From positions 1-45,533 of the IMG/VR virus record IMGVR_UViG_3300030101_004148: a stretch of DNA of 45,533 nucleotides; one strand, 5' to 3'. Numbering within the stretch: the stretch's first letter is position 1; each line of letters starts with the position of its first letter. The stretch comes from a virus. Positions 1 to 45,533 of the stretch are shown piece by piece. Both the position numbers and the translations under genes were made by a program. The notes under the pieces are model-generated. The model made no database searches, had not been told where the DNA came from, and was given only the letters and a program-made list of their open reading frames with translations.

Positions 1-123
1 CTCTATGGAGATAAAAAAGAAGCAGAGGAAGATTGTTACGGGAACGAGGAAGTATTACATTTCGAACAATTACCAGAAACTAAACAAAAAGAAATTATTC
101 ACCAATTAGGGGATAGCGTTTAA
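1..123 (+). CDS. Partial hypothetical protein (C-terminal 40 residues)
   Basis: Frame 1 is open from the window edge to a TAA at 121-123; the start lies outside. The visible tail is hydrophilic and Glu/Lys-rich, ending in LGDSV, and I recognise no family. Its stop codon is formed by the first GTTTAAAC palindrome (118-125), read as GTT TAA. Codon use matches the following small genes, and the next start is 27 bases downstream, so it is probably the upstream member of the same early operon. Confidence 0.6.
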   Translation, partial: LYGDKKEAEEDCYGNEEVLHFEQLPETKQKEIIHQLGDSV

Positions 124-150
124 ACGAAGTTTAATTTAAAATTTATAATT

Positions 151-363
151 ATGGCAGATATTCAAAAACCATTAACAACAGAAGAAAGATTCGAGCAAGT
201 ATCTTATTGGTATAATCAAGTTGATAGTTGTTCGCTCAGCAGTGTAGTAGACGCTTTATTTGAAGAGATTAACGAACAGATGAAAGAAGCTGAAGTTCCT
301 GAAGAATATTATCAAGAGGTTTTCAGTTTAGTGAATGAAGATTATACTATAAGGCGTAGCTAA
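151..363 (+). CDS. Hypothetical small acidic protein (70 aa)
   Basis: The ATG at 151 follows an AT-rich leader (TTTATAATT) typical of Flavobacteria-type starts that lack a Shine-Dalgarno. The product is soluble and strongly acidic, with Glu and Asp in the pattern of short amphipathic helices, and has no membrane segment. Family not recognised. Its stop TAA overlaps the ATG of the next gene (363), which argues for translational coupling within the early operon. Confidence 0.65.
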   Translation: MADIQKPLTTEERFEQVSYWYNQVDSCSLSSVVDALFEEINEQMKEAEVPEEYYQEVFSLVNEDYTIRRS

Positions 364-494
364 TGCACAGAATTGAAAGACAAATAATGCACGCGGTTTA
401 TAAGGCAAGAGAGCAAAGGCGTTTAAACAGGCTGATTGCAGAAAAAAAGTCGCGTGCGTTTAAACAAGGTGAACAAATAAAAATAATATTTTAA
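363..494 (+). CDS. Hypothetical small basic protein (43 aa)
   Basis: A short frame whose ATG overlaps the previous stop (TAATG) and whose own stop is at 492-494. The product is Lys/Arg-rich with many Gln residues and looks like one charged helix. It contains two GTTTAAAC palindromes only 37 bases apart (421 and 458), one read as Arg-Leu-Asn and the other as Ala-Phe-Lys. Family not recognised. The overlap upstream and the complete absence of a gap support a real gene, but its small size leaves some doubt. Confidence 0.45.
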   Translation: MHRIERQIMHAVYKAREQRRLNRLIAEKKSRAFKQGEQIKIIF

Positions 495-504
495 TGTACA
501 AAGC

Positions 505-535
505 TTGCACAATTAAAAAACATTTTGTATATTGC
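505..535 (+). promoter_or_regulatory. Candidate Bacteroidetes-type promoter
   Basis: TTG at 505-507 and TATATTG at 528-534 are separated by 20 bases, close to the Bacteroidetes pattern TTTG-N(19-21)-TAnnTTTG. The match of the -7 element is imperfect. It would give a short leader before the ATG at 560, and it is one reason to prefer that ATG over the in-frame ATG at 494. Confidence 0.4.
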
Positions 536-559
536 ACCCGAATCTTAAAATTAAAAATT

Positions 560-838
560 ATGTATAGTGAAACTAAAACAAAATTATTGCAGACGAGCCC
601 AACGTTCAGTATATCAGACGTGTTCTTTAATTACGGAGCGACAAGCTTTAGTCGATTTAATTTTTTAGAAAATGGTAAAGTCAAAACCATGAGTGCGGAC
701 CAGCGTAAACGTTGGCGAACCGATGACCAAATATTTGAAGGCGTATATGAAGACGCTGAAAAGTTCATCGAGTTCTGGGCACTTGAAGATGTTACAAATC
801 CAATGGAGTTAGCACAAGACTTCATGGATAGATTGTAG
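560..838 (+). CDS. Hypothetical protein (92 aa)
   Basis: The frame is open from an ATG at 494, but I choose 560. The interval 494-559 holds a promoter-like pair of boxes, and the 560 ATG sits behind the A-rich leader (AAAATTAAAAATT) seen before other genes here. The protein begins with MYSETKTKLL and ends in an acidic helical segment (EKFIEFWALEDV). No membrane segment, no recognised family. A GTTTAAAC site lies five bases after the stop. Confidence 0.6.
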   Translation: MYSETKTKLLQTSPTFSISDVFFNYGATSFSRFNFLENGKVKTMSADQRKRWRTDDQIFEGVYEDAEKFIEFWALEDVTNPMELAQDFMDRL

Positions 839-865
839 AAGACGTTTAAACGGGCTGGTTTTGTG

Positions 866-876
866 TATAAATTTTG
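866..876 (+). promoter_or_regulatory. Candidate promoter -7 element before the tRNA-like RNA
   Basis: TATAAATTTTG at 866-876 resembles the Bacteroidetes TAnnTTTG element with one extra base. Transcription would begin about 7 bases downstream, almost exactly at the 5' side of the tRNA-like element at 887. A GTTTAAAC palindrome at 844-851 falls where the -33 region would be. Suggestive only. Confidence 0.3.
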
Positions 877-886
877 TCAGTCCGTT

Positions 887-976
887 GGTGGGTAAAAGAC
901 CTCACGAGATTAGTAGAGATTTATCTCGAACGATAGTGAGTAGGCTTTATAGGGGGTTCGAGTCCCTCACCCACTA
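887..976 (+). ncRNA. tRNA-like RNA element (anticodon not resolvable)
   Basis: GGTGGGT at 887-893 pairs with ACCCACT at 969-975 as a 7-bp acceptor-type stem (one G-U pair). Just inside its 3' strand is a classic T-arm: a five-G strand at 952-956, loop TTCGAGT at 957-963, and CCCTC at 964-968. The span of 90 nt fits a class II tRNA (Ser/Leu size). However, I cannot fold a normal D-arm or a 5-bp/7-nt anticodon arm. The interior instead pairs CTCAC (901-905) with GTGAG (936-940) and GAGAT (906-910) with ATCTC (923-927). No CCA is encoded. It may be a degenerate tRNA, a tRNA mimic, or a copy of a host tRNA 3' end. Confidence 0.4.
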
Positions 977-987
977 CTAAGGGTAAA

Positions 988-1013
988 GCGTGTCACCCGT
1001 TTAAACGACACGC
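988..1013 (+). other. Hairpin presenting GTTTAAAC in its loop
   Basis: GCGTGTC at 988-994 pairs perfectly with GACACGC at 1007-1013. The 12-base loop contains a whole GTTTAAAC palindrome (999-1006). It lies between the tRNA-like element and the ATG at 1033. The sequence after it is AT-rich but has no clean U-run, so it is not a convincing intrinsic terminator. Confidence 0.6.
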
Positions 1014-1032
1014 CTAATTAAATAAAATTTAT

Positions 1033-1320
1033 ATGAAACAGGATATTATATGGGGTACAAGTTGGGAGTCTATTGACCGATATGAAATACATAACGGCAA
1101 AGGAAAAGCTTTGACCCATGCCAACACATGGCAGAACCCAAACAAAAAGACTCGTTCTTTTAACACATTCAAAGAAGCTATGGAGCACTTACGCTCGACC
1201 AGACGCTCTGGTAAAATCGTAGAGTTTATTCAAGTATGGAAACCTTTTCAGATTGCAGATTCATCTGTTAAAGGTATAAGTACAGATATAATTCAAAAAG
1301 ACGCAGACCATGAGAGTTAA
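1033..1320 (+). CDS. Hypothetical protein (95 aa)
   Basis: The ATG follows TAAAATTTAT, the standard leader style of this region. The protein is basic in its first half, with Thr-Arg-Arg-Ser-Gly-Lys near residues 56-61, and ends acidic. No recognised domain, signal peptide or membrane segment. The stop overlaps the next gene's ATG (1310) by 11 bases in another frame, indicating co-transcription with the downstream genes. Confidence 0.6.
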   Translation: MKQDIIWGTSWESIDRYEIHNGKGKALTHANTWQNPNKKTRSFNTFKEAMEHLRSTRRSGKIVEFIQVWKPFQIADSSVKGISTDIIQKDADHES

Positions 1321-1630
1321 GAGAATAGAGCAGTCTATAATCCGCAAAGAGGTAGGCCCACGTGGTGGCGGGATTGAGATAGACTTAAAAAAATGGGGCT
1401 ACCCAAATGGAAAGATGACGGCATATCAAAACTACCTTGGTGGTGGATTGCTGGGAAGAGTTGACGGCGATTGCAATGTTCCAGACTGGAAAAGCATAGC
1501 CCGTTTAAACGAGCTGAATGAAAAGCTGAAGAGATACTATCATAATTTAACCAATGGTTTTCATGATGACTGCTTCTGGTCTTCATGTAGCTATGAGGAT
1601 AATCAAAAAAGACAAGCAAGTGCATATTAA
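1310..1630 (+). CDS. Hypothetical protein (106 aa)
   Basis: It starts inside the end of the 1033-1320 gene. The protein has a basic N-terminus, a Gly-rich patch (GPRGGG near residue 17, LGGGLLG near 43) and a Trp/Tyr-containing C-terminus. A GTTTAAAC site at 1503 is read as Arg-Leu-Asn. Family not recognised. The next gene starts within its 3' end in a different frame, so at least one of the two starts may be shifted. Confidence 0.55.
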   Translation: MRVKRIEQSIIRKEVGPRGGGIEIDLKKWGYPNGKMTAYQNYLGGGLLGRVDGDCNVPDWKSIARLNELNEKLKRYYHNLTNGFHDDCFWSSCSYEDNQKRQASAY

Positions 1631-1925
1631 TACAACACAAACAAAAGTCTTCAGACTGGACGCATGGCGTTCATGGTTGGAGCCAGTCAATGCTGTTGGT
1701 GGTTGTAACTTTACAGACCAATGGCATGAGACTGCAATGAGTGAAGTCGACAGCTTCTGTAAGAAACTTAGACAAGCAAAGATTAAGTATCGTTGTGTTT
1801 GGGGCGACTCATCAAATGTTTTTATGAAAATCAAATTCATTTGTGTTCACCCCGACCAACGACTTGAGGCGCAGGCGATAGCGTTTAAACATCGTGACGA
1901 AACAGAATATTTTTATAACCTTTAA
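1593..1925 (+). CDS. Hypothetical protein (110 aa)
   Basis: An upstream in-frame ATG exists at 1554, but 1593 (MRIIKKDKQ) gives a sensible charged start and less overlap with the preceding gene (38 bases). The protein contains several Trp, Cys and His residues, a motif IKFICVHPDQR in its second half, and no membrane segment. The GTTTAAAC at 1883 is read as Ala-Phe-Lys. No family recognised. Confidence 0.55.
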   Translation: MRIIKKDKQVHINTTQTKVFRLDAWRSWLEPVNAVGGCNFTDQWHETAMSEVDSFCKKLRQAKIKYRCVWGDSSNVFMKIKFICVHPDQRLEAQAIAFKHRDETEYFYNL

Positions 1926-1935
1926 ACTTTATTAT

Positions 1936-2178
1936 ATGGCAAAACTAAATAAACATCTGATTGCATCAGAACATCTGGACAAGCTGCAGTTTCAAATAGA
2001 AGAAACTAATGACGCTTTAAAATGGTTTGAATTCAATGATATAGTGGCGTGGGCAGATACCGATAAAACGAGTGTGTACGTAGAAGTAAGTCACGATACT
2101 CATGTGTTACTGAGTGGCTGTGAAGTTTCCTATCGAGCAGACTTATATAGAGAATTTTATAATAATCAAAATAAATAA
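1936..2178 (+). CDS. Hypothetical protein (80 aa)
   Basis: An in-frame ATG exists at 1894 but overlaps the previous gene. The ATG at 1936 has the local leader TTTATTAT and begins MAKLNKH, so it is preferred. The product is acidic and mixed alpha/beta in appearance, with no recognised motif. Two bases separate it from the next start (2181), so both probably belong to one operon. Confidence 0.6.
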   Translation: MAKLNKHLIASEHLDKLQFQIEETNDALKWFEFNDIVAWADTDKTSVYVEVSHDTHVLLSGCEVSYRADLYREFYNNQNK

Positions 2179-2180
2179 AT

Positions 2181-2582
2181 ATGGCAAAAGCAAAAATTAA
2201 AAACAAAAGCGAAGACTATCTTAGTATAGACTTAGACCAACGATACATGAGCACGTATCATTTCGTTGGTTACAATGAACTATCTAATGTAGCTAACATG
2301 CTGTGGGGCAAAGGTTGGATAGCGTGTGATGACTGCTCTCAAATACAGGAAATTTTAGACCACGTTGAAAAGGATATGTACATAGTAAAACATATCTCAG
2401 GGTTGCGTGATGAATGCGATATCGAAGTCCGTTTAAACGAAGCTTGGGGTCTTCAAAAACAAATAGATTGGTTCAATGATTTTGTTGATTATGTTCAGCA
2501 AAACTCAACCAATATATATAATGAAGCCTGTACCCATGCTGATTACATGGAGGAAACTATAGAAGACGAAAAAGATGAGTAA
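2181..2582 (+). CDS. Hypothetical acidic protein (133 aa)
   Basis: The ATG at 2181 follows AAATAAAT. The first residues are Lys-rich, the rest acidic, ending in EETIEDEKDE. Cys-Asp-Asp-Cys near residue 50 is conspicuous but is not a metal-binding pattern I can name. GTTTAAAC at 2431 is read as Arg-Leu-Asn. The 3' end overlaps the next ATG (2575) by eight bases. No family recognised. Confidence 0.6.
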   Translation: MAKAKIKNKSEDYLSIDLDQRYMSTYHFVGYNELSNVANMLWGKGWIACDDCSQIQEILDHVEKDMYIVKHISGLRDECDIEVRLNEAWGLQKQIDWFNDFVDYVQQNSTNIYNEACTHADYMEETIEDEKDE

Positions 2583-2808
2583 GTATCAAGGAACCTACGC
2601 AATAGAAGAAGAAACCTACACGTTGACTGTAGACTATTCTTATTACTGGGACAATGGTGATTACTACCAGCCTCCCGAAGATGATTTAACTATACAAGCA
2701 GTATGGTTAAACGGAAATGATATAACAGATTTCTACTGGGATTGGGTTGATGATAATTTACATTCACAAGTTAGAGAGTACGCGGTTGAAAATAAACCCT
2801 GGTATTAA
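2575..2808 (+). CDS. Small, strongly acidic, Tyr/Trp-rich protein (77 aa)
   Basis: It starts inside the end of the preceding gene. I count about 16 Asp/Glu against 3 Lys/Arg, together with about 12 Tyr and 5 Trp, for example DFYWDWVDD near residue 50. There is no membrane segment and no recognised family. The small size, extreme negative charge and early position resemble phage DNA-mimic or host-takeover proteins in general character only; that role is an inference. It is the last gene before a strong Bacteroidetes-type promoter. Confidence 0.6.
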   Translation: MSKYQGTYAIEEETYTLTVDYSYYWDNGDYYQPPEDDLTIQAVWLNGNDITDFYWDWVDDNLHSQVREYAVENKPWY

Positions 2809-2823
2809 TTTGTCTCTAAATTG

Positions 2824-2855
2824 TTTGGAAAATATAAATAGATTGTATAAATTTG
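2824..2855 (+). promoter_or_regulatory. Bacteroidetes-type promoter (TTTG-N20-TAAATTTG)
   Basis: TTTG at 2824-2827 and TAAATTTG at 2848-2855 are exactly 20 bases apart, a full match to the known Bacteroidetes sigma-ABfr consensus. It sits in the short gap before the ATG at 2877, giving a leader of roughly 15 bases. It should drive the 2877-5985 operon and is the best single sequence indicator of the host phylum. Confidence 0.75.
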
Positions 2856-2876
2856 CAACAATTAAAATTAAATTAA

Positions 2877-3053
2877 ATGGCGAAATATAATAACGAATTT
2901 AAATATCAAGATAAAGTGTTTGATAAATTTCTTAATAGTTTGTTTCCAATTACTGACAAGGAAGAGGATAAAGAAGAGAAGCCAAAGCCTAAGCCAGAGC
3001 TTCCTCCTATTCCTTGGGGTAAGAACGATGACGAACCGCCTTTGTTTATATGA
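2877..3053 (+). CDS. Hypothetical small protein (58 aa), charged and Pro-rich
   Basis: This is the first gene after the 2824-2855 promoter, with leader AATTAAATTAA. The N-terminal 25 residues look helical. A Lys/Glu stretch and alternating Lys-Pro follow, and the end is PPLFI. The stop TGA overlaps the next ATG (ATATGA). No family recognised; the coupling at both ends supports a real gene. Confidence 0.55.
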   Translation: MAKYNNEFKYQDKVFDKFLNSLFPITDKEEDKEEKPKPKPELPPIPWGKNDDEPPLFI

Positions 3054-3199
3054 CTGAAGAAGATAAAAAGTATAGACAAGGTAGAACGTTTAAACAGCGT
3101 GAAGCACAATATAAATTTATGGAATTTCTTATTGGCTTCATGGCTGTTTGCGTCCTCGCATTTATTTTATATGAAACATTAAAAATTATTTATGGTTAA
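3050..3199 (+). CDS. Small single-pass membrane protein (49 aa)
   Basis: The ATG at 3050 overlaps the previous stop, and its own stop (3197-3199) lies within the next gene. A charged N-terminal half (TEEDKKYRQGR) is followed by one hydrophobic segment at about residues 25-41 (FLIGFMAVCVLAFILY). The topology suggests an inner-membrane protein with a cytoplasmic N-terminus. The role is unknown. A holin is possible but unlikely given the early position. GTTTAAAC at 3088 is read as Thr-Phe-Lys. Confidence 0.55.
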   Translation: MTEEDKKYRQGRTFKQREAQYKFMEFLIGFMAVCVLAFILYETLKIIYG

Positions 3200-3515
3200 A
3201 ACAGAAGATTTAATTAAACAGGTAGGTAAAGAAGTTGTCCTTCTGCTACTTGAAAAGAACAAGGCCTATGGTGACACGGCTAATAATCCACCACAAATTT
3301 TTAGTAAGCTATCTCCTAAAGAAGGGTTGCTTGCTCGTATTGATGACAAGCTTAGCAGAATAAAGCAGAAGGGTTTAAACGACCTCACTGAAGATACTGT
3401 TCAAGACTTAATTGGTTATCTTATTTTATATAAGGTGCAAGTAAAGAAAGAAGAAAACAAAATCAAGGATATCTTGATTGAGGGAAAGAATCAAAAATTA
3501 AAAGAATTTAAATAA
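3192..3515 (+). CDS. DUF1599/nucleotide-modification-associated-domain-1-like protein (107 aa)
   Basis: The all-helical protein contains the pattern EKNKAYGDTANNPPQIFSK (residues 21-39), then LLARIDDKLSRI and a C-terminal DTVQDLIGYLILYK. This reads like DUF1599 proteins (nucleotide modification associated domain 1), which resemble MazG-type all-alpha nucleotide pyrophosphohydrolases. The Glu, Lys and Asp residues could bind metal and nucleotide. In a phage it would act on nucleotide pools or modified bases in the host cytoplasm. The substrate is not predictable. It is coupled to neighbours on both sides, including a one-base overlap with the next ATG. GTTTAAAC at 3373 is read as Gly-Leu-Asn. 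Confidence 0.6.
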   Translation: MVKTEDLIKQVGKEVVLLLLEKNKAYGDTANNPPQIFSKLSPKEGLLARIDDKLSRIKQKGLNDLTEDTVQDLIGYLILYKVQVKKEENKIKDILIEGKNQKLKEFK

Positions 3516-3820
3516 TGAAAGGAAATATATTTGAAGCGTATGCGAACGCGGTTGCTAAACAATTTCATCTTGAATTAGATGAGATGTTTAATAAAGATAA
3601 ACGAAGAGACTTGGTTGATGCCAGGCAAATGCTTTATTACTTATGTATGGAAAGACCTATTAGAGTTTCTTATATACAAAGGTACATGGCAGAGCATGGC
3701 TGTGATGTTTTTCACTCCACTATTATTCATGGCTATAAGAAAGCTAAAAAAATGGTAGCTGAAGATGAAGACTACAAGGCTATCGTAGAATTAATAGAAC
3801 TACAGAATTTAAAAGTATAG
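3515..3820 (+). CDS. DnaA domain-IV-like DNA-binding protein (101 aa)
   Basis: The C-terminal two-thirds follow the DnaA domain IV plan. A helix containing DARQMLYYLCMERPIRV (about residues 36-52) is followed by a recognition-helix region with FHSTIIHGYKKAKK (about 66-79), the equivalent of the DnaA signature around DH(S/T)T(V/I)xHA. There is no AAA+ ATPase domain, so it is not an initiator by itself. It likely binds duplex DNA in replication or transcription control. A second protein of the same kind is encoded at 10344-10757. Its target is unknown; the GTTTAAAC repeats are one candidate by inference. Confidence 0.6.
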   Translation: MKGNIFEAYANAVAKQFHLELDEMFNKDKRRDLVDARQMLYYLCMERPIRVSYIQRYMAEHGCDVFHSTIIHGYKKAKKMVAEDEDYKAIVELIELQNLKV

Positions 3821-3821
3821 C

Positions 3822-4214
3822 ATGTTTAAACGCAAGGATATCATGAATCAAGCTTTGGGAGACCCTAAAAGTATTAAGAATGTTTTACCGAAAGGTGTAA
3901 GCGTTATTGGTAGGGGTGTTAAGATACAACAGTTTGATGACGGTATACAAATACTCAACATGGGAAAAGGCGGTGACTATTTTAAAGAGTGTTCCGATGA
4001 AGAGTATGATTTCTTTTATAAAGACGGCTGGCGTAAGGGTTGCACGCAAGTTAGCATGAGTAACTGCTTGCATAAGCTGTCAATAATCGAATCAAGAATT
4101 AAGACTGAATTGAATACTCGTAAGAACGATAAGCATATTCAGAACTTAAAAAACCGCAGGGAAACTTTACTTAATAAGTATACAAATTTAAAAACAGAAC
4201 TTAATAATTTATAA
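3822..4214 (+). CDS. Hypothetical protein with C-terminal coiled coil (130 aa)
   Basis: It starts one base after the previous gene. The start codon is followed at once by a GTTTAAAC palindrome (3824), which encodes residues 2-3 (Phe-Lys). The N-terminal part has a beta-like stretch (VSVIGRGVKIQQF), and the last ~50 residues are a long charged helix with heptad-like Leu/Ile spacing. No recognised family. Its position before the annealing protein suggests a recombination/replication accessory role, which is inference. Confidence 0.55.
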   Translation: MFKRKDIMNQALGDPKSIKNVLPKGVSVIGRGVKIQQFDDGIQILNMGKGGDYFKECSDEEYDFFYKDGWRKGCTQVSMSNCLHKLSIIESRIKTELNTRKNDKHIQNLKNRRETLLNKYTNLKTELNNL

Positions 4215-4215
4215 T

Positions 4216-4803
4216 ATGGAAAATGTATATAAAAATCTGAGCTCAATCTCAGTTGCCGATAAGGTAGAAAAAAAAGGTAGGTATGATTACCTGTCTTGGG
4301 CGTGGGCTTGGCACTACGTCAAACAAGAGTACCCAACAGCAAACAGAATTGTTTATGAAAATGAATCAGGTATGCCGTACTTTACTGACGGCAAGTTTGC
4401 TAATGTAAAAGTTGGGATAGTAATTGATGGTATTGAACATATTGATTATCTTCCAGTATTAGATAACGCTAACCGTTCTATTGCTCTAACAAAGATGACG
4501 TCGTTCGACGTCAACAATGCAATACAAAGAGCTACAGCAAAAGCTATAGCAATGCACGGACTTGGTTTATCGTTGTGGATAGGGGAAGACACGGGTCGTT
4601 TAAACGAGTCGAAAGATAAACCTGTTCAAAAGAAAGAGCAAACCTTTGAATTAACTACAGACAAATGGGCTAAGGTCTTGATGTATGTAGCTAAGAATAA
4701 AGAAAAAGGTTTGGATTATATTGTGGCACAGTTGTCAACAAAGTATAAGGTAACTCCAGCTATCAAAACTAAACTCAAGAAAGCTATTAATGGACAGAAG
4801 TAA
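4216..4803 (+). CDS. DUF1071-type single-strand annealing protein (195 aa)
   Basis: Residues 24-41 (YDYLSWAWAWHYVKQEYP) and the later FDVNNAIQRATAKAIAMHGLGLSLWIGED block (about 97-125) match the conserved layout of DUF1071 proteins, a branch of phage single-strand annealing recombinases. Such proteins coat single-stranded DNA and anneal complementary strands in phage recombination and double-strand-break repair. The C-terminal ~60 residues are basic and could contact DNA. The 3' end overlaps the exonuclease gene by 14 bases, giving the usual annealase/exonuclease pair. GTTTAAAC at 4598 is read as Arg-Leu-Asn. Confidence 0.75.
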   Translation: MENVYKNLSSISVADKVEKKGRYDYLSWAWAWHYVKQEYPTANRIVYENESGMPYFTDGKFANVKVGIVIDGIEHIDYLPVLDNANRSIALTKMTSFDVNNAIQRATAKAIAMHGLGLSLWIGEDTGRLNESKDKPVQKKEQTFELTTDKWAKVLMYVAKNKEKGLDYIVAQLSTKYKVTPAIKTKLKKAINGQK

Positions 4804-5590
4804 GATACTCAAAAAGCTTCAAAAGGATTCAGAATATTATGGGAAGTTTGGTAAGCAGTTTTTATCTGCTTCTAATATAAGGCAACTACTTTACAAGCCT
4901 ACTGACTTTAATAAATCAGATAAGACTTTGCCATTACTACAAGGTAGATACTTTCACACAAAGATTCTGGAACCAGAAAAGATAGACACGATACCAGTAT
5001 TCAATGCCTCATCAAGAACAACCAATGCGTTTAAACAGTATAAGATTGAGCAACAGCTTGACCAGTACGATGTTCTTTTGACAAAAGAAAAAGACGCATT
5101 AGATAACCTGGTTGATAAGATGTTGAGTAACTGGACGGTGTTTGATTTGGTTTACGGTGATAAGACTGAGTATGAAGTACCTAACATAAAAGAAATACAC
5201 GGACACATGTTCAAAGGTAAGTGTGATGTATTGGTTAACGAACCTTTTGAATTGGAAATAGAACATGACGGTGGTACTTTTATAATGGATTATCCAGACG
5301 GAGCTGTCGTAGATTTAAAAACCAGCTCTGACATATTTAAGTTTAGACATTCTTGTTCTGCTTATTGCTATAACTCACAAGCCTACATATACCAAGAGTT
5401 GTTTGGTAAACCGTTTGTGTTTGTGGCTATAGGTAAGAATGACGGATTATTAAAAGTTTTTCCTACAAGTCAAGAGTTTATTGACAAGGGTGAAGACAAT
5501 GTTAAAAAAGCAATTAAAGTATATGAAAAGTTTTTTAGTAATGATGCGCCTTGCGACATCGATGATTACATATATACGGAAGTTCTATAA
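4790..5590 (+). CDS. PD-(D/E)XK exonuclease, DUF3799/YqaJ-RecE-like (266 aa)
   Basis: The N-terminus has the ASNIRQLL pattern and LLQGRYFHTKIL, where Gly and His belong to the conserved front helix of this family. The metal-binding core follows as HGHMFKGKCDVLV (about residues 138-150) and AVVDLKTSSD (about 171-180), the D...DxK of PD-(D/E)XK nucleases. A Tyr/Gln helix (YNSQAYIYQ) comes next. It should resect double-strand ends to give 3' overhangs for the annealing protein encoded immediately upstream. The length is normal for phage RecE/YqaJ-like nucleases. GTTTAAAC at 5029 is read as Ala-Phe-Lys. Confidence 0.75.
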   Translation: MDRSKILKKLQKDSEYYGKFGKQFLSASNIRQLLYKPTDFNKSDKTLPLLQGRYFHTKILEPEKIDTIPVFNASSRTTNAFKQYKIEQQLDQYDVLLTKEKDALDNLVDKMLSNWTVFDLVYGDKTEYEVPNIKEIHGHMFKGKCDVLVNEPFELEIEHDGGTFIMDYPDGAVVDLKTSSDIFKFRHSCSAYCYNSQAYIYQELFGKPFVFVAIGKNDGLLKVFPTSQEFIDKGEDNVKKAIKVYEKFFSNDAPCDIDDYIYTEVL

Positions 5591-5729
5591 CTCGTTTAAA
5601 CGTCGTTATAAAACTGATGATAAAAAATTGTGGATAGAAGTTCCAACTATCTACATGAGCAAAGAGGAAAGGGATACAACCATTCTAAATGCTGTGAATA
5701 TTTTGGAGCGTAATATTAAAATTAAATAA
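5562..5729 (+). CDS. Hypothetical small protein (55 aa)
   Basis: The frame is open from 5481, but most of that lies inside the exonuclease gene. ATG at 5562 (MITYIRKFYNS) leaves a 29-base overlap and is the last ATG that retains most of the non-overlapping frame. The product is basic at first and then mixed, with KEERDTTILNAVNILERN near the end. A GTTTAAAC at 5594 is read as Ser-Phe-Lys-Arg. No family recognised; the start is uncertain. Confidence 0.45.
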   Translation: MITYIRKFYNSFKRRYKTDDKKLWIEVPTIYMSKEERDTTILNAVNILERNIKIK

Positions 5730-5730
5730 T

Positions 5731-5985
5731 ATGAGTACAGAAGTTAAGAACGAAAAGTTATATTGTGGAAGCGGTGTTGAAAAGTTTGACGGCAATCTTG
5801 TTGAGATTACTGTTTGCTTATCAAAGATTCCACAAGAACATAGGTTCGAGTACGAAGGTAAGTGGTATACAAAACTCAAAGTCAACAAGAAAAAAGAGAC
5901 TGACGAATATGGTAAGACTCACTCTGTTGAAGTAAACACTTGGAAGCCTGAGCCTCAAAACGATAAGGACGACTTGGGATTCTAA
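5731..5985 (+). CDS. Candidate single-stranded DNA-binding protein (84 aa)
   Basis: It starts one base after the preceding gene. The compact, beta-rich sequence (VEITVCLSKIP, KWYTKLKVNKKKE, SVEVNTWKPE) ends in a short acidic tail finishing DKDDLGF, reminiscent of the DD-x-P/G-F tails by which SSB proteins recruit partners. The position after annealase and exonuclease genes fits a phage SSB. The fold is shorter than a bacterial OB-fold SSB, so the call rests on tail, context and composition. A terminator-like hairpin follows. Confidence 0.5.
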   Translation: MSTEVKNEKLYCGSGVEKFDGNLVEITVCLSKIPQEHRFEYEGKWYTKLKVNKKKETDEYGKTHSVEVNTWKPEPQNDKDDLGF

Positions 5986-6018
5986 AAATTTTGGAAGCCG
6001 TAAGGCACAGCATAATTT

Positions 6019-6052
6019 AGGGGGGCTTTTGTGAGTTTGGTTTATCCCCCCT
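6019..6052 (+). terminator. Terminator-like hairpin after the SSB-like gene
   Basis: AGGGGGG (6019-6025) pairs with CCCCCCT (6046-6052) around a 20-base loop, followed by TCTTTATG. The stem is strong but the loop is long and the U-tract weak. It lies in the 198-base gap (5986-6183) between the recombination operon and the primase-helicase gene. That gap otherwise holds only AT-rich promoter-like sequence. Confidence 0.5.
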
Positions 6053-6102
6053 TCTTTATGTTGATTATGACAAACTCAAATTAAACAAAACGATTGACAA
6101 AA

Positions 6103-6110
6103 TAATTTTG
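6103..6110 (+). promoter_or_regulatory. Candidate -7 element upstream of the primase-helicase
   Basis: TAATTTTG at 6103-6110 matches TAnnTTTG, but no clear TTTG lies at the -33 distance. It is placed after the 6019-6052 hairpin and about 74 bases before the ATG at 6184, where a new transcript would be expected. Confidence 0.3.
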
Positions 6111-6183
6111 ATTTTATATTTATCTATATCTATATTATTAGTTTACTTTGTCATTCTCGTCATAAAAAATAGAATATAATAGA

Positions 6184-8589
6184 ATGGAAATAACAATATT
6201 TAAAGACATAAAAGTTACGTCTCAACCTTTTTATAGGGGTGCTTTAGTTATTTTAAATAGAATAAAAGAAGGAGCTTCAAAAGATTTAGTAAAGAGAATC
6301 AGAGAAGAAAAAGATAAAGAAAAAGTAAACGCATTGAAACAAAAGCTTCCAGCTATTTGTTTTAGTGGCAAGTTTACAAAGCGTAATGATAAGTCACTAA
6401 GCCAACACAGTGGTTTAATTTGTTTAGACTTTGACGGTTACGAATCACAAAGAGATTTATTACAGGAAAAAGAAAGACTCTCCAAAAACAATTATGTTTA
6501 CTCGGTATTTATATCACCTTCTGGTAAAGGATTGAAAGCGATTATTAAGATACCTCCACTACCAGACAATCATGTAAGCTATTTCAATAGTTTAGAAAAA
6601 CATTTTAACTCTCCTCAGTTTGACAAGACTTGTAAGAATGTATCTCGTGTTTGTTATGAAAGCTACGACCCACTCATACATATCAATGAGAACGCCAGTG
6701 TTTGGGATAAGCAAGAGGAAAAAGAATACACTGAGGTTATAAAGAACGTTGACCTACAAACTATACCAATCACTGACGAAAATAAAATAGTAGAAATACT
6801 TGTTAAGTGGTGGCAAAAGAAATTTCCAATGAGTGAGGGACAAAGAAATAATAACGCTTATGTTTTGGCCGCGGCCTTCAACGATTATGGTGTCACCAAA
6901 ACTTTAGCAGAGTATGTGCTTGGAGGTTTTGAAACCACATCGTTTAAACGTTCTGAAATTAAAAGAACTGTTGACTCTGCATACGCACAGATACAAAACT
7001 TTGGTACGAAATATTATGAAGATGATGAGAAGGTAAACATGATTAAGCATAAGCTTAAACGAGGTGTTTCAAAGAAAGAATTAAGAACGCAGTTAACAGA
7101 GCTCGACCCTAACTTGGTTGAGAATGTTATCAATAGATTAGAAGAAGAACAAAGTAATCATCAGTTCTGGACAAAGAATGAAAAAGGTGTAATCAAAATT
7201 GTACACATATCTTTTAAAAACTTTTTAGAAGAGAATGGTTTTTATAAGTTTTGTCCTGAAGGTTCTAAGAATTATGTGTTTGTTAAGGTAACAAACAATT
7301 TGATTGACCATACATCTGAAAAAGAAATTAAAGATTATATACTAAATTATCTTTTAGAGATAGATGATATATCAGTTTACAATTACTTTGCTGAACATAC
7401 AAGATACTTTCGTGAAGAGTTCTTGACATTGCTTTCATCTATTGATGTATACTTTATTGAAGATAAAAAAGAAACGTCTTACTTATATTACAGAAACGGA
7501 GCTGTTGAGATTACATACAACAACATCAAACAAATTGATTACTTAGACCTTGGTGGTTATGTTTGGAAAGACCACGTCATTGATAGAGACTTTGCTTTAT
7601 GTGAAAGCATTGATTGTGATTATCAAAAGTTTATCCAAAACATTTGTGGTAATAACGCACAGCGTGTCAACAGTATGCGCTCAACGATTGGCTACATGCT
7701 TCATGGTTGGAAGAACCTGGCATATTGTCCTGCTGTTATATTAAATGATGAAATGATTTCAGATAATCCTGAAGGTGGTAGTGGTAAAGGTTTATGGGTC
7801 AACGGACTTAGTCACATGAAAAAAGTTGTAGTCATTGACGGTAAGTCATTTAACTTTGAGCGTTCATTTGCATATCAGCTGGTAAGTGCTGATACTCAAG
7901 TGCTTTGCTTTGATGATGTTAAAAAACATTTTGATTTTGAAAGATTGTTTTCAGTAGTAACCGAAGGTTTAACATTAGAAAAGAAAAATAAGGACGCAAT
8001 CAAAATACCTTTTGCTAAGTCACCAAAGATAACTATCACAACTAACTATGCTATCAAAGGTAAAGGCACATCATTCGAAAGGCGTAAGTGGGAGCTGGAG
8101 TTAGCTCACCATTATAATAAAGATTACACTCCCCTGGAAGAGTTTGGTAAACTTATGTTTGGTGATTGGAATGATGAGGAGTGGTGTCAGTTTGATAACT
8201 ATATGATTCAATGTTTACAGTTATACTTAGAGAAAGGATTAATGAAAAGTGAGTTTGTAAATTTAAAAATTAGAAAGCTCTCAGCTGAAACATGCCATGA
8301 ATTTATTGAATGGTGTGGAGTTATAGGTGATAATCCTATACACGATAAACTAAAGGTTGGTGGAAAGGTTCCTAAGAATGATTTGTATACTGACTTTGTT
8401 GAGGACAATCCAGACTTTGCACCTAAATCAAGACTTAGTGTATCAAGAGTTAGATTTTCTAAATGGCTGGTAGCATTTTCATTATACCATTATGGTTGTG
8501 CTCCTGAAGAAGGAAGAGATATGCACGCCAGGTGGATTAGATTTAGACACAAACATGAGCTCGATGAACAACAAGATTTTCCTTTCTGA
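6184..8589 (+). CDS. Primase-helicase with VirE-N-like and SF3/DUF5906-like domains (801 aa)
   Basis: The N-terminal ~180 residues resemble the BT4734/VirE-N domain common in Bacteroidetes mobile elements, with LICLDFDGY near residue 78 and VFISPSGKGLKAIIKI near 112-127. A helical middle part follows. The C-terminal half is a superfamily 3/DUF5906-type helicase with Walker A GGSGKG at about 531-536, Walker B QVLCFDDV at about 571-579 and a sensor-like KITITTNY near 616. It likely primes and unwinds DNA at the phage fork. The gene starts after a terminator/promoter gap and overlaps the next gene's ATG. GTTTAAAC at 6942 is read as Ser-Phe-Lys-Arg. Confidence 0.75.
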   Translation: MEITIFKDIKVTSQPFYRGALVILNRIKEGASKDLVKRIREEKDKEKVNALKQKLPAICFSGKFTKRNDKSLSQHSGLICLDFDGYESQRDLLQEKERLSKNNYVYSVFISPSGKGLKAIIKIPPLPDNHVSYFNSLEKHFNSPQFDKTCKNVSRVCYESYDPLIHINENASVWDKQEEKEYTEVIKNVDLQTIPITDENKIVEILVKWWQKKFPMSEGQRNNNAYVLAAAFNDYGVTKTLAEYVLGGFETTSFKRSEIKRTVDSAYAQIQNFGTKYYEDDEKVNMIKHKLKRGVSKKELRTQLTELDPNLVENVINRLEEEQSNHQFWTKNEKGVIKIVHISFKNFLEENGFYKFCPEGSKNYVFVKVTNNLIDHTSEKEIKDYILNYLLEIDDISVYNYFAEHTRYFREEFLTLLSSIDVYFIEDKKETSYLYYRNGAVEITYNNIKQIDYLDLGGYVWKDHVIDRDFALCESIDCDYQKFIQNICGNNAQRVNSMRSTIGYMLHGWKNLAYCPAVILNDEMISDNPEGGSGKGLWVNGLSHMKKVVVIDGKSFNFERSFAYQLVSADTQVLCFDDVKKHFDFERLFSVVTEGLTLEKKNKDAIKIPFAKSPKITITTNYAIKGKGTSFERRKWELELAHHYNKDYTPLEEFGKLMFGDWNDEEWCQFDNYMIQCLQLYLEKGLMKSEFVNLKIRKLSAETCHEFIEWCGVIGDNPIHDKLKVGGKVPKNDLYTDFVEDNPDFAPKSRLSVSRVRFSKWLVAFSLYHYGCAPEEGRDMHARWIRFRHKHELDEQQDFPF

Positions 8590-9860
8590 TGATAAAACTT
8601 AGACCATACCAAAAACAGATTGTAACACAGGGTGCAGAAATTGTAACACGCTACGGGTTTGTCTATCTGGCAATGGAAGTTAGAACAGGTAAGACATTGA
8701 CAAGCTTAAGTATATGCCAGCGTTTAAACGCAACCAATGTCTTGTTTGTTACAAAGAAAAAAGCAATATCAAGTATTGAACACGACATGAGTTTGTTACA
8801 AGCACCGTTTAAACTACATGTAATTAACTATGAATCTTTACATAAAGTGTCTCATGAGACAATATATGACTGTCTCATAATTGATGAAGCTCATACCATA
8901 GGAGCTTATCCAAAACAAAACAAAAGAAGTGGTCAAATAAAAAGACTTATTGATATACATCACCCTCGTGTAATTCTTTTATCAGGCACACCAACACCTG
9001 AATCATACAGTCAAATGTATCATCAAGTATCTGGTATTCCATCAAATCCTTTTGCATATTGTAAAAACTTTTATCAGTTTGCAAACAACTATGTAACTGT
9101 TAGGAAAAAAATTATTAATGGGTTTCCTATCAACGATTACTCAAACGGTAATAAAGATATACTAAAGGTTATGAATAAGTATATGATATCTTATTCTCAG
9201 AAAGAAGCTGGTTTTAAAGTTCAAACAGATGAAGAAATTTTGTACGTGGATATTTGTCCTGACGTAACAGACATGATGAAAAAATTATCAAAGGATAAAG
9301 TATTGCAGGGTGAACAGGAAGTTATACTTGCTGACACTCCAGTAAAGCTAATGATTAAAACACATCAAATGAGTTCAGGAACTATTAAATTTGAGAGCGG
9401 TGAAAGTATGGTTCTTTGTCATCAGAAAGCCAGGTACATACGTAAAAAATTTGAAGGTAAAAAGATTGCTATATTTTATAAATTTAAAGCAGAGCTTAGT
9501 GCATTGAAAGAAGAATATGGCGATTTACTTTGCACCACGCTTGATGTGTTTAACACAACACCACGCTCCATTGCATTACAAATAGTCAGTGGTCGCGAGG
9601 GAATTAGTTTGCGTAAAGCAGAAGCTTTGGTATATTATAATATTGATTTCAGTGCCACAAGTTATTGGCAGTCAAGAGATAGAATGACAACTAAAGATAG
9701 GTTATATAATAAAATCTATTGGGTCTTTTCTAAAACGGGTATTGAAAAACAAATATACAAAGCTGTTGTTAAGAAGAAAGATTATACTCTCAGTCATTTC
9801 AAGAAAGATTTAGTAACTTTAGAAGATGACAGAGCAGAAGATACAGGCGAAGGTAATTAA
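8589..9860 (+). CDS. SF2 DEAH-box (SNF2/UvsW-like) DNA helicase (423 aa)
   Basis: A compact two-lobe SF2 helicase. A Q-motif-like RPYQKQIV lies near the start, Walker A VRTGKT at residues 31-36, DEAH at 99-102 and motif III SGTPTP at 132-137. A C-terminal lobe has VSGREGISL and QSRDRMTT in the motif V/VI positions. It resembles SNF2/UvsW-type phage helicases that remodel forks or branched DNA. The ATG overlaps the primase-helicase stop, and the 3' end overlaps a nuclease gene, so the three are co-translated. Two GTTTAAAC copies (8722, 8807) lie 85 bases apart in it. Confidence 0.8.
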   Translation: MIKLRPYQKQIVTQGAEIVTRYGFVYLAMEVRTGKTLTSLSICQRLNATNVLFVTKKKAISSIEHDMSLLQAPFKLHVINYESLHKVSHETIYDCLIIDEAHTIGAYPKQNKRSGQIKRLIDIHHPRVILLSGTPTPESYSQMYHQVSGIPSNPFAYCKNFYQFANNYVTVRKKIINGFPINDYSNGNKDILKVMNKYMISYSQKEAGFKVQTDEEILYVDICPDVTDMMKKLSKDKVLQGEQEVILADTPVKLMIKTHQMSSGTIKFESGESMVLCHQKARYIRKKFEGKKIAIFYKFKAELSALKEEYGDLLCTTLDVFNTTPRSIALQIVSGREGISLRKAEALVYYNIDFSATSYWQSRDRMTTKDRLYNKIYWVFSKTGIEKQIYKAVVKKKDYTLSHFKKDLVTLEDDRAEDTGEGN

Positions 9861-10068
9861 AGAAATGGAGGCTAAGGGATATTATGTTATCAAGTTAAAG
9901 ATGACAAATAAAAACGGAATCCCTGACTTGATAGCTATACCTCCTAATTCTGACGTTGAATTCATTGAAGTAAAAAAAACAAATGGGAAAGTTTCTAAAC
10001 TACAAGAATATAGAATTGAAGAACTTGAAAAACATGGATGTAAAGTTTCAGTACGTAAAGGACTTTGA
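9826..10068 (+). CDS. VRR-NUC domain nuclease (80 aa)
   Basis: A minimal stand-alone VRR-NUC (PD-(D/E)XK) fold. An N-terminal helix (QAKVIKEMEAKGYYVIKL) is followed by NKNGIPDLIAI with the catalytic Asp and then EFIEVKKTNGKVSKLQ with the Glu-x-Lys. The family's usual C-terminus with EELEKHGCKV completes it. Stand-alone VRR-NUC proteins act on branched DNA. Overlap with the SF2 helicase gene (35 bases) suggests that the two work together on replication or recombination intermediates. Confidence 0.8.
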   Translation: MTEQKIQAKVIKEMEAKGYYVIKLKMTNKNGIPDLIAIPPNSDVEFIEVKKTNGKVSKLQEYRIEELEKHGCKVSVRKGL

Positions 10069-10387
10069 GATTGATGATGATTTTATTTCAGCATTACAAG
10101 ATGTTCCTCAAACATTATCTTTAACTATAGCTCTTTACATAGAAGAGTATTTACCTGAGCTACCTGTAAATGAATTGTGTTCTCACGTAAGAGCAGGTTT
10201 AGTTTATCATTATGGTAAACCAATACCATTTTTAATAGAAGTTACAAAACCAGATGAAGAGTTAATGGTTCTTAGTGACTTACAATTTATAGACATGGAC
10301 GAGTATTTAGATTTTATAAATCTTAAATTAAATTTAGTTGTTGATGAAAGATTCAGTTATCCAAAACCTCCTCGTCGAGGCAAGTAA
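10034..10387 (+). CDS. Hypothetical protein (117 aa)
   Basis: The frame opens at 9983, but the ATG at 10034 (MDVKFQYVKDF) fits better and still overlaps the nuclease gene by 35 bases. The protein is acidic and probably alpha/beta, with VNELCSHVRAGLVYHYGKP and a C-terminal DEYLDFINLKLNL. No recognised domain. It is coupled to the DnaA-like gene that starts within its 3' end. Confidence 0.6.
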   Translation: MDVKFQYVKDFEIDDDFISALQDVPQTLSLTIALYIEEYLPELPVNELCSHVRAGLVYHYGKPIPFLIEVTKPDEELMVLSDLQFIDMDEYLDFINLKLNLVVDERFSYPKPPRRGK

Positions 10388-10757
10388 AATTTTTAAAGTA
10401 GATATCTATTCTAATTGTAGACAAGAACAATATATCCTGGCAAGGGCAGTTGTTTATAGTATTATGAGAGACTGTTTAAACATGACCTATCAACAGATAG
10501 GAAAAGTTTTTAACAAAAATCATGCTACAATTATGCACGCTTATAACGAGCTGCCTTACATGATTAAATACAATAAATCTTTAGCTGAAAAAAAAGTAGA
10601 ATTGTTAAAAACCTGGGGTGAAAACTACCATGTAAAGAGGTATACAAAGCATTCTGAACAGATAAAAGATTTGCAGGAACGAATTTTTTTACTTAATTTG
10701 GAGTCGAGACTATTACAAAATCAATTAGACACTCTTCAGAAACACACAGTGCAATAG
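10344..10757 (+). CDS. DnaA domain-IV-like protein with C-terminal coiled coil (137 aa)
   Basis: A TTG six bases upstream (10338) is in frame, but ATG 10344 (MKDSVIQN) is the natural start. Residues ~24-70 follow DnaA domain IV: QYILARAVVYSIMRDCLNM, then TYQQIGKVFNKNHATIMHAYN. The second stretch corresponds to the helix-turn-helix and the H-(S/A)T-(V/I)-x-HA recognition signature. The last ~50 residues form a charged coiled coil (LQERIFLLNLESRLLQNQL), so it may dimerise, unlike the simpler paralogue at 3515-3820. There is no ATPase domain. GTTTAAAC at 10474 lies inside the region that codes for the helix-turn-helix. Confidence 0.65.
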   Translation: MKDSVIQNLLVEASKIFKVDIYSNCRQEQYILARAVVYSIMRDCLNMTYQQIGKVFNKNHATIMHAYNELPYMIKYNKSLAEKKVELLKTWGENYHVKRYTKHSEQIKDLQERIFLLNLESRLLQNQLDTLQKHTVQ

Positions 10758-10776
10758 GGAAGCAACTGTACAATAA

Positions 10777-10968
10777 ATGACACCTGTTTCTAAGAATGAC
10801 CATTCATCTATTTCTCACATTAATCATGTGACTAACGATAGTCATGACCTTATTAACAAACTATACGAAGACTTAATGGACCGTGACAATGAGAAAGCAA
10901 AACAAACTGCACAACAGATTTGCAAAGTCATGGCTGAATTAATTCAATCACTAACAGATGAAATATGA
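10777..10968 (+). CDS. Hypothetical small protein (63 aa)
   Basis: It begins 19 bases after the DnaA-like gene. The N-terminus is Ser/His/Asn-rich, and the rest is an amphipathic helix (DNEKAKQTAQQICKVMAELIQ). No recognised family. Its stop overlaps the next ATG (ATATGA), indicating coupling. Confidence 0.55.
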   Translation: MTPVSKNDHSSISHINHVTNDSHDLINKLYEDLMDRDNEKAKQTAQQICKVMAELIQSLTDEI

Positions 10969-11297
10969 ATAGAGATAGGGCCCTTGAGCTCAAGAAATTT
11001 GCACAAACCATTGCTGATAGGTTTTCAAATTTCAACAGAGACGGAAATCAAAACAAAGAAACTTTTACTGTCGAGGATATAATTCCTTTATCGGATGATT
11101 CAGCGGTAATTAATTTTAAAAAAACATCTAACTTGAAAACAAGCGGTAAGCTTGCAGTTGCGTTTTGTTATTATATAAATAGAGGAAGGTCTAAAGGTTG
11201 GAAGTATTTTTTCCCAACTGATTCCCACGTGAGCGGAATGCAGGCATTCCATTTTTATAAGCTACAAGCGGAGAGGACAAACTATAGTAAGAATTAA
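10965..11297 (+). CDS. Hypothetical protein (110 aa), last gene of the early block
   Basis: It is coupled to the previous gene by a four-base overlap. The pattern is beta-rich (DSAVINFKKTSNLK, GKLAVAFCYYINRGRSKGWKYFFPTD) with a basic C-terminus, and no family is recognised. Its last 107 bases overlap, tail to tail, the 3' end of the opposite-strand gene at 11191-11526. A 6-bp hairpin (11235-11250) followed by ATTTTTAT lies within this overlap. Confidence 0.55.
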   Translation: MNRDRALELKKFAQTIADRFSNFNRDGNQNKETFTVEDIIPLSDDSAVINFKKTSNLKTSGKLAVAFCYYINRGRSKGWKYFFPTDSHVSGMQAFHFYKLQAERTNYSKN

Positions 11298-11526
11298 GAA
11301 GCTTGTGTTCTTTTAATTCAGCACACTTTTCATAGTCTTCTACCTCTATAAAGTATTCCATTAGGACATCAAACACATCATCTTCCATTGTAACCACAGG
11401 CTTTGTTGGATTAAATATAAATGCGGGTGGATTGTTTTCATCATCTAACAACTCCTCATAAGAAGCCTTACCAGTTAATAATTTATAACTGTCCATCATA
11501 CATTTATGTTCATCAAAGTATTTCAT
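11191..11526 (-). CDS. Hypothetical protein with UVR-like helix (111 aa)
   Basis: The start ATG overlaps the stop of the 2201-aa gene (ATGA), so it is the last gene of the late block. The N-terminal ~80 residues look structured. VLMEYFIEVEDYEKCAELKEHK (near residues 53-74) resembles the paired helices of UvrB/UvrC interaction motifs, seen in many small phage proteins. The last ~30 residues, which overlap the + strand gene, are low in structure. Function unknown; possibly a virion or chaperone accessory. Confidence 0.55.
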   Translation of the reverse strand: MKYFDEHKCMMDSYKLLTGKASYEELLDDENNPPAFIFNPTKPVVTMEDDVFDVLMEYFIEVEDYEKCAELKEHKLLNSYYSLSSPLVAYKNGMPAFRSRGNQLGKNTSNL

Positions 11527-14500
11527 CGTCTGTTTACTCTTACTCTTTTAGGCCTTCTGTTTTTTGTCTTTCTTCTGTCACCACTTCTTTCTCTTTGTGG
11601 TCGTCTTTTTTCCTCTTGTTCTTTTATTTTTTTCAAACGTTTCTTTTGTTCTGGTGTAAGTTCAGTTTCAGGAGGAAACATATCTTTAATTACAACTCTT
11701 CTAACATCTTTATAAAACGGAACCAATCCTAAATTACCTAACACTTCAATTATTAATCTATTTTCTATTTCGTCCATTGCTTTCTGTCTTGTCTCAGGTT
11801 TTACTGCTGTCTGAGATGTGACACCTACCTTCAGCAAACGTGACAAAGTATTTATCATTGGTCCATAAGGTCCAGCAAAAGAGTCAAGGAATATTTCCTC
11901 TAAGCTTTTCTTTTTTAAATCTTCAACACCTATCTGACTAAATACAATAGAGTGTTTATATTTATCATACTCTTCACCATCTCTTAAATCTTCCAATAGA
12001 TTTCTGTTCACAGACTCTTCTAAGTAGAAGTTAATTGGCAACATAGGAATGTTACCTAATGACTGTCTTGCAAGAAGCGATATCATTGCTCCCACTATTT
12101 GTCTTGCCATTACATCTTCTATGTTTTCTTCCTTATCATCTTCCGCATCAAACAACTCTTCATCTAACATACTTGTTAACATACCATACGTTGTCATATA
12201 AGCAGACATTCTAAACGTTATACCAGCAAGTAGGCCAGCTGCTTCAGCTTTTGACAAGTCACCTTTATTAAATAAAGCAAAGATTGCGTTACGAGCTGTT
12301 GCAAACTCAAACAAACTAAATCTTGCCATAAATGAATTAGCCATTCGGTAAATTGCCATACCTGATTTTTCTCCTGGTCTCCTCATGTTTTTAATAATAG
12401 CATCAGCTGCATTGTTAGAGGTAGCCATAGTAACTACTTCACCATCTGCCATAGCTGTAGCATTATCTCGAGCTTCTTTAAACTCAGGAGATAAATACCT
12501 TGATGTTCCATCTGCTATTTCTTGAAAATCTTTTTTAGTAATTTTAACATCCTCTCCTGTCATTTCTTTTACCTGGGCTTCAAAAGAATCTGCCCATTTA
12601 CCAAACCATAAAGGACGAGACATAGCTTTATCAGGAAAAGTTATTATGTTTGATGCTATTTGATTTACTATTCTACCTGTTAGTTTTAATCCTGTATATT
12701 TTAAAATCTCACCAAAGACATTGTTTACACGATTTGTAGCTGAGCCAGCTTTAGCATCTAACCCACCGTAGTCTGACATTTGTGTGTGCTTTGATTCCAT
12801 TACGTCAGCATTATACAATTTACTTGTTTGTGATGACCTAAGATTTGTCATGGCATCAAAACCTGCTGTAACATTTTTTGGATTAGCAACCCACGTGGCA
12901 AAGTTTTTGTAAGCTCGTGCTGCCATGGCAGGATTCTTTAACATGATACCAAAGTTAGCTACAATTTCAGCTCCCATTCTGTATATCGAACCAAGGGTAG
13001 CTTGATAACCAAGACGCATCAAGTTCATTGCACTCAAGTTCCCACTTGGCGTATCGGTGTAAGTTCCTTTTAATATGATGTCTACTATCTCGGTCTTTGC
13101 TTTTATAATAGCATTAATAGCCTTCTTTGCGTCTTTACTTCCACTTTTTGCATCTTCTTTAACTTTGTTAAGAGTTTGTTCTACTTCTCTTAATGTCTGC
13201 GTCATCTCATAATCCATAATAGTTTCTTGAGCTCCACGCATTGCTGAGAAACTTGGGTCAAAACTAATAGGTTTAGCTCCATTTGTTCGGGTAACTATTG
13301 TATTTGATTTAGTGCTTGTTATATTGTTATTTACTTTATCAACTAATTTTTGAACAGTCTGTTCGTTCTTAGTCTTGGCATCTATAACATAACGGTGACT
13401 ATAATTATTGTACAACTCAACTGGTTGACCATGTAAATTAGCTGCGTTATATTCAGCTTCAGACGCCAATGAATTATTAACGTCATCATATAACGCCAGG
13501 GCTTTCTTTTCTTTAGCAGTTAAAGAGTTTTCAATCTTCTCTAAACTTATTTGTCCATCTACTTCAAACTCTGTTTTTAATTCGTTAAGTATTGTTGCAT
13601 CTTGTTCATTTAAAATACCATCATTCTCTATAGCTTCTAATGTTTTATTTATAAAGTCTATAGCAGGAGGAGTCTTTGCGTTAGGTTTACCGTCAACAAA
13701 ATTAGATTCATGTTCTCTTTGTAATTGTAACATTCTAAGTTTGTATTTCTTTTTGACTAAAGCATTTCTTGTTATACCTAATCTATTACCATCAGTGTTT
13801 AATAATTTCTCAGCCGCATTTACTTTTACTTCTAATCTTTTTATTTTAGACTTAACTGTTTCCAAAGACCTGGCTATCTTTCCAAACGTATTGTTATAAA
13901 GCGTTTTACTATTTCTATTTCCAAACACATCATCAATAAAGAAAGTTGAAAGACTACGTATTCTTTCTGTTAAAAATCCTCTACCTGTTCTTGAAGCTTT
14001 AATTTTACTATATAGATTAGTTATAGCATCTACATATTTGTTTTGTGTAAACGCTTTTATAATAGGGTTGACTTGCTCAAAACTTTTTATAGCATTTAGT
14101 TTAGTTGCAATATCAGTTACTGGTTTACCAGCAAAACCATTCTTAATATTTTCTATTATCTGCTCCAGTACTTTTAAATCAGAATCATCCAGTTGTTTCA
14201 TTTGTTCTGGAGTCATGTTTAATATTTGACGTGCATCTTCTTTAGCTCTTTTATCTGGTATATTATTTAAGTCAGCTTGAGTAACTGTCTTTTGTTTTTC
14301 ACTTATGTTTTTAATAGTTGCATCTGCATCAAAATCATCAGGTGTAGGCTCAGCTTTTATAGAATCAATATCTTGGTTTATATTTTCCTGGACACCATTA
14401 ATTATCTCTAAAGCTTTTGGTAAAGTTTCTTGAGCTTTTTTAAACGCAGGAACTTTTTTACCTGAACCATACTCAGCGGAAAGTTCTATAAAAGAATCTA

Positions 14501-17500
14501 ATAAAGGTTCTGGTATTAGTGCAGGATTTATACTGAACACTGTCTTCAACGCGGCTTTTAAATCAGCTGGTAATACACCAGTCTTTGCTCCACCAACCTG
14601 TTTCTTAGCTTTTCTTGATTGTTTCCTGGCAGTGTTTAAACGCTGAACATAATCTTGTTTAGTAAATACATTATCAACAAATGTAAGGAAGCTATCTACG
14701 GATTTTTTATTATTAAGATTTACATTTGCAAATCTTTTTGTAATTGCTTTGACTTTAGACTGTGAAATCTTACCAAGGTTTCTTCCAAAGCTACTTATTA
14801 AACCAGCTATGTTTTTCATAGACTTTTTATAAGCAGCTGCTGATTCTCTTGCAGCTTTAGCTTCTTTTCTTATCTGGTCTTTAAGTGCTACTCTTTCATT
14901 TACTACAACTTTTTTATCTGCAACCTTTGGTCCACCTTGACTATCACCTATTACTTTTTTAACACTTGGTCCTTTCTTAACTTTGACTCCTAAATCTTCC
15001 GTAACCTTTCTAACTAACGCATCAAACTGAACGTCATTAAGTTGAGAACGTAGTTTGGTTTGTGTTAAATATTCAGTTACTTGCTTTACAATGTAAGCAG
15101 GATTCATAGACTTTGGTCTACGACTAAGTATTTTTTTCTTTATGTCTTGTGCTATTTTTTCTACACGACTTTGGTCTGCCGTGACTTGCGGTGCTTCTTG
15201 TGCACCTATATATTCGTTGGGAGATATGCCTTGCTTCTGAGCGTCACGATTTATCGCTGAGAGGATTTTCTTATAAAGACTTGTCCCTTCTTGCTGTTGT
15301 TGAATGGCACTTTGTCTACCATCTGAAAGAATCTGCTGCCTGCTCTCCTTGCCAATAAATCTTGAGTTGATTGCTTTTTTGTCTGTGATTTCATAAGTTA
15401 TATTTTTATTATCTAATAAATCTATTAACGCATCTAATTTTGCGTCCGCTTGTGGGTCACTAAAATCAAATATGTCCAGCAAAGATAGTAAATTATTTGA
15501 CGTATCCAAAGTGTACTCATCAATACCTACTTCTTTTAATGCTTGAAAAGTGCCTTCACTATCAGAAACTTTAATGGTTAATTCGTTTCCGTTATGGTTT
15601 TCTGCACCATCAACAGTATATTCTGCTGCGATGGAAGACTCTTGTACTTCGGGTGCTAACGCTGCTGTAATAGCTGCGTACTGAGAAGCTTGGTCTAATG
15701 TTGCGTTTTTTAATCTTACTACGTTACTTATCTCTCTAATCTTTGTTCCTGCTTCATTTACATAGCCGCCTACAGCTTCATCAACTTCAACCTCAACTCC
15801 TAAATCATTTGCTATGTCAGTTAGGCTTTGTTTGTATTGTTGGTATTCTGGTGACTTTCTTAAACCACCTGCTTCTGTTGTAGATTCTATGGATGTCTCA
15901 AAGAAAGGAGCAACATTTACTTTTATTTCCTCTTGCGTTTGCGTCTCAATAGGCTGGTCAGCAACCTGCTCTTGGGTCTGACTCTCTGGGGTAACGACCC
16001 CTGGGGCGTCTCCTTCTCCCACTTCTGGGCTATCTGTGGTAGATTCTTGTACATCCACCTGCGTTGCGCTTGACTCCTGAATGGCATTGGCTCTTTCGTT
16101 TATTTGTTGGTCTGTTGGTTCAAGTATACCTTCAGATATAAGTTCGTCTTTAGCTTGTTCTTTAGCTTCATCATCATCTAAATCTTTTACGTTCTTAAAC
16201 CTACTTACTTCTTTACCAGCTTTTTTAGCAGCTGCTACTGCTAATTTAAGCATTTCTTTTTGTTTATTATTAACCTGTTCATCAGTAGGATTTTCAATAC
16301 CCTCTGCAAGTAAAGCTTGTATTGCTTCATTTCGTGATATTGATACTAATTTTTTTACGTCCTCCGATATTTGAACCTCTTCACTTAGGTCTGTTTCTGC
16401 TTCGTCTACAATAGTTTGAAGCTCTTCATCAATAGCTTTTATTCGTTCTTTATTTTCTGGACTATCAGGATTTTCCATATTGTTTTTTTCCTGTAGCAGC
16501 TCAATATATTTTTTTCTTCTTTCACCTTTTAAATTATCTGGTGTCTGTTGATTTAAATTAGCTTCTTGTCTTCTGTTCTCATACTTCTGTTCCAGAGCCG
16601 TATCATTTTCAATAACAAACTGTGAGTCGATTATCTCTTGGTCAGTCATGGAGTCAATAGCAGCTTCTACTTCTTCCTTGCTCATTAACATCTTAGTACC
16701 TTTCTTTGTTAAGTAACCATAGCTTGGCGGTTTAAAAAAGTTTTTACCTTTACCTACCATGTTCCTACCTATATCTGTTAAGCTGTTTCCACTAACAGCA
16801 GCGGGAACTGATAAAACAGAAGAAGCTTGTCCTGTTATACCTTCAAATCCAATCTCAGCTACATCCATGTCTTGTCCCGTAACTACTCTTGCAGCAGCTT
16901 CACCAGTTGAACCCCCAATAGCTTCGATACCAGCTGCTTTCAAACCAGCTCGCGCCTTCATTCCTTTTGTAATAACTCTATCTGCGGCTTTTGCAGCCTT
17001 GATACTACTACCCCCTACCTTACTGGCAAAACCTCGTGTAAACGCATCTATAGTACCTATAACAAGACCTCTTGCCATAGCTTTGTTTCTTATGGATTGC
17101 ATAGCAGTAGGGTTTTCTAATATTTTTCTTACACTTTCTTTATCAAATTTTAATCCAGCTCGGTCTATTTCTTCTTTCATAAATTCTGTGAAGGCTAAAC
17201 CAGTTTCAAGTGTGGCACTTGCTCCTAAAATGGCACCGTTTATACCACCACTTACTCCACCTACTAAACCTGCTATACCACTACCTACTGGTCCACCTAT
17301 GGCTCCAGCTACTGCACCTGTTCCAGCTCCAACACCAGCACCTATAGCTGCACCTGCTCCAACACCTGCAAGAACATCTGGGTTTACCATTGATGCAACT
17401 GATGACACAAACAACTGACCAATGACTGACGGATTTGCACCCACACCTAAAATAAATCCCATTACTCCTCCTCCATTATTTTCATAGATTCTATTGAAAG

Positions 17501-18128
17501 ATTTCATTTCATCAGACATACCATAGTTGTCCATGTTCTTAACTGCAGCAATATATTTTTCTACATCTTCCGAAGAAGTTTCACTACCTGATATAAATAA
17601 TCTTCGAGCATCATCAATCGTAGCACCTTGACCAAGACCTTGAGCTCCTGCTCTGTACATATCACCAAAAAAATCTGTAACTGTATTTTTACCCAGCATT
17701 TCTTCAAGCCAAGTATTCTTCTCACCAACATCTACGTTAGCACCAAACTTAGTACCCACTGGTTTATCGGGAAGAGCGGTATCGGGATTTATGAGGTCGT
17801 TTAAACGAGGGTCAATTCTATTTACACTTCTATCTGGTATAGCCGAAGAACCAGGACCTTGAGGCGAAGGAGTCTCTTCTGCAGGTGTTGGCGTACCCGA
17901 ATCCACGGGCTGCTGAGGTCCATCTCCAGAAAAATCTTTTTTTTTTAAGGGTGTTATAAACTCCCCAAACTCTTCTTCATCTTCAAAGACACCTTCAGGC
18001 ATTAATGTAAAAATATCCTCTACACCTTTGTCTTCAATAAATTCTTGCAACTCCTCTATATCACTAAAGGTTCCCTCGGGAACCAATGTAAATAAATCGT
18101 TTAATATTTTTAATTGAATCTCATTCAT
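11523..18128 (-). CDS. Giant internal virion / polyvalent protein (2201 aa)
   Basis: The protein begins with two tandem copies of an acidic motif, LFTLVPEGTF (residues ~12-21) and IFTLMPEGVF (~39-48). A Pro/Ser linker follows, then a Gly/Ala-rich membrane-active region at about 252-305. Long Lys/Glu helical segments, a Leu/Ala-rich C-terminal quarter with PDKAMSRPLWFGKWAD, and a very basic end (several Arg-Arg-Pro and Arg-Arg-Lys patches) complete it. This layout fits the largest ejection protein of short-tailed phages (T7 gp16 position) and the large polyvalent proteins sent into the host with DNA. I see no lysozyme motif and no RNA-polymerase DxDGD. The Gly/Ala zone could form the envelope channel, and the basic tail could hold DNA. 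One GTTTAAAC lies at each of 14634 and 17799. Confidence 0.65.
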   Translation of the reverse strand: MNEIQLKILNDLFTLVPEGTFSDIEELQEFIEDKGVEDIFTLMPEGVFEDEEEFGEFITPLKKKDFSGDGPQQPVDSGTPTPAEETPSPQGPGSSAIPDRSVNRIDPRLNDLINPDTALPDKPVGTKFGANVDVGEKNTWLEEMLGKNTVTDFFGDMYRAGAQGLGQGATIDDARRLFISGSETSSEDVEKYIAAVKNMDNYGMSDEMKSFNRIYENNGGGVMGFILGVGANPSVIGQLFVSSVASMVNPDVLAGVGAGAAIGAGVGAGTGAVAGAIGGPVGSGIAGLVGGVSGGINGAILGASATLETGLAFTEFMKEEIDRAGLKFDKESVRKILENPTAMQSIRNKAMARGLVIGTIDAFTRGFASKVGGSSIKAAKAADRVITKGMKARAGLKAAGIEAIGGSTGEAAARVVTGQDMDVAEIGFEGITGQASSVLSVPAAVSGNSLTDIGRNMVGKGKNFFKPPSYGYLTKKGTKMLMSKEEVEAAIDSMTDQEIIDSQFVIENDTALEQKYENRRQEANLNQQTPDNLKGERRKKYIELLQEKNNMENPDSPENKERIKAIDEELQTIVDEAETDLSEEVQISEDVKKLVSISRNEAIQALLAEGIENPTDEQVNNKQKEMLKLAVAAAKKAGKEVSRFKNVKDLDDDEAKEQAKDELISEGILEPTDQQINERANAIQESSATQVDVQESTTDSPEVGEGDAPGVVTPESQTQEQVADQPIETQTQEEIKVNVAPFFETSIESTTEAGGLRKSPEYQQYKQSLTDIANDLGVEVEVDEAVGGYVNEAGTKIREISNVVRLKNATLDQASQYAAITAALAPEVQESSIAAEYTVDGAENHNGNELTIKVSDSEGTFQALKEVGIDEYTLDTSNNLLSLLDIFDFSDPQADAKLDALIDLLDNKNITYEITDKKAINSRFIGKESRQQILSDGRQSAIQQQQEGTSLYKKILSAINRDAQKQGISPNEYIGAQEAPQVTADQSRVEKIAQDIKKKILSRRPKSMNPAYIVKQVTEYLTQTKLRSQLNDVQFDALVRKVTEDLGVKVKKGPSVKKVIGDSQGGPKVADKKVVVNERVALKDQIRKEAKAARESAAAYKKSMKNIAGLISSFGRNLGKISQSKVKAITKRFANVNLNNKKSVDSFLTFVDNVFTKQDYVQRLNTARKQSRKAKKQVGGAKTGVLPADLKAALKTVFSINPALIPEPLLDSFIELSAEYGSGKKVPAFKKAQETLPKALEIINGVQENINQDIDSIKAEPTPDDFDADATIKNISEKQKTVTQADLNNIPDKRAKEDARQILNMTPEQMKQLDDSDLKVLEQIIENIKNGFAGKPVTDIATKLNAIKSFEQVNPIIKAFTQNKYVDAITNLYSKIKASRTGRGFLTERIRSLSTFFIDDVFGNRNSKTLYNNTFGKIARSLETVKSKIKRLEVKVNAAEKLLNTDGNRLGITRNALVKKKYKLRMLQLQREHESNFVDGKPNAKTPPAIDFINKTLEAIENDGILNEQDATILNELKTEFEVDGQISLEKIENSLTAKEKKALALYDDVNNSLASEAEYNAANLHGQPVELYNNYSHRYVIDAKTKNEQTVQKLVDKVNNNITSTKSNTIVTRTNGAKPISFDPSFSAMRGAQETIMDYEMTQTLREVEQTLNKVKEDAKSGSKDAKKAINAIIKAKTEIVDIILKGTYTDTPSGNLSAMNLMRLGYQATLGSIYRMGAEIVANFGIMLKNPAMAARAYKNFATWVANPKNVTAGFDAMTNLRSSQTSKLYNADVMESKHTQMSDYGGLDAKAGSATNRVNNVFGEILKYTGLKLTGRIVNQIASNIITFPDKAMSRPLWFGKWADSFEAQVKEMTGEDVKITKKDFQEIADGTSRYLSPEFKEARDNATAMADGEVVTMATSNNAADAIIKNMRRPGEKSGMAIYRMANSFMARFSLFEFATARNAIFALFNKGDLSKAEAAGLLAGITFRMSAYMTTYGMLTSMLDEELFDAEDDKEENIEDVMARQIVGAMISLLARQSLGNIPMLPINFYLEESVNRNLLEDLRDGEEYDKYKHSIVFSQIGVEDLKKKSLEEIFLDSFAGPYGPMINTLSRLLKVGVTSQTAVKPETRQKAMDEIENRLIIEVLGNLGLVPFYKDVRRVVIKDMFPPETELTPEQKKRLKKIKEQEEKRRPQRERSGDRRKTKNRRPKRVRVNRR

Positions 18129-18131
18129 AAC

Positions 18132-20288
18132 TTATTTCAAGTTGTATTCTTTTTTATAATCCGCCGCAGTCTTTCCAGGGTTATCTTTCAACCAGACCAT
18201 TAAAGTAGGTCTAAATGTTTGTCCTGATTTCTTACCTCTTCTTTTATTAGCAGATTTATTAACCCAGTTCATAGCTTCCGCAACATGATTAGCTAATTGA
18301 GCCATTGAAGTTCCGCCTTTAGTTGAACCAAGATATTCATTTTTTGTCTGAAGTGTATTCATAACTTTTTCAATACTTGCTTCTTCAGGTTTTTCAATAC
18401 CTCTTGCTTTAATCAGCGCAATAGCCTCCTCTCTTGTAGGTTTATATTGATATGATACTCTGGCTTTAGCTGGAGTACCGTAAACTTCAATTTGTAAATT
18501 AGTTAATCCCGCATCTGCAAAAACTTTTTTATCATTTTCACTTAGGAAATCATTAAGGGCTGTATTCAATTTATCTTGAACGGTGCTATCTAAGTTTGTT
18601 ACGTCTACGATGTCTCCTAAATTAGCGTCATTTTTAAAATAATCTGCAAGAGTTTTATCCTCTCCGTTTATATCAAACACAGTTGCTGAGGTAGTTCCTG
18701 TAACAGCATCTTCTTGAGCTTCTTCAAATCCTACATTTCTATTCTCACCTCTATCACCTAACGTTACGTTATCTTTTATTCTTTGTGTAACCTCAGTAGT
18801 TGAAAGGTCATATCCTTCTTGGTCTCCAAATGGACTTAACACATCATAAAGAGAAGCTATGTCTTCTTGTAAGGTAGTTTCTCCAGCTAACGAATTATCA
18901 TCATTATATCTTCTTCTCTGTATTTGTATAGGCTCTCTACCATCAAACTCTACTAATATAATATCATCTGTAATATCTACATTAGTTATAACAGGATTAC
19001 CATTATCAATGTTTTGTTCGTTTCTTGCTTGTATAAGTTTGTTTAATTGTGATTCAGCAGACCCTAAATCTGTGTCTGTTAATACACGATTTAAATCATT
19101 TAGGTATCCGTTTATATTCTTATCAAGAGTATCTTTATTTATAGTAGCTGAAGAATCTTGTTGTTTCTGTTGACCACCAAGACCAGCGTTATTTTTAACT
19201 ACCATGTCTAACTGAGAATTAATTGCGTTCTTAGCTAAACTTTCAGCTTGCTTCATCTGTTCATCTGATATAGTAACTTGCGGCGGACCACCATCAACTT
19301 TTGTAAAAATGGCGAGATTATTATTTTTTGCTACGTTTTCATCATCAGTAAAAAAATACCCCATACCAGAGTTCATCAAATATTCAGCAGCCTTATTTGA
19401 GTTACCAACTACACCTTTAGCTTGTTGAGCCATCCAATCATCAAAAGACATTTTATTCCCATTAGCATCAGTAAAGCCTTCACCCTCAACATCATCGAAC
19501 AACTGTCTGAAATCTTCAATACTCTTCACATCTTTACCTCCTGATAAAACAGTATATGAACTCATAGTAGAAGTTACGACCTCTGCTAAATTAGCGGTTA
19601 CCATATTTTTTACATCTTCACTCAAGTTAGCTGAATCTTCTTGAAACGCTATCATGTTTACCATAGATGATGGTGATTGATAAGCACCAGGATTTTTAGC
19701 TCTATCAGGTAATACAAATTTACCATTCTCTTCCTGCATTTCAACTAAAAACAATTCACCTGATGCAGGGTCTGTCCAAAGCTTTTTATTTTTTACATTA
19801 CCAAAACTAAACCCTGTGCCTCTAAAATACTCTTCTAAGTTTGAAGCAGAACCGTCTTGTATTCTTTTCATTCCCTCTTGATATTTAGCATCATAATTTT
19901 TTGCATAGTTACTTAAAGATTTGTAACCATCTTTTTGCTGCTGCATAATTAACATGTAGTCTTTCGGGTCTAACAGACCACGTCTAACTAAATCCATGTT
20001 TGCTTGTAAAGTATTTTTAGAAAAGTCTGAACCATCTATAAGTAGAGTGTTCATTGAACCTGACTGAACATCAGCGATTTCACTAAGCGTCGTCATTGCC
20101 GCAGAAGTGTCATCAATAATTTTTTGTTTAGCAGCGTCTCTCTGTTGCTTGATGGTGTTTAAACCCTTTGTTAAATTCACCGCAACCTGACCCCAATTAA
20201 CGGTTTCCTCTCTACCTGCGTAAAGAGAATATTTATTTGCTGCCTTCGGTTCTTGAGTATTACCTTTGTTTATTACTTCTTCAGCCAT
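18132..20288 (-). CDS. Internal virion (ejection) protein (718 aa)
   Basis: It lies between the 281-aa and 2201-aa genes, the order of T7 gp14-gp15-gp16. The sequence is soluble, hydrophilic and largely helical, rich in Gln, Asp and Asn (QQQKDGYKSLSNYAKN near residue 115). A basic C-terminal stretch (NKSANKRRGKKSGQ) precedes TAADYKKEYNLK. There is no signal peptide or membrane segment. Size and neighbours suggest the middle ejectosome component. Assignment is by position and composition, since the family is not recognisable by eye. Confidence 0.5.
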   Translation of the reverse strand: MAEEVINKGNTQEPKAANKYSLYAGREETVNWGQVAVNLTKGLNTIKQQRDAAKQKIIDDTSAAMTTLSEIADVQSGSMNTLLIDGSDFSKNTLQANMDLVRRGLLDPKDYMLIMQQQKDGYKSLSNYAKNYDAKYQEGMKRIQDGSASNLEEYFRGTGFSFGNVKNKKLWTDPASGELFLVEMQEENGKFVLPDRAKNPGAYQSPSSMVNMIAFQEDSANLSEDVKNMVTANLAEVVTSTMSSYTVLSGGKDVKSIEDFRQLFDDVEGEGFTDANGNKMSFDDWMAQQAKGVVGNSNKAAEYLMNSGMGYFFTDDENVAKNNNLAIFTKVDGGPPQVTISDEQMKQAESLAKNAINSQLDMVVKNNAGLGGQQKQQDSSATINKDTLDKNINGYLNDLNRVLTDTDLGSAESQLNKLIQARNEQNIDNGNPVITNVDITDDIILVEFDGREPIQIQRRRYNDDNSLAGETTLQEDIASLYDVLSPFGDQEGYDLSTTEVTQRIKDNVTLGDRGENRNVGFEEAQEDAVTGTTSATVFDINGEDKTLADYFKNDANLGDIVDVTNLDSTVQDKLNTALNDFLSENDKKVFADAGLTNLQIEVYGTPAKARVSYQYKPTREEAIALIKARGIEKPEEASIEKVMNTLQTKNEYLGSTKGGTSMAQLANHVAEAMNWVNKSANKRRGKKSGQTFRPTLMVWLKDNPGKTAADYKKEYNLK

Positions 20289-20292
20289 GTTA

Positions 20293-21138
20293 TTAATATC
20301 CGTATAGTAATTTTTGTAATGAAACTAAATCAGTAACATCTCCGATTCCGTCTTGTAAGTTTTTGAATCTTGGGTCATCGCCCGTGAACAACTCTTTAGC
20401 CTTCTCTATATCAATATTACCTCCAGTTTTTAATTGTCTTACTTCCCTTGGAGTTAATTCAAGTTTTCTTAATCTATCAGCTCTTTGTTTTTGTGTTAAA
20501 CCAGTTCCTCCTTCTTCTATGGTCTTACCTAAAGTTTCACTTGTACCGAAACCTGATTCCAATTTCTGTCCAGCTCTATCAGCTTTTGATGTTCCAAACA
20601 ATGGAACTAATGAAGAAGCTTGTTGTACAGCTTGACTTGCTGCAGATATACCCCCTTGAATACCTTGGGCATATTGTTGATTGTAGTCTCTTGCCATTTG
20701 CGCCTGGTCAGCTGCAGCTCCAACTTCCATCTCTATTAACTGCTGATTCATTGCATCTTTAGCTTTGGCTTTCATAGCTGCGTTATCATAAAGTGCTTGT
20801 TGCATACCAGTTCTAACTGTTTCGTTAGCTTGAGCTGCCGCTTGCTGTAATCCACCTACACCTGCTGCTAAATTTCTTGCATCCCCTTGTTGTAATGCTG
20901 CTAAAGCTTGAGCAGCTACTTGTTGATTCTGTTTGTACTGATTTTCAAATGCGTCGATTGGTACGTTAAGAGTTTCATAAAAGTTTTTCTCCGCTCTTTC
21001 TTTTGCTTTTTGCATTAGTTTTTTCTGTTGGTTCATGGCTGTTCTTTGTTCACGTCTTGCTTTTGCTGCCTGTGCGAAACTTACTCCTGAACCTGCTGCT
21101 GATAGTGCTAATCCTATACCTGCTATTACTCCTGACAT
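20293..21138 (-). CDS. Internal virion protein, T7 gp14-like (281 aa)
   Basis: The N-terminus is a short hydrophobic Gly/Ala helix (GVIAGIGLALSAAGSGVSFAQAAKARRE, residues 3-30, spanning the membrane-like part and its basic flank). Long Ala/Gln-rich helices follow to about residue 190. T7 gp14-type proteins share this small size, the membrane-seeking N-terminus and the Ala/Gln helices, and form the outer-membrane part of the ejection channel. It overlaps the cupin gene by 13 bases and precedes the two larger candidate ejection proteins. Confidence 0.6.
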   Translation of the reverse strand: MSGVIAGIGLALSAAGSGVSFAQAAKARREQRTAMNQQKKLMQKAKERAEKNFYETLNVPIDAFENQYKQNQQVAAQALAALQQGDARNLAAGVGGLQQAAAQANETVRTGMQQALYDNAAMKAKAKDAMNQQLIEMEVGAAADQAQMARDYNQQYAQGIQGGISAASQAVQQASSLVPLFGTSKADRAGQKLESGFGTSETLGKTIEEGGTGLTQKQRADRLRKLELTPREVRQLKTGGNIDIEKAKELFTGDDPRFKNLQDGIGDVTDLVSLQKLLYGY

Positions 21139-21680
21139 AATTTTAAAGCTTTATTAATTATTTTTTTTGGTAATTGTTTATAATGACTTGCATATATTTC
21201 TTTTTCTGCTTCCTCTACTGTTTTTGCATCTGTCTTGTAAACACACACCCATATAGTATCTTCATGTATATAAAATATTCTTTGAGTTCCAACCTGTGTA
21301 AACACAGTATGTGGAGCTTCAAGAGTAATAACCTTACCCTCATCATTCAAAAAAGAAACTTTACCCTGAAGTAAAAAAGACGGATGCTGTTGTTTATGTA
21401 TAAACGAAACAGTCAGATGTCCCTTCGGCATAAATATTTCTCTGGTATATAAACCACCTTCCATGTGATGCTTTAATGGATAATATTCCTGCATCAATTC
21501 TTCCTGTGGTTTTCCTACCTCATGAGTTGCTGCACCTTCTAAAACAGATATTTGTTCACGAAATGCAGATATCTTATCCCATAAAATACCTTTGTTATAG
21601 TGAACAGCATTTAAAATATCTTCTGGCTTATACTCTTTAGTTACCAAAGATTCTTGCATGTTGTATACTATTTCAGACAA
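21126..21680 (-). CDS. Cupin-fold protein (184 aa)
   Basis: A helical N-terminus is followed by a double-stranded beta-helix pattern at about residues 75-155. It contains YTREIFMPKGHLTVSFIHKQ (first strands), HPSFLLQGKVSFLNDEGKV, ITLEAPHTVFTQVGTQRIFY and DTIWVCVYKT. Several His residues sit where cupins bind metal, but the canonical pair is incomplete, so enzymatic activity is uncertain. It lies among tail and ejection genes, overlapping the 281-aa gene. It may be a structural or host-modifying cupin, as found in many marine phages. Confidence 0.6.
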   Translation of the reverse strand: MSEIVYNMQESLVTKEYKPEDILNAVHYNKGILWDKISAFREQISVLEGAATHEVGKPQEELMQEYYPLKHHMEGGLYTREIFMPKGHLTVSFIHKQQHPSFLLQGKVSFLNDEGKVITLEAPHTVFTQVGTQRIFYIHEDTIWVCVYKTDAKTVEEAEKEIYASHYKQLPKKIINKALKLCQE

Positions 21681-21693
21681 AGATAATAAATTT

Positions 21694-22485
21694 CTATGGA
21701 AAACTTTTCATCACACTGCTACCTACCGAGAACAGCTCTACAGGCGTAGTATCATTATTAGATAAAGTAAATTCCATATAATATCCTCTCATTCCGTATG
21801 ACTCAGCAACAGTGTTATTAGTAAATAAAATAAAATCTCCATTCACTGGTCCAACAGGAGCTGGAGGTCCAGCTGGTATAGTTTCATTTACTGTAATGGT
21901 ATTATCATTTCTATTAATTCCTGTTATTGTTCCTGCTATTACTGGAGCATTACCGCCAACTAAAGTATATATAACTGCACCAATACTAACTATGTTTCCA
22001 ATAGGCTGTCCTAACGTAACAACTCTTGCTGTGTTTGGTCCAGTAGGGGGAATACTTACAGCTCCCAAACCATTTGCATAACGTAAACTAAAATTAGTTA
22101 CGCCTTCTAAATGTCTTACATAGGCATACCACTCTCCTTCTTTCTGTTCGAAATGTATCTCATCTACATCTCCTTGACTTAAATCAGTAGTCAATGTAGT
22201 ACAGTCCCAAGCAGCATTGCTCTCAAAGGATAAAGTTTTAAATAACTTAATTGAAAGGGTTGGCTCTGGATTAAACACACTGGTAATTGTAGAAGGGGCT
22301 TGGCTACCAGGTACATTATAATATTCGTTACGTTGATTATTAGTGTTATGTCTGAATAAATTACCTCTATTAAATGTATATAAAAAAGCATTCATTCCTA
22401 TTATATATTCAGGCATGAATGTATAGAACGAAGGCCATCCATCGTTTTCTGGTTTATATGTTAGTGTATAATTTTGTAAACTCAT
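21694..22485 (-). CDS. Tail nozzle/ring-associated structural protein (263 aa)
   Basis: The N-terminus (YKPENDGWPSFYTFMPEY, residues 10-27, then NAFLYTFNRGNLFRHN) is the pattern seen in crAss-like phage tail-barrel proteins. The remainder is beta-rich with no Lys/Arg clusters, ending in a strand-turn-strand region. It lies directly downstream of the nozzle and surface-protein genes, so it likely belongs to the tail assembly. The specific role (ring versus nozzle cap) cannot be decided. Confidence 0.55.
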   Translation of the reverse strand: MSLQNYTLTYKPENDGWPSFYTFMPEYIIGMNAFLYTFNRGNLFRHNTNNQRNEYYNVPGSQAPSTITSVFNPEPTLSIKLFKTLSFESNAAWDCTTLTTDLSQGDVDEIHFEQKEGEWYAYVRHLEGVTNFSLRYANGLGAVSIPPTGPNTARVVTLGQPIGNIVSIGAVIYTLVGGNAPVIAGTITGINRNDNTITVNETIPAGPPAPVGPVNGDFILFTNNTVAESYGMRGYYMEFTLSNNDTTPVELFSVGSSVMKSFP

Positions 22486-22487
22486 AT

Positions 22488-24059
22488 CTATAAAGGATTA
22501 CATTGTTGTCCATCACATTCAGCCAGTGATGTTATTTGATTATTACCATCTATTTGCATCTGTTTAAACGTACCGCTTTGTGTATTTGTAACGGACGCTG
22601 CATAAGCATACCAACCAGGAGTTAAAGTTGAACCTGCTATTGTATCTCCAACACTTACACCAGCAAATGATGCGTTGTTTGTAGTTCCTCTCGGTACGCC
22701 TATCTGGAAGTTAGATGTACAGAAATTGTTACAAGTAGCAGATAGTGCGCTTATAAAGAATGTTTGAGTTGGTGGCGTACAAGTAACTGTTGTTGCGGAC
22801 CCGCCAATACCTATTGTCATATAATTATTTACTCCACCTGATGTGTACAAGTAATATGTTCCTGGACTTAAAACAGTATTACCTGCGGCGTCAACATAAA
22901 CAGTATCGCCATTATCTGGATATACGTTGCCAGGACCTATTCCTGAACCATCATGATAAAAAGTTTGACTTGTAACAGGTGGTGTTCCTCCATCACAAAT
23001 GGTACTTACTCCTGCATTTGAAGAAGAATTAAATGCTTTGAACCCACCCGTGTTTGAACATGGCTCTGAACTTACAACAACTCCGTTTCTAATTCCAAGA
23101 GCAGTAGTATTATTAATTATTATGTATCTTAAAGCAGACGTATTATTTACAGGTGTTGTACCGCTGTCATCACTATAAACAAAATTACCTATATCAGGAG
23201 TAGTGTTTGTATCTTTTGTAAATGGTGGGCTACTACCAGTTGCATTTCTTGCGAAGAAATAATCCTCTATAGGTGAAATACAATCTTTAGTGTCTTGCAA
23301 ATTTGAACCTAAAAAAGATGGTAAAGCTGTAGGACATAATATTTCCCAGGCGAATACCGTACCAGTTATAGGTGCAAATATTTCTACGTTAACGCTTGTT
23401 AAATTAATATTTGTTTTTGGTACCACAAGTGTAAATACTGGAGAGCTTGGAGTTGATGTATCCGTTGCACATCCTACCATATTGTTAACTACCGTTACAT
23501 TTCTGGTTCCTCCAGTTGCAACATAAGATGTGTTAACTAAATTATATTCATCTAAATTATTGTAAGTTCCGCACAAACCAGGACCATAGTCGTTTCCAAC
23601 CACTGTAAAATTAGTTCCAGTAGCAGGTTGATTATTCACACCCGCATAATCAAGATTTGTGTTTCTGTTACAATCTATTAATGTAACTCCATTATGATTA
23701 TCTTCACAAGTTAATTTGTTATATACAACATTGTCAAAGGTGGCTTGTATACCATCAGGCACAGAGCTATTCATTTTACAATAAATCACAACTGCCCCTA
23801 CGCTATTAGCAACATTTATATCTGCACTAAAATATCCATTACCAGAAAAACTTGCACTAATACCAGAACCACAATCGGCACCGCAAGATGTGCAGGCTTG
23901 TGCGTTTAATAACACACCATTTAATTGTTGTCTTACTATACCGTTTTGAGCATAGAACCCATCGGCTGAGACTACTGTTAATGCTTGGTCATCAAACACA
24001 GTTGTTGCGTTTGAAAAATTCAATCCATCAAAATAATATACTTGATACGTTACTGCCAT
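22488..24059 (-). CDS. Modular Cys-rich surface protein with four repeat copies (523 aa)
   Basis: Four copies of an aromatic/Cys module can be aligned by eye at residues ~7-59, 267-334, 366-427 and 433-515. Each starts with an aromatic pair (YYF, YFF, TFY, TFF) and ends in a Cys (CTSC, SEPC, TVTC, LAEC). Most also have a hydrophobic-Asp/Ser step and a P/D-G-(Y/W/F)-Y turn in between. A fifth copy ends the adjacent 1603-aa nozzle protein. Between copies 1 and 2 lie beta-rich Thr/Asn segments. It is probably an exposed adhesion or decoration protein on the tail. It starts two bases after the nozzle gene ends. Confidence 0.6.
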   Translation of the reverse strand: MAVTYQVYYFDGLNFSNATTVFDDQALTVVSADGFYAQNGIVRQQLNGVLLNAQACTSCGADCGSGISASFSGNGYFSADINVANSVGAVVIYCKMNSSVPDGIQATFDNVVYNKLTCEDNHNGVTLIDCNRNTNLDYAGVNNQPATGTNFTVVGNDYGPGLCGTYNNLDEYNLVNTSYVATGGTRNVTVVNNMVGCATDTSTPSSPVFTLVVPKTNINLTSVNVEIFAPITGTVFAWEILCPTALPSFLGSNLQDTKDCISPIEDYFFARNATGSSPPFTKDTNTTPDIGNFVYSDDSGTTPVNNTSALRYIIINNTTALGIRNGVVVSSEPCSNTGGFKAFNSSSNAGVSTICDGGTPPVTSQTFYHDGSGIGPGNVYPDNGDTVYVDAAGNTVLSPGTYYLYTSGGVNNYMTIGIGGSATTVTCTPPTQTFFISALSATCNNFCTSNFQIGVPRGTTNNASFAGVSVGDTIAGSTLTPGWYAYAASVTNTQSGTFKQMQIDGNNQITSLAECDGQQCNPL

Positions 24060-24060
24060 A

Positions 24061-27000
24061 TTAACAACTTGCTTTTTCTATTACCATTCCTAAATTATTG
24101 ACTCTAATATACTCATTTCCTGTTATCTTATAATAACCTGCTGGCAGATTATTTATACCTTGCCCTGGTGCATTACCAGCACACTGTGGGTCACTATATA
24201 CTAAATCATACAACGCTAACCCTCCTGTACCTGCATAATAAAAAGTCTGACTCAATGGTTGATTACAAGCAACTTGTGATGACAACTGTACCGTGCTTGA
24301 TTGAAATGAGTTACAAGGTATTACACAATCACAGCAAGCCTCTTGAGCTGATGTATCTGAATAACATAAGTTTTGTGCTGCTGTAAATCTAAAATCGTAA
24401 ATTAAATATAAGTACTGTTGATTTGTAGGTAATGTAAATGCAGGGTTAGTTGAAGGAGTTACAGTAGCTTCTCTAATATTAGTTCCAGTAGGATTAGAAA
24501 CAAAACTATTTGGTATGGTTGAAGCTAATCCTAATAAAGTACTAACATCAGAAACTGTGTTAGCAAACAGAGTGTTGGTTGATAAAAATTTAAAATTATC
24601 ATTTGGAAATTTAAAATCATAATTATCAGTAGCCAATTTATTTATCCTCATGTTTAAACTTGCTCCATCATAAGGATAAACACCTACAGAACGCACACCT
24701 GTTTGACTTTGGAAATAACTGAAAACCTGTGGGTTAGAACCTAAAGTAACCTGGTCAGTATCTATGGGGCTAATAGTTTGGCTATCAGACCAACCATACT
24801 CTACATGAATTAAATCACCACTATCTATATTAGAATTTATAACACACTTAAATACCGTTATATTTATAGGGTCAATACATTTAGGCTGTACAGTCCAGCT
24901 TGCACTTCCACCGCTTGGAGTTACAGTAACTATAGCTGTGGTAGGTGTGTTAGTGGTTTTGTTTATTGTTATAGTTCCACTTGTGTCTGTTTCAACTCCA
25001 GAGGTAACAGTATTACTATTCCAATTTATTTCAAAAGTAGCAGAACCAACTACAGTATAGTCAACTTCTATTGCTCCTATTATAGTTCCAAATTCTATAG
25101 TATAAGTTTCTACGGAAGCAGAATTAGCTTGAAACTCAGAGTTACATTCGTATACAACAACTGGTACAGGAACTTCCTTGTCATTAGTAGACAGGACAAA
25201 CTCATCCATGTAAGGGTCGTACCCTCCTAATTTTTGTGTTCCCAAGGCTAATTGAAAGTTATCTCTAAACCATGAACGCATACCTTTATCAGAGATTACT
25301 TCTAATTGGTCGTTTTGGCTGTTGCCTACTAATCTAATTACAGCAACTCGTTTTACATCAGTAAAATAATAACTGTCACCATAAACTGCAAAGCTCTCTG
25401 GATTGAAACTTATACCGTATTCTTCTGTTCTTGCAATCTGTGTACCCAATATAGTAGGCGAAGAAACTATGGCTCCCCCTCCTGTGGCATCACTAATTAA
25501 ATTTTTAGAAGCTAAGACATAACTTATTTTATCTTCTTGTAGTGTAAGTATATCTGTCTCCCTGGCGTATAATTTTTGTATTGGACCAAAGCTTGTTTCT
25601 AATTCTTTAAAGTTAGCCAATCCCAAATTAAATTCGTTAAGATTGTTAACTCCCGCATTGCTACTAAAGACACCACTATATGTTAAATCAGCAAACCTAT
25701 GAGCTTCCTTAAAATCTTGTTCTGATACAGATAAAAATCTTTGACCCATAGCTAAAGCTCTTCCCGCTAAATCATCTTTTATTTTAAAACTTTCTACACC
25801 ATTACCAAAAGTAAAACAATCTATAAACGGTAATGTCACTATTGCTGGCTGTGATGTTGTTTGATTCTGGTCTCCATCTCCGTTAGGAGCTTGATGTAAA
25901 AAGTTACCAGTAACCGTGTCTCTAATTACAGGATATGAATCCGAAGCGTCAAAGAATATATCTGGGCTTGAATCTACTGGTTCGGTTTCAAACACTATCA
26001 TTGAGTTTGCTCTTGTAACAACAATCTCACATCTTACATTAACGTTTCTTCTTCTGGAAAAAGGTTGAAAGCCTGAACATCCTTGCTTTTTAGTTTTAAC
26101 AACTAAACCGAGTTTTGATGCTGGGTCTCCCACAACATCTTGTACAAATTGAAAAAATATAGTGTTATTACTCATATTTGCACCGCTGTTATCTGTACAA
26201 GTAACACCTGGAACTCCAACAGAAAAACTACCTACTGCTGATTTATTTACTACATCTATAGTCCCAGAGGATTGTATTTCTCCAGGGGATGCGTTAGCAG
26301 GATTGACTTGGTCTCCTATCCACCATCTTCTAAAGTCTGGATAATCAGCTGATGAAAATAAAGTTTGCCTCCATTTCCATTCATATCCTTCACATCTACT
26401 CCCTCTTTCATTTCGATTAATCCTTATATTTATATCAATCGCTGAACCAGCAGGTATTGAATAATTTTCTGTTACACCTCCACTATCGGTTGTAAATAAA
26501 GGATAACGTATACCATGTTTACACGTACCATCATTACCAGTACCTGTTGTTTTCTCTTCGCCAGCATCAATAACTGCATCATCTGGTATGTTAACACTAA
26601 AGCCTGAAGGTTTTATTTCCATATACAAACCAGGTAATTGAAAAGTATTAGCACCCAATCCTTGGTCATCATCTAAAAAGTTTCTTGCTTGAGCTTCAAC
26701 ATTTAGAACTTTTGCTTTTACAACCTCTGTTATAGGTCCACCTACGTCTGTTTTTACAATTAACGTATCTCCTGTTTTAACTTTGTTTTGATTGTCACCT
26801 TCTAATTTAAAATAAGTAACTTGTGAGGTTTGCACAGTATAATAAAAATTAGAAAATATTGTTTCATAATTTCCTTTACTTGGTTTCACCACAAACTTAT
26901 ACCTTTGCGCCCATGATGGTGCAAAATTCTGTACAGTCGCTTTTATGCTATTAAGAGTTATACTGTTAGCTGTAGGTATACTTATGGTATTAAAGTTTGA

Positions 27001-28872
27001 GGTCAGTACTGTCGAAGCTCTTCCATATTCATCCAAATAAACAATACCAGTAGCAAAGTCTCTATTGCTATGTAATGAACCTGTAAATGACGCTGAGCTA
27101 AAAGCTACATCTGCAGAAACGATTCTAAAATATTCATACAAATCAGTAGGATTTGGATTTGGTGCGCCAGCTGCGCTATTGAACTTCATTGCTATGGTCT
27201 GTAAACCTATTACATTACTACCAGGAGTAGCTGTAATTCTAAACCCTTGTTGGTCAGTGGAGCTATCTATTCCACTAATTACTTTTGTAAAGGTACAAGT
27301 AATAGAAGGTATAGCTAAATCATTATTGAACTTATCAGTTAGAGAACCTCCCTGACTGGCGTTGGCCATCGGTTGAAAATTAACACCCAGCTGTGTTCCT
27401 ATTCCGTTTCTAAAATCAGCACTTTGAGAAAAGTCATAAACGTTTGCATAATCTTGCTGTAGAGTAATACTTACATCAAAATTAATTACGCCTTGACTAA
27501 AATTTATATTGTCTTGAAAACATTGTTCTCCTGTAGTTCCGCTTAAATTAGAATGCTCTAATAATATACTTATATTTAAAACTGAATTCTTTTTTAATTT
27601 TGTTGCTATTTGAGTTAAATCTATTTGAGCAACGGCATTAGAAGCCGCGACTGTTTGATTTGGGTCAATAGTATAATTATCTCCATTAGCTATAGTTGCA
27701 GTATCTAACTCTTCAAAATCAACATTTTTTGTTACCAGCTCTGTACTATAATTGATAGCTATTTGCTGGTTGTTTTCATTCGTTATATTAAAACCATCAA
27801 CGTAGTTGCCATAAATTAATCTATTGCCCATTATAGTTAAAGCTCTTGCTTTTATCGGGACGTTATCGTATAGTCTTCCTAACTCATCACTACCTAATAC
27901 TGAATATATTTTACTATTGTTAAACTGAAAAGTATGTATTGAATTATCAGCCCAACCTTGTTCTAACTTATTAAATCTTTCGATAACAAATATATTATTC
28001 GTGCCAGAATCTTTAAACAATAAATCTACCTCTTTAACTCTTTCACTCCCTGTACTAAAGGATATATCCACAGCATTAAACCTGTTTGTCATTCCTTCAT
28101 TGTTGTAATTTTTCACACTAAATTTAAAAGCATTTGTAGAAAAAGCAGGATTTGAAAATAATGATGTAGCACTATATTCGTTGTTTTCATATCTATATCT
28201 GTAAGCAAAAGATAAAAATCTATCCTCTATATAGTTTTCTGAACCTGGCAAGTTTAAACCAACAAACGTTGGAGCTGGTAAAGGTATGTCAGCAGTTGGA
28301 GTTACTCCTGGTTCGAACTCATAACCAGGTGGTTTTACTATCACATTTATATCTTCATCTACTATTTGGTCTACATTACCGATAGGAAAATCATAACTGT
28401 GAGTTATGTTTATTTTTCTTGGTGGATTTAAATTATCTGAAAAGAAAAGTAGGTCTTCAATTTTTTCCACCGCAGTCATTAAAAATTGTGGGTCAAAATT
28501 TAATACGTTAAAAGTGATTACGTGATATCTAAGCGTATTTGCATTTGTATTATATGACAAAATTAAATCAAGCTTTCTGAGTTTTCCCCCATCGTTATAC
28601 TCTGGGTCATGAACAAACCAATAAAGTGTTTCGTTAGCACTGTCTTGATATGCCCCGATACAGGTAGCCTTACTGGATAACTCTACACCACGAAACGATA
28701 AAGTAGTCAATCTTGTATTACCTCTACTGTTTTCTACTGCTCCAACCTCAGTGGTTTCAGTAGAACCCAACCTTACATTTACGGCATCGACATATTCGCC
28801 AGGTGGAAGAAGTCTTTCATCCACAGACTTATTCATACGTCCTTTAATAAAATTTGTGGTTACTATTGGCAT
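24061..28872 (-). CDS. Large tail nozzle (muzzle-like) protein (1603 aa)
   Basis: The N-terminus (FIKGRMNKSVDERLLPPGEY, residues 8-27, then VDAVNVRLG) and the region with GGYDPYMDEFVLSTND (about residue 1220) match the pattern of nozzle/muzzle proteins of crAss-like and P22/T7-type tails, which close the tail tube. In between are long beta-strand stretches. Toward the C-terminus are Ig-like Thr/Val segments, then a final ~70-residue module (TFYYAGTGG ... EKASC) that also occurs four times in the next gene. It is much longer than T7 gp12 because of added beta domains. One base separates it from each neighbour, so this is one late tail operon. Confidence 0.7.
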   Translation of the reverse strand: MPIVTTNFIKGRMNKSVDERLLPPGEYVDAVNVRLGSTETTEVGAVENSRGNTRLTTLSFRGVELSSKATCIGAYQDSANETLYWFVHDPEYNDGGKLRKLDLILSYNTNANTLRYHVITFNVLNFDPQFLMTAVEKIEDLLFFSDNLNPPRKINITHSYDFPIGNVDQIVDEDINVIVKPPGYEFEPGVTPTADIPLPAPTFVGLNLPGSENYIEDRFLSFAYRYRYENNEYSATSLFSNPAFSTNAFKFSVKNYNNEGMTNRFNAVDISFSTGSERVKEVDLLFKDSGTNNIFVIERFNKLEQGWADNSIHTFQFNNSKIYSVLGSDELGRLYDNVPIKARALTIMGNRLIYGNYVDGFNITNENNQQIAINYSTELVTKNVDFEELDTATIANGDNYTIDPNQTVAASNAVAQIDLTQIATKLKKNSVLNISILLEHSNLSGTTGEQCFQDNINFSQGVINFDVSITLQQDYANVYDFSQSADFRNGIGTQLGVNFQPMANASQGGSLTDKFNNDLAIPSITCTFTKVISGIDSSTDQQGFRITATPGSNVIGLQTIAMKFNSAAGAPNPNPTDLYEYFRIVSADVAFSSASFTGSLHSNRDFATGIVYLDEYGRASTVLTSNFNTISIPTANSITLNSIKATVQNFAPSWAQRYKFVVKPSKGNYETIFSNFYYTVQTSQVTYFKLEGDNQNKVKTGDTLIVKTDVGGPITEVVKAKVLNVEAQARNFLDDDQGLGANTFQLPGLYMEIKPSGFSVNIPDDAVIDAGEEKTTGTGNDGTCKHGIRYPLFTTDSGGVTENYSIPAGSAIDINIRINRNERGSRCEGYEWKWRQTLFSSADYPDFRRWWIGDQVNPANASPGEIQSSGTIDVVNKSAVGSFSVGVPGVTCTDNSGANMSNNTIFFQFVQDVVGDPASKLGLVVKTKKQGCSGFQPFSRRRNVNVRCEIVVTRANSMIVFETEPVDSSPDIFFDASDSYPVIRDTVTGNFLHQAPNGDGDQNQTTSQPAIVTLPFIDCFTFGNGVESFKIKDDLAGRALAMGQRFLSVSEQDFKEAHRFADLTYSGVFSSNAGVNNLNEFNLGLANFKELETSFGPIQKLYARETDILTLQEDKISYVLASKNLISDATGGGAIVSSPTILGTQIARTEEYGISFNPESFAVYGDSYYFTDVKRVAVIRLVGNSQNDQLEVISDKGMRSWFRDNFQLALGTQKLGGYDPYMDEFVLSTNDKEVPVPVVVYECNSEFQANSASVETYTIEFGTIIGAIEVDYTVVGSATFEINWNSNTVTSGVETDTSGTITINKTTNTPTTAIVTVTPSGGSASWTVQPKCIDPINITVFKCVINSNIDSGDLIHVEYGWSDSQTISPIDTDQVTLGSNPQVFSYFQSQTGVRSVGVYPYDGASLNMRINKLATDNYDFKFPNDNFKFLSTNTLFANTVSDVSTLLGLASTIPNSFVSNPTGTNIREATVTPSTNPAFTLPTNQQYLYLIYDFRFTAAQNLCYSDTSAQEACCDCVIPCNSFQSSTVQLSSQVACNQPLSQTFYYAGTGGLALYDLVYSDPQCAGNAPGQGINNLPAGYYKITGNEYIRVNNLGMVIEKASC

Positions 28873-28873
28873 A

Positions 28874-29788
28874 CTACTTTATCCATTTATCCTGACCTCT
28901 TAAATTCATTAAGAGTCGACCAGGGTGTATATTACTTAATCTTATTTTTGCATTACGAAGTAAAGAAGACTTATCTTTTTGAGCTCTTCTTACTACATAT
29001 TCTTGCACTCCTAATCTACTATTCAAAATGGAATATTTAATATATGCGTATATATATTCTTCAAATAATTTGTTTACACTAATTTTAGAATCATCTCCAC
29101 CTTCCATACCGTCTGACACATACTCTAATACCACAGAAGCTGTATCTCCTAATGAGCTAAAATTAATTACTCCTGCTTTTTTATCAATAGTAAATGTAGG
29201 ATTTACATTTGCTGTTTCCGTGTTTAAACCAAATCGTGCCCCAACTGAGTAATCAAAATACCAACAGCCATCAACACAAGTTCCTTCACAATTATGAAAC
29301 ATGCTATTACTGTTTAAATATATCCCCACTCTACCCCTGCTTAAATCAACTTCAGAATCTTGAGGGCTCAAAGCATTTCCATCTTGGTCAAATAATATTC
29401 TACTATTATTATCTTGTAAATATGCAGAGCTCCAATTAGTTTGTATATTTTCGCTCATAGGATATAACACACCATTTCTAAATTGAGATATTCTAACCCA
29501 ATTTACATAGTCAGATGGTAAAATAAATCTGGAAGAGCTATCCACATCTAACTGTAATATTTTTATTTCTTTCATGGCGTCATAGTTCAACTCTTGAATA
29601 CCACGCTTAGCATGAAATAATATTTGAAACCTATTAATGTTGTTTACTAATTCATGATTTCCTTGATACATCAACATAAAATTATTTACTATGTCTTGTA
29701 AAGACACATATTGATAAGACCCCCAATTAGCATCATCAGGAGCGTTACCATTGTTTGTGTAATATTGATATTGATTTATATATGTCAT
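28874..29788 (-). CDS. Ring/adaptor protein of the portal-tail junction (304 aa)
   Basis: A helical N-terminal third (VSLQDIVNNFMLMYQGNH, AKRGIQELNYDAM) is followed by LQLDVDSSSRFILPSDYVNWVRIS, a pattern of head-tail adaptor/gatekeeper ring proteins in crAss-like phages, then a mixed region and a basic C-terminus. It would join the portal to the tail barrel. It sits between the other ring gene and the nozzle gene with one-base gaps. Confidence 0.6.
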   Translation of the reverse strand: MTYINQYQYYTNNGNAPDDANWGSYQYVSLQDIVNNFMLMYQGNHELVNNINRFQILFHAKRGIQELNYDAMKEIKILQLDVDSSSRFILPSDYVNWVRISQFRNGVLYPMSENIQTNWSSAYLQDNNSRILFDQDGNALSPQDSEVDLSRGRVGIYLNSNSMFHNCEGTCVDGCWYFDYSVGARFGLNTETANVNPTFTIDKKAGVINFSSLGDTASVVLEYVSDGMEGGDDSKISVNKLFEEYIYAYIKYSILNSRLGVQEYVVRRAQKDKSSLLRNAKIRLSNIHPGRLLMNLRGQDKWIK

Positions 29789-29789
29789 C

Positions 29790-30752
29790 TTAGCTTGTTT
29801 CTTGTGTATCTGTTAATTCTTCTGTTTGCCCAAATTTGTATACCGAATCTTCTCTAATTTCTATACCTATGTATTGACAAATTTTTGCAACTAAATTTGG
29901 TTCGTCAGATGCTGGCAATTCAAAGTTTTGAAAATCAGCAGCAGCTGGATTAAATATAGGGTCTTGACCAGATGTATTTAAAAAGGTCCAATTCGGAGCT
30001 AATGGATATCTAATGTATTGTGCTTGAATAGCACCACCTTGTGTAATTGTATTGGGATAAACAGTTATAGTGTTTCCTAAAACACCAGGTGTTGTATTTG
30101 AACTTGCTCCTCCTAAAACATACGCAGGATACTGCGATGTAGGATAAGTAAGATTAGAACTTGTTAAATAAAATATTTTATTTTGATTAACTCTTTCGAC
30201 TTCTGTAATATTGTACTGGTCATAAATATTATATGTTTCCGCGTTTGCCATTATATCAGAACTTATTGTTAAGGTTGTATCACTAACAATAGCTGTGATA
30301 TATGCAGAAGTATTATCCGTGGTATTAGTTATTATATCTCCTACTGATACTGAAGTTGTAAAAGTTTGAGTTGCATCAATTAACTGATTTACATTTGCTG
30401 CAGTTGTCGTGCCACTAACTCTTAATGTTGGATAATAAAATATTTTATTTATTAAATAATAGTCTGCAGGTAAATTATATTGATTGTTAAGGTCAGCAGC
30501 TGGTTGAGCTAAATAAGCTGTAGTTGAAAAAGTATCTATTACCTCTTCTAAGTTTTTTATAATATCAGCATATCCTGTTCCAGATGTTCTTGCGTTTTCT
30601 CTATTTATCCAATTATTATATTGATAGAAATAGTCCTCAAACAAATCCATTTGAGCCTGTAAGCAGTATAAATTAAAATCTTGTGGAGATATGTATCCGT
30701 AATTATTTTTATTAGCAATAGCCAATACTGTATTTCTAACTGAGTTAATCAT
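29790..30752 (-). CDS. Ring/adaptor protein (320 aa)
   Basis: The N-terminal helix (NTVLAIANKNNYGYISPQDF) and DLFEDYFYQYNNWINRENA are typical of the neck/ring proteins found beside nozzle genes in crAss-like phages. The C-terminal half is beta-rich and ends acidic. It is the first gene after a strong terminator and a TAnnTTTG element, so it heads the tail transcript that runs to the giant ejection proteins. Confidence 0.6.
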   Translation of the reverse strand: MINSVRNTVLAIANKNNYGYISPQDFNLYCLQAQMDLFEDYFYQYNNWINRENARTSGTGYADIIKNLEEVIDTFSTTAYLAQPAADLNNQYNLPADYYLINKIFYYPTLRVSGTTTAANVNQLIDATQTFTTSVSVGDIITNTTDNTSAYITAIVSDTTLTISSDIMANAETYNIYDQYNITEVERVNQNKIFYLTSSNLTYPTSQYPAYVLGGASSNTTPGVLGNTITVYPNTITQGGAIQAQYIRYPLAPNWTFLNTSGQDPIFNPAAADFQNFELPASDEPNLVAKICQYIGIEIREDSVYKFGQTEELTDTQETS

Positions 30753-30767
30753 CCGTAAATCTTTTTA

Positions 30768-30775
30768 CAAATATA
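30768..30775 (-). promoter_or_regulatory. Late promoter -7 element (TATATTTG)
   Basis: On the - strand TATATTTG ends about 16 bases before the ATG at 30752, a perfect TAnnTTTG. The -33 region would overlap the terminator at 30779-30813, and no TTTG is present there, so a late-phase activator may be needed. It probably starts the ring-nozzle-ejection transcript. Confidence 0.55.
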
Positions 30776-30778
30776 AGC

Positions 30779-30813
30779 AAAAAAAAAAGAGGCCTAAATG
30801 TTTAAGCCCCTTT
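30779..30813 (-). terminator. Strong intrinsic terminator after the 109-aa gene
   Basis: On the - strand a 10-bp stem (AAAGGGGCTT with AGGCCTCTTT, including two G-U pairs) and an 8-base loop are followed by a run of Ts extending through 30779. It ends the transcript of the 30836-31165 gene, immediately before the -7 element of the next unit. Confidence 0.85.
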
Positions 30814-30835
30814 CATAACTAATGTTTAGTGATTA

Positions 30836-31165
30836 CTATGCAGCCCACACATCTTCTATTTGAGCAATAGCTGTAACAGCATACTTAGGCTCAAGTACAT
30901 AGATAGGTTTTGTCCACGCAGTAGATAGTGCATCTTCCATAGCATCAACGATACTATTTAATTGCTCTTTAGTTTTAGCTGCATCACTTGCTGTAGTAGC
31001 AGTAATTTTTACACCTAACACCTCAGAAGCACCTGTTGCACCGTGCCCTCTCACATTGTAAAGAATCTTTACTTCTGTATCGGCACCAACTTCAACACCT
31101 AATACACTTTGAATAGGAATTAAATGCGAAGCATCACTTAAACTGATTTTTAAATATTTCATCAT
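30836..31165 (-). CDS. Hypothetical late protein (109 aa)
   Basis: A small Ala/Thr-rich protein with a basic start (MMKYLKISL). The pattern LGVEVGADTEVKILYNVRG is followed by a long helix (SDAAKTKEQLNSIVDAMEDAL). The spacing between its own -7 element (31197-31204) and terminator (30779-30813) suggests it is made as a separate, probably abundant, transcript, as expected for a minor capsid, head-decoration or DNA-binding virion protein. That role is inferred only. Confidence 0.6.
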   Translation of the reverse strand: MMKYLKISLSDASHLIPIQSVLGVEVGADTEVKILYNVRGHGATGASEVLGVKITATTASDAAKTKEQLNSIVDAMEDALSTAWTKPIYVLEPKYAVTAIAQIEDVWAA

Positions 31166-31196
31166 AGTTAAAAAATTTAAGGGTTAAACAATACCA

Positions 31197-31204
31197 CAAA
31201 GATA
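31197..31204 (-). promoter_or_regulatory. Late promoter -7 element (TATCTTTG)
   Basis: TATCTTTG on the - strand matches TAnnTTTG and is placed 31 bases before the ATG of the 109-aa gene (31165), giving a leader of roughly 25 bases. No clear TTTG lies at -33. Confidence 0.5.
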
Positions 31205-31211
31205 CGAAACC

Positions 31212-31970
31212 TTATTTATCTTTTTTTAGCTTTTTGGATAACAACTTGTAAGTTTCAATACCGTCATCACCTTGGAAGAAAGAAGCCACTATGTAATAAT
31301 GGTCTTCACCAAACGGCACTGATAATAATTTGTTTTTGTTTTTAGGAAGATTAAAGAATACATCTTTACCATTGTTTCTTAAAACTAACCACGTATTATT
31401 AAAAAACTGTACAGTTTCACTATATAAATTTAACATAGGGTCATTCACAGTTTCCATAAAATCTTGTGGTGAATCTTTTGCATACAACAGGATATCTCTT
31501 TTTAATTCAGAGGTAGTTAACCTATCAGCTGCCGCTCCCATTAATACTCTACAAACTGTAATAAGCTCATCGCCTTTTAAATTTTTTGCAAGTATCTGTG
31601 CTTCCAATCCCATTTCAACAAATGCTAATTGTTCAGCCGCATCTTTTTCATTGTTAATCTCTTCGAATACTCTACCATTTGATGGATGGTAATATAAAAA
31701 CTTTTGAAGTGATTGATTGCTTCTTGGAACTGACAACATACCATCCTCAAACATTACTGGTTCTAAAACTGCATTTCCATCTTGCTCATCTTCAAATGGA
31801 GACTTCTGGTTTCGTGCATATCTAAGGGGCCTATTAACTCCTTTTTCTTCATCAAACCATAATAAAGGGGACCTGTTAGTGTGTCTTGAAGCTAACATAT
31901 AAGTTAGCGGTATTTGCTTTAAGAGTAATCTATAAGCTTTATCGGAATATTTATCTTTTACTTTTTTCAT
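31212..31970 (-). CDS. Hypothetical conserved late protein (252 aa)
   Basis: A soluble, mostly helical protein with a basic N-terminus (MKKVKDKYSDKAYRLLLKQ) and C-terminus. A conspicuous hydrophobic-charged helix lies around DELITVCRVLMGAAADRL, and TWLVLRNNGKDVFFNLPKN beyond it. No catalytic motif visible. It follows the MCP terminator and precedes the 109-aa gene. Position next to MCP suggests a head-completion or assembly role, which I cannot confirm. Confidence 0.55.
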   Translation of the reverse strand: MKKVKDKYSDKAYRLLLKQIPLTYMLASRHTNRSPLLWFDEEKGVNRPLRYARNQKSPFEDEQDGNAVLEPVMFEDGMLSVPRSNQSLQKFLYYHPSNGRVFEEINNEKDAAEQLAFVEMGLEAQILAKNLKGDELITVCRVLMGAAADRLTTSELKRDILLYAKDSPQDFMETVNDPMLNLYSETVQFFNNTWLVLRNNGKDVFFNLPKNKNKLLSVPFGEDHYYIVASFFQGDDGIETYKLLSKKLKKDK

Positions 31971-31995
31971 TTTATTTAAATTTAATTTGATTAAT

Positions 31996-32027
31996 AAAAA
32001 ATATCAGGGGAGGAGTATACCTCCCCT
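31996..32027 (-). terminator. Intrinsic terminator after the major capsid gene
   Basis: On the - strand AGGGGAGG and CCTCCCCT form an 8-bp perfect stem with a 6-base loop (32006-32027), followed by GATA and six Ts (31996-32001). It lies 22 bases after the MCP stop and should limit read-through from the capsid transcript. Confidence 0.85.
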
Positions 32028-32048
32028 AATATTAATAATTACTTCTTA

Positions 32049-33527
32049 TTAGTTTTGGAATAAGAAGAAGTTGTTTGCACCTAATACACAAACTGCTCTT
32101 TCAGATAAGAAGTTAACTTCCATAGCATCTAAAGAAGATGTTCTCGCACCACCAGCTGAACCAGTAATCCAAGTTTTATATCTTCTGTCTTCAGCTTCTG
32201 AAGCTCTATATCTTACATGTAAGAATGGTCTCTTAGCGTTTTTACCAAGTATTTGGTCATAAACTGAAGTAGAACCAGCTGGAACTAATAGTCCATTGAT
32301 ACCACCTGCTACTAATCCACCTCTCATTGTTGGGTCGTTTAGGTATTTCCAGTCAGACTTATAAAAGTCATAACCTCTTCTAAATCCAGAGAAACCAAGA
32401 TTTAGTGCCATCTCTTCGTCATTATCAAATAGACCATAAGATGTTCCACCACCTCCGTAAGAGTTTTGTGTGGATAACATATCGTCAATATCAAACGAGA
32501 AGTTTCTATTTAAGAAAATTACGTTTTCTTCGATTGCACCTTGCTTGTCTAATCTTTGAATAATGCTGTCGAAGTCTGCTAATGTTGTTGGGTTACCACC
32601 ACCATAAACATTACCTCTTGCACCTACTTCAAAGAATACACCTTTAGAACCACTTAGTCCAGCAACTGAACCACCACCACCTGGAGTTAATCCCTGTAGG
32701 ACATCTCCAGCACCAGAACCTGCTTCTGCTGGTACTGCTTCAACTAATGCTGTTTCCATGTAGTCTTCAAATCTTAGTCTTGTATCGTGCTCAGACTTTA
32801 GATACCATAAGTATCCACTTACTCCGTCTTCACCACTTACTTCAACCCAGCCAATCTGCGCCATATCAGAACCTGATACAGAGTATTTATCTTTTAAGAT
32901 AATTGGCTTGTTGTCAAAGAAGAAGCTATCTGCTTCTAATGAACCAGACATTCCTTCAGTTCCTTTTGCGAACTCAGAACCATAAATGAAAACATCACAC
33001 GCTACTCCCGCTGCCATAGCCTGTCCAGCTGCTTCATAATAAGCTACTGTAAATTGGTTAGGGTTTGCGTCAGTTGGTCCAGCTGTTACAATCGCTTTGT
33101 TTTGTAACGTAGAACCTGGAGTGTTGTCTGAAATCATTACAGTTTGACCTACTCTAATAACATTCTTAGCATCTCTCGCTGTGTTAGGGTTAGCTAACGC
33201 AGGATTAAAGTTAGTAATGTTATTTGGAATTGTCCAAACTGCTCCAGCGTCTGTACCTGCTGCTGCTCCAGAAGTACACGCTTTGTATTTGATATGCAAT
33301 CTTCCTTGCTCAGACCATTTAATAAGGTCAGAGTTAGAAGGCATTTCTGCTCCTACCATACGTAGGAATGAACTAATGCTTCTATTACCATATCTTTCAA
33401 ATTCTTTCTCGTAAGTATCTGGTAGATACTGATTCAAGAAATCAAAATCTTTGATATAATTCGTTTCAACAGGAACCTGTTGAGCCGAAGGTTGTAAATC
33501 GAAGCCTGGGCTAATATTTACTGCCAT
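32049..33527 (-). CDS. Major capsid protein, HK97-like, crAss-like type (492 aa)
   Basis: The N-terminal segment (PVETNYIKDFDFLNQYLP) is followed by an acidic/helical part, a Gly-rich flexible loop (~residues 285-300), and a C-terminal domain with KYLNDPTMRGG, INGLLVPAGSTSVYDQILG, and KRPFLHVRYRASEAEDRRY, then LDAMEVNFLSERAVCVLGAN. These C-terminal blocks are the familiar signature of marine crAss-like major capsid proteins with the HK97 fold. The scaffold gene is directly upstream (20-base gap) and a strong terminator follows, the usual set-up for a highly expressed capsid gene. Confidence 0.85.
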   Translation of the reverse strand: MAVNISPGFDLQPSAQQVPVETNYIKDFDFLNQYLPDTYEKEFERYGNRSISSFLRMVGAEMPSNSDLIKWSEQGRLHIKYKACTSGAAAGTDAGAVWTIPNNITNFNPALANPNTARDAKNVIRVGQTVMISDNTPGSTLQNKAIVTAGPTDANPNQFTVAYYEAAGQAMAAGVACDVFIYGSEFAKGTEGMSGSLEADSFFFDNKPIILKDKYSVSGSDMAQIGWVEVSGEDGVSGYLWYLKSEHDTRLRFEDYMETALVEAVPAEAGSGAGDVLQGLTPGGGGSVAGLSGSKGVFFEVGARGNVYGGGNPTTLADFDSIIQRLDKQGAIEENVIFLNRNFSFDIDDMLSTQNSYGGGGTSYGLFDNDEEMALNLGFSGFRRGYDFYKSDWKYLNDPTMRGGLVAGGINGLLVPAGSTSVYDQILGKNAKRPFLHVRYRASEAEDRRYKTWITGSAGGARTSSLDAMEVNFLSERAVCVLGANNFFLFQN

Positions 33528-33547
33528 AACTTTATAATTTTAATTTG

Positions 33548-34687
33548 TTAAACTTTTTTAATACTTCTAATTTTGAGACCTCTACCACTCGAAGTATCTC
33601 CTACAGCTTTTATTTTTAAACTATTTTTCGTGCTAAGTTGCGGGGCTCTACGAACATCCATATTGATATTCTTAGATTTTCTTGCTACATCATCTACTGT
33701 TGCAGCAACACCCTGCTCATAAAAGAACTTTGCAAACTTTTCAGGATTCATGGCTATTGACATAGCTCTGTGATATCCTGCTGCGTCTTTCATAAGTCCA
33801 TTCTCATCATTATATTTTGAGATGAAATTATTAAAATCCATTTGCTTGTTCTTTAATTCTTCAGCAGTCCCTGGTTTATAGAGAATTGATTTGTCGTCGC
33901 TAACGTTAAACTCAAAACCTTTGAATTCTTCGCCAAACACTTTGTTTGTACGCTCCTCAAAATTTTTTCTCATAAGCTGGAAGCTTTCCTTCTGAGAGTT
34001 AGATTCCTCTAACATTGTCTTGTAAGCATTAAGATTGTTTTCTTGTTCATCAGATAATCCACCCCCACTTGACTCAAGGGGAACTTTATACTTATCTTTC
34101 TGTTCTTTAAAAAACTTTCTTGCTTTTGCAAGCTCTCTCTTTTTAGCTAACTTTTTCTTCTTAATATCTTTTTCGTCATCTTCTTCACTATCGTATCCGA
34201 ATCTGTCGTCCATGATATCTTGAATATCTATAGCGTCAAGACCTTCTTCTTGAACACCAAGATAATCAGCTAAAACCGAATCTTCATCCATGTCATCGTA
34301 GTTCTTTTGTAATTTATAAAAGTCCTCGATTCCACGGCCTGTTTCTTTCTTATAATCAAAATACAATTTAACATCTTCAGGTAAATCTGGATTTGATTCT
34401 TTAGTTTCAAATAATTCTTCAACTGAGTTGATGTCTTTGTTGTACCTCTCTTTAATAAAATTAAGAACATGTTCGTCATTTAACTCTGACGAGGGAGTTT
34501 TTTCTTCTACAGCTGGAGTTTCCTCAGCTGGTTTCTCCTTCTCTTCTGCTTTTGGTTCAACCTTTTCAGGTTTTTCCTCCGCTTGAGTTTCTTGTTGTTG
34601 AGCTTCGTGTTTTTTTAACAACTGCTCTTCTATTTCGGCTTTTGATTTTTGAGTGTTACCGTCCACTGCTTTTACTTTTATTTCCAT
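33548..34687 (-). CDS. Scaffold-like protein (379 aa)
   Basis: Located immediately before the MCP gene. The sequence is highly charged, with a Glu/Lys/Ala/Pro linker up to about residue 65, then helical Asp/Glu-rich segments, a Lys-rich coil (DEKDIKKKKLAKKRELAKA near residue 172) and a basic C-terminus with GRGLKIRSIKKV. This is the composition of phage scaffolding proteins, which guide prohead assembly and leave or are cleaved. No protease motif is visible. Confidence 0.65.
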   Translation of the reverse strand: MEIKVKAVDGNTQKSKAEIEEQLLKKHEAQQQETQAEEKPEKVEPKAEEKEKPAEETPAVEEKTPSSELNDEHVLNFIKERYNKDINSVEELFETKESNPDLPEDVKLYFDYKKETGRGIEDFYKLQKNYDDMDEDSVLADYLGVQEEGLDAIDIQDIMDDRFGYDSEEDDEKDIKKKKLAKKRELAKARKFFKEQKDKYKVPLESSGGGLSDEQENNLNAYKTMLEESNSQKESFQLMRKNFEERTNKVFGEEFKGFEFNVSDDKSILYKPGTAEELKNKQMDFNNFISKYNDENGLMKDAAGYHRAMSIAMNPEKFAKFFYEQGVAATVDDVARKSKNINMDVRRAPQLSTKNSLKIKAVGDTSSGRGLKIRSIKKV

Positions 34688-34703
34688 TAGATTAAATTTT
34701 TAA

Positions 34704-34711
34704 CAAAATTA
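34704..34711 (-). promoter_or_regulatory. Candidate -7 element upstream of the scaffold-MCP genes
   Basis: TAATTTTG on the - strand matches TAnnTTTG and ends about 16 bases before the scaffold ATG. The upstream -33 box is weak (TTG, too close). It could add a dedicated promoter for scaffold and capsid. Confidence 0.35.
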
Positions 34712-34732
34712 AACAATATTTATTTACCAATT

Positions 34733-35287
34733 TTAGGCGTTATTTAGGTGATTATATAAATCTTGTCCTAATTTTTCACCTATGTCTTTATCAGATTTAT
34801 AATGTACCCTGGCAACAATTCTGCTTTTAGAAACATTTTCTGCAACCTGTGTAAACTCTTTTTTCATTTCAGGAAACATGTCAGATAAAACTAAAGCTAT
34901 TAATTTACTTTGAGCAGAATGTCCAGAAGGAAATGCAGGAGTTTGAGCACTATCCATCTTATGATATTTTAAATCTATGCCAAAGTTTTTAGCTAATACG
35001 TTTGGTCTTTTCCTGTCGTGATAATTTTTTATACGCATTATTATAGGTTTGGATTTACCTATTAAATCCATAACTAACTCAGAAGGATATTCTCTTTTTC
35101 TATTTACAAAAAGACGTTTAAACGACTCATGTATATCGTCATACTTGTTAGCAAATGGTATATCTAATTTTTGAGTTTGTAATGATTTTATTTCATTAAG
35201 AGTTTTCAAACTAATATCTGAAGGATATTTTATTGACTTATATTTTTTGATATTGAAACCACTAAACATAGAAGGAATACTATCCAT
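34733..35287 (-). CDS. PAP2/class A acid phosphatase-like protein (184 aa)
   Basis: All three PAP2 signature blocks are present: K87-x6-R94-P95 (KNYHDRKRP), P120-S-G-H123 and S155-R-x5-H162-x3-D166 (SRIVARVHYKSD). These form the vanadate-like phosphate pocket with His123 and His162 as catalytic residues. No signal peptide or membrane helix is visible, so it is a soluble cytoplasmic or virion-borne phosphatase rather than a membrane lipid phosphatase. It lies six bases after portal and before scaffold in the packaging/capsid operon. Substrate unknown: lipid phosphate, undecaprenyl diphosphate, a nucleotide or a phosphoprotein are all possible. GTTTAAAC at 35116 lies within it. Confidence 0.8.
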   Translation of the reverse strand: MDSIPSMFSGFNIKKYKSIKYPSDISLKTLNEIKSLQTQKLDIPFANKYDDIHESFKRLFVNRKREYPSELVMDLIGKSKPIIMRIKNYHDRKRPNVLAKNFGIDLKYHKMDSAQTPAFPSGHSAQSKLIALVLSDMFPEMKKEFTQVAENVSKSRIVARVHYKSDKDIGEKLGQDLYNHLNNA

Positions 35288-35293
35288 AGAAAA

Positions 35294-37729
35294 TTATTTA
35301 GGTCCAAACTCTGCTAAATCAAAACCATCTAAAGTGTCTTCGTTTGATTCAAACTTTACTGCTGGTAAGTTTCTTTTTCTTTGTTCAATAAGTTTGGATT
35401 GCTGTGTGTTAGCTTGACTAATCCTATCTGATTTTCCTCTTTCTTTTGCTGCTTCTCTTTTGTCTATTTGAGATTGTTCAATGCCTTTCAACTGCATGTT
35501 ATAGGCAAATTCAGTTTCCATAAGTTGCGATTTTAACATAGCTTCGTTTTTCATTTTTTCTATTTCCATAGCAATCTCAGCTTGTTTTATTTGCATCTTA
35601 GATTGAGTTTCTGCAGCTATTCTTTGTTGCTCGGTTTGTGCAGCCATCATTGCTGCTTGTTGTTGCATTTGCGCTTGAGCAGCTTGTTGCATCTGTGCTT
35701 GCTGCTGTTCCATAGCAGCCTTTCTTTTTCTTTTAGTTTTTAAAAGTTGATTAGCCATTTTGAGATTATGAATCTCTCTAATATCTAACGCATCTTCTAA
35801 ATTGATATCATTTTTAGATAAAGCCATTTGTATGTTTGCTTCAAGCATCGCTCTTTCCTCTTCATCTGGTGCTAACTCTAAAAATATACCGAAACTATAC
35901 AGATATAAATTCTTAATATCTTCAAGTAAGTTTAAATTATATTTACCTATTTGCATAGCAAACTGGTCTTTGAAATCTGAATATTCTAAAACATCAGCTG
36001 TTCTTAATACTATACCCTCTGCTAATCTTCTGGTAATATACAAGCTCGCATTTAATATGTGCCTTGTAGCTGTATTAGAATTTAGAGCTGCTAATTTCTG
36101 TACACCAACCAAGGCATCTGGATTTGGTGTAGAACCATCGCGCGCTTCATTAAGACCTGTAACTGTTCTAATCATATCAAGATAATGATTATAGTTTTGA
36201 ATTAACATTTGCATTTTAGCACCACCACTATTAGATGTTAATTGTGTTATAGGAATTTTGGCATTATTAAATTCACCATCTTGAGTAAAACTTCTACCCA
36301 CTACACTACCTGTTTGGAAATAAAGCCTCAGAGCGTCTTCAGGATTGTAAGCATTACCAGTACCCAAATCAACTTCATTAAGCCCGTCAGCGTCTATAAA
36401 AACACCGTCAGGAACCATTCTGGATATTACCTGCTGCAGCTTCAAATGTGTTACTTGAATTAAATCTGCAAAAGGTATCATTCTTCTTACCAAAGATTCA
36501 TACATACCTTTATATAATCTTGGCGCACAAGCTACATAATTTGGTAAAGCATTTTGACTTGCAGCTTTTGGTCTTACCATATTTTCTGCAAGCTCCCATT
36601 TTAAAAGAATGTTTGTACCCATCACCATTATACCATCATACCAAACTTCTATCTTTTTTTCAACTCTCTCGAATTTACCTTCAACCATCATTTCTTCTGG
36701 TGGATTGAAGCTTTCATCTTTTTGTACTACTTTAAAAGTGCCATCAGGCATTTCTTTTCTTTTGTAAACGAAAGTATGTGTGGTTTTATAATTAAAATAT
36801 AGTAATGTACAAGTGTCTCTATAAAACAAAGAGTTTTCATAATACTGTGCATTGTTATAATAATTATACCATGACTGACTATACTTTGCAATTTCCTGCA
36901 TATCTTCATTTGTAATATCAGGATTTATTTTTACAAGTTCAGCCATAGGTATAGTTTTCAATTCACCCCAATAAAAACAATCTTTGAAATAAGGGTCTTC
37001 AGTATAACTATAAACTACATTAGCTGGGTCAACATAATTAATTTCTATACCTTGACCAGGCAAAAACTGATGTTTAGTCATACCCACACCAATAGTCATA
37101 ATATCATAATCAACTCTTTTACGAATATCTTGATAATGATTTTGATTTAATACTGTATCTATAGCCTCTTCAGCTGCAATCTCCACAGCAGGTTTATATT
37201 TCATTTGCATGAACAATTCCAGCTCTTCATCGTTTTCTGGTAAATCATCCTCAGCGGTTTGAAATACATTGAGCTCAAAGTCCTCTTCTATTTGTTGAAA
37301 TAAAGGACGAGCAATCATTTCACCTTCTACTTTCTTTTGAAACGCATCTCTTTTTTCAGCAGACATTGCGTCTTCCGCAAAAGCGTTTACTTTAAATAGT
37401 CTATCATTTAAACCATTTACAACTATGTCTACAAATTTTGGAATTATTGGAACTGGTGTCCAATCTAAATTAAGGTAAGATAAATCACCATCAATGGCAA
37501 TCTCATTTTTATACTTTTGTACAGACTGCTCACCCCTTGCGTATAATCGTAATCTATTGAATTCAGCCCACTGATTTAAATACCTACAGGAGCCATTATC
37601 TTTTCTAAACCACTCGTATTGAATTGCCTGCCCAACTTGCAGTCCATACTCAGCAGTATCTTTTTGAGCATCAGTGGCAAATTCATCTGGGAATGCAGCT
37701 GCTTTTAAGTTAATTTCTACTTGTTTCAT
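35294..37729 (-). CDS. Portal protein (811 aa)
   Basis: The sequence has the portal layout of crAss-like phages. A helical N-terminal segment precedes LYARGEQSVQKYKNEIA, then PVPIIPKFVDIVVNGLND (about residues 92-109). A long mixed core includes VDYDIMTIGVGMTKHQFLPG and YVDPANVVYSYTEDPYFKD, followed by helices with the AALNSNTATRHILNASL stretch. The C-terminus is a long Gln/Ala-rich coiled coil (barrel/crown). It forms the dodecameric DNA channel. The ATG overlaps the TerL stop by an ATGA junction. Confidence 0.75.
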   Translation of the reverse strand: MKQVEINLKAAAFPDEFATDAQKDTAEYGLQVGQAIQYEWFRKDNGSCRYLNQWAEFNRLRLYARGEQSVQKYKNEIAIDGDLSYLNLDWTPVPIIPKFVDIVVNGLNDRLFKVNAFAEDAMSAEKRDAFQKKVEGEMIARPLFQQIEEDFELNVFQTAEDDLPENDEELELFMQMKYKPAVEIAAEEAIDTVLNQNHYQDIRKRVDYDIMTIGVGMTKHQFLPGQGIEINYVDPANVVYSYTEDPYFKDCFYWGELKTIPMAELVKINPDITNEDMQEIAKYSQSWYNYYNNAQYYENSLFYRDTCTLLYFNYKTTHTFVYKRKEMPDGTFKVVQKDESFNPPEEMMVEGKFERVEKKIEVWYDGIMVMGTNILLKWELAENMVRPKAASQNALPNYVACAPRLYKGMYESLVRRMIPFADLIQVTHLKLQQVISRMVPDGVFIDADGLNEVDLGTGNAYNPEDALRLYFQTGSVVGRSFTQDGEFNNAKIPITQLTSNSGGAKMQMLIQNYNHYLDMIRTVTGLNEARDGSTPNPDALVGVQKLAALNSNTATRHILNASLYITRRLAEGIVLRTADVLEYSDFKDQFAMQIGKYNLNLLEDIKNLYLYSFGIFLELAPDEEERAMLEANIQMALSKNDINLEDALDIREIHNLKMANQLLKTKRKRKAAMEQQQAQMQQAAQAQMQQQAAMMAAQTEQQRIAAETQSKMQIKQAEIAMEIEKMKNEAMLKSQLMETEFAYNMQLKGIEQSQIDKREAAKERGKSDRISQANTQQSKLIEQRKRNLPAVKFESNEDTLDGFDLAEFGPK

Positions 37730-39975
37730 TTATTAATAATTCGACTAACTTTTTCGCTGTTGTTATATCTTGCAAAGTTAATGCTAATTTTTGTCTTTTC
37801 TTTAGTCGGTGTATATAAGTGTTTTTGGTTAGCCATTATAGCTAAACCAGAACTTATAGAAGCGTCAAACTTAGTTCTATTACTAATATCAAACTTAGCC
37901 CAATCTTCAAGTGTTCGTTGAAAATACATACTACCCATATCACCTTCTGTCCTATACACGCCATCCAAATCAATTCCTATATTCTTTTCAATATATGATT
38001 CAATAGCAGATGCGTGTGATTGTTTTACATCCTCTGACGTGTTTGGTATACCCCCTAACTCTCTTTCAGTTTTAGAAAGTTTATTAAACGTTTTGTCAGG
38101 TCTGTTTAAACAAAACCCTCGATATCCTCTATTTTTAAAATGATATAACAATCGAGGTTTATTATTTTCACATAATATAGGCATGCCATAAAAAACACAT
38201 GCCATCAATACTTCCTCAAAAAATATTTCAGCTGTTTGTGGTCTTGCTATGTATTCCAAAAAAAAATGACTACTTGGAATTTCTTCCATACTAAACTTAG
38301 TTAAACCGTGTAAAGAGCCATTAGAACCTTTACCTACTACAACACCTGATATATCATAAGAGTCGCAACCAAATGAGCCTAAATGTTCATTGCCAGGAAA
38401 GAACCTATTATTCTTTCTAATAACGTTGTTTTGAAGAGAGCGTTTAGGAATGTAAGTTACAAAAAATCTTCCTCTTTTATTTGGAGTCCACACAACATTG
38501 GTATCTTTAATTCCATTTTCCCAACTAAAAGAACCTTGAGTTATAAAATGTTCTTTAATTATACTATCATTGTAATCAATCTGTTGATAAATTTTAGTTA
38601 GATTAAATATTGATTGTTTACTTTCATCTCTGAAAGCATGTGACTCTGAGCGAGGAAATTGCCTGTAGTATTCATTAAGTGCATCTGGGTCATTTTTCAA
38701 AGATATTACTTCGTTTTCCCAATAATTAACTGCACCTTGGTATATAGCTTCATCATCTATGCCTACTACCTCTTGACTCGGTGTGTTGAGAACAGGCATT
38801 CCATATCTATCTATAAAACCTTCCATGTTCCACTCCATAGGTACAAATAAAGAATACAACCCGCTTTTTGTCTGTCCATTTGCATTTCTTTTAGTACAAT
38901 CAGAATCATTATATAAGCTTTTAAAATTTCTTCCTCCTTTATCTAAAGCATTTGATGTTGAGCCCATCATACATTTACCAATAATTTTACTACCTAATCT
39001 TAAACAAGTTTTTGTAACCCTCCAGTTATTTAATATGTTTTCAGGTTTTTCCCATTTACCACTTTCATCATGTATTAATAGTTGTAACTTCTCACCATCA
39101 TAACTATTATCAGAAGTATTCTTCCAATCTATAGTAGTATCCAGACCTTCTAAAACTTCTTCTTCAATATTAAACATATTTTTCTTTGTAATTTTTGAAG
39201 CTGGCACTCTATAAGCTAATTCAGTTTTTGGCTTATCCATACCATCTTGTATTGGTTTAAAAAAGAATGGATAATTGTTTGATATAGGAACTATTTTATC
39301 TGTAAACATTTTTTTTGCATCTGCTCCAGTTTTTGATAAAATTCCTATTCTGGCATTTTTAGTTATAGTGCCCGTATTTACACCTTCACAAGAACTCATA
39401 AATGAAAAACCAGAACGCCTAATTTTTAAATAACACATTCCGAAACTTCTATTGTCAGCTTTACATGCTTCCCAAAATAAATAAAATATTCTATTAGCTT
39501 CTCTATAATCAGGATGTCCAACATCAATTTTAGTCCACTGTAAATACATATAATGAGTGCCAGTGATATATGTAGGTTTACCATTATTCATAAACCAAAA
39601 TCCTTCTTCTCTTCTATTAAATTCTTCTTCAATGTAATCAACCCATTGATTTTTAAATGATGAGGGTGCTTCGTGCCATTGAAATATAGATGATATTCTT
39701 TTTAAAACAGCAGGTATTTCTGAAACCTGCCAATATTGCTCCTCCTTTTTGTCAGACCGTTTAAACACTTTCTTGGGCGTAGCAGGTAAAGCTATTCTTA
39801 AACCTGAAACATGTATAATATCTCCAATAGTTCCGTTCTTAGATATTATAATAACATCATACTTATCATTATAACCATACCTCCAAGTTCTTGCTTTGTT
39901 TTTGCGAGACAATATGTTAGCAGGAATTAATCCTTTACATAAATTAGAAATATTATTTTGATTTACGTTCTGCAA
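37726..39975 (-). CDS. terL: Terminase large subunit (749 aa)
   Basis: This is the packaging motor and nuclease. The ATPase half has a Walker A-like KIRRSGFS at residues 184-191 (a nonstandard P-loop, as seen in other large Bacteroidetes-phage terminases) and Walker B LQLLIHDE at 297-304. The nuclease half begins at GSFGCDSYDISG (Asp538/Asp541), with acidic residues farther on completing the RNase H-like metal site. Length is typical for crAss-like TerL. It overlaps the small-terminase candidate (23 bases) and the portal start. GTTTAAAC sites at 38104 and 39759 lie inside. Confidence 0.85.
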   Translation of the reverse strand: MQNVNQNNISNLCKGLIPANILSRKNKARTWRYGYNDKYDVIIISKNGTIGDIIHVSGLRIALPATPKKVFKRSDKKEEQYWQVSEIPAVLKRISSIFQWHEAPSSFKNQWVDYIEEEFNRREEGFWFMNNGKPTYITGTHYMYLQWTKIDVGHPDYREANRIFYLFWEACKADNRSFGMCYLKIRRSGFSFMSSCEGVNTGTITKNARIGILSKTGADAKKMFTDKIVPISNNYPFFFKPIQDGMDKPKTELAYRVPASKITKKNMFNIEEEVLEGLDTTIDWKNTSDNSYDGEKLQLLIHDESGKWEKPENILNNWRVTKTCLRLGSKIIGKCMMGSTSNALDKGGRNFKSLYNDSDCTKRNANGQTKSGLYSLFVPMEWNMEGFIDRYGMPVLNTPSQEVVGIDDEAIYQGAVNYWENEVISLKNDPDALNEYYRQFPRSESHAFRDESKQSIFNLTKIYQQIDYNDSIIKEHFITQGSFSWENGIKDTNVVWTPNKRGRFFVTYIPKRSLQNNVIRKNNRFFPGNEHLGSFGCDSYDISGVVVGKGSNGSLHGLTKFSMEEIPSSHFFLEYIARPQTAEIFFEEVLMACVFYGMPILCENNKPRLLYHFKNRGYRGFCLNRPDKTFNKLSKTERELGGIPNTSEDVKQSHASAIESYIEKNIGIDLDGVYRTEGDMGSMYFQRTLEDWAKFDISNRTKFDASISSGLAIMANQKHLYTPTKEKTKISINFARYNNSEKVSRIINK

Positions 39976-40228
39976 AGCCTTTTGGTAAATTATTAGTTTT
40001 TATTTCTTTTCCCTCCAACTTATCTCTTTCTTCATCTATTCGTTTAAGTATTTCAAAAGCATCAAATATAGCAAGCTTTTTTGTTGCGGCAGCATTTTTA
40101 AGTCTATCTGCTGCTAACTCATCATCTGGGTCTGGCTTTATAATTTTTTCTTTTGCAACATCGATTAATTCTTTAACAGCTTTTTCTCCAGCTTGTATAA
40201 TCTGTAATTTAATTGCTTTCGTGTCCAT
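39953..40228 (-). CDS. Candidate small terminase subunit (91 aa)
   Basis: A short, all-helical protein ending 23 bases inside TerL. Residues 5-27 form one helix (KLQIIQAGEKAVKELIDVAK), then DDELAADRLKNAAATKKLAIFDAFEILKRI and a basic tail. This size, helix content and position directly upstream of terL fit small terminase subunits, which bind packaging-start DNA as a ring. No helix-turn-helix can be proven by eye. Confidence 0.5.
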   Translation of the reverse strand: MDTKAIKLQIIQAGEKAVKELIDVAKEKIIKPDPDDELAADRLKNAAATKKLAIFDAFEILKRIDEERDKLEGKEIKTNNLPKGFAERKSK

Positions 40229-40787
40229 CTTTTAAAGTTATATTATTAGTATACATTCTGTATAGTTTTTCGTCGTCTATTTTAAATTCATACTCACTGT
40301 TAGGTTGAAATGATATTTTATCACCAGGCAATATGTTTAAACGTTCTAATTGTTTATTGCCGTATTTTAATATGCCCCAAAGTGGTTCTTCATTTTCAGC
40401 TACATCTATGTATTTTTTTTTGATAGGTATAGGTTTTACAAAACAATACTTGTCATGACTATACCACTTACCATTTTGTTTATACATATAAAATTGATAA
40501 TCATCAACTAAAAACAAATCATCTATAATCCAACTTCTACCACTTTTTTGTCTTCCATAAATATCGTTATAATATTTAAAAACATTATGGTGAACAACAA
40601 GAGTATCACCTTTTTTAATTTTTCCTTTGTAATTAATTGGAATATTTACTACAGTAGCAAAGCGTGTAGAAACAGTATGGTCTTCTTCAGATGTACTAAT
40701 AAAAAACTTTTTTTCACCATAATATTTTATATTATCATAACGCCTATCGTTGTAGGGTTTTACAATAAAACAAAAAGGTGATTGCAT
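40209..40787 (-). CDS. GroES/Cpn10-like co-chaperonin (192 aa)
   Basis: Two half-barrel patterns are visible. The N-terminal half has INYKGKIKKGDTLVVHHNVF and IIDDLFLVDDYQFYMY. The C-terminal half has LERLNILPGDKISFQPNSEY followed by EFKIDDEKLYRMYTNNITL, which resembles the end of GroES (GDxVLF...EVKIDGExYLIL...DIL). The protein is about twice GroES length, so it may be two GroES-like units or one unit with a long mobile region. A phage co-chaperonin would assist capsid-protein folding on host GroEL. It is embedded in the packaging operon, overlapping the small-terminase candidate. GTTTAAAC at 40335 lies within it. Confidence 0.6.
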   Translation of the reverse strand: MQSPFCFIVKPYNDRRYDNIKYYGEKKFFISTSEEDHTVSTRFATVVNIPINYKGKIKKGDTLVVHHNVFKYYNDIYGRQKSGRSWIIDDLFLVDDYQFYMYKQNGKWYSHDKYCFVKPIPIKKKYIDVAENEEPLWGILKYGNKQLERLNILPGDKISFQPNSEYEFKIDDEKLYRMYTNNITLKDGHESN

Positions 40788-41011
40788 TAAAAATTAATAT
40801 TATATTCCAAAGAAATAGGAAGGGTGTTTTTAAATTCTTTCCAAAGTAAAATTTCTTTTTTTTGAATAATCCAAATTTTATAGGAATCTAATTCGTGGTC
40901 GTGCTGTATTAAATGAATTTGGTAGTTACCGCCTAAAACGTCCTGCCCTACTATGTAGTGCATTGCTCCAGACTTATAGTCTGCACCTATAGAAATCTTA
41001 CGTATGTCCAT
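40787..41011 (-). CDS. Hypothetical late protein (74 aa)
   Basis: A small beta-rich protein (KISIGADYKSGAMHYIVGQ, YQIHLIQHDHELDSYKIWII) with no catalytic motif. Its stop and the GroES-like ATG share a base, so both are in one operon. Proteins of this look are common in Bacteroidetes phages; function unknown. Confidence 0.55.
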   Translation of the reverse strand: MDIRKISIGADYKSGAMHYIVGQDVLGGNYQIHLIQHDHELDSYKIWIIQKKEILLWKEFKNTLPISLEYNINF

Positions 41012-41015
41012 TTAA

Positions 41016-41543
41016 TTAAAATGATGTGCCCACATTCAAGACACGGTAGAATATATTAAAATACATTGTACCATTACCTTGCGTTGGATTTGCAGCTGTT
41101 TCTAAAGTAACAGCAGTATTTTGTTCAATTACTTTTGTAGTTGCACCTGTTTCTATTTTACTAACTAAATCTGTAGCAAAATTAGCTGATTGTGCAGTTA
41201 ATGTTCCAAAAGTTGTCGCACCAATCTTTACTTCTAAATTATTACCAAAATCAAATTGTGTTGTGCCTGCGTCTAAATACTGAGATATACTTATTATATC
41301 AATTACTTTGTTTGCTCCAGGAGCAGCTATCAGTGTTATTGAAGTGTTTCCTAAAGTTAATAATGAACCAGTATTTACAGTTACTTGAGCAACAAGGGTG
41401 TCTATCCCAAAAAGATTTTGTATCTGTGCAATAGTTGCAGTTTTAGTTTTTAACTCATTTTCTGCATCTGTCAGCACTAAATAATCTTCCGAATCTAAAT
41501 TAGATATTGAGGGATATGCCGCTGTGTTACTTATCTTTGCCAT
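41016..41543 (-). CDS. Structural tail-associated protein (175 aa)
   Basis: The N-terminus (SNTAAYPSISNLDSEDYLVL then TDAENELKTKTATIAQIQNL) matches the short attachment segments that precede fibre domains. The remainder is Thr/Ala/Gly-rich beta-strands (GATTFGTLTAQSANFATDLV). Probably a small fibre or baseplate adaptor. It overlaps the coiled-coil gene by 17 bases. Confidence 0.55.
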   Translation of the reverse strand: MAKISNTAAYPSISNLDSEDYLVLTDAENELKTKTATIAQIQNLFGIDTLVAQVTVNTGSLLTLGNTSITLIAAPGANKVIDIISISQYLDAGTTQFDFGNNLEVKIGATTFGTLTAQSANFATDLVSKIETGATTKVIEQNTAVTLETAANPTQGNGTMYFNIFYRVLNVGTSF

Positions 41544-41781
41544 CTGGTGTTTCTTTTTCTGGTTCTTTTACATCTCCAGTCCTTAAATCAATTACTGCGT
41601 TCTCGCCATAAGATTTTATAAGTTCTTTTTCTAACTCTCCAAATTGATTTTGAACTAAGTCTAAATTAGGAACTTTTTTTACTAATGCTACAAAAGCATC
41701 TGCTATCTCAATCTTAGTTTGTAAAAACTGTTGATTTAATTCTTGAACTTTTTTTAATTCTTCGTCTTTTAATTTTGCCAT
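41527..41781 (-). CDS. Small coiled-coil protein (84 aa)
   Basis: A single long helix with heptad-like spacing (DEELKKVQELNQQFLQTKIE) and an acidic/Pro-rich tail (EPEKETPDGKDK). It resembles short phage coiled-coil chaperones or trimerisation factors located next to fibres. It follows a TAnnTTTG element at 41810-41817. Confidence 0.55.
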   Translation of the reverse strand: MAKLKDEELKKVQELNQQFLQTKIEIADAFVALVKKVPNLDLVQNQFGELEKELIKSYGENAVIDLRTGDVKEPEKETPDGKDK

Positions 41782-41809
41782 TACATTTTATTTAATTATT
41801 ATACATTCA

Positions 41810-41817
41810 CAAATATA
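41810..41817 (-). promoter_or_regulatory. Late promoter -7 element (TATATTTG)
   Basis: On the - strand TATATTTG ends 28 bases before the ATG at 41781, a perfect TAnnTTTG and identical to the element at 30768-30775. It should start the transcript that carries the small genes, co-chaperonin, terminase, portal, scaffold and capsid genes. No TTTG at -33 is evident. Confidence 0.55.
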
Positions 41818-41824
41818 GTAAATT

Positions 41825-44032
41825 TTAACTTACTGTTATATCTACATTATTTGTAAGTCCTGCGGTTACATTCATTTGAATATATTCTATTCTAATATAC
41901 CAATCCATTGTTGCATTGTTTATATTTCCATTAGTTCTAAATCTTAATGGCTTGTTGTCAAGCTTCCATCTAACATTAGGATTTTCATTTATAGTTGGTA
42001 ATGGAACAGGTCTGCCCCAGAACCACGTATCAGATGCACTGCAAACACCACCCGCTATAACTGCTATATTTTTTCTTTCGCTAAGATTGCATGCTGGGTC
42101 TGATTCACAAAAATAAAATGTTGCTCCAACATTAGTACCACTTGTCCATCCCGTTCCTGCACTACCTGGCCCTCTATATATAAAAAGTTGAGTAGGCCAA
42201 ATTATATTATTAGTTCCTTGAGCAGGAATAAGTATTTTACCAGCGTTTGTAAATGAATCATTTAAAGCGGCTGCTGTTAATTTAATTGTAACTACTCGTT
42301 TTGCTTGAACCACTTTTCCTCCATCGCCAAAAGCTGCAATAAATTTTGGTTGATTTTCAGAGCTTGTAATTCCAAAGTAATTTCCTTGAGAACCTGAACC
42401 TGACTCTCCATAATTACCAAACTTAACAAACTGACCACCAGAACCACCGTTTACAAATAGATTTTGCTCAGACGTGTCTCCAACATTTAATTGGTTTCTA
42501 ACTCTTATTGTACCATTTACATCAAACGCAGCTCCTGGGTTTGAGGTTCTAAACCCTACTTTTCTGTTGTCTGTATCTATATAAAGTGTTTCTTGTCCTG
42601 AACCGTTACTACCTATTTTAACAAGACTTCCAGTATCAGTTATTTCAGAATTACCAATAGCTGAACTACTTGTCCATTTTGATAATGTGTTAGAAGTTCC
42701 TGTCCCTGTTACTGTTCCAGTACCTGCACCAATATCGTCTCTTACTTGTGCTACGGTTCTTGTTTTTATAGTAGTACCATCCACTGTTAAATAAGTGGAA
42801 GGTGAAGATGTCATTGCACTTAATATACCGATGTGTATTCCAGAATCTGAAAATGCTACTACTTCTGAGCCGCCAGCAGATATATTTACTTGGTCAGAAG
42901 CTTCACTATATATTCCAGTATTAGTGTCTCCAGCTCCAGTTCCGCTTCTCTTTCCGAAATTTAAACCTGGTTTAGTTTGTGTACCTGGTGAAATTTGTAA
43001 ATTAGAAACATTTGCAGTACCAGAACCTTCAAACTCTGCAACAGTTACTCCACCATCATTTTGTATACTAAAAGGAAAACTTGCAGTGCTTTTTAGAAAA
43101 GTACCACTATTAGATTCAAAAAATCTTCCATTTGTTAAAGAGCTTGAACCATTCCAGATTGCATTCCTCCCTGATGTTCCTGAGCCTGTAACTGTACCAC
43201 CACTACTTGGTGAACTATTTGTTATCGTAAAGTTTGGATATGTACCCGTTATTGTTATACCTGTGCCTGCTGTTAAAGCAACTGTTTGGTCGGGAGCTGA
43301 ATTAGTTACCGTTATACTTCCTGAACCTGTAATTGGTGAACCAGAAACTGATATACCTGTGCCAGGAGTAATTCCTACACTGGTAACTGTACCAGTATTT
43401 GTAGTTGCAGATGTATTTATAGTTACAGTGTTTCCAGAACGAACTGTAGTTATGTTAGTGCCACCAGCAATATCTACAGTTTCTGCATCATCAATCGTTG
43501 CTGTACCACCACTATCGGCAGTAAGTTTCCAGGTTGACATTGTTCCTAATCCCGCTACTGCATTATCTATTGCTGTTTGTATTTGTGTTCCTGTTGCTAA
43601 TTTTGATGAACCACTGCTTACCGCAGCTGTATTAACACCAATCGTTGGGGTGGTTCCTCCTGACGAAGTTATTGGTGCTGTTGCACCTACACTGGTAACA
43701 GTACCTTGTGGAACACCTGCAACTTGAGTATCTACATAATTTTTACTTGCGGCATCAGTGCCTGCTGTTACTGTATCTATACCTTGTATACGTCCTGTAC
43801 CACTTAGTGTTATATCACCACCAGTAACTGTTAAATCACTTGCTATAGTTGCATTACCAGCTTCATTAACTCTAAATAAAAAACTATTACCTCCGTTTAG
43901 TACTTCAAACTTAGAACCGCTCGTGTCATTATTTGCATCAACCTTTATTATTACATCTGCATCAGATTGTATTTGACCAGTTAATTTTATGTTTTCATCA
44001 GTCGTTGTATCGGCTAAAAATCGTATTGCCAT
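41825..44032 (-). CDS. Tail fibre protein with repeat shaft (735 aa)
   Basis: The N-terminus (FLADTTTDENIKLTGQIQSD) resembles a virion-anchor motif. The middle is a Gly/Thr/Ser-rich repetitive shaft (GTVTSVGATAPI, then GTVTSVGITPGTGISVSGS, TAGTGITITGTYPNFTITNS, GTVTGTGTSNTLSKWTSSS) typical of beta-helical fibre stems. The C-terminal ~170 residues are non-repetitive with Trp/Arg/Asn and could be the receptor-binding head. The module TWKLTADSGGTATIDDAETVD also occurs, in similar form, in the neighbouring fibre gene. Confidence 0.75.
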   Translation of the reverse strand: MAIRFLADTTTDENIKLTGQIQSDADVIIKVDANNDTSGSKFEVLNGGNSFLFRVNEAGNATIASDLTVTGGDITLSGTGRIQGIDTVTAGTDAASKNYVDTQVAGVPQGTVTSVGATAPITSSGGTTPTIGVNTAAVSSGSSKLATGTQIQTAIDNAVAGLGTMSTWKLTADSGGTATIDDAETVDIAGGTNITTVRSGNTVTINTSATTNTGTVTSVGITPGTGISVSGSPITGSGSITVTNSAPDQTVALTAGTGITITGTYPNFTITNSSPSSGGTVTGSGTSGRNAIWNGSSSLTNGRFFESNSGTFLKSTASFPFSIQNDGGVTVAEFEGSGTANVSNLQISPGTQTKPGLNFGKRSGTGAGDTNTGIYSEASDQVNISAGGSEVVAFSDSGIHIGILSAMTSSPSTYLTVDGTTIKTRTVAQVRDDIGAGTGTVTGTGTSNTLSKWTSSSAIGNSEITDTGSLVKIGSNGSGQETLYIDTDNRKVGFRTSNPGAAFDVNGTIRVRNQLNVGDTSEQNLFVNGGSGGQFVKFGNYGESGSGSQGNYFGITSSENQPKFIAAFGDGGKVVQAKRVVTIKLTAAALNDSFTNAGKILIPAQGTNNIIWPTQLFIYRGPGSAGTGWTSGTNVGATFYFCESDPACNLSERKNIAVIAGGVCSASDTWFWGRPVPLPTINENPNVRWKLDNKPLRFRTNGNINNATMDWYIRIEYIQMNVTAGLTNNVDITVS

Positions 44033-44044
44033 ATTAAATTATAT

Positions 44045-45533
44045 TTATGCAACCTTCGTAATCAATATTCTTATATCGTTTGCTGAAGGCGCTGAAGTAA
44101 AGTCTACTGTTACCTTGTTTACAGTGTTTCTTGTTACATCCGCATAGACCGTATCATAAGAGCTATTGTCATACAACTGAACCATTACATCTCTGGTGTT
44201 TAAGTTGTGTGTAACCTCAATAGAAGTCGCACCGCCTATATTTTCTGTATATTGTTCGTTAGCTGCTATACAAGTGCTCACTGCTGAACAGAAGTCGCTA
44301 ACTTGTGATGCGGTAATGTCTATAGTCTGCTCACTTAACGAAGTTACTAAACCTTTTGCAGTTATAGTTGCAGATAGTGATTTATTTGCACCACCTTTAG
44401 TTGCTGCGGTAGCAACATCATCTAATGTAACAAATCCATTTGCAGTTACACCGAAGTTTCCACTATCAAATCCAGCCACACCTTTTTGTGTTGCATTATC
44501 TGTTGCACCTGCACCTGCTATATTTTGGTCTGCTATTACTACTGTATAATCAGAAAGCGATGGAGAAGAACTTGCGGAAATTGAACTATTTGCAAATATT
44601 AAATCTCCAACTTCTACTGTTTCTGTAAAGAATGTACCTGCTGTTGTAACAACAAAGAAGTCACCTTGGTCTAAGGCTATGTTACTTCCTCCTGATAAAA
44701 CAGGAGAACCTGGATTAGTAGAGGCATCATACCCTCCCTTGAAAGTACCAACGCCAGCTGCTATAGTTTGAACTTGTGATAAGTTAACACCATCTGATCC
44801 AGCAACACCTGTTGCTACATTAGTTAGTTTTTGAAAGCCTATACTTAGCGCCGATGTGGGTGCGCCAAGCTCTTGTAAATGTATATTAGATACTGCAATT
44901 CTTTGATTTATCTCATTGTTTGAATCAAAATAAATTAACTCATCTGAATCAGGGTCGTCTAAAGCAGTTATATTATCAACCTGTTCAAGATCTAACTTTA
45001 ATGTTAAATTGTCAGTAGATGAAACGACTGCGGTTATACCGGCATCAGCAGAAGATGTTGCCTCACCAGAAACAGTTACAGTGTTGCCATCATCAATAGT
45101 TTGTGTATTTGAACCATCAGATAATGTCCAGCTTGACATTGAGCCTGTACCACCTGTATAAGCTACAGTTACTGTACCACTACCATTGTTTGTGGTAGAT
45201 ATATTCGAACCAGCGGCTATGGTAATTGTACCAGTGTTTGTAATTGTTGAATTAGAACCAGTTGAGGCAGCTAATGTTATACTATTAAATGGTAGAGAGT
45301 TTGTAATTGTTACAGTATCAGTATTACTCCCTACAGTTGTAATACCAGTTCCTTGAGCAAGAGTTACTGTGTCGCCATCAGAAATTGTTTGGTTAGTACC
45401 ACTTGAACCCGCAAGTGTAAATGAACTCATTGTTCCTGCGGAGAGATTTATTTGGTCTTTTAAAGTTTTATAAGTTACAGCTAAGTTTTTAGTAACAGAT
45501 TTATCATGCACTATAAATTCATCTTCATCTGCT
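44045..45533 (-). CDS. Tail fibre protein, N-terminus cut by the window edge (496+ aa visible)
   Basis: A GTG at 45511 could act as start, but the frame stays open to the window end as ADEDEFIVHDKSVTKNL, a natural continuation, so I extend it past the edge. Shaft repeats follow: SFTLAGSSGTNQTISDGDTV, then the variants SITLAASTGSNSTITNTGTI and SWTLSDGSNTQTIDDGNTV. The C-terminus (TSIEVTHNLNTRDVMVQLYD, ending with VDFTSAPSANDIRILITK) is a common terminal domain of marine-phage fibres. The next gene starts 13 bases on. Confidence 0.75.
   Translation of the reverse strand, partial: ADEDEFIVHDKSVTKNLAVTYKTLKDQINLSAGTMSSFTLAGSSGTNQTISDGDTVTLAQGTGITTVGSNTDTVTITNSLPFNSITLAASTGSNSTITNTGTITIAAGSNISTTNNGSGTVTVAYTGGTGSMSSWTLSDGSNTQTIDDGNTVTVSGEATSSADAGITAVVSSTDNLTLKLDLEQVDNITALDDPDSDELIYFDSNNEINQRIAVSNIHLQELGAPTSALSIGFQKLTNVATGVAGSDGVNLSQVQTIAAGVGTFKGGYDASTNPGSPVLSGGSNIALDQGDFFVVTTAGTFFTETVEVGDLIFANSSISASSSPSLSDYTVVIADQNIAGAGATDNATQKGVAGFDSGNFGVTANGFVTLDDVATAATKGGANKSLSATITAKGLVTSLSEQTIDITASQVSDFCSAVSTCIAANEQYTENIGGATSIEVTHNLNTRDVMVQLYDNSSYDTVYADVTRNTVNKVTVDFTSAPSANDIRILITKVA

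Follow-up and report, generated by a model that had tools for sequence, protein, structure and literature searches.

Described systems and how the locus compares

Among described systems, the closest to the one considered here is the repressor of cluster A mycobacteriophages (e.g., L5 or TipsytheTRex), a phage protein acting on more than 20 short sites of its own genome, some of which overlap promoters. The cluster A repressor is a two-domain helix-turn-helix-type monomer of temperate phages, and its stoperators are 13-bp asymmetric sequences, located at promoters or in the short gaps between genes and oriented with transcription (PMC9283540). Lysogens of phage Powerpuff (cluster AZ) are immune to superinfection, clusters AZ and EH are without an identified repressor, and a SprT-like protease is among the genes common to both clusters (PMC8758107). 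The compact array of iterons at a single replication origin is not seen here; the sites described below are dispersed over whole genomes. Spartan-type proteases clear proteins or crosslinks on DNA. To our knowledge, recognition of one fixed DNA sequence has not been described for members of the SprT, Spartan, or Wss1 type.

The repeat considered here was noticed in 45,533 nucleotides of viral DNA (IMG/VR record IMGVR_UViG_3300030101_004148, positions 1 to 45,533; hereafter, the window). It is the 8-letter word GTTTAAAC; the consensus across phages is GTKTAAAC. As in cluster A, a copy of the site is located at a phage promoter (promoters assigned by sequence). In contrast to stoperators, the sites are of 8–10 bp, palindromic or nearly so, and not oriented with transcription: GTTTAAAC is a palindrome and the asymmetric GTGTAAAC occurs both ways round (24:12 in Yang and Floof taken together, 22:17 in Bogota). 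Many of them lie within genes (12 of 20 in Yang, 11 of 16 in Floof) and not at promoters or in short gaps; intergenic sites are over-represented relative to the intergenic share of 7.5–7.8%. The candidate reader also differs, being a SprT-like zinc-ribbon protein, and most phages carrying it have no integrase. It resembles the DNA-associated metalloproteases of the SprT, Spartan, or Wss1 type in its weak PF10263 match, in the HExxH motif of many members, and in a C-terminal zinc ribbon; unlike them, many phage members are devoid of HExxH while the sites persist. By profile and annotation it belongs to the same family as phrog_6361, known as "SprT-like protease" in phages of Arthrobacter, Microbacterium, and Streptomyces; in the literature searched, neither a connection of this family with a DNA site nor a known role for it was found.

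Copies of the word in the window

The window contains 29 copies of GTTTAAAC. Under a dinucleotide model, 0.55 copies are expected in positions 1–11500, where 18 are seen, and 1.43 beyond 11500, where there are 11; for the left 14 kb of the window the excess amounts to about 26-fold, and elsewhere it reaches about 200-fold. Words one mismatch away from GTTTAAAC are not enriched. The zone counts of the initial annotation (14 copies in 5.6 kb, 4 more up to 10.5 kb, and 11 across the remaining 35 kb) were reproduced exactly, as was the extended flank that it described, since C upstream or G downstream accompanies every one of the 17 copies to the left of 9 kb. The late copies, several of which it suggested may have arisen by chance, likewise exceed expectation, so chance is not their only source. 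Spacing within 118–5594 is more even than random (CV 0.36 vs. 0.78, P 0.0005).

The dense sites fall on an early operon of the plus strand (1–11300); the sites themselves are given without strand. The first is located at 118–125, its TAA being the stop codon of the preceding reading frame, and is followed by copies at 421–428, 458–465, 844–851, and 999–1006 (the last two intergenic, the latter within a GCGTGTC/GACACGC inverted repeat), and then at 1503–1510, 1883–1890, 2431–2438, 3088–3095, and 3373–3380 (retained in relatives G001, G003, and G004). The copy at 3824–3831, at the start codon of the open reading frame 3822–4214, is retained in 5 of 5 motif-positive relatives and missing from G009. 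Retention in five relatives is also found for sites in the genes of a Sak-type annealing protein (4598–4605; missing from G009 and G010), a PD-(D/E)XK-like (DUF3799) protein (5029–5036; missing from G009), a primase-like protein (6942–6949; missing from G009, G010, and B), and a helicase (8722–8729, missing from G009, G010, and B, and 8807–8814, missing from G009 and G010), as well as for the site at 10474–10481 (missing from G009 and B). One more copy, at 5594–5601, is placed at a gene junction. In the late region, four relatives retain the copies at 29222–29229, 35116–35123, 38104–38111, and 39759–39766, the last two in a terminase gene; three relatives retain 40335–40342, G002, G004, and G005 retain 14634–14641, and G001 and G003 retain 22562–22569. 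The late copies at 17799–17806, 20157–20164, and 28252–28259 are not retained in relatives, and a further one lies at 24652–24659.

The record itself is a scaffold of two phages, of which the window is the first contig. Ten Ns at 45534–45543 join it to a contig of a different, colinear phage with one copy of GTTTAAAC, so the record's right-hand 60 kb are uninformative on the window's phage.

The head of the early operon in relatives

A centre of the repeat outside the window had been predicted, to be sought by extension to the left, and this extension was made via relatives. The close relative L010, of 85–94% nucleotide identity to the window's left part, continues leftwards with 13 additional copies in 3 kb, approximately one per 227 bp. 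The density climbs to a peak in a control region, where a cluster at 857–930 comprises three copies (at 857, 898, and 923) in 66 bp, and then no GTTTAAAC follows for another 2.9 kb to the left. After the three-copy cluster, the first gene of the early operon in two relatives encodes a SprT-like protein (L010 1199–1828; L013 902–1531). The predicted centre is thus present, together with a gene resembling a regulator and with clustered intergenic copies. The SprT-like gene is absent from the truncated contig of the window; the head of its operon, including the cluster of sites and the gene, would be expected some 2–3 kb to the left of the edge. The control region includes an AT-rich noncoding stretch, the DnaA-box-like TTATCAACA, and GC-rich inverted repeats, and its noncoding part is conserved.

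The SprT-like family and its association with the word

The product of the first early-operon gene, of family phrog_6361, has a SprT-like metallopeptidase fold and, at its C terminus, a zinc ribbon. The phrog_6361 profile matches the L013 protein along most of its length (residues 6–197) with an E value of 5e-27, and others with values down to 3e-48. PF10263 scores are 28.8 bits for L144 and 25.6 bits for L105 (cut-off 25.6), most others being under the cut-off. Members of the family occur in 163 phage records, often under the annotation protease; the search of solved structures returned fimbrial fusion matches only, which were taken as spurious, and PADLOC and NCBIfam searches gave no matches. 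HExxH is present as HELVH in the proteins of G001 and G002, and among motif-selected members it is kept in 16 of 33 and lost in 17. The ribbon begins with a QxTR-type basic motif whose Arg is otherwise invariant; in the window's clade the motif is KDGVR, with Arg alone kept, and in the sister L133 it is TQTTR.

Association of the word with this family was seen from both sides. The sole gene family common to 13 of 13 motif-rich phages is phrog_6361, the runner-up being present in 6, and among motif-dense viral contigs of unrelated groups it is the most widely shared family (3 groups). Some dense contigs gave no phrog_6361 match; these are mostly fragments but include G032 and G035 (36–41 kb). 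When contigs were selected by protein, 71 of 80 were enriched for GTTTAAAC or GTGTAAAC at P<1e-4, and an excess of either word was found in 12 of 16 named carriers. The Streptomyces phages Bogota and JackieB have 40 and 42 sites (control word 0), Yang has 20 vs. 0.12, and R26L, of 50 kb, 14 vs. 0.07; several carriers have just 4. G001 and G002, with the SprT-like gene, have 46 and 42 copies, respectively, and in 25 of 25 SprT-negative relatives of the window GTTTAAAC is near background. The sites are also missing from FP1, Epa5, Armstrong, and Dismas, where the QxTR-type motif and its Arg are lost, and L435, with the ribbon QKNR, has 0 sites. Comparative genomics thus shows that, among unrelated phages, abundance of the word follows whether the SprT-like gene is present and its ribbon intact; the recorded hosts of these phages include Actinomycetota, Pseudomonadota, and cyanobacteria. 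This co-occurrence in otherwise unrelated phages suggests an unrecognised phage control system, consisting of the SprT-like protein and of sites scattered evenly along the phage's own genome. In the literature, the phage-genome match to GTTTAAAC was a chance occurrence within a predicted promoter, and the matches to GTGTAAAC appear, judged by title, unrelated. Residues that would set specificity for GTTTAAAC or GTGTAAAC were also sought, but phylogeny confounds the comparison, and in many metagenomic carriers both words are in use.

Conservation, placement, and form of the sites

Between 14 and 24 of 19–28 alignable sites are conserved, against 4.4–10.9 expected and above same-phase neighbours, which at the level of genomics shows the word to be under selection. 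In Yang, Floof, Mano, Mica, ep3, Persinger, Bogota, and JackieB, a site occupies the −10/+1 region or the −35/−10 spacer of the SprT-like gene's own promoter (promoters assigned by eye from sequence), and 21 of 74 contigs, against 9.1 expected, have a site at most 120 bp from the start of this gene. Late genes are also covered in R26L, Yang, and Bogota. Outside the window's clade, the sites extend genome-wide with no single centre, and in several phages they are regularly spaced. An RNA hairpin element was considered; just a few of the intergenic copies outperform shuffled sequences in folding, and past the tenth base most phages show weak flank symmetry or none. A DNA site of 8–10 bp therefore fits better.

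Proposed role of the sites and alternative explanations

It is proposed, with a probability of roughly 0.6, that GTKTAAAC is the recognition site of phrog_6361, that the protein controls its own promoter, and that early transcription is what the dispersed sites mainly affect. The genomic data strongly suggest binding of GTKTAAAC by the SprT-like protein through its zinc ribbon, and likewise regulation of its own promoter via the copy often present at −10/+1 or in the −35/−10 spacer. Points that weigh against the proposal are the KDGVR ribbon of the window's clade, the dense contigs that gave no phrog_6361 match, and the carriers with just 4 copies. As sites within genes outnumber those at promoters, autoregulation alone would be insufficient. 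The remaining copies are predicted to be further binding sites, in the window's clade concentrated on the early operon, where the accumulating protein may damp or shape transcription by roadblock or local promoter occlusion, similar to dispersed operators. The gradient would then result from an action aimed chiefly at the early operon, late genes being mostly left alone; such a target is not general, given the late-gene sites of R26L, Yang, and Bogota. More broadly, we consider it probable that this is a widespread, undescribed phage system, in which a protein of Spartan/SprT-type protease fold has had its zinc ribbon turned into a sequence-specific DNA reader, with 8-bp address sites at regular intervals on its own genome and with some lineages being protease-dead and readers only. 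The SprT-like family would thereby gain a concrete partner, an 8-bp word that can reach tens of copies in a genome and for which nature provides loss-of-function controls. Should the ribbon read GTKTAAAC, phages of many hosts would have in common a single strategy, regulatory or genome-guarding, that is based on such sites and has been overlooked because most of them lie within genes.

The same binding could serve a different purpose, in that the ribbon would spread a SprT-like protease evenly on phage DNA to clear host proteins or crosslinks. Even spacing, also within genes, and the two site orientations are consistent with it, and HExxH is intact in nearly all protein-selected carriers, a sample gathered partly via HExxH itself. 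We regard this purpose as unlikely, though deserving of attention: the 17 motif-selected members that lost HExxH and kept the ribbon have a site density that is not lower but higher (P 0.002, kinship being ignored), and sites overlapping promoters point to regulation.

Rather improbable is a prophage-type repressor with stoperators, in which the SprT-like protein would be the missing immunity repressor and silence the genome in lysogens. It draws on the shared SprT-like protease of clusters AZ and EH and on the immunity of Powerpuff (PMC8758107), for which the protein is a candidate repressor, and on the serine integrases of Yang (20 sites) and Floof (16 sites). Nevertheless, a match to PF00589 or PF00239 was found in no more than 7 of the 25 carriers tested, and the 18 without one include G001, G002, Bogota, R26L, Pan1, Venkman, and eight metagenomic phages of 58–64 kb. 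Temperate life with integration functions, as in cluster A, is therefore not general among carriers, and neither is classical immunity a general answer; the immunity region that had been considered for the window is not supported, there being no tyrosine or serine integrase match in either long relative (G001, G002).

Slightly less probable still is that the sites are read by another factor, from phage or host, and that the SprT-like gene is just one of its targets. The copies at the SprT-like gene's promoter would agree with this, and binding by the SprT-like protein itself is a prediction from sequence. Against it, the named hosts range over Actinomycetota, Pseudomonadota, and cyanobacteria, no second family is common to all 13 motif-rich phages, and lesions of the ribbon coincide with loss of sites.

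A replication origin or partition centre at the control region is a very improbable reason for the density, even though the conserved noncoding region has three sites and DnaA-box-like words, GC skew changes at the operon head, and a protein with a DnaA C-terminal domain is among the products of the window's phage. Transcription diverges at the point where the skew changes. An origin near the control region is possible, but sites of this kind across whole genomes of other phages would be left unexplained by it; for the partition centre raised in the initial annotation, supporting evidence was not found. Base composition or codon use differing between early and late genes, the alternative given there, agrees with the gradient and nothing more, and is refuted by the excess over dinucleotide expectation, the absence of enrichment for one-mismatch words, conservation across phages, and the background level in SprT-negative relatives.

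Bacterial genomes were also scanned for three clustered copies, and among the matches listed, one locus matches the SprT profile.

Distribution of the word in the window and its relatives

A recount of GTTTAAAC agreed exactly with the initial annotation, both in the 29 positions and in its three density classes. The word occurs 18 times in window positions 1–11500, against 0.55 expected, and 11 times to the right of 11500, against 1.43; its 10-bp form, CGTTTAAACG, is found nine times in the early part of the window, against 0.01 expected. Words one mismatch away are not enriched and tend to fall below expectation, and GTTTAAAC is therefore sharply defined. The sites of the window's clade and of unrelated phages occur in both coding and noncoding DNA, and in this clade and several unrelated phages they are spaced more evenly than by chance, with contigs L165, L109, and L187 as exceptions. 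Three other contigs (L166, L192, and L323) carry GTTTAAAC in short-period tandem arrays (period about 16–18 or 29 bp), unlike the dispersed sites in kind.

Among 80 relatives found via the primase-like protein, only a narrow clade, L008–L015 (at least 95% identity in that protein), is word-rich; L034, 94% identical in the same protein, has no GTTTAAAC in 60 kb. In two other primase relatives, L060 and L070, a different repeated word, CGTAAGTCCA, is over-represented (5–6 copies), possibly a different dispersed site of that lineage.

Density peak and control region

The proposal that the density centre lies outside the window was borne out by L010, a relative that extends about 3.9 kb beyond the left edge. 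Leftward, the sites become denser, reaching 13 copies in 3 kb; the series ends with three GTTTAAAC within 66 bp (857, 898, and 923) and then breaks off. The same peak is present on the whole circle of G002, a long motif-positive relative whose contig ends repeat; its top two 2-kb bins (8 and 6 copies) lie within the early operon, and the late half holds 0–2 copies per bin. The early operon is headed by a conserved noncoding region (L010 780–1199; G002 50850–51230) that contains three GTTTAAAC, GC-rich inverted repeats, a DnaA-box-like word, and a Bacteroidota-type promoter (TATATTTG). It is kept between G002 and a second long relative, G001, site spacing included, and may be a replication origin or a control region. 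The window encodes a small DnaA C-terminal (domain IV) helix-turn-helix protein (3515–3820; Pfam, 5e-9) and a second domain IV-like one (9983–10387), which was assigned by eye (NHATVIHAY in the G002 homologue) and for which Pfam gave no match; the two are a possible origin-binding pair. A 532-aa ORF, GroEL chaperonin-like by eye, adjoins the control region in G002 (48647–50245, primase-plus orientation). At several gene junctions (L010 1841, 2027, 2857, and 4009; window 999), GTTTAAAC is enclosed by a longer inverted repeat, GC-rich and variable; the four copies in L010 give better folds than shuffled sequences do (z −2.8 to −3.7).

Association of the word with a SprT-like protein

Scanning viral contigs for three clustered copies of the word gave 102 stretches, many with about 20- to 200-fold enrichment across several kilobases. 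The dense contigs form a few groups, and the family found in the largest number of these is a SprT-like protein with a zinc ribbon, phrog_6361, of unknown function; among 13 motif-rich phages, every other family is common to at most 6. The window itself does not contain the gene, which is seen in clade relatives, where it is the first in the early operon (L010 1199–1828; L013 902–1531). It is absent from G009, G010, and B, which are all motif-negative, and the word is near background in 25 window relatives without the gene. The first six named carriers (Dinoroseobacter phage R26L, Pseudanabaena phage Pan1, Methylophilales phage Venkman, Arthrobacter phage Yang, Microbacterium phage Floof, and bacteriophage 4A) all have GTTTAAAC or its one-base variant GTGTAAAC. 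The word or variant occurs in 6 of ten further named carriers, and exactly the four that lack it (FP1, Epa5, Armstrong, and Dismas) show loss of the QxTR-type motif from the ribbon. The clade's own ribbon has KDGVR in this place, the Arg alone being kept. When contigs were picked by protein, 71 of 80 were enriched, and most of the rest had few sites without being clear negatives; this sample was partly found by a pattern including QGTR and is biased to intact ribbons.

Possible function of the protein

The main rival reading takes the SprT-like protein, which has a metallopeptidase fold, as a protease directed to the sites. Because HExxH is lost in 17 of 33 motif-selected proteins, and sites are denser in those 17 (P 0.002, relatedness uncorrected), the sites track the ribbon and not the protease. 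Motif-dense contigs L186 (1198–1470, 90 residues) and L190 (2347–2556, 69 residues) encode the zinc ribbon almost alone, without the protease part, and these proteins are possible natural minimal readers. The favoured reading is that bound SprT-like protein would control transcription, the step from binding to effect being inferred. Eight named phages have a copy overlapping an apparent sigma-70-type promoter, assigned by eye, just upstream of the SprT-like gene, and 21 of 74 contigs carry one no more than 120 bp from the gene start, against 9.1 expected. Such an arrangement is probably that of a DNA-binding protein under autoregulation. Most sites of the window's clade and of Venkman fall in the early or regulatory half; those of R26L, Yang, and Bogota are spread across the whole stretch examined.

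The nearest known system in its working is that of the stoperators of cluster A mycobacteriophages, and the function of the protein–site pair may be analogous. However, the defining features of stoperators (asymmetric sites in one orientation, intergenic position, a helix-turn-helix repressor, and temperate life) are mostly absent from the carriers checked, and neither integrase type was matched in 18 of 25 carriers. No earlier link between phrog_6361 and the word was found in the literature searched, which lay mostly outside subscription journals. It is the pairing of SprT-like protein and site that appears new.

Conservation of the sites and the second phage of the record

In five comparisons between motif-positive relatives, the alignable sites left unchanged number 24 of 27, 22 of 28, 19 of 23, 17 of 21, and 14 of 19, against 10.9, 9.1, 7.4, 4.9, and 4.4, respectively, expected from same-phase neighbours. 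Relative to motif-negative phages, the sites differ mostly by substitution in place, not by insertion. The full virus record has 105,284 bases, of which the window is 1–45533, and the public record (G000) links two distinct but colinear phages into one scaffold through ten Ns at 45534–45543, immediately after the window. Only a single GTTTAAAC occurs in the 59.7 kb of the second phage. The pair thus forms a natural contrast, with gene order shared and the sites in one and, that single copy aside, none in the other. Most of their alignable stretches are 71–82% identical; a 177-bp stretch near the contig ends reaches 96.6% identity (window 43695–43871 and contig L007 19808–19984). A late protein of 2201 residues (window 11523–18128) matches phrog_32588, of unknown function, and the ORF in its place in the second phage has 2718 residues.

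Follow-up and report, generated by a model that had tools for sequence, protein, structure and literature searches.

What is a phosphatase gene doing among the packaging and capsid genes of a phage? The window analysed here, a stretch of 45,533 nucleotides, carries on its minus strand a PAP2-type phosphatase ORF at 34733..35287 (184 aa, ATG start, 28.6% GC, pI 9.7), with its ATG 6 nt after the portal stop. The predicted protein matches the Pfam PAP2 profile (PF01569) with E = 4.3e-9 and a score of 36.6 bits, against a curated cut-off of 27.2, and has no match below E = 0.1 among the PHROG families. An earlier note had placed all three PAP2 motifs intact in a protein with neither signal peptide nor membrane helix, and had known of no described role for such an enzyme at this place. 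Each of these statements is borne out by the analysis below, and our search of the open-access literature likewise turned up no description of phage PAP2 genes at a packaging locus.

The catalytic apparatus is complete. Motif 1 (KNYHDRKRP, 35003..35029, minus strand) contributes K87 and R94, motif 2 (PSGH, 34919..34930, minus strand) contributes H123, and motif 3 (SRIVARVHYKSD, 34790..34825, minus strand) contributes R156, H162 and D166, with the spacing K87-x6-R94-P95, P120-S-G-H123 and S155-R156-x5-H162-x3-D166. All six catalytic residues are invariant in an alignment of 57 sequences comprising the viral PAP2 family and distant cellular relatives, in which P95 is also conserved at 90% or more; by homology, H162 would be the nucleophile. 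The window's protein lacks a signal peptide or membrane helix, and the N-terminus of the viral members is hydrophilic. The hydropathy scan found no hydrophobic stretch, the best 19-residue Kyte–Doolittle mean being 0.58 in the window's protein and at most 0.88 in the 57 relatives. With a dN/dS of about 0.10–0.20, the viral family is evidently under purifying selection. The ORF is not a chance reading frame, because hundreds of relatives occupy the same slot under purifying selection.

The AlphaFold2 model is of high confidence. With 10 close relatives as input the pLDDT was 41.5; the addition of distant viral and cellular relatives, to 57 sequences, raised it to 95.2, with a pTM of 0.91. In a Foldseek search of the PDB, soluble class A acid phosphatases take up almost the whole of the top 30, headed by the Pseudomonas aeruginosa acid phosphatase, PhoN, the Escherichia blattae acid phosphatase and PhoC, and the E-value for PAP2 enzymes reaches 4e-6, in keeping with the PAP2 helical fold; the B. 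subtilis PGP phosphatase (5jki) ranks 7th and LpxE 31st. The PDB sequence search agrees: its best match is PhoN (3.3e-8), other class A acid phosphatases are also among the best, and the alignment of the catalytic core to PhoN covers 90 columns with one gap. At moderate TM-scores to the class A enzymes (mostly 0.64–0.70, by query length) and some 20% identity, a class A substrate cannot be transferred to the phage protein. A viral protein of 176 aa in BFVD, A0A1B1IV46, is 41% identical with TM-scores of 0.91/0.95 and belongs to the same family. Cellular sequences are more remote, the best matching at no more than ~38% identity over short stretches. Recent acquisition of the gene from a host was considered and rejected: there is no close cellular source, and the best matches are distant and partial.

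The genes around the ORF and the relatives of the portal show the kinship of the phage. All lie on the minus strand: TerL (37726..39975; phrog_6681, 1.5e-177) is followed by the portal gene (35294..37729; phrog_6547, 2.7e-141; Pfam P22_portal), the PAP2 ORF and a gene at 33548..34687, whose 379-aa product matches phrog_16786, of unknown function, and is a putative scaffold by position and charged composition. The next gene matches phrog_13704, a virion structural protein, and from its position would encode the major capsid protein. Portal relatives number 87 among 50,697 phage records, and all are phages of Flavobacterium (the elemo phages), Cellulophaga, Tenacibaculum or Maribacter, or one unclassified podovirus, Podoviridae sp. 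ctfjg026. Judged from these relatives, the window's phage is not crAss-like, and the membership of Crassvirales implied by the earlier note's suggested synteny search is not supported. The nearest isolates are Elemovirus, Maribacter phage Panino and the Cellulophaga podoviruses; together with ctfjg026 they have related portals, 45–67% identical in those listed. In ctfjg026, Panino and elemoF the order TerL–portal–scaffold–capsid is that of the window, with the difference that the scaffold gene directly follows the portal gene and the slot is empty. No PAP2 domain was found anywhere in ctfjg026, Panino or elemoF 6-3D, and a protein search of the phage collection returned just three weak partial matches and no close relative.

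Other genes of this phage group were noted in passing. A GroES-like gene (40209-40787, minus strand; phrog_13932) lies two genes before TerL in the window, and a GroEL-like (Cpn60) gene occurs in L026 (10612-12225, minus strand). A possible phage origin-binding protein of 101 aa is encoded at 3515-3820 on the plus strand, in the neighbourhood of an exonuclease and a Sak annealing protein; it matches the DnaA C-terminal DNA-binding domain (Bac_DnaA_C, 5e-9).

Among uncultured viral contigs the picture is different from that in the isolates. Two scans of IMG/VR confirmed 125 and, with broader scope, 391 relatives of the PAP2 protein, and the best 80 of each were retrieved. Every retrieved copy with a readable portal end sits in the slot between the portal and scaffold genes, where it follows the portal gene immediately or after one small ORF. 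The earlier note had named absence from relatives' packaging operons as the observation that would count against it, and this applies to part of the sample: across 170 distinct portal loci PAP2 occupies the slot in 73, the slot is shorter than 120 bp in 84 and it contains something smaller in 13, proportions that are not population frequencies, the loci having been gathered partly via PAP2 itself. The smaller contents, where examined, are ORFs of 44–118 aa, mostly very basic. Small basic ORFs of this kind occur alone or before PAP2 in L048-L058, L138-L141, L153-L158, L169 and L174, and several have in common a start rich in Lys and Arg and a segment rich in Gly and Ala.

A comparison of near neighbours shows how cleanly the gene comes and goes. 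The flanks of loci L146 and L075 are 94% and 98% identical, and the difference between the two is almost exactly the PAP2 ORF. The portal tree implies at least 8 presence/absence changes of PAP2, 7 of them forced by well supported branches. A compensating PAP2 gene elsewhere in the genome was sought for empty slots and rejected, as none was found in the slot-empty records, several of which are near 60 kb. The PAP2 gene is therefore accessory and dispensable in close relatives, and has repeatedly been acquired, lost or exchanged at a single site in uncultured marine flavophage-like phages.

Swapping extends to the window's own allele. Nucleotide identity between the window and its nearest phages is 88–89% in the portal gene and 72–75% in PAP2, whereas the closest PAP2 (81%) is that of a phage with 86% identity in the portal. 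The window's portal clade is supported at 100/99, and forcing the window's PAP2 into that clade is rejected (p-AU 3.2e-5). This rejection, together with the mismatch in identity, indicates that the window's PAP2 allele was exchanged among related phages. Diversifying selection was rejected as a cause of the excess divergence, since dN/dS is far below 1 and dS is raised as well; exchange accounts for it instead.

The record from which the window derives has an unusual structure of its own. Contig G000 (105,284 bases, of which the window is 1-45533) contains, at a distance of about 60.85 kb, two phage sequences that are related to each other (76% nucleotide identity over 12.5 kb); their PAP2 copies, at 34736 and 95588, encode proteins that are 58% identical. 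The palindrome GTTTAAAC has 29 sites in the window (118-40335), with 1.8 expected and none of 100 shuffles reaching 29, is densest in the early region at 1–9 kb, and is almost missing from the rest of the contig. The palindrome disappears after 40.3 kb and the contig's length comes to 44.4 + 60.85 kb, which together suggest that the assembly is chimeric, with a junction near 44 kb. The relative L290 is equally rich, with 29 sites in 20 kb, and L026-L028 have 1 in 59.6 kb; the palindrome is possibly a phage regulator or modification site.

The edge of the slot carries a second kind of signal. The element TAATTTTG (34704..34711, minus strand), 24 nt upstream of the scaffold ATG and thus at the downstream edge of the PAP2 slot, resembles the flavobacterial −7 promoter box, whose consensus is TAnnTTTG (PMC9723704). 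In the 60 nt ahead of the scaffold start the motif is present in 55 of 58 loci with PAP2 and in 55 of 59 without it; the 60 nt ahead of PAP2 contain it in none of 58 loci, against a background of 0.059 per 60 nt. In the window it also precedes the genes starting at 41781, 31165 and 30752, and one copy lies within the end of TerL. With the motif after PAP2 and none before it, PAP2 probably closes the terminase–portal unit, ahead of the capsid unit, and motifs and spacing together suggest a TerL–portal–PAP2 transcript. The earlier assignment to a packaging/capsid operon is thus correct as to the slot between portal and scaffold and goes too far in including the capsid transcription unit, from which the promoter-like motif before the scaffold would separate the gene. 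We infer that the end of the TerL–portal unit is the place where an extra gene harms least.

Genomes with PAP2 often carry, near GroEL, a lysis-like cassette consisting of a transmembrane coiled-coil protein (f43), a Trx-like protein (f46), an outer-membrane-barrel-like protein (f42) and an M15 peptidase. In the first genomes f43 was present in 8 of 8 with PAP2 and 0 of 6 without, and the next assessable records gave no exception. A strict partnership was nevertheless rejected when further genomes broke the link both ways: G451 and G452 have f42 and f43 without PAP2, G453 has f43 without PAP2, and G449 has PAP2 without f42. The co-occurrence more likely reflects a shared host lineage. The barrel-like protein measures ~410 aa and combines an apparent signal peptide with an outer-membrane-barrel-like C-terminus (L293 2187-3458, L284 8300-9529, L026 4895-6121 and relatives); it has no Pfam match and adjoins a Trx-like secreted protein and the M15 peptidase.

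The reading that we favour, with somewhat more belief than doubt, is that the PAP2 protein would be a soluble, cytosolic, late phosphomonoesterase of soluble substrates, carried as optional cargo and not as part of the capsid machinery. It would be a compact phosphatase of class A-like build minus the signal peptide, probably made late on a message shared with terminase and portal. Because it has neither membrane anchor nor export signal, its most likely substrates would be soluble phosphate monoesters in the infected cell, such as nucleotides or sugar phosphates. Lys87, Arg94 and Arg156 would hold the phosphate while His162, positioned by Asp166, attacks it to form a phospho-histidine, and His123 would protonate the leaving group. 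The slot would be a tolerant site between two transcription units, with PAP2 as an optional occupant. The benefit may lie, most simply, in the late reuse of phosphate or nucleotides, with which the earlier note's suggestion of nucleotide recycling would agree, or else in getting rid of a phosphorylated metabolite harmful to the phage. What speaks against this reading is that cytosolic work by a class A-type enzyme would be unusual.

Several other roles have to be weighed against it. The pattern of patchy spread, gain and loss of an exact ORF and allele exchange, in a protein that evolves faster than its structural neighbours, is what would be seen if the enzyme took phosphate off a nucleotide signal of host defence, or off one of its phosphorylated effectors, and an arms race drove its gains, losses and swaps. 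The same pattern is expected of any optional cargo, however, and dN/dS is well below 1. The apparent late position is unusual for a counter-defence gene, and PAP2 enzymes strip terminal phosphates, so that cyclic nucleotides would stay closed. PADLOC gave no match, which is weak evidence as its library consists of defence systems. On balance we regard a counter-defence role as unlikely. Delivery of the protein at entry, packed in the capsid, which the earlier note had entertained, is in our judgement quite unlikely. The gene immediately follows the portal gene, small very basic proteins occupy the same slot in relatives and PAP2 is itself basic. Against packing, the gene is dispensable in close relatives and missing from the isolates examined, the promoter motif parts it from the scaffold and capsid genes, and the confidently modelled N-terminal segment can be aligned to the start of the class A enzymes, with no extra delivery tag seen; positive evidence for packing did not emerge.

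The earlier note had also offered envelope lipid phosphates or undecaprenyl diphosphate as substrates, and a phosphatase working on such compounds in the envelope during lysis would fit a superfamily that includes lipid enzymes, with PgpB and LpxE among the weaker fold matches, and the frequent company of the M15 peptidase, coiled-coil and putative barrel proteins. A protein that has no membrane helix and no signal peptide and resembles the soluble class A phosphatases makes this very unlikely, and the cassette link is not strict, given G451 and G452 on one side and G449 on the other. Most improbable of all is a catalytically idle or repurposed PAP2 fold with a binding or structural role: small size and the unusual cellular location that we assign to the protein might hint at it, but the catalytic residues are invariant from the viral family to distant cellular relatives, and the viral family is under purifying selection.

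The phosphatase matters in more than one way. The viral family to which it belongs is sizeable, is matched by no PHROG model and is absent from every isolate searched, and its one exact slot, with natural pairs of phages with and without the gene, makes its role directly testable between near-identical phages. If the substrate is a nucleotide or a defence signal, PAP2 would be one more means, beside those already known, by which marine phages alter the phosphate chemistry of their hosts. Other members of the PAP2 superfamily are known chiefly from membranes and the periplasm, and a cytosolic phage member that removes a phosphorylated host metabolite or defence signal would be a new kind of counter-defence or metabolic-takeover enzyme, an outcome that we consider fairly unlikely.

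Among known systems, phage auxiliary or 'moron' genes offer a close parallel in behaviour: like them, PAP2 is accessory, patchy and swapped as a single gene, and unlike a moron it has no promoter motif of its own in front. Membrane PAP2 lipid phosphatases (PgpB, LpxE and the B. subtilis PGP phosphatase) belong to the same superfamily and have the same catalytic motifs, the difference being that they are integral membrane proteins, whereas the phage protein has no transmembrane helix. The class A acid phosphatases (PhoN, PhoC and those of E. blattae and P. aeruginosa) have in common with it the PAP2 motifs, the core spacing and a soluble all-helical fold. They are normally periplasmic and bear the signature GSYPSGHT; the phage protein is shorter and without a signal peptide, and its family box reads FPSGHS[AT]Q (PAFPSGHSAQ in the window). 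L265, the closest Bacteroidota homologue that a search of 396 genomes found, is laid out like a class A enzyme and starts with a hydrophobic leader, which the phage proteins lack. Formal class A membership fails on the missing signal peptide, the missing class A box and a score of 22.9 bits with NCBIfam PhoC, far below the 430-bit cut-off; the protein would thus work like a class A enzyme while standing formally outside the class. The enzyme family is familiar, and this member is a conserved accessory phage PAP2 in a probably unusual cellular location.
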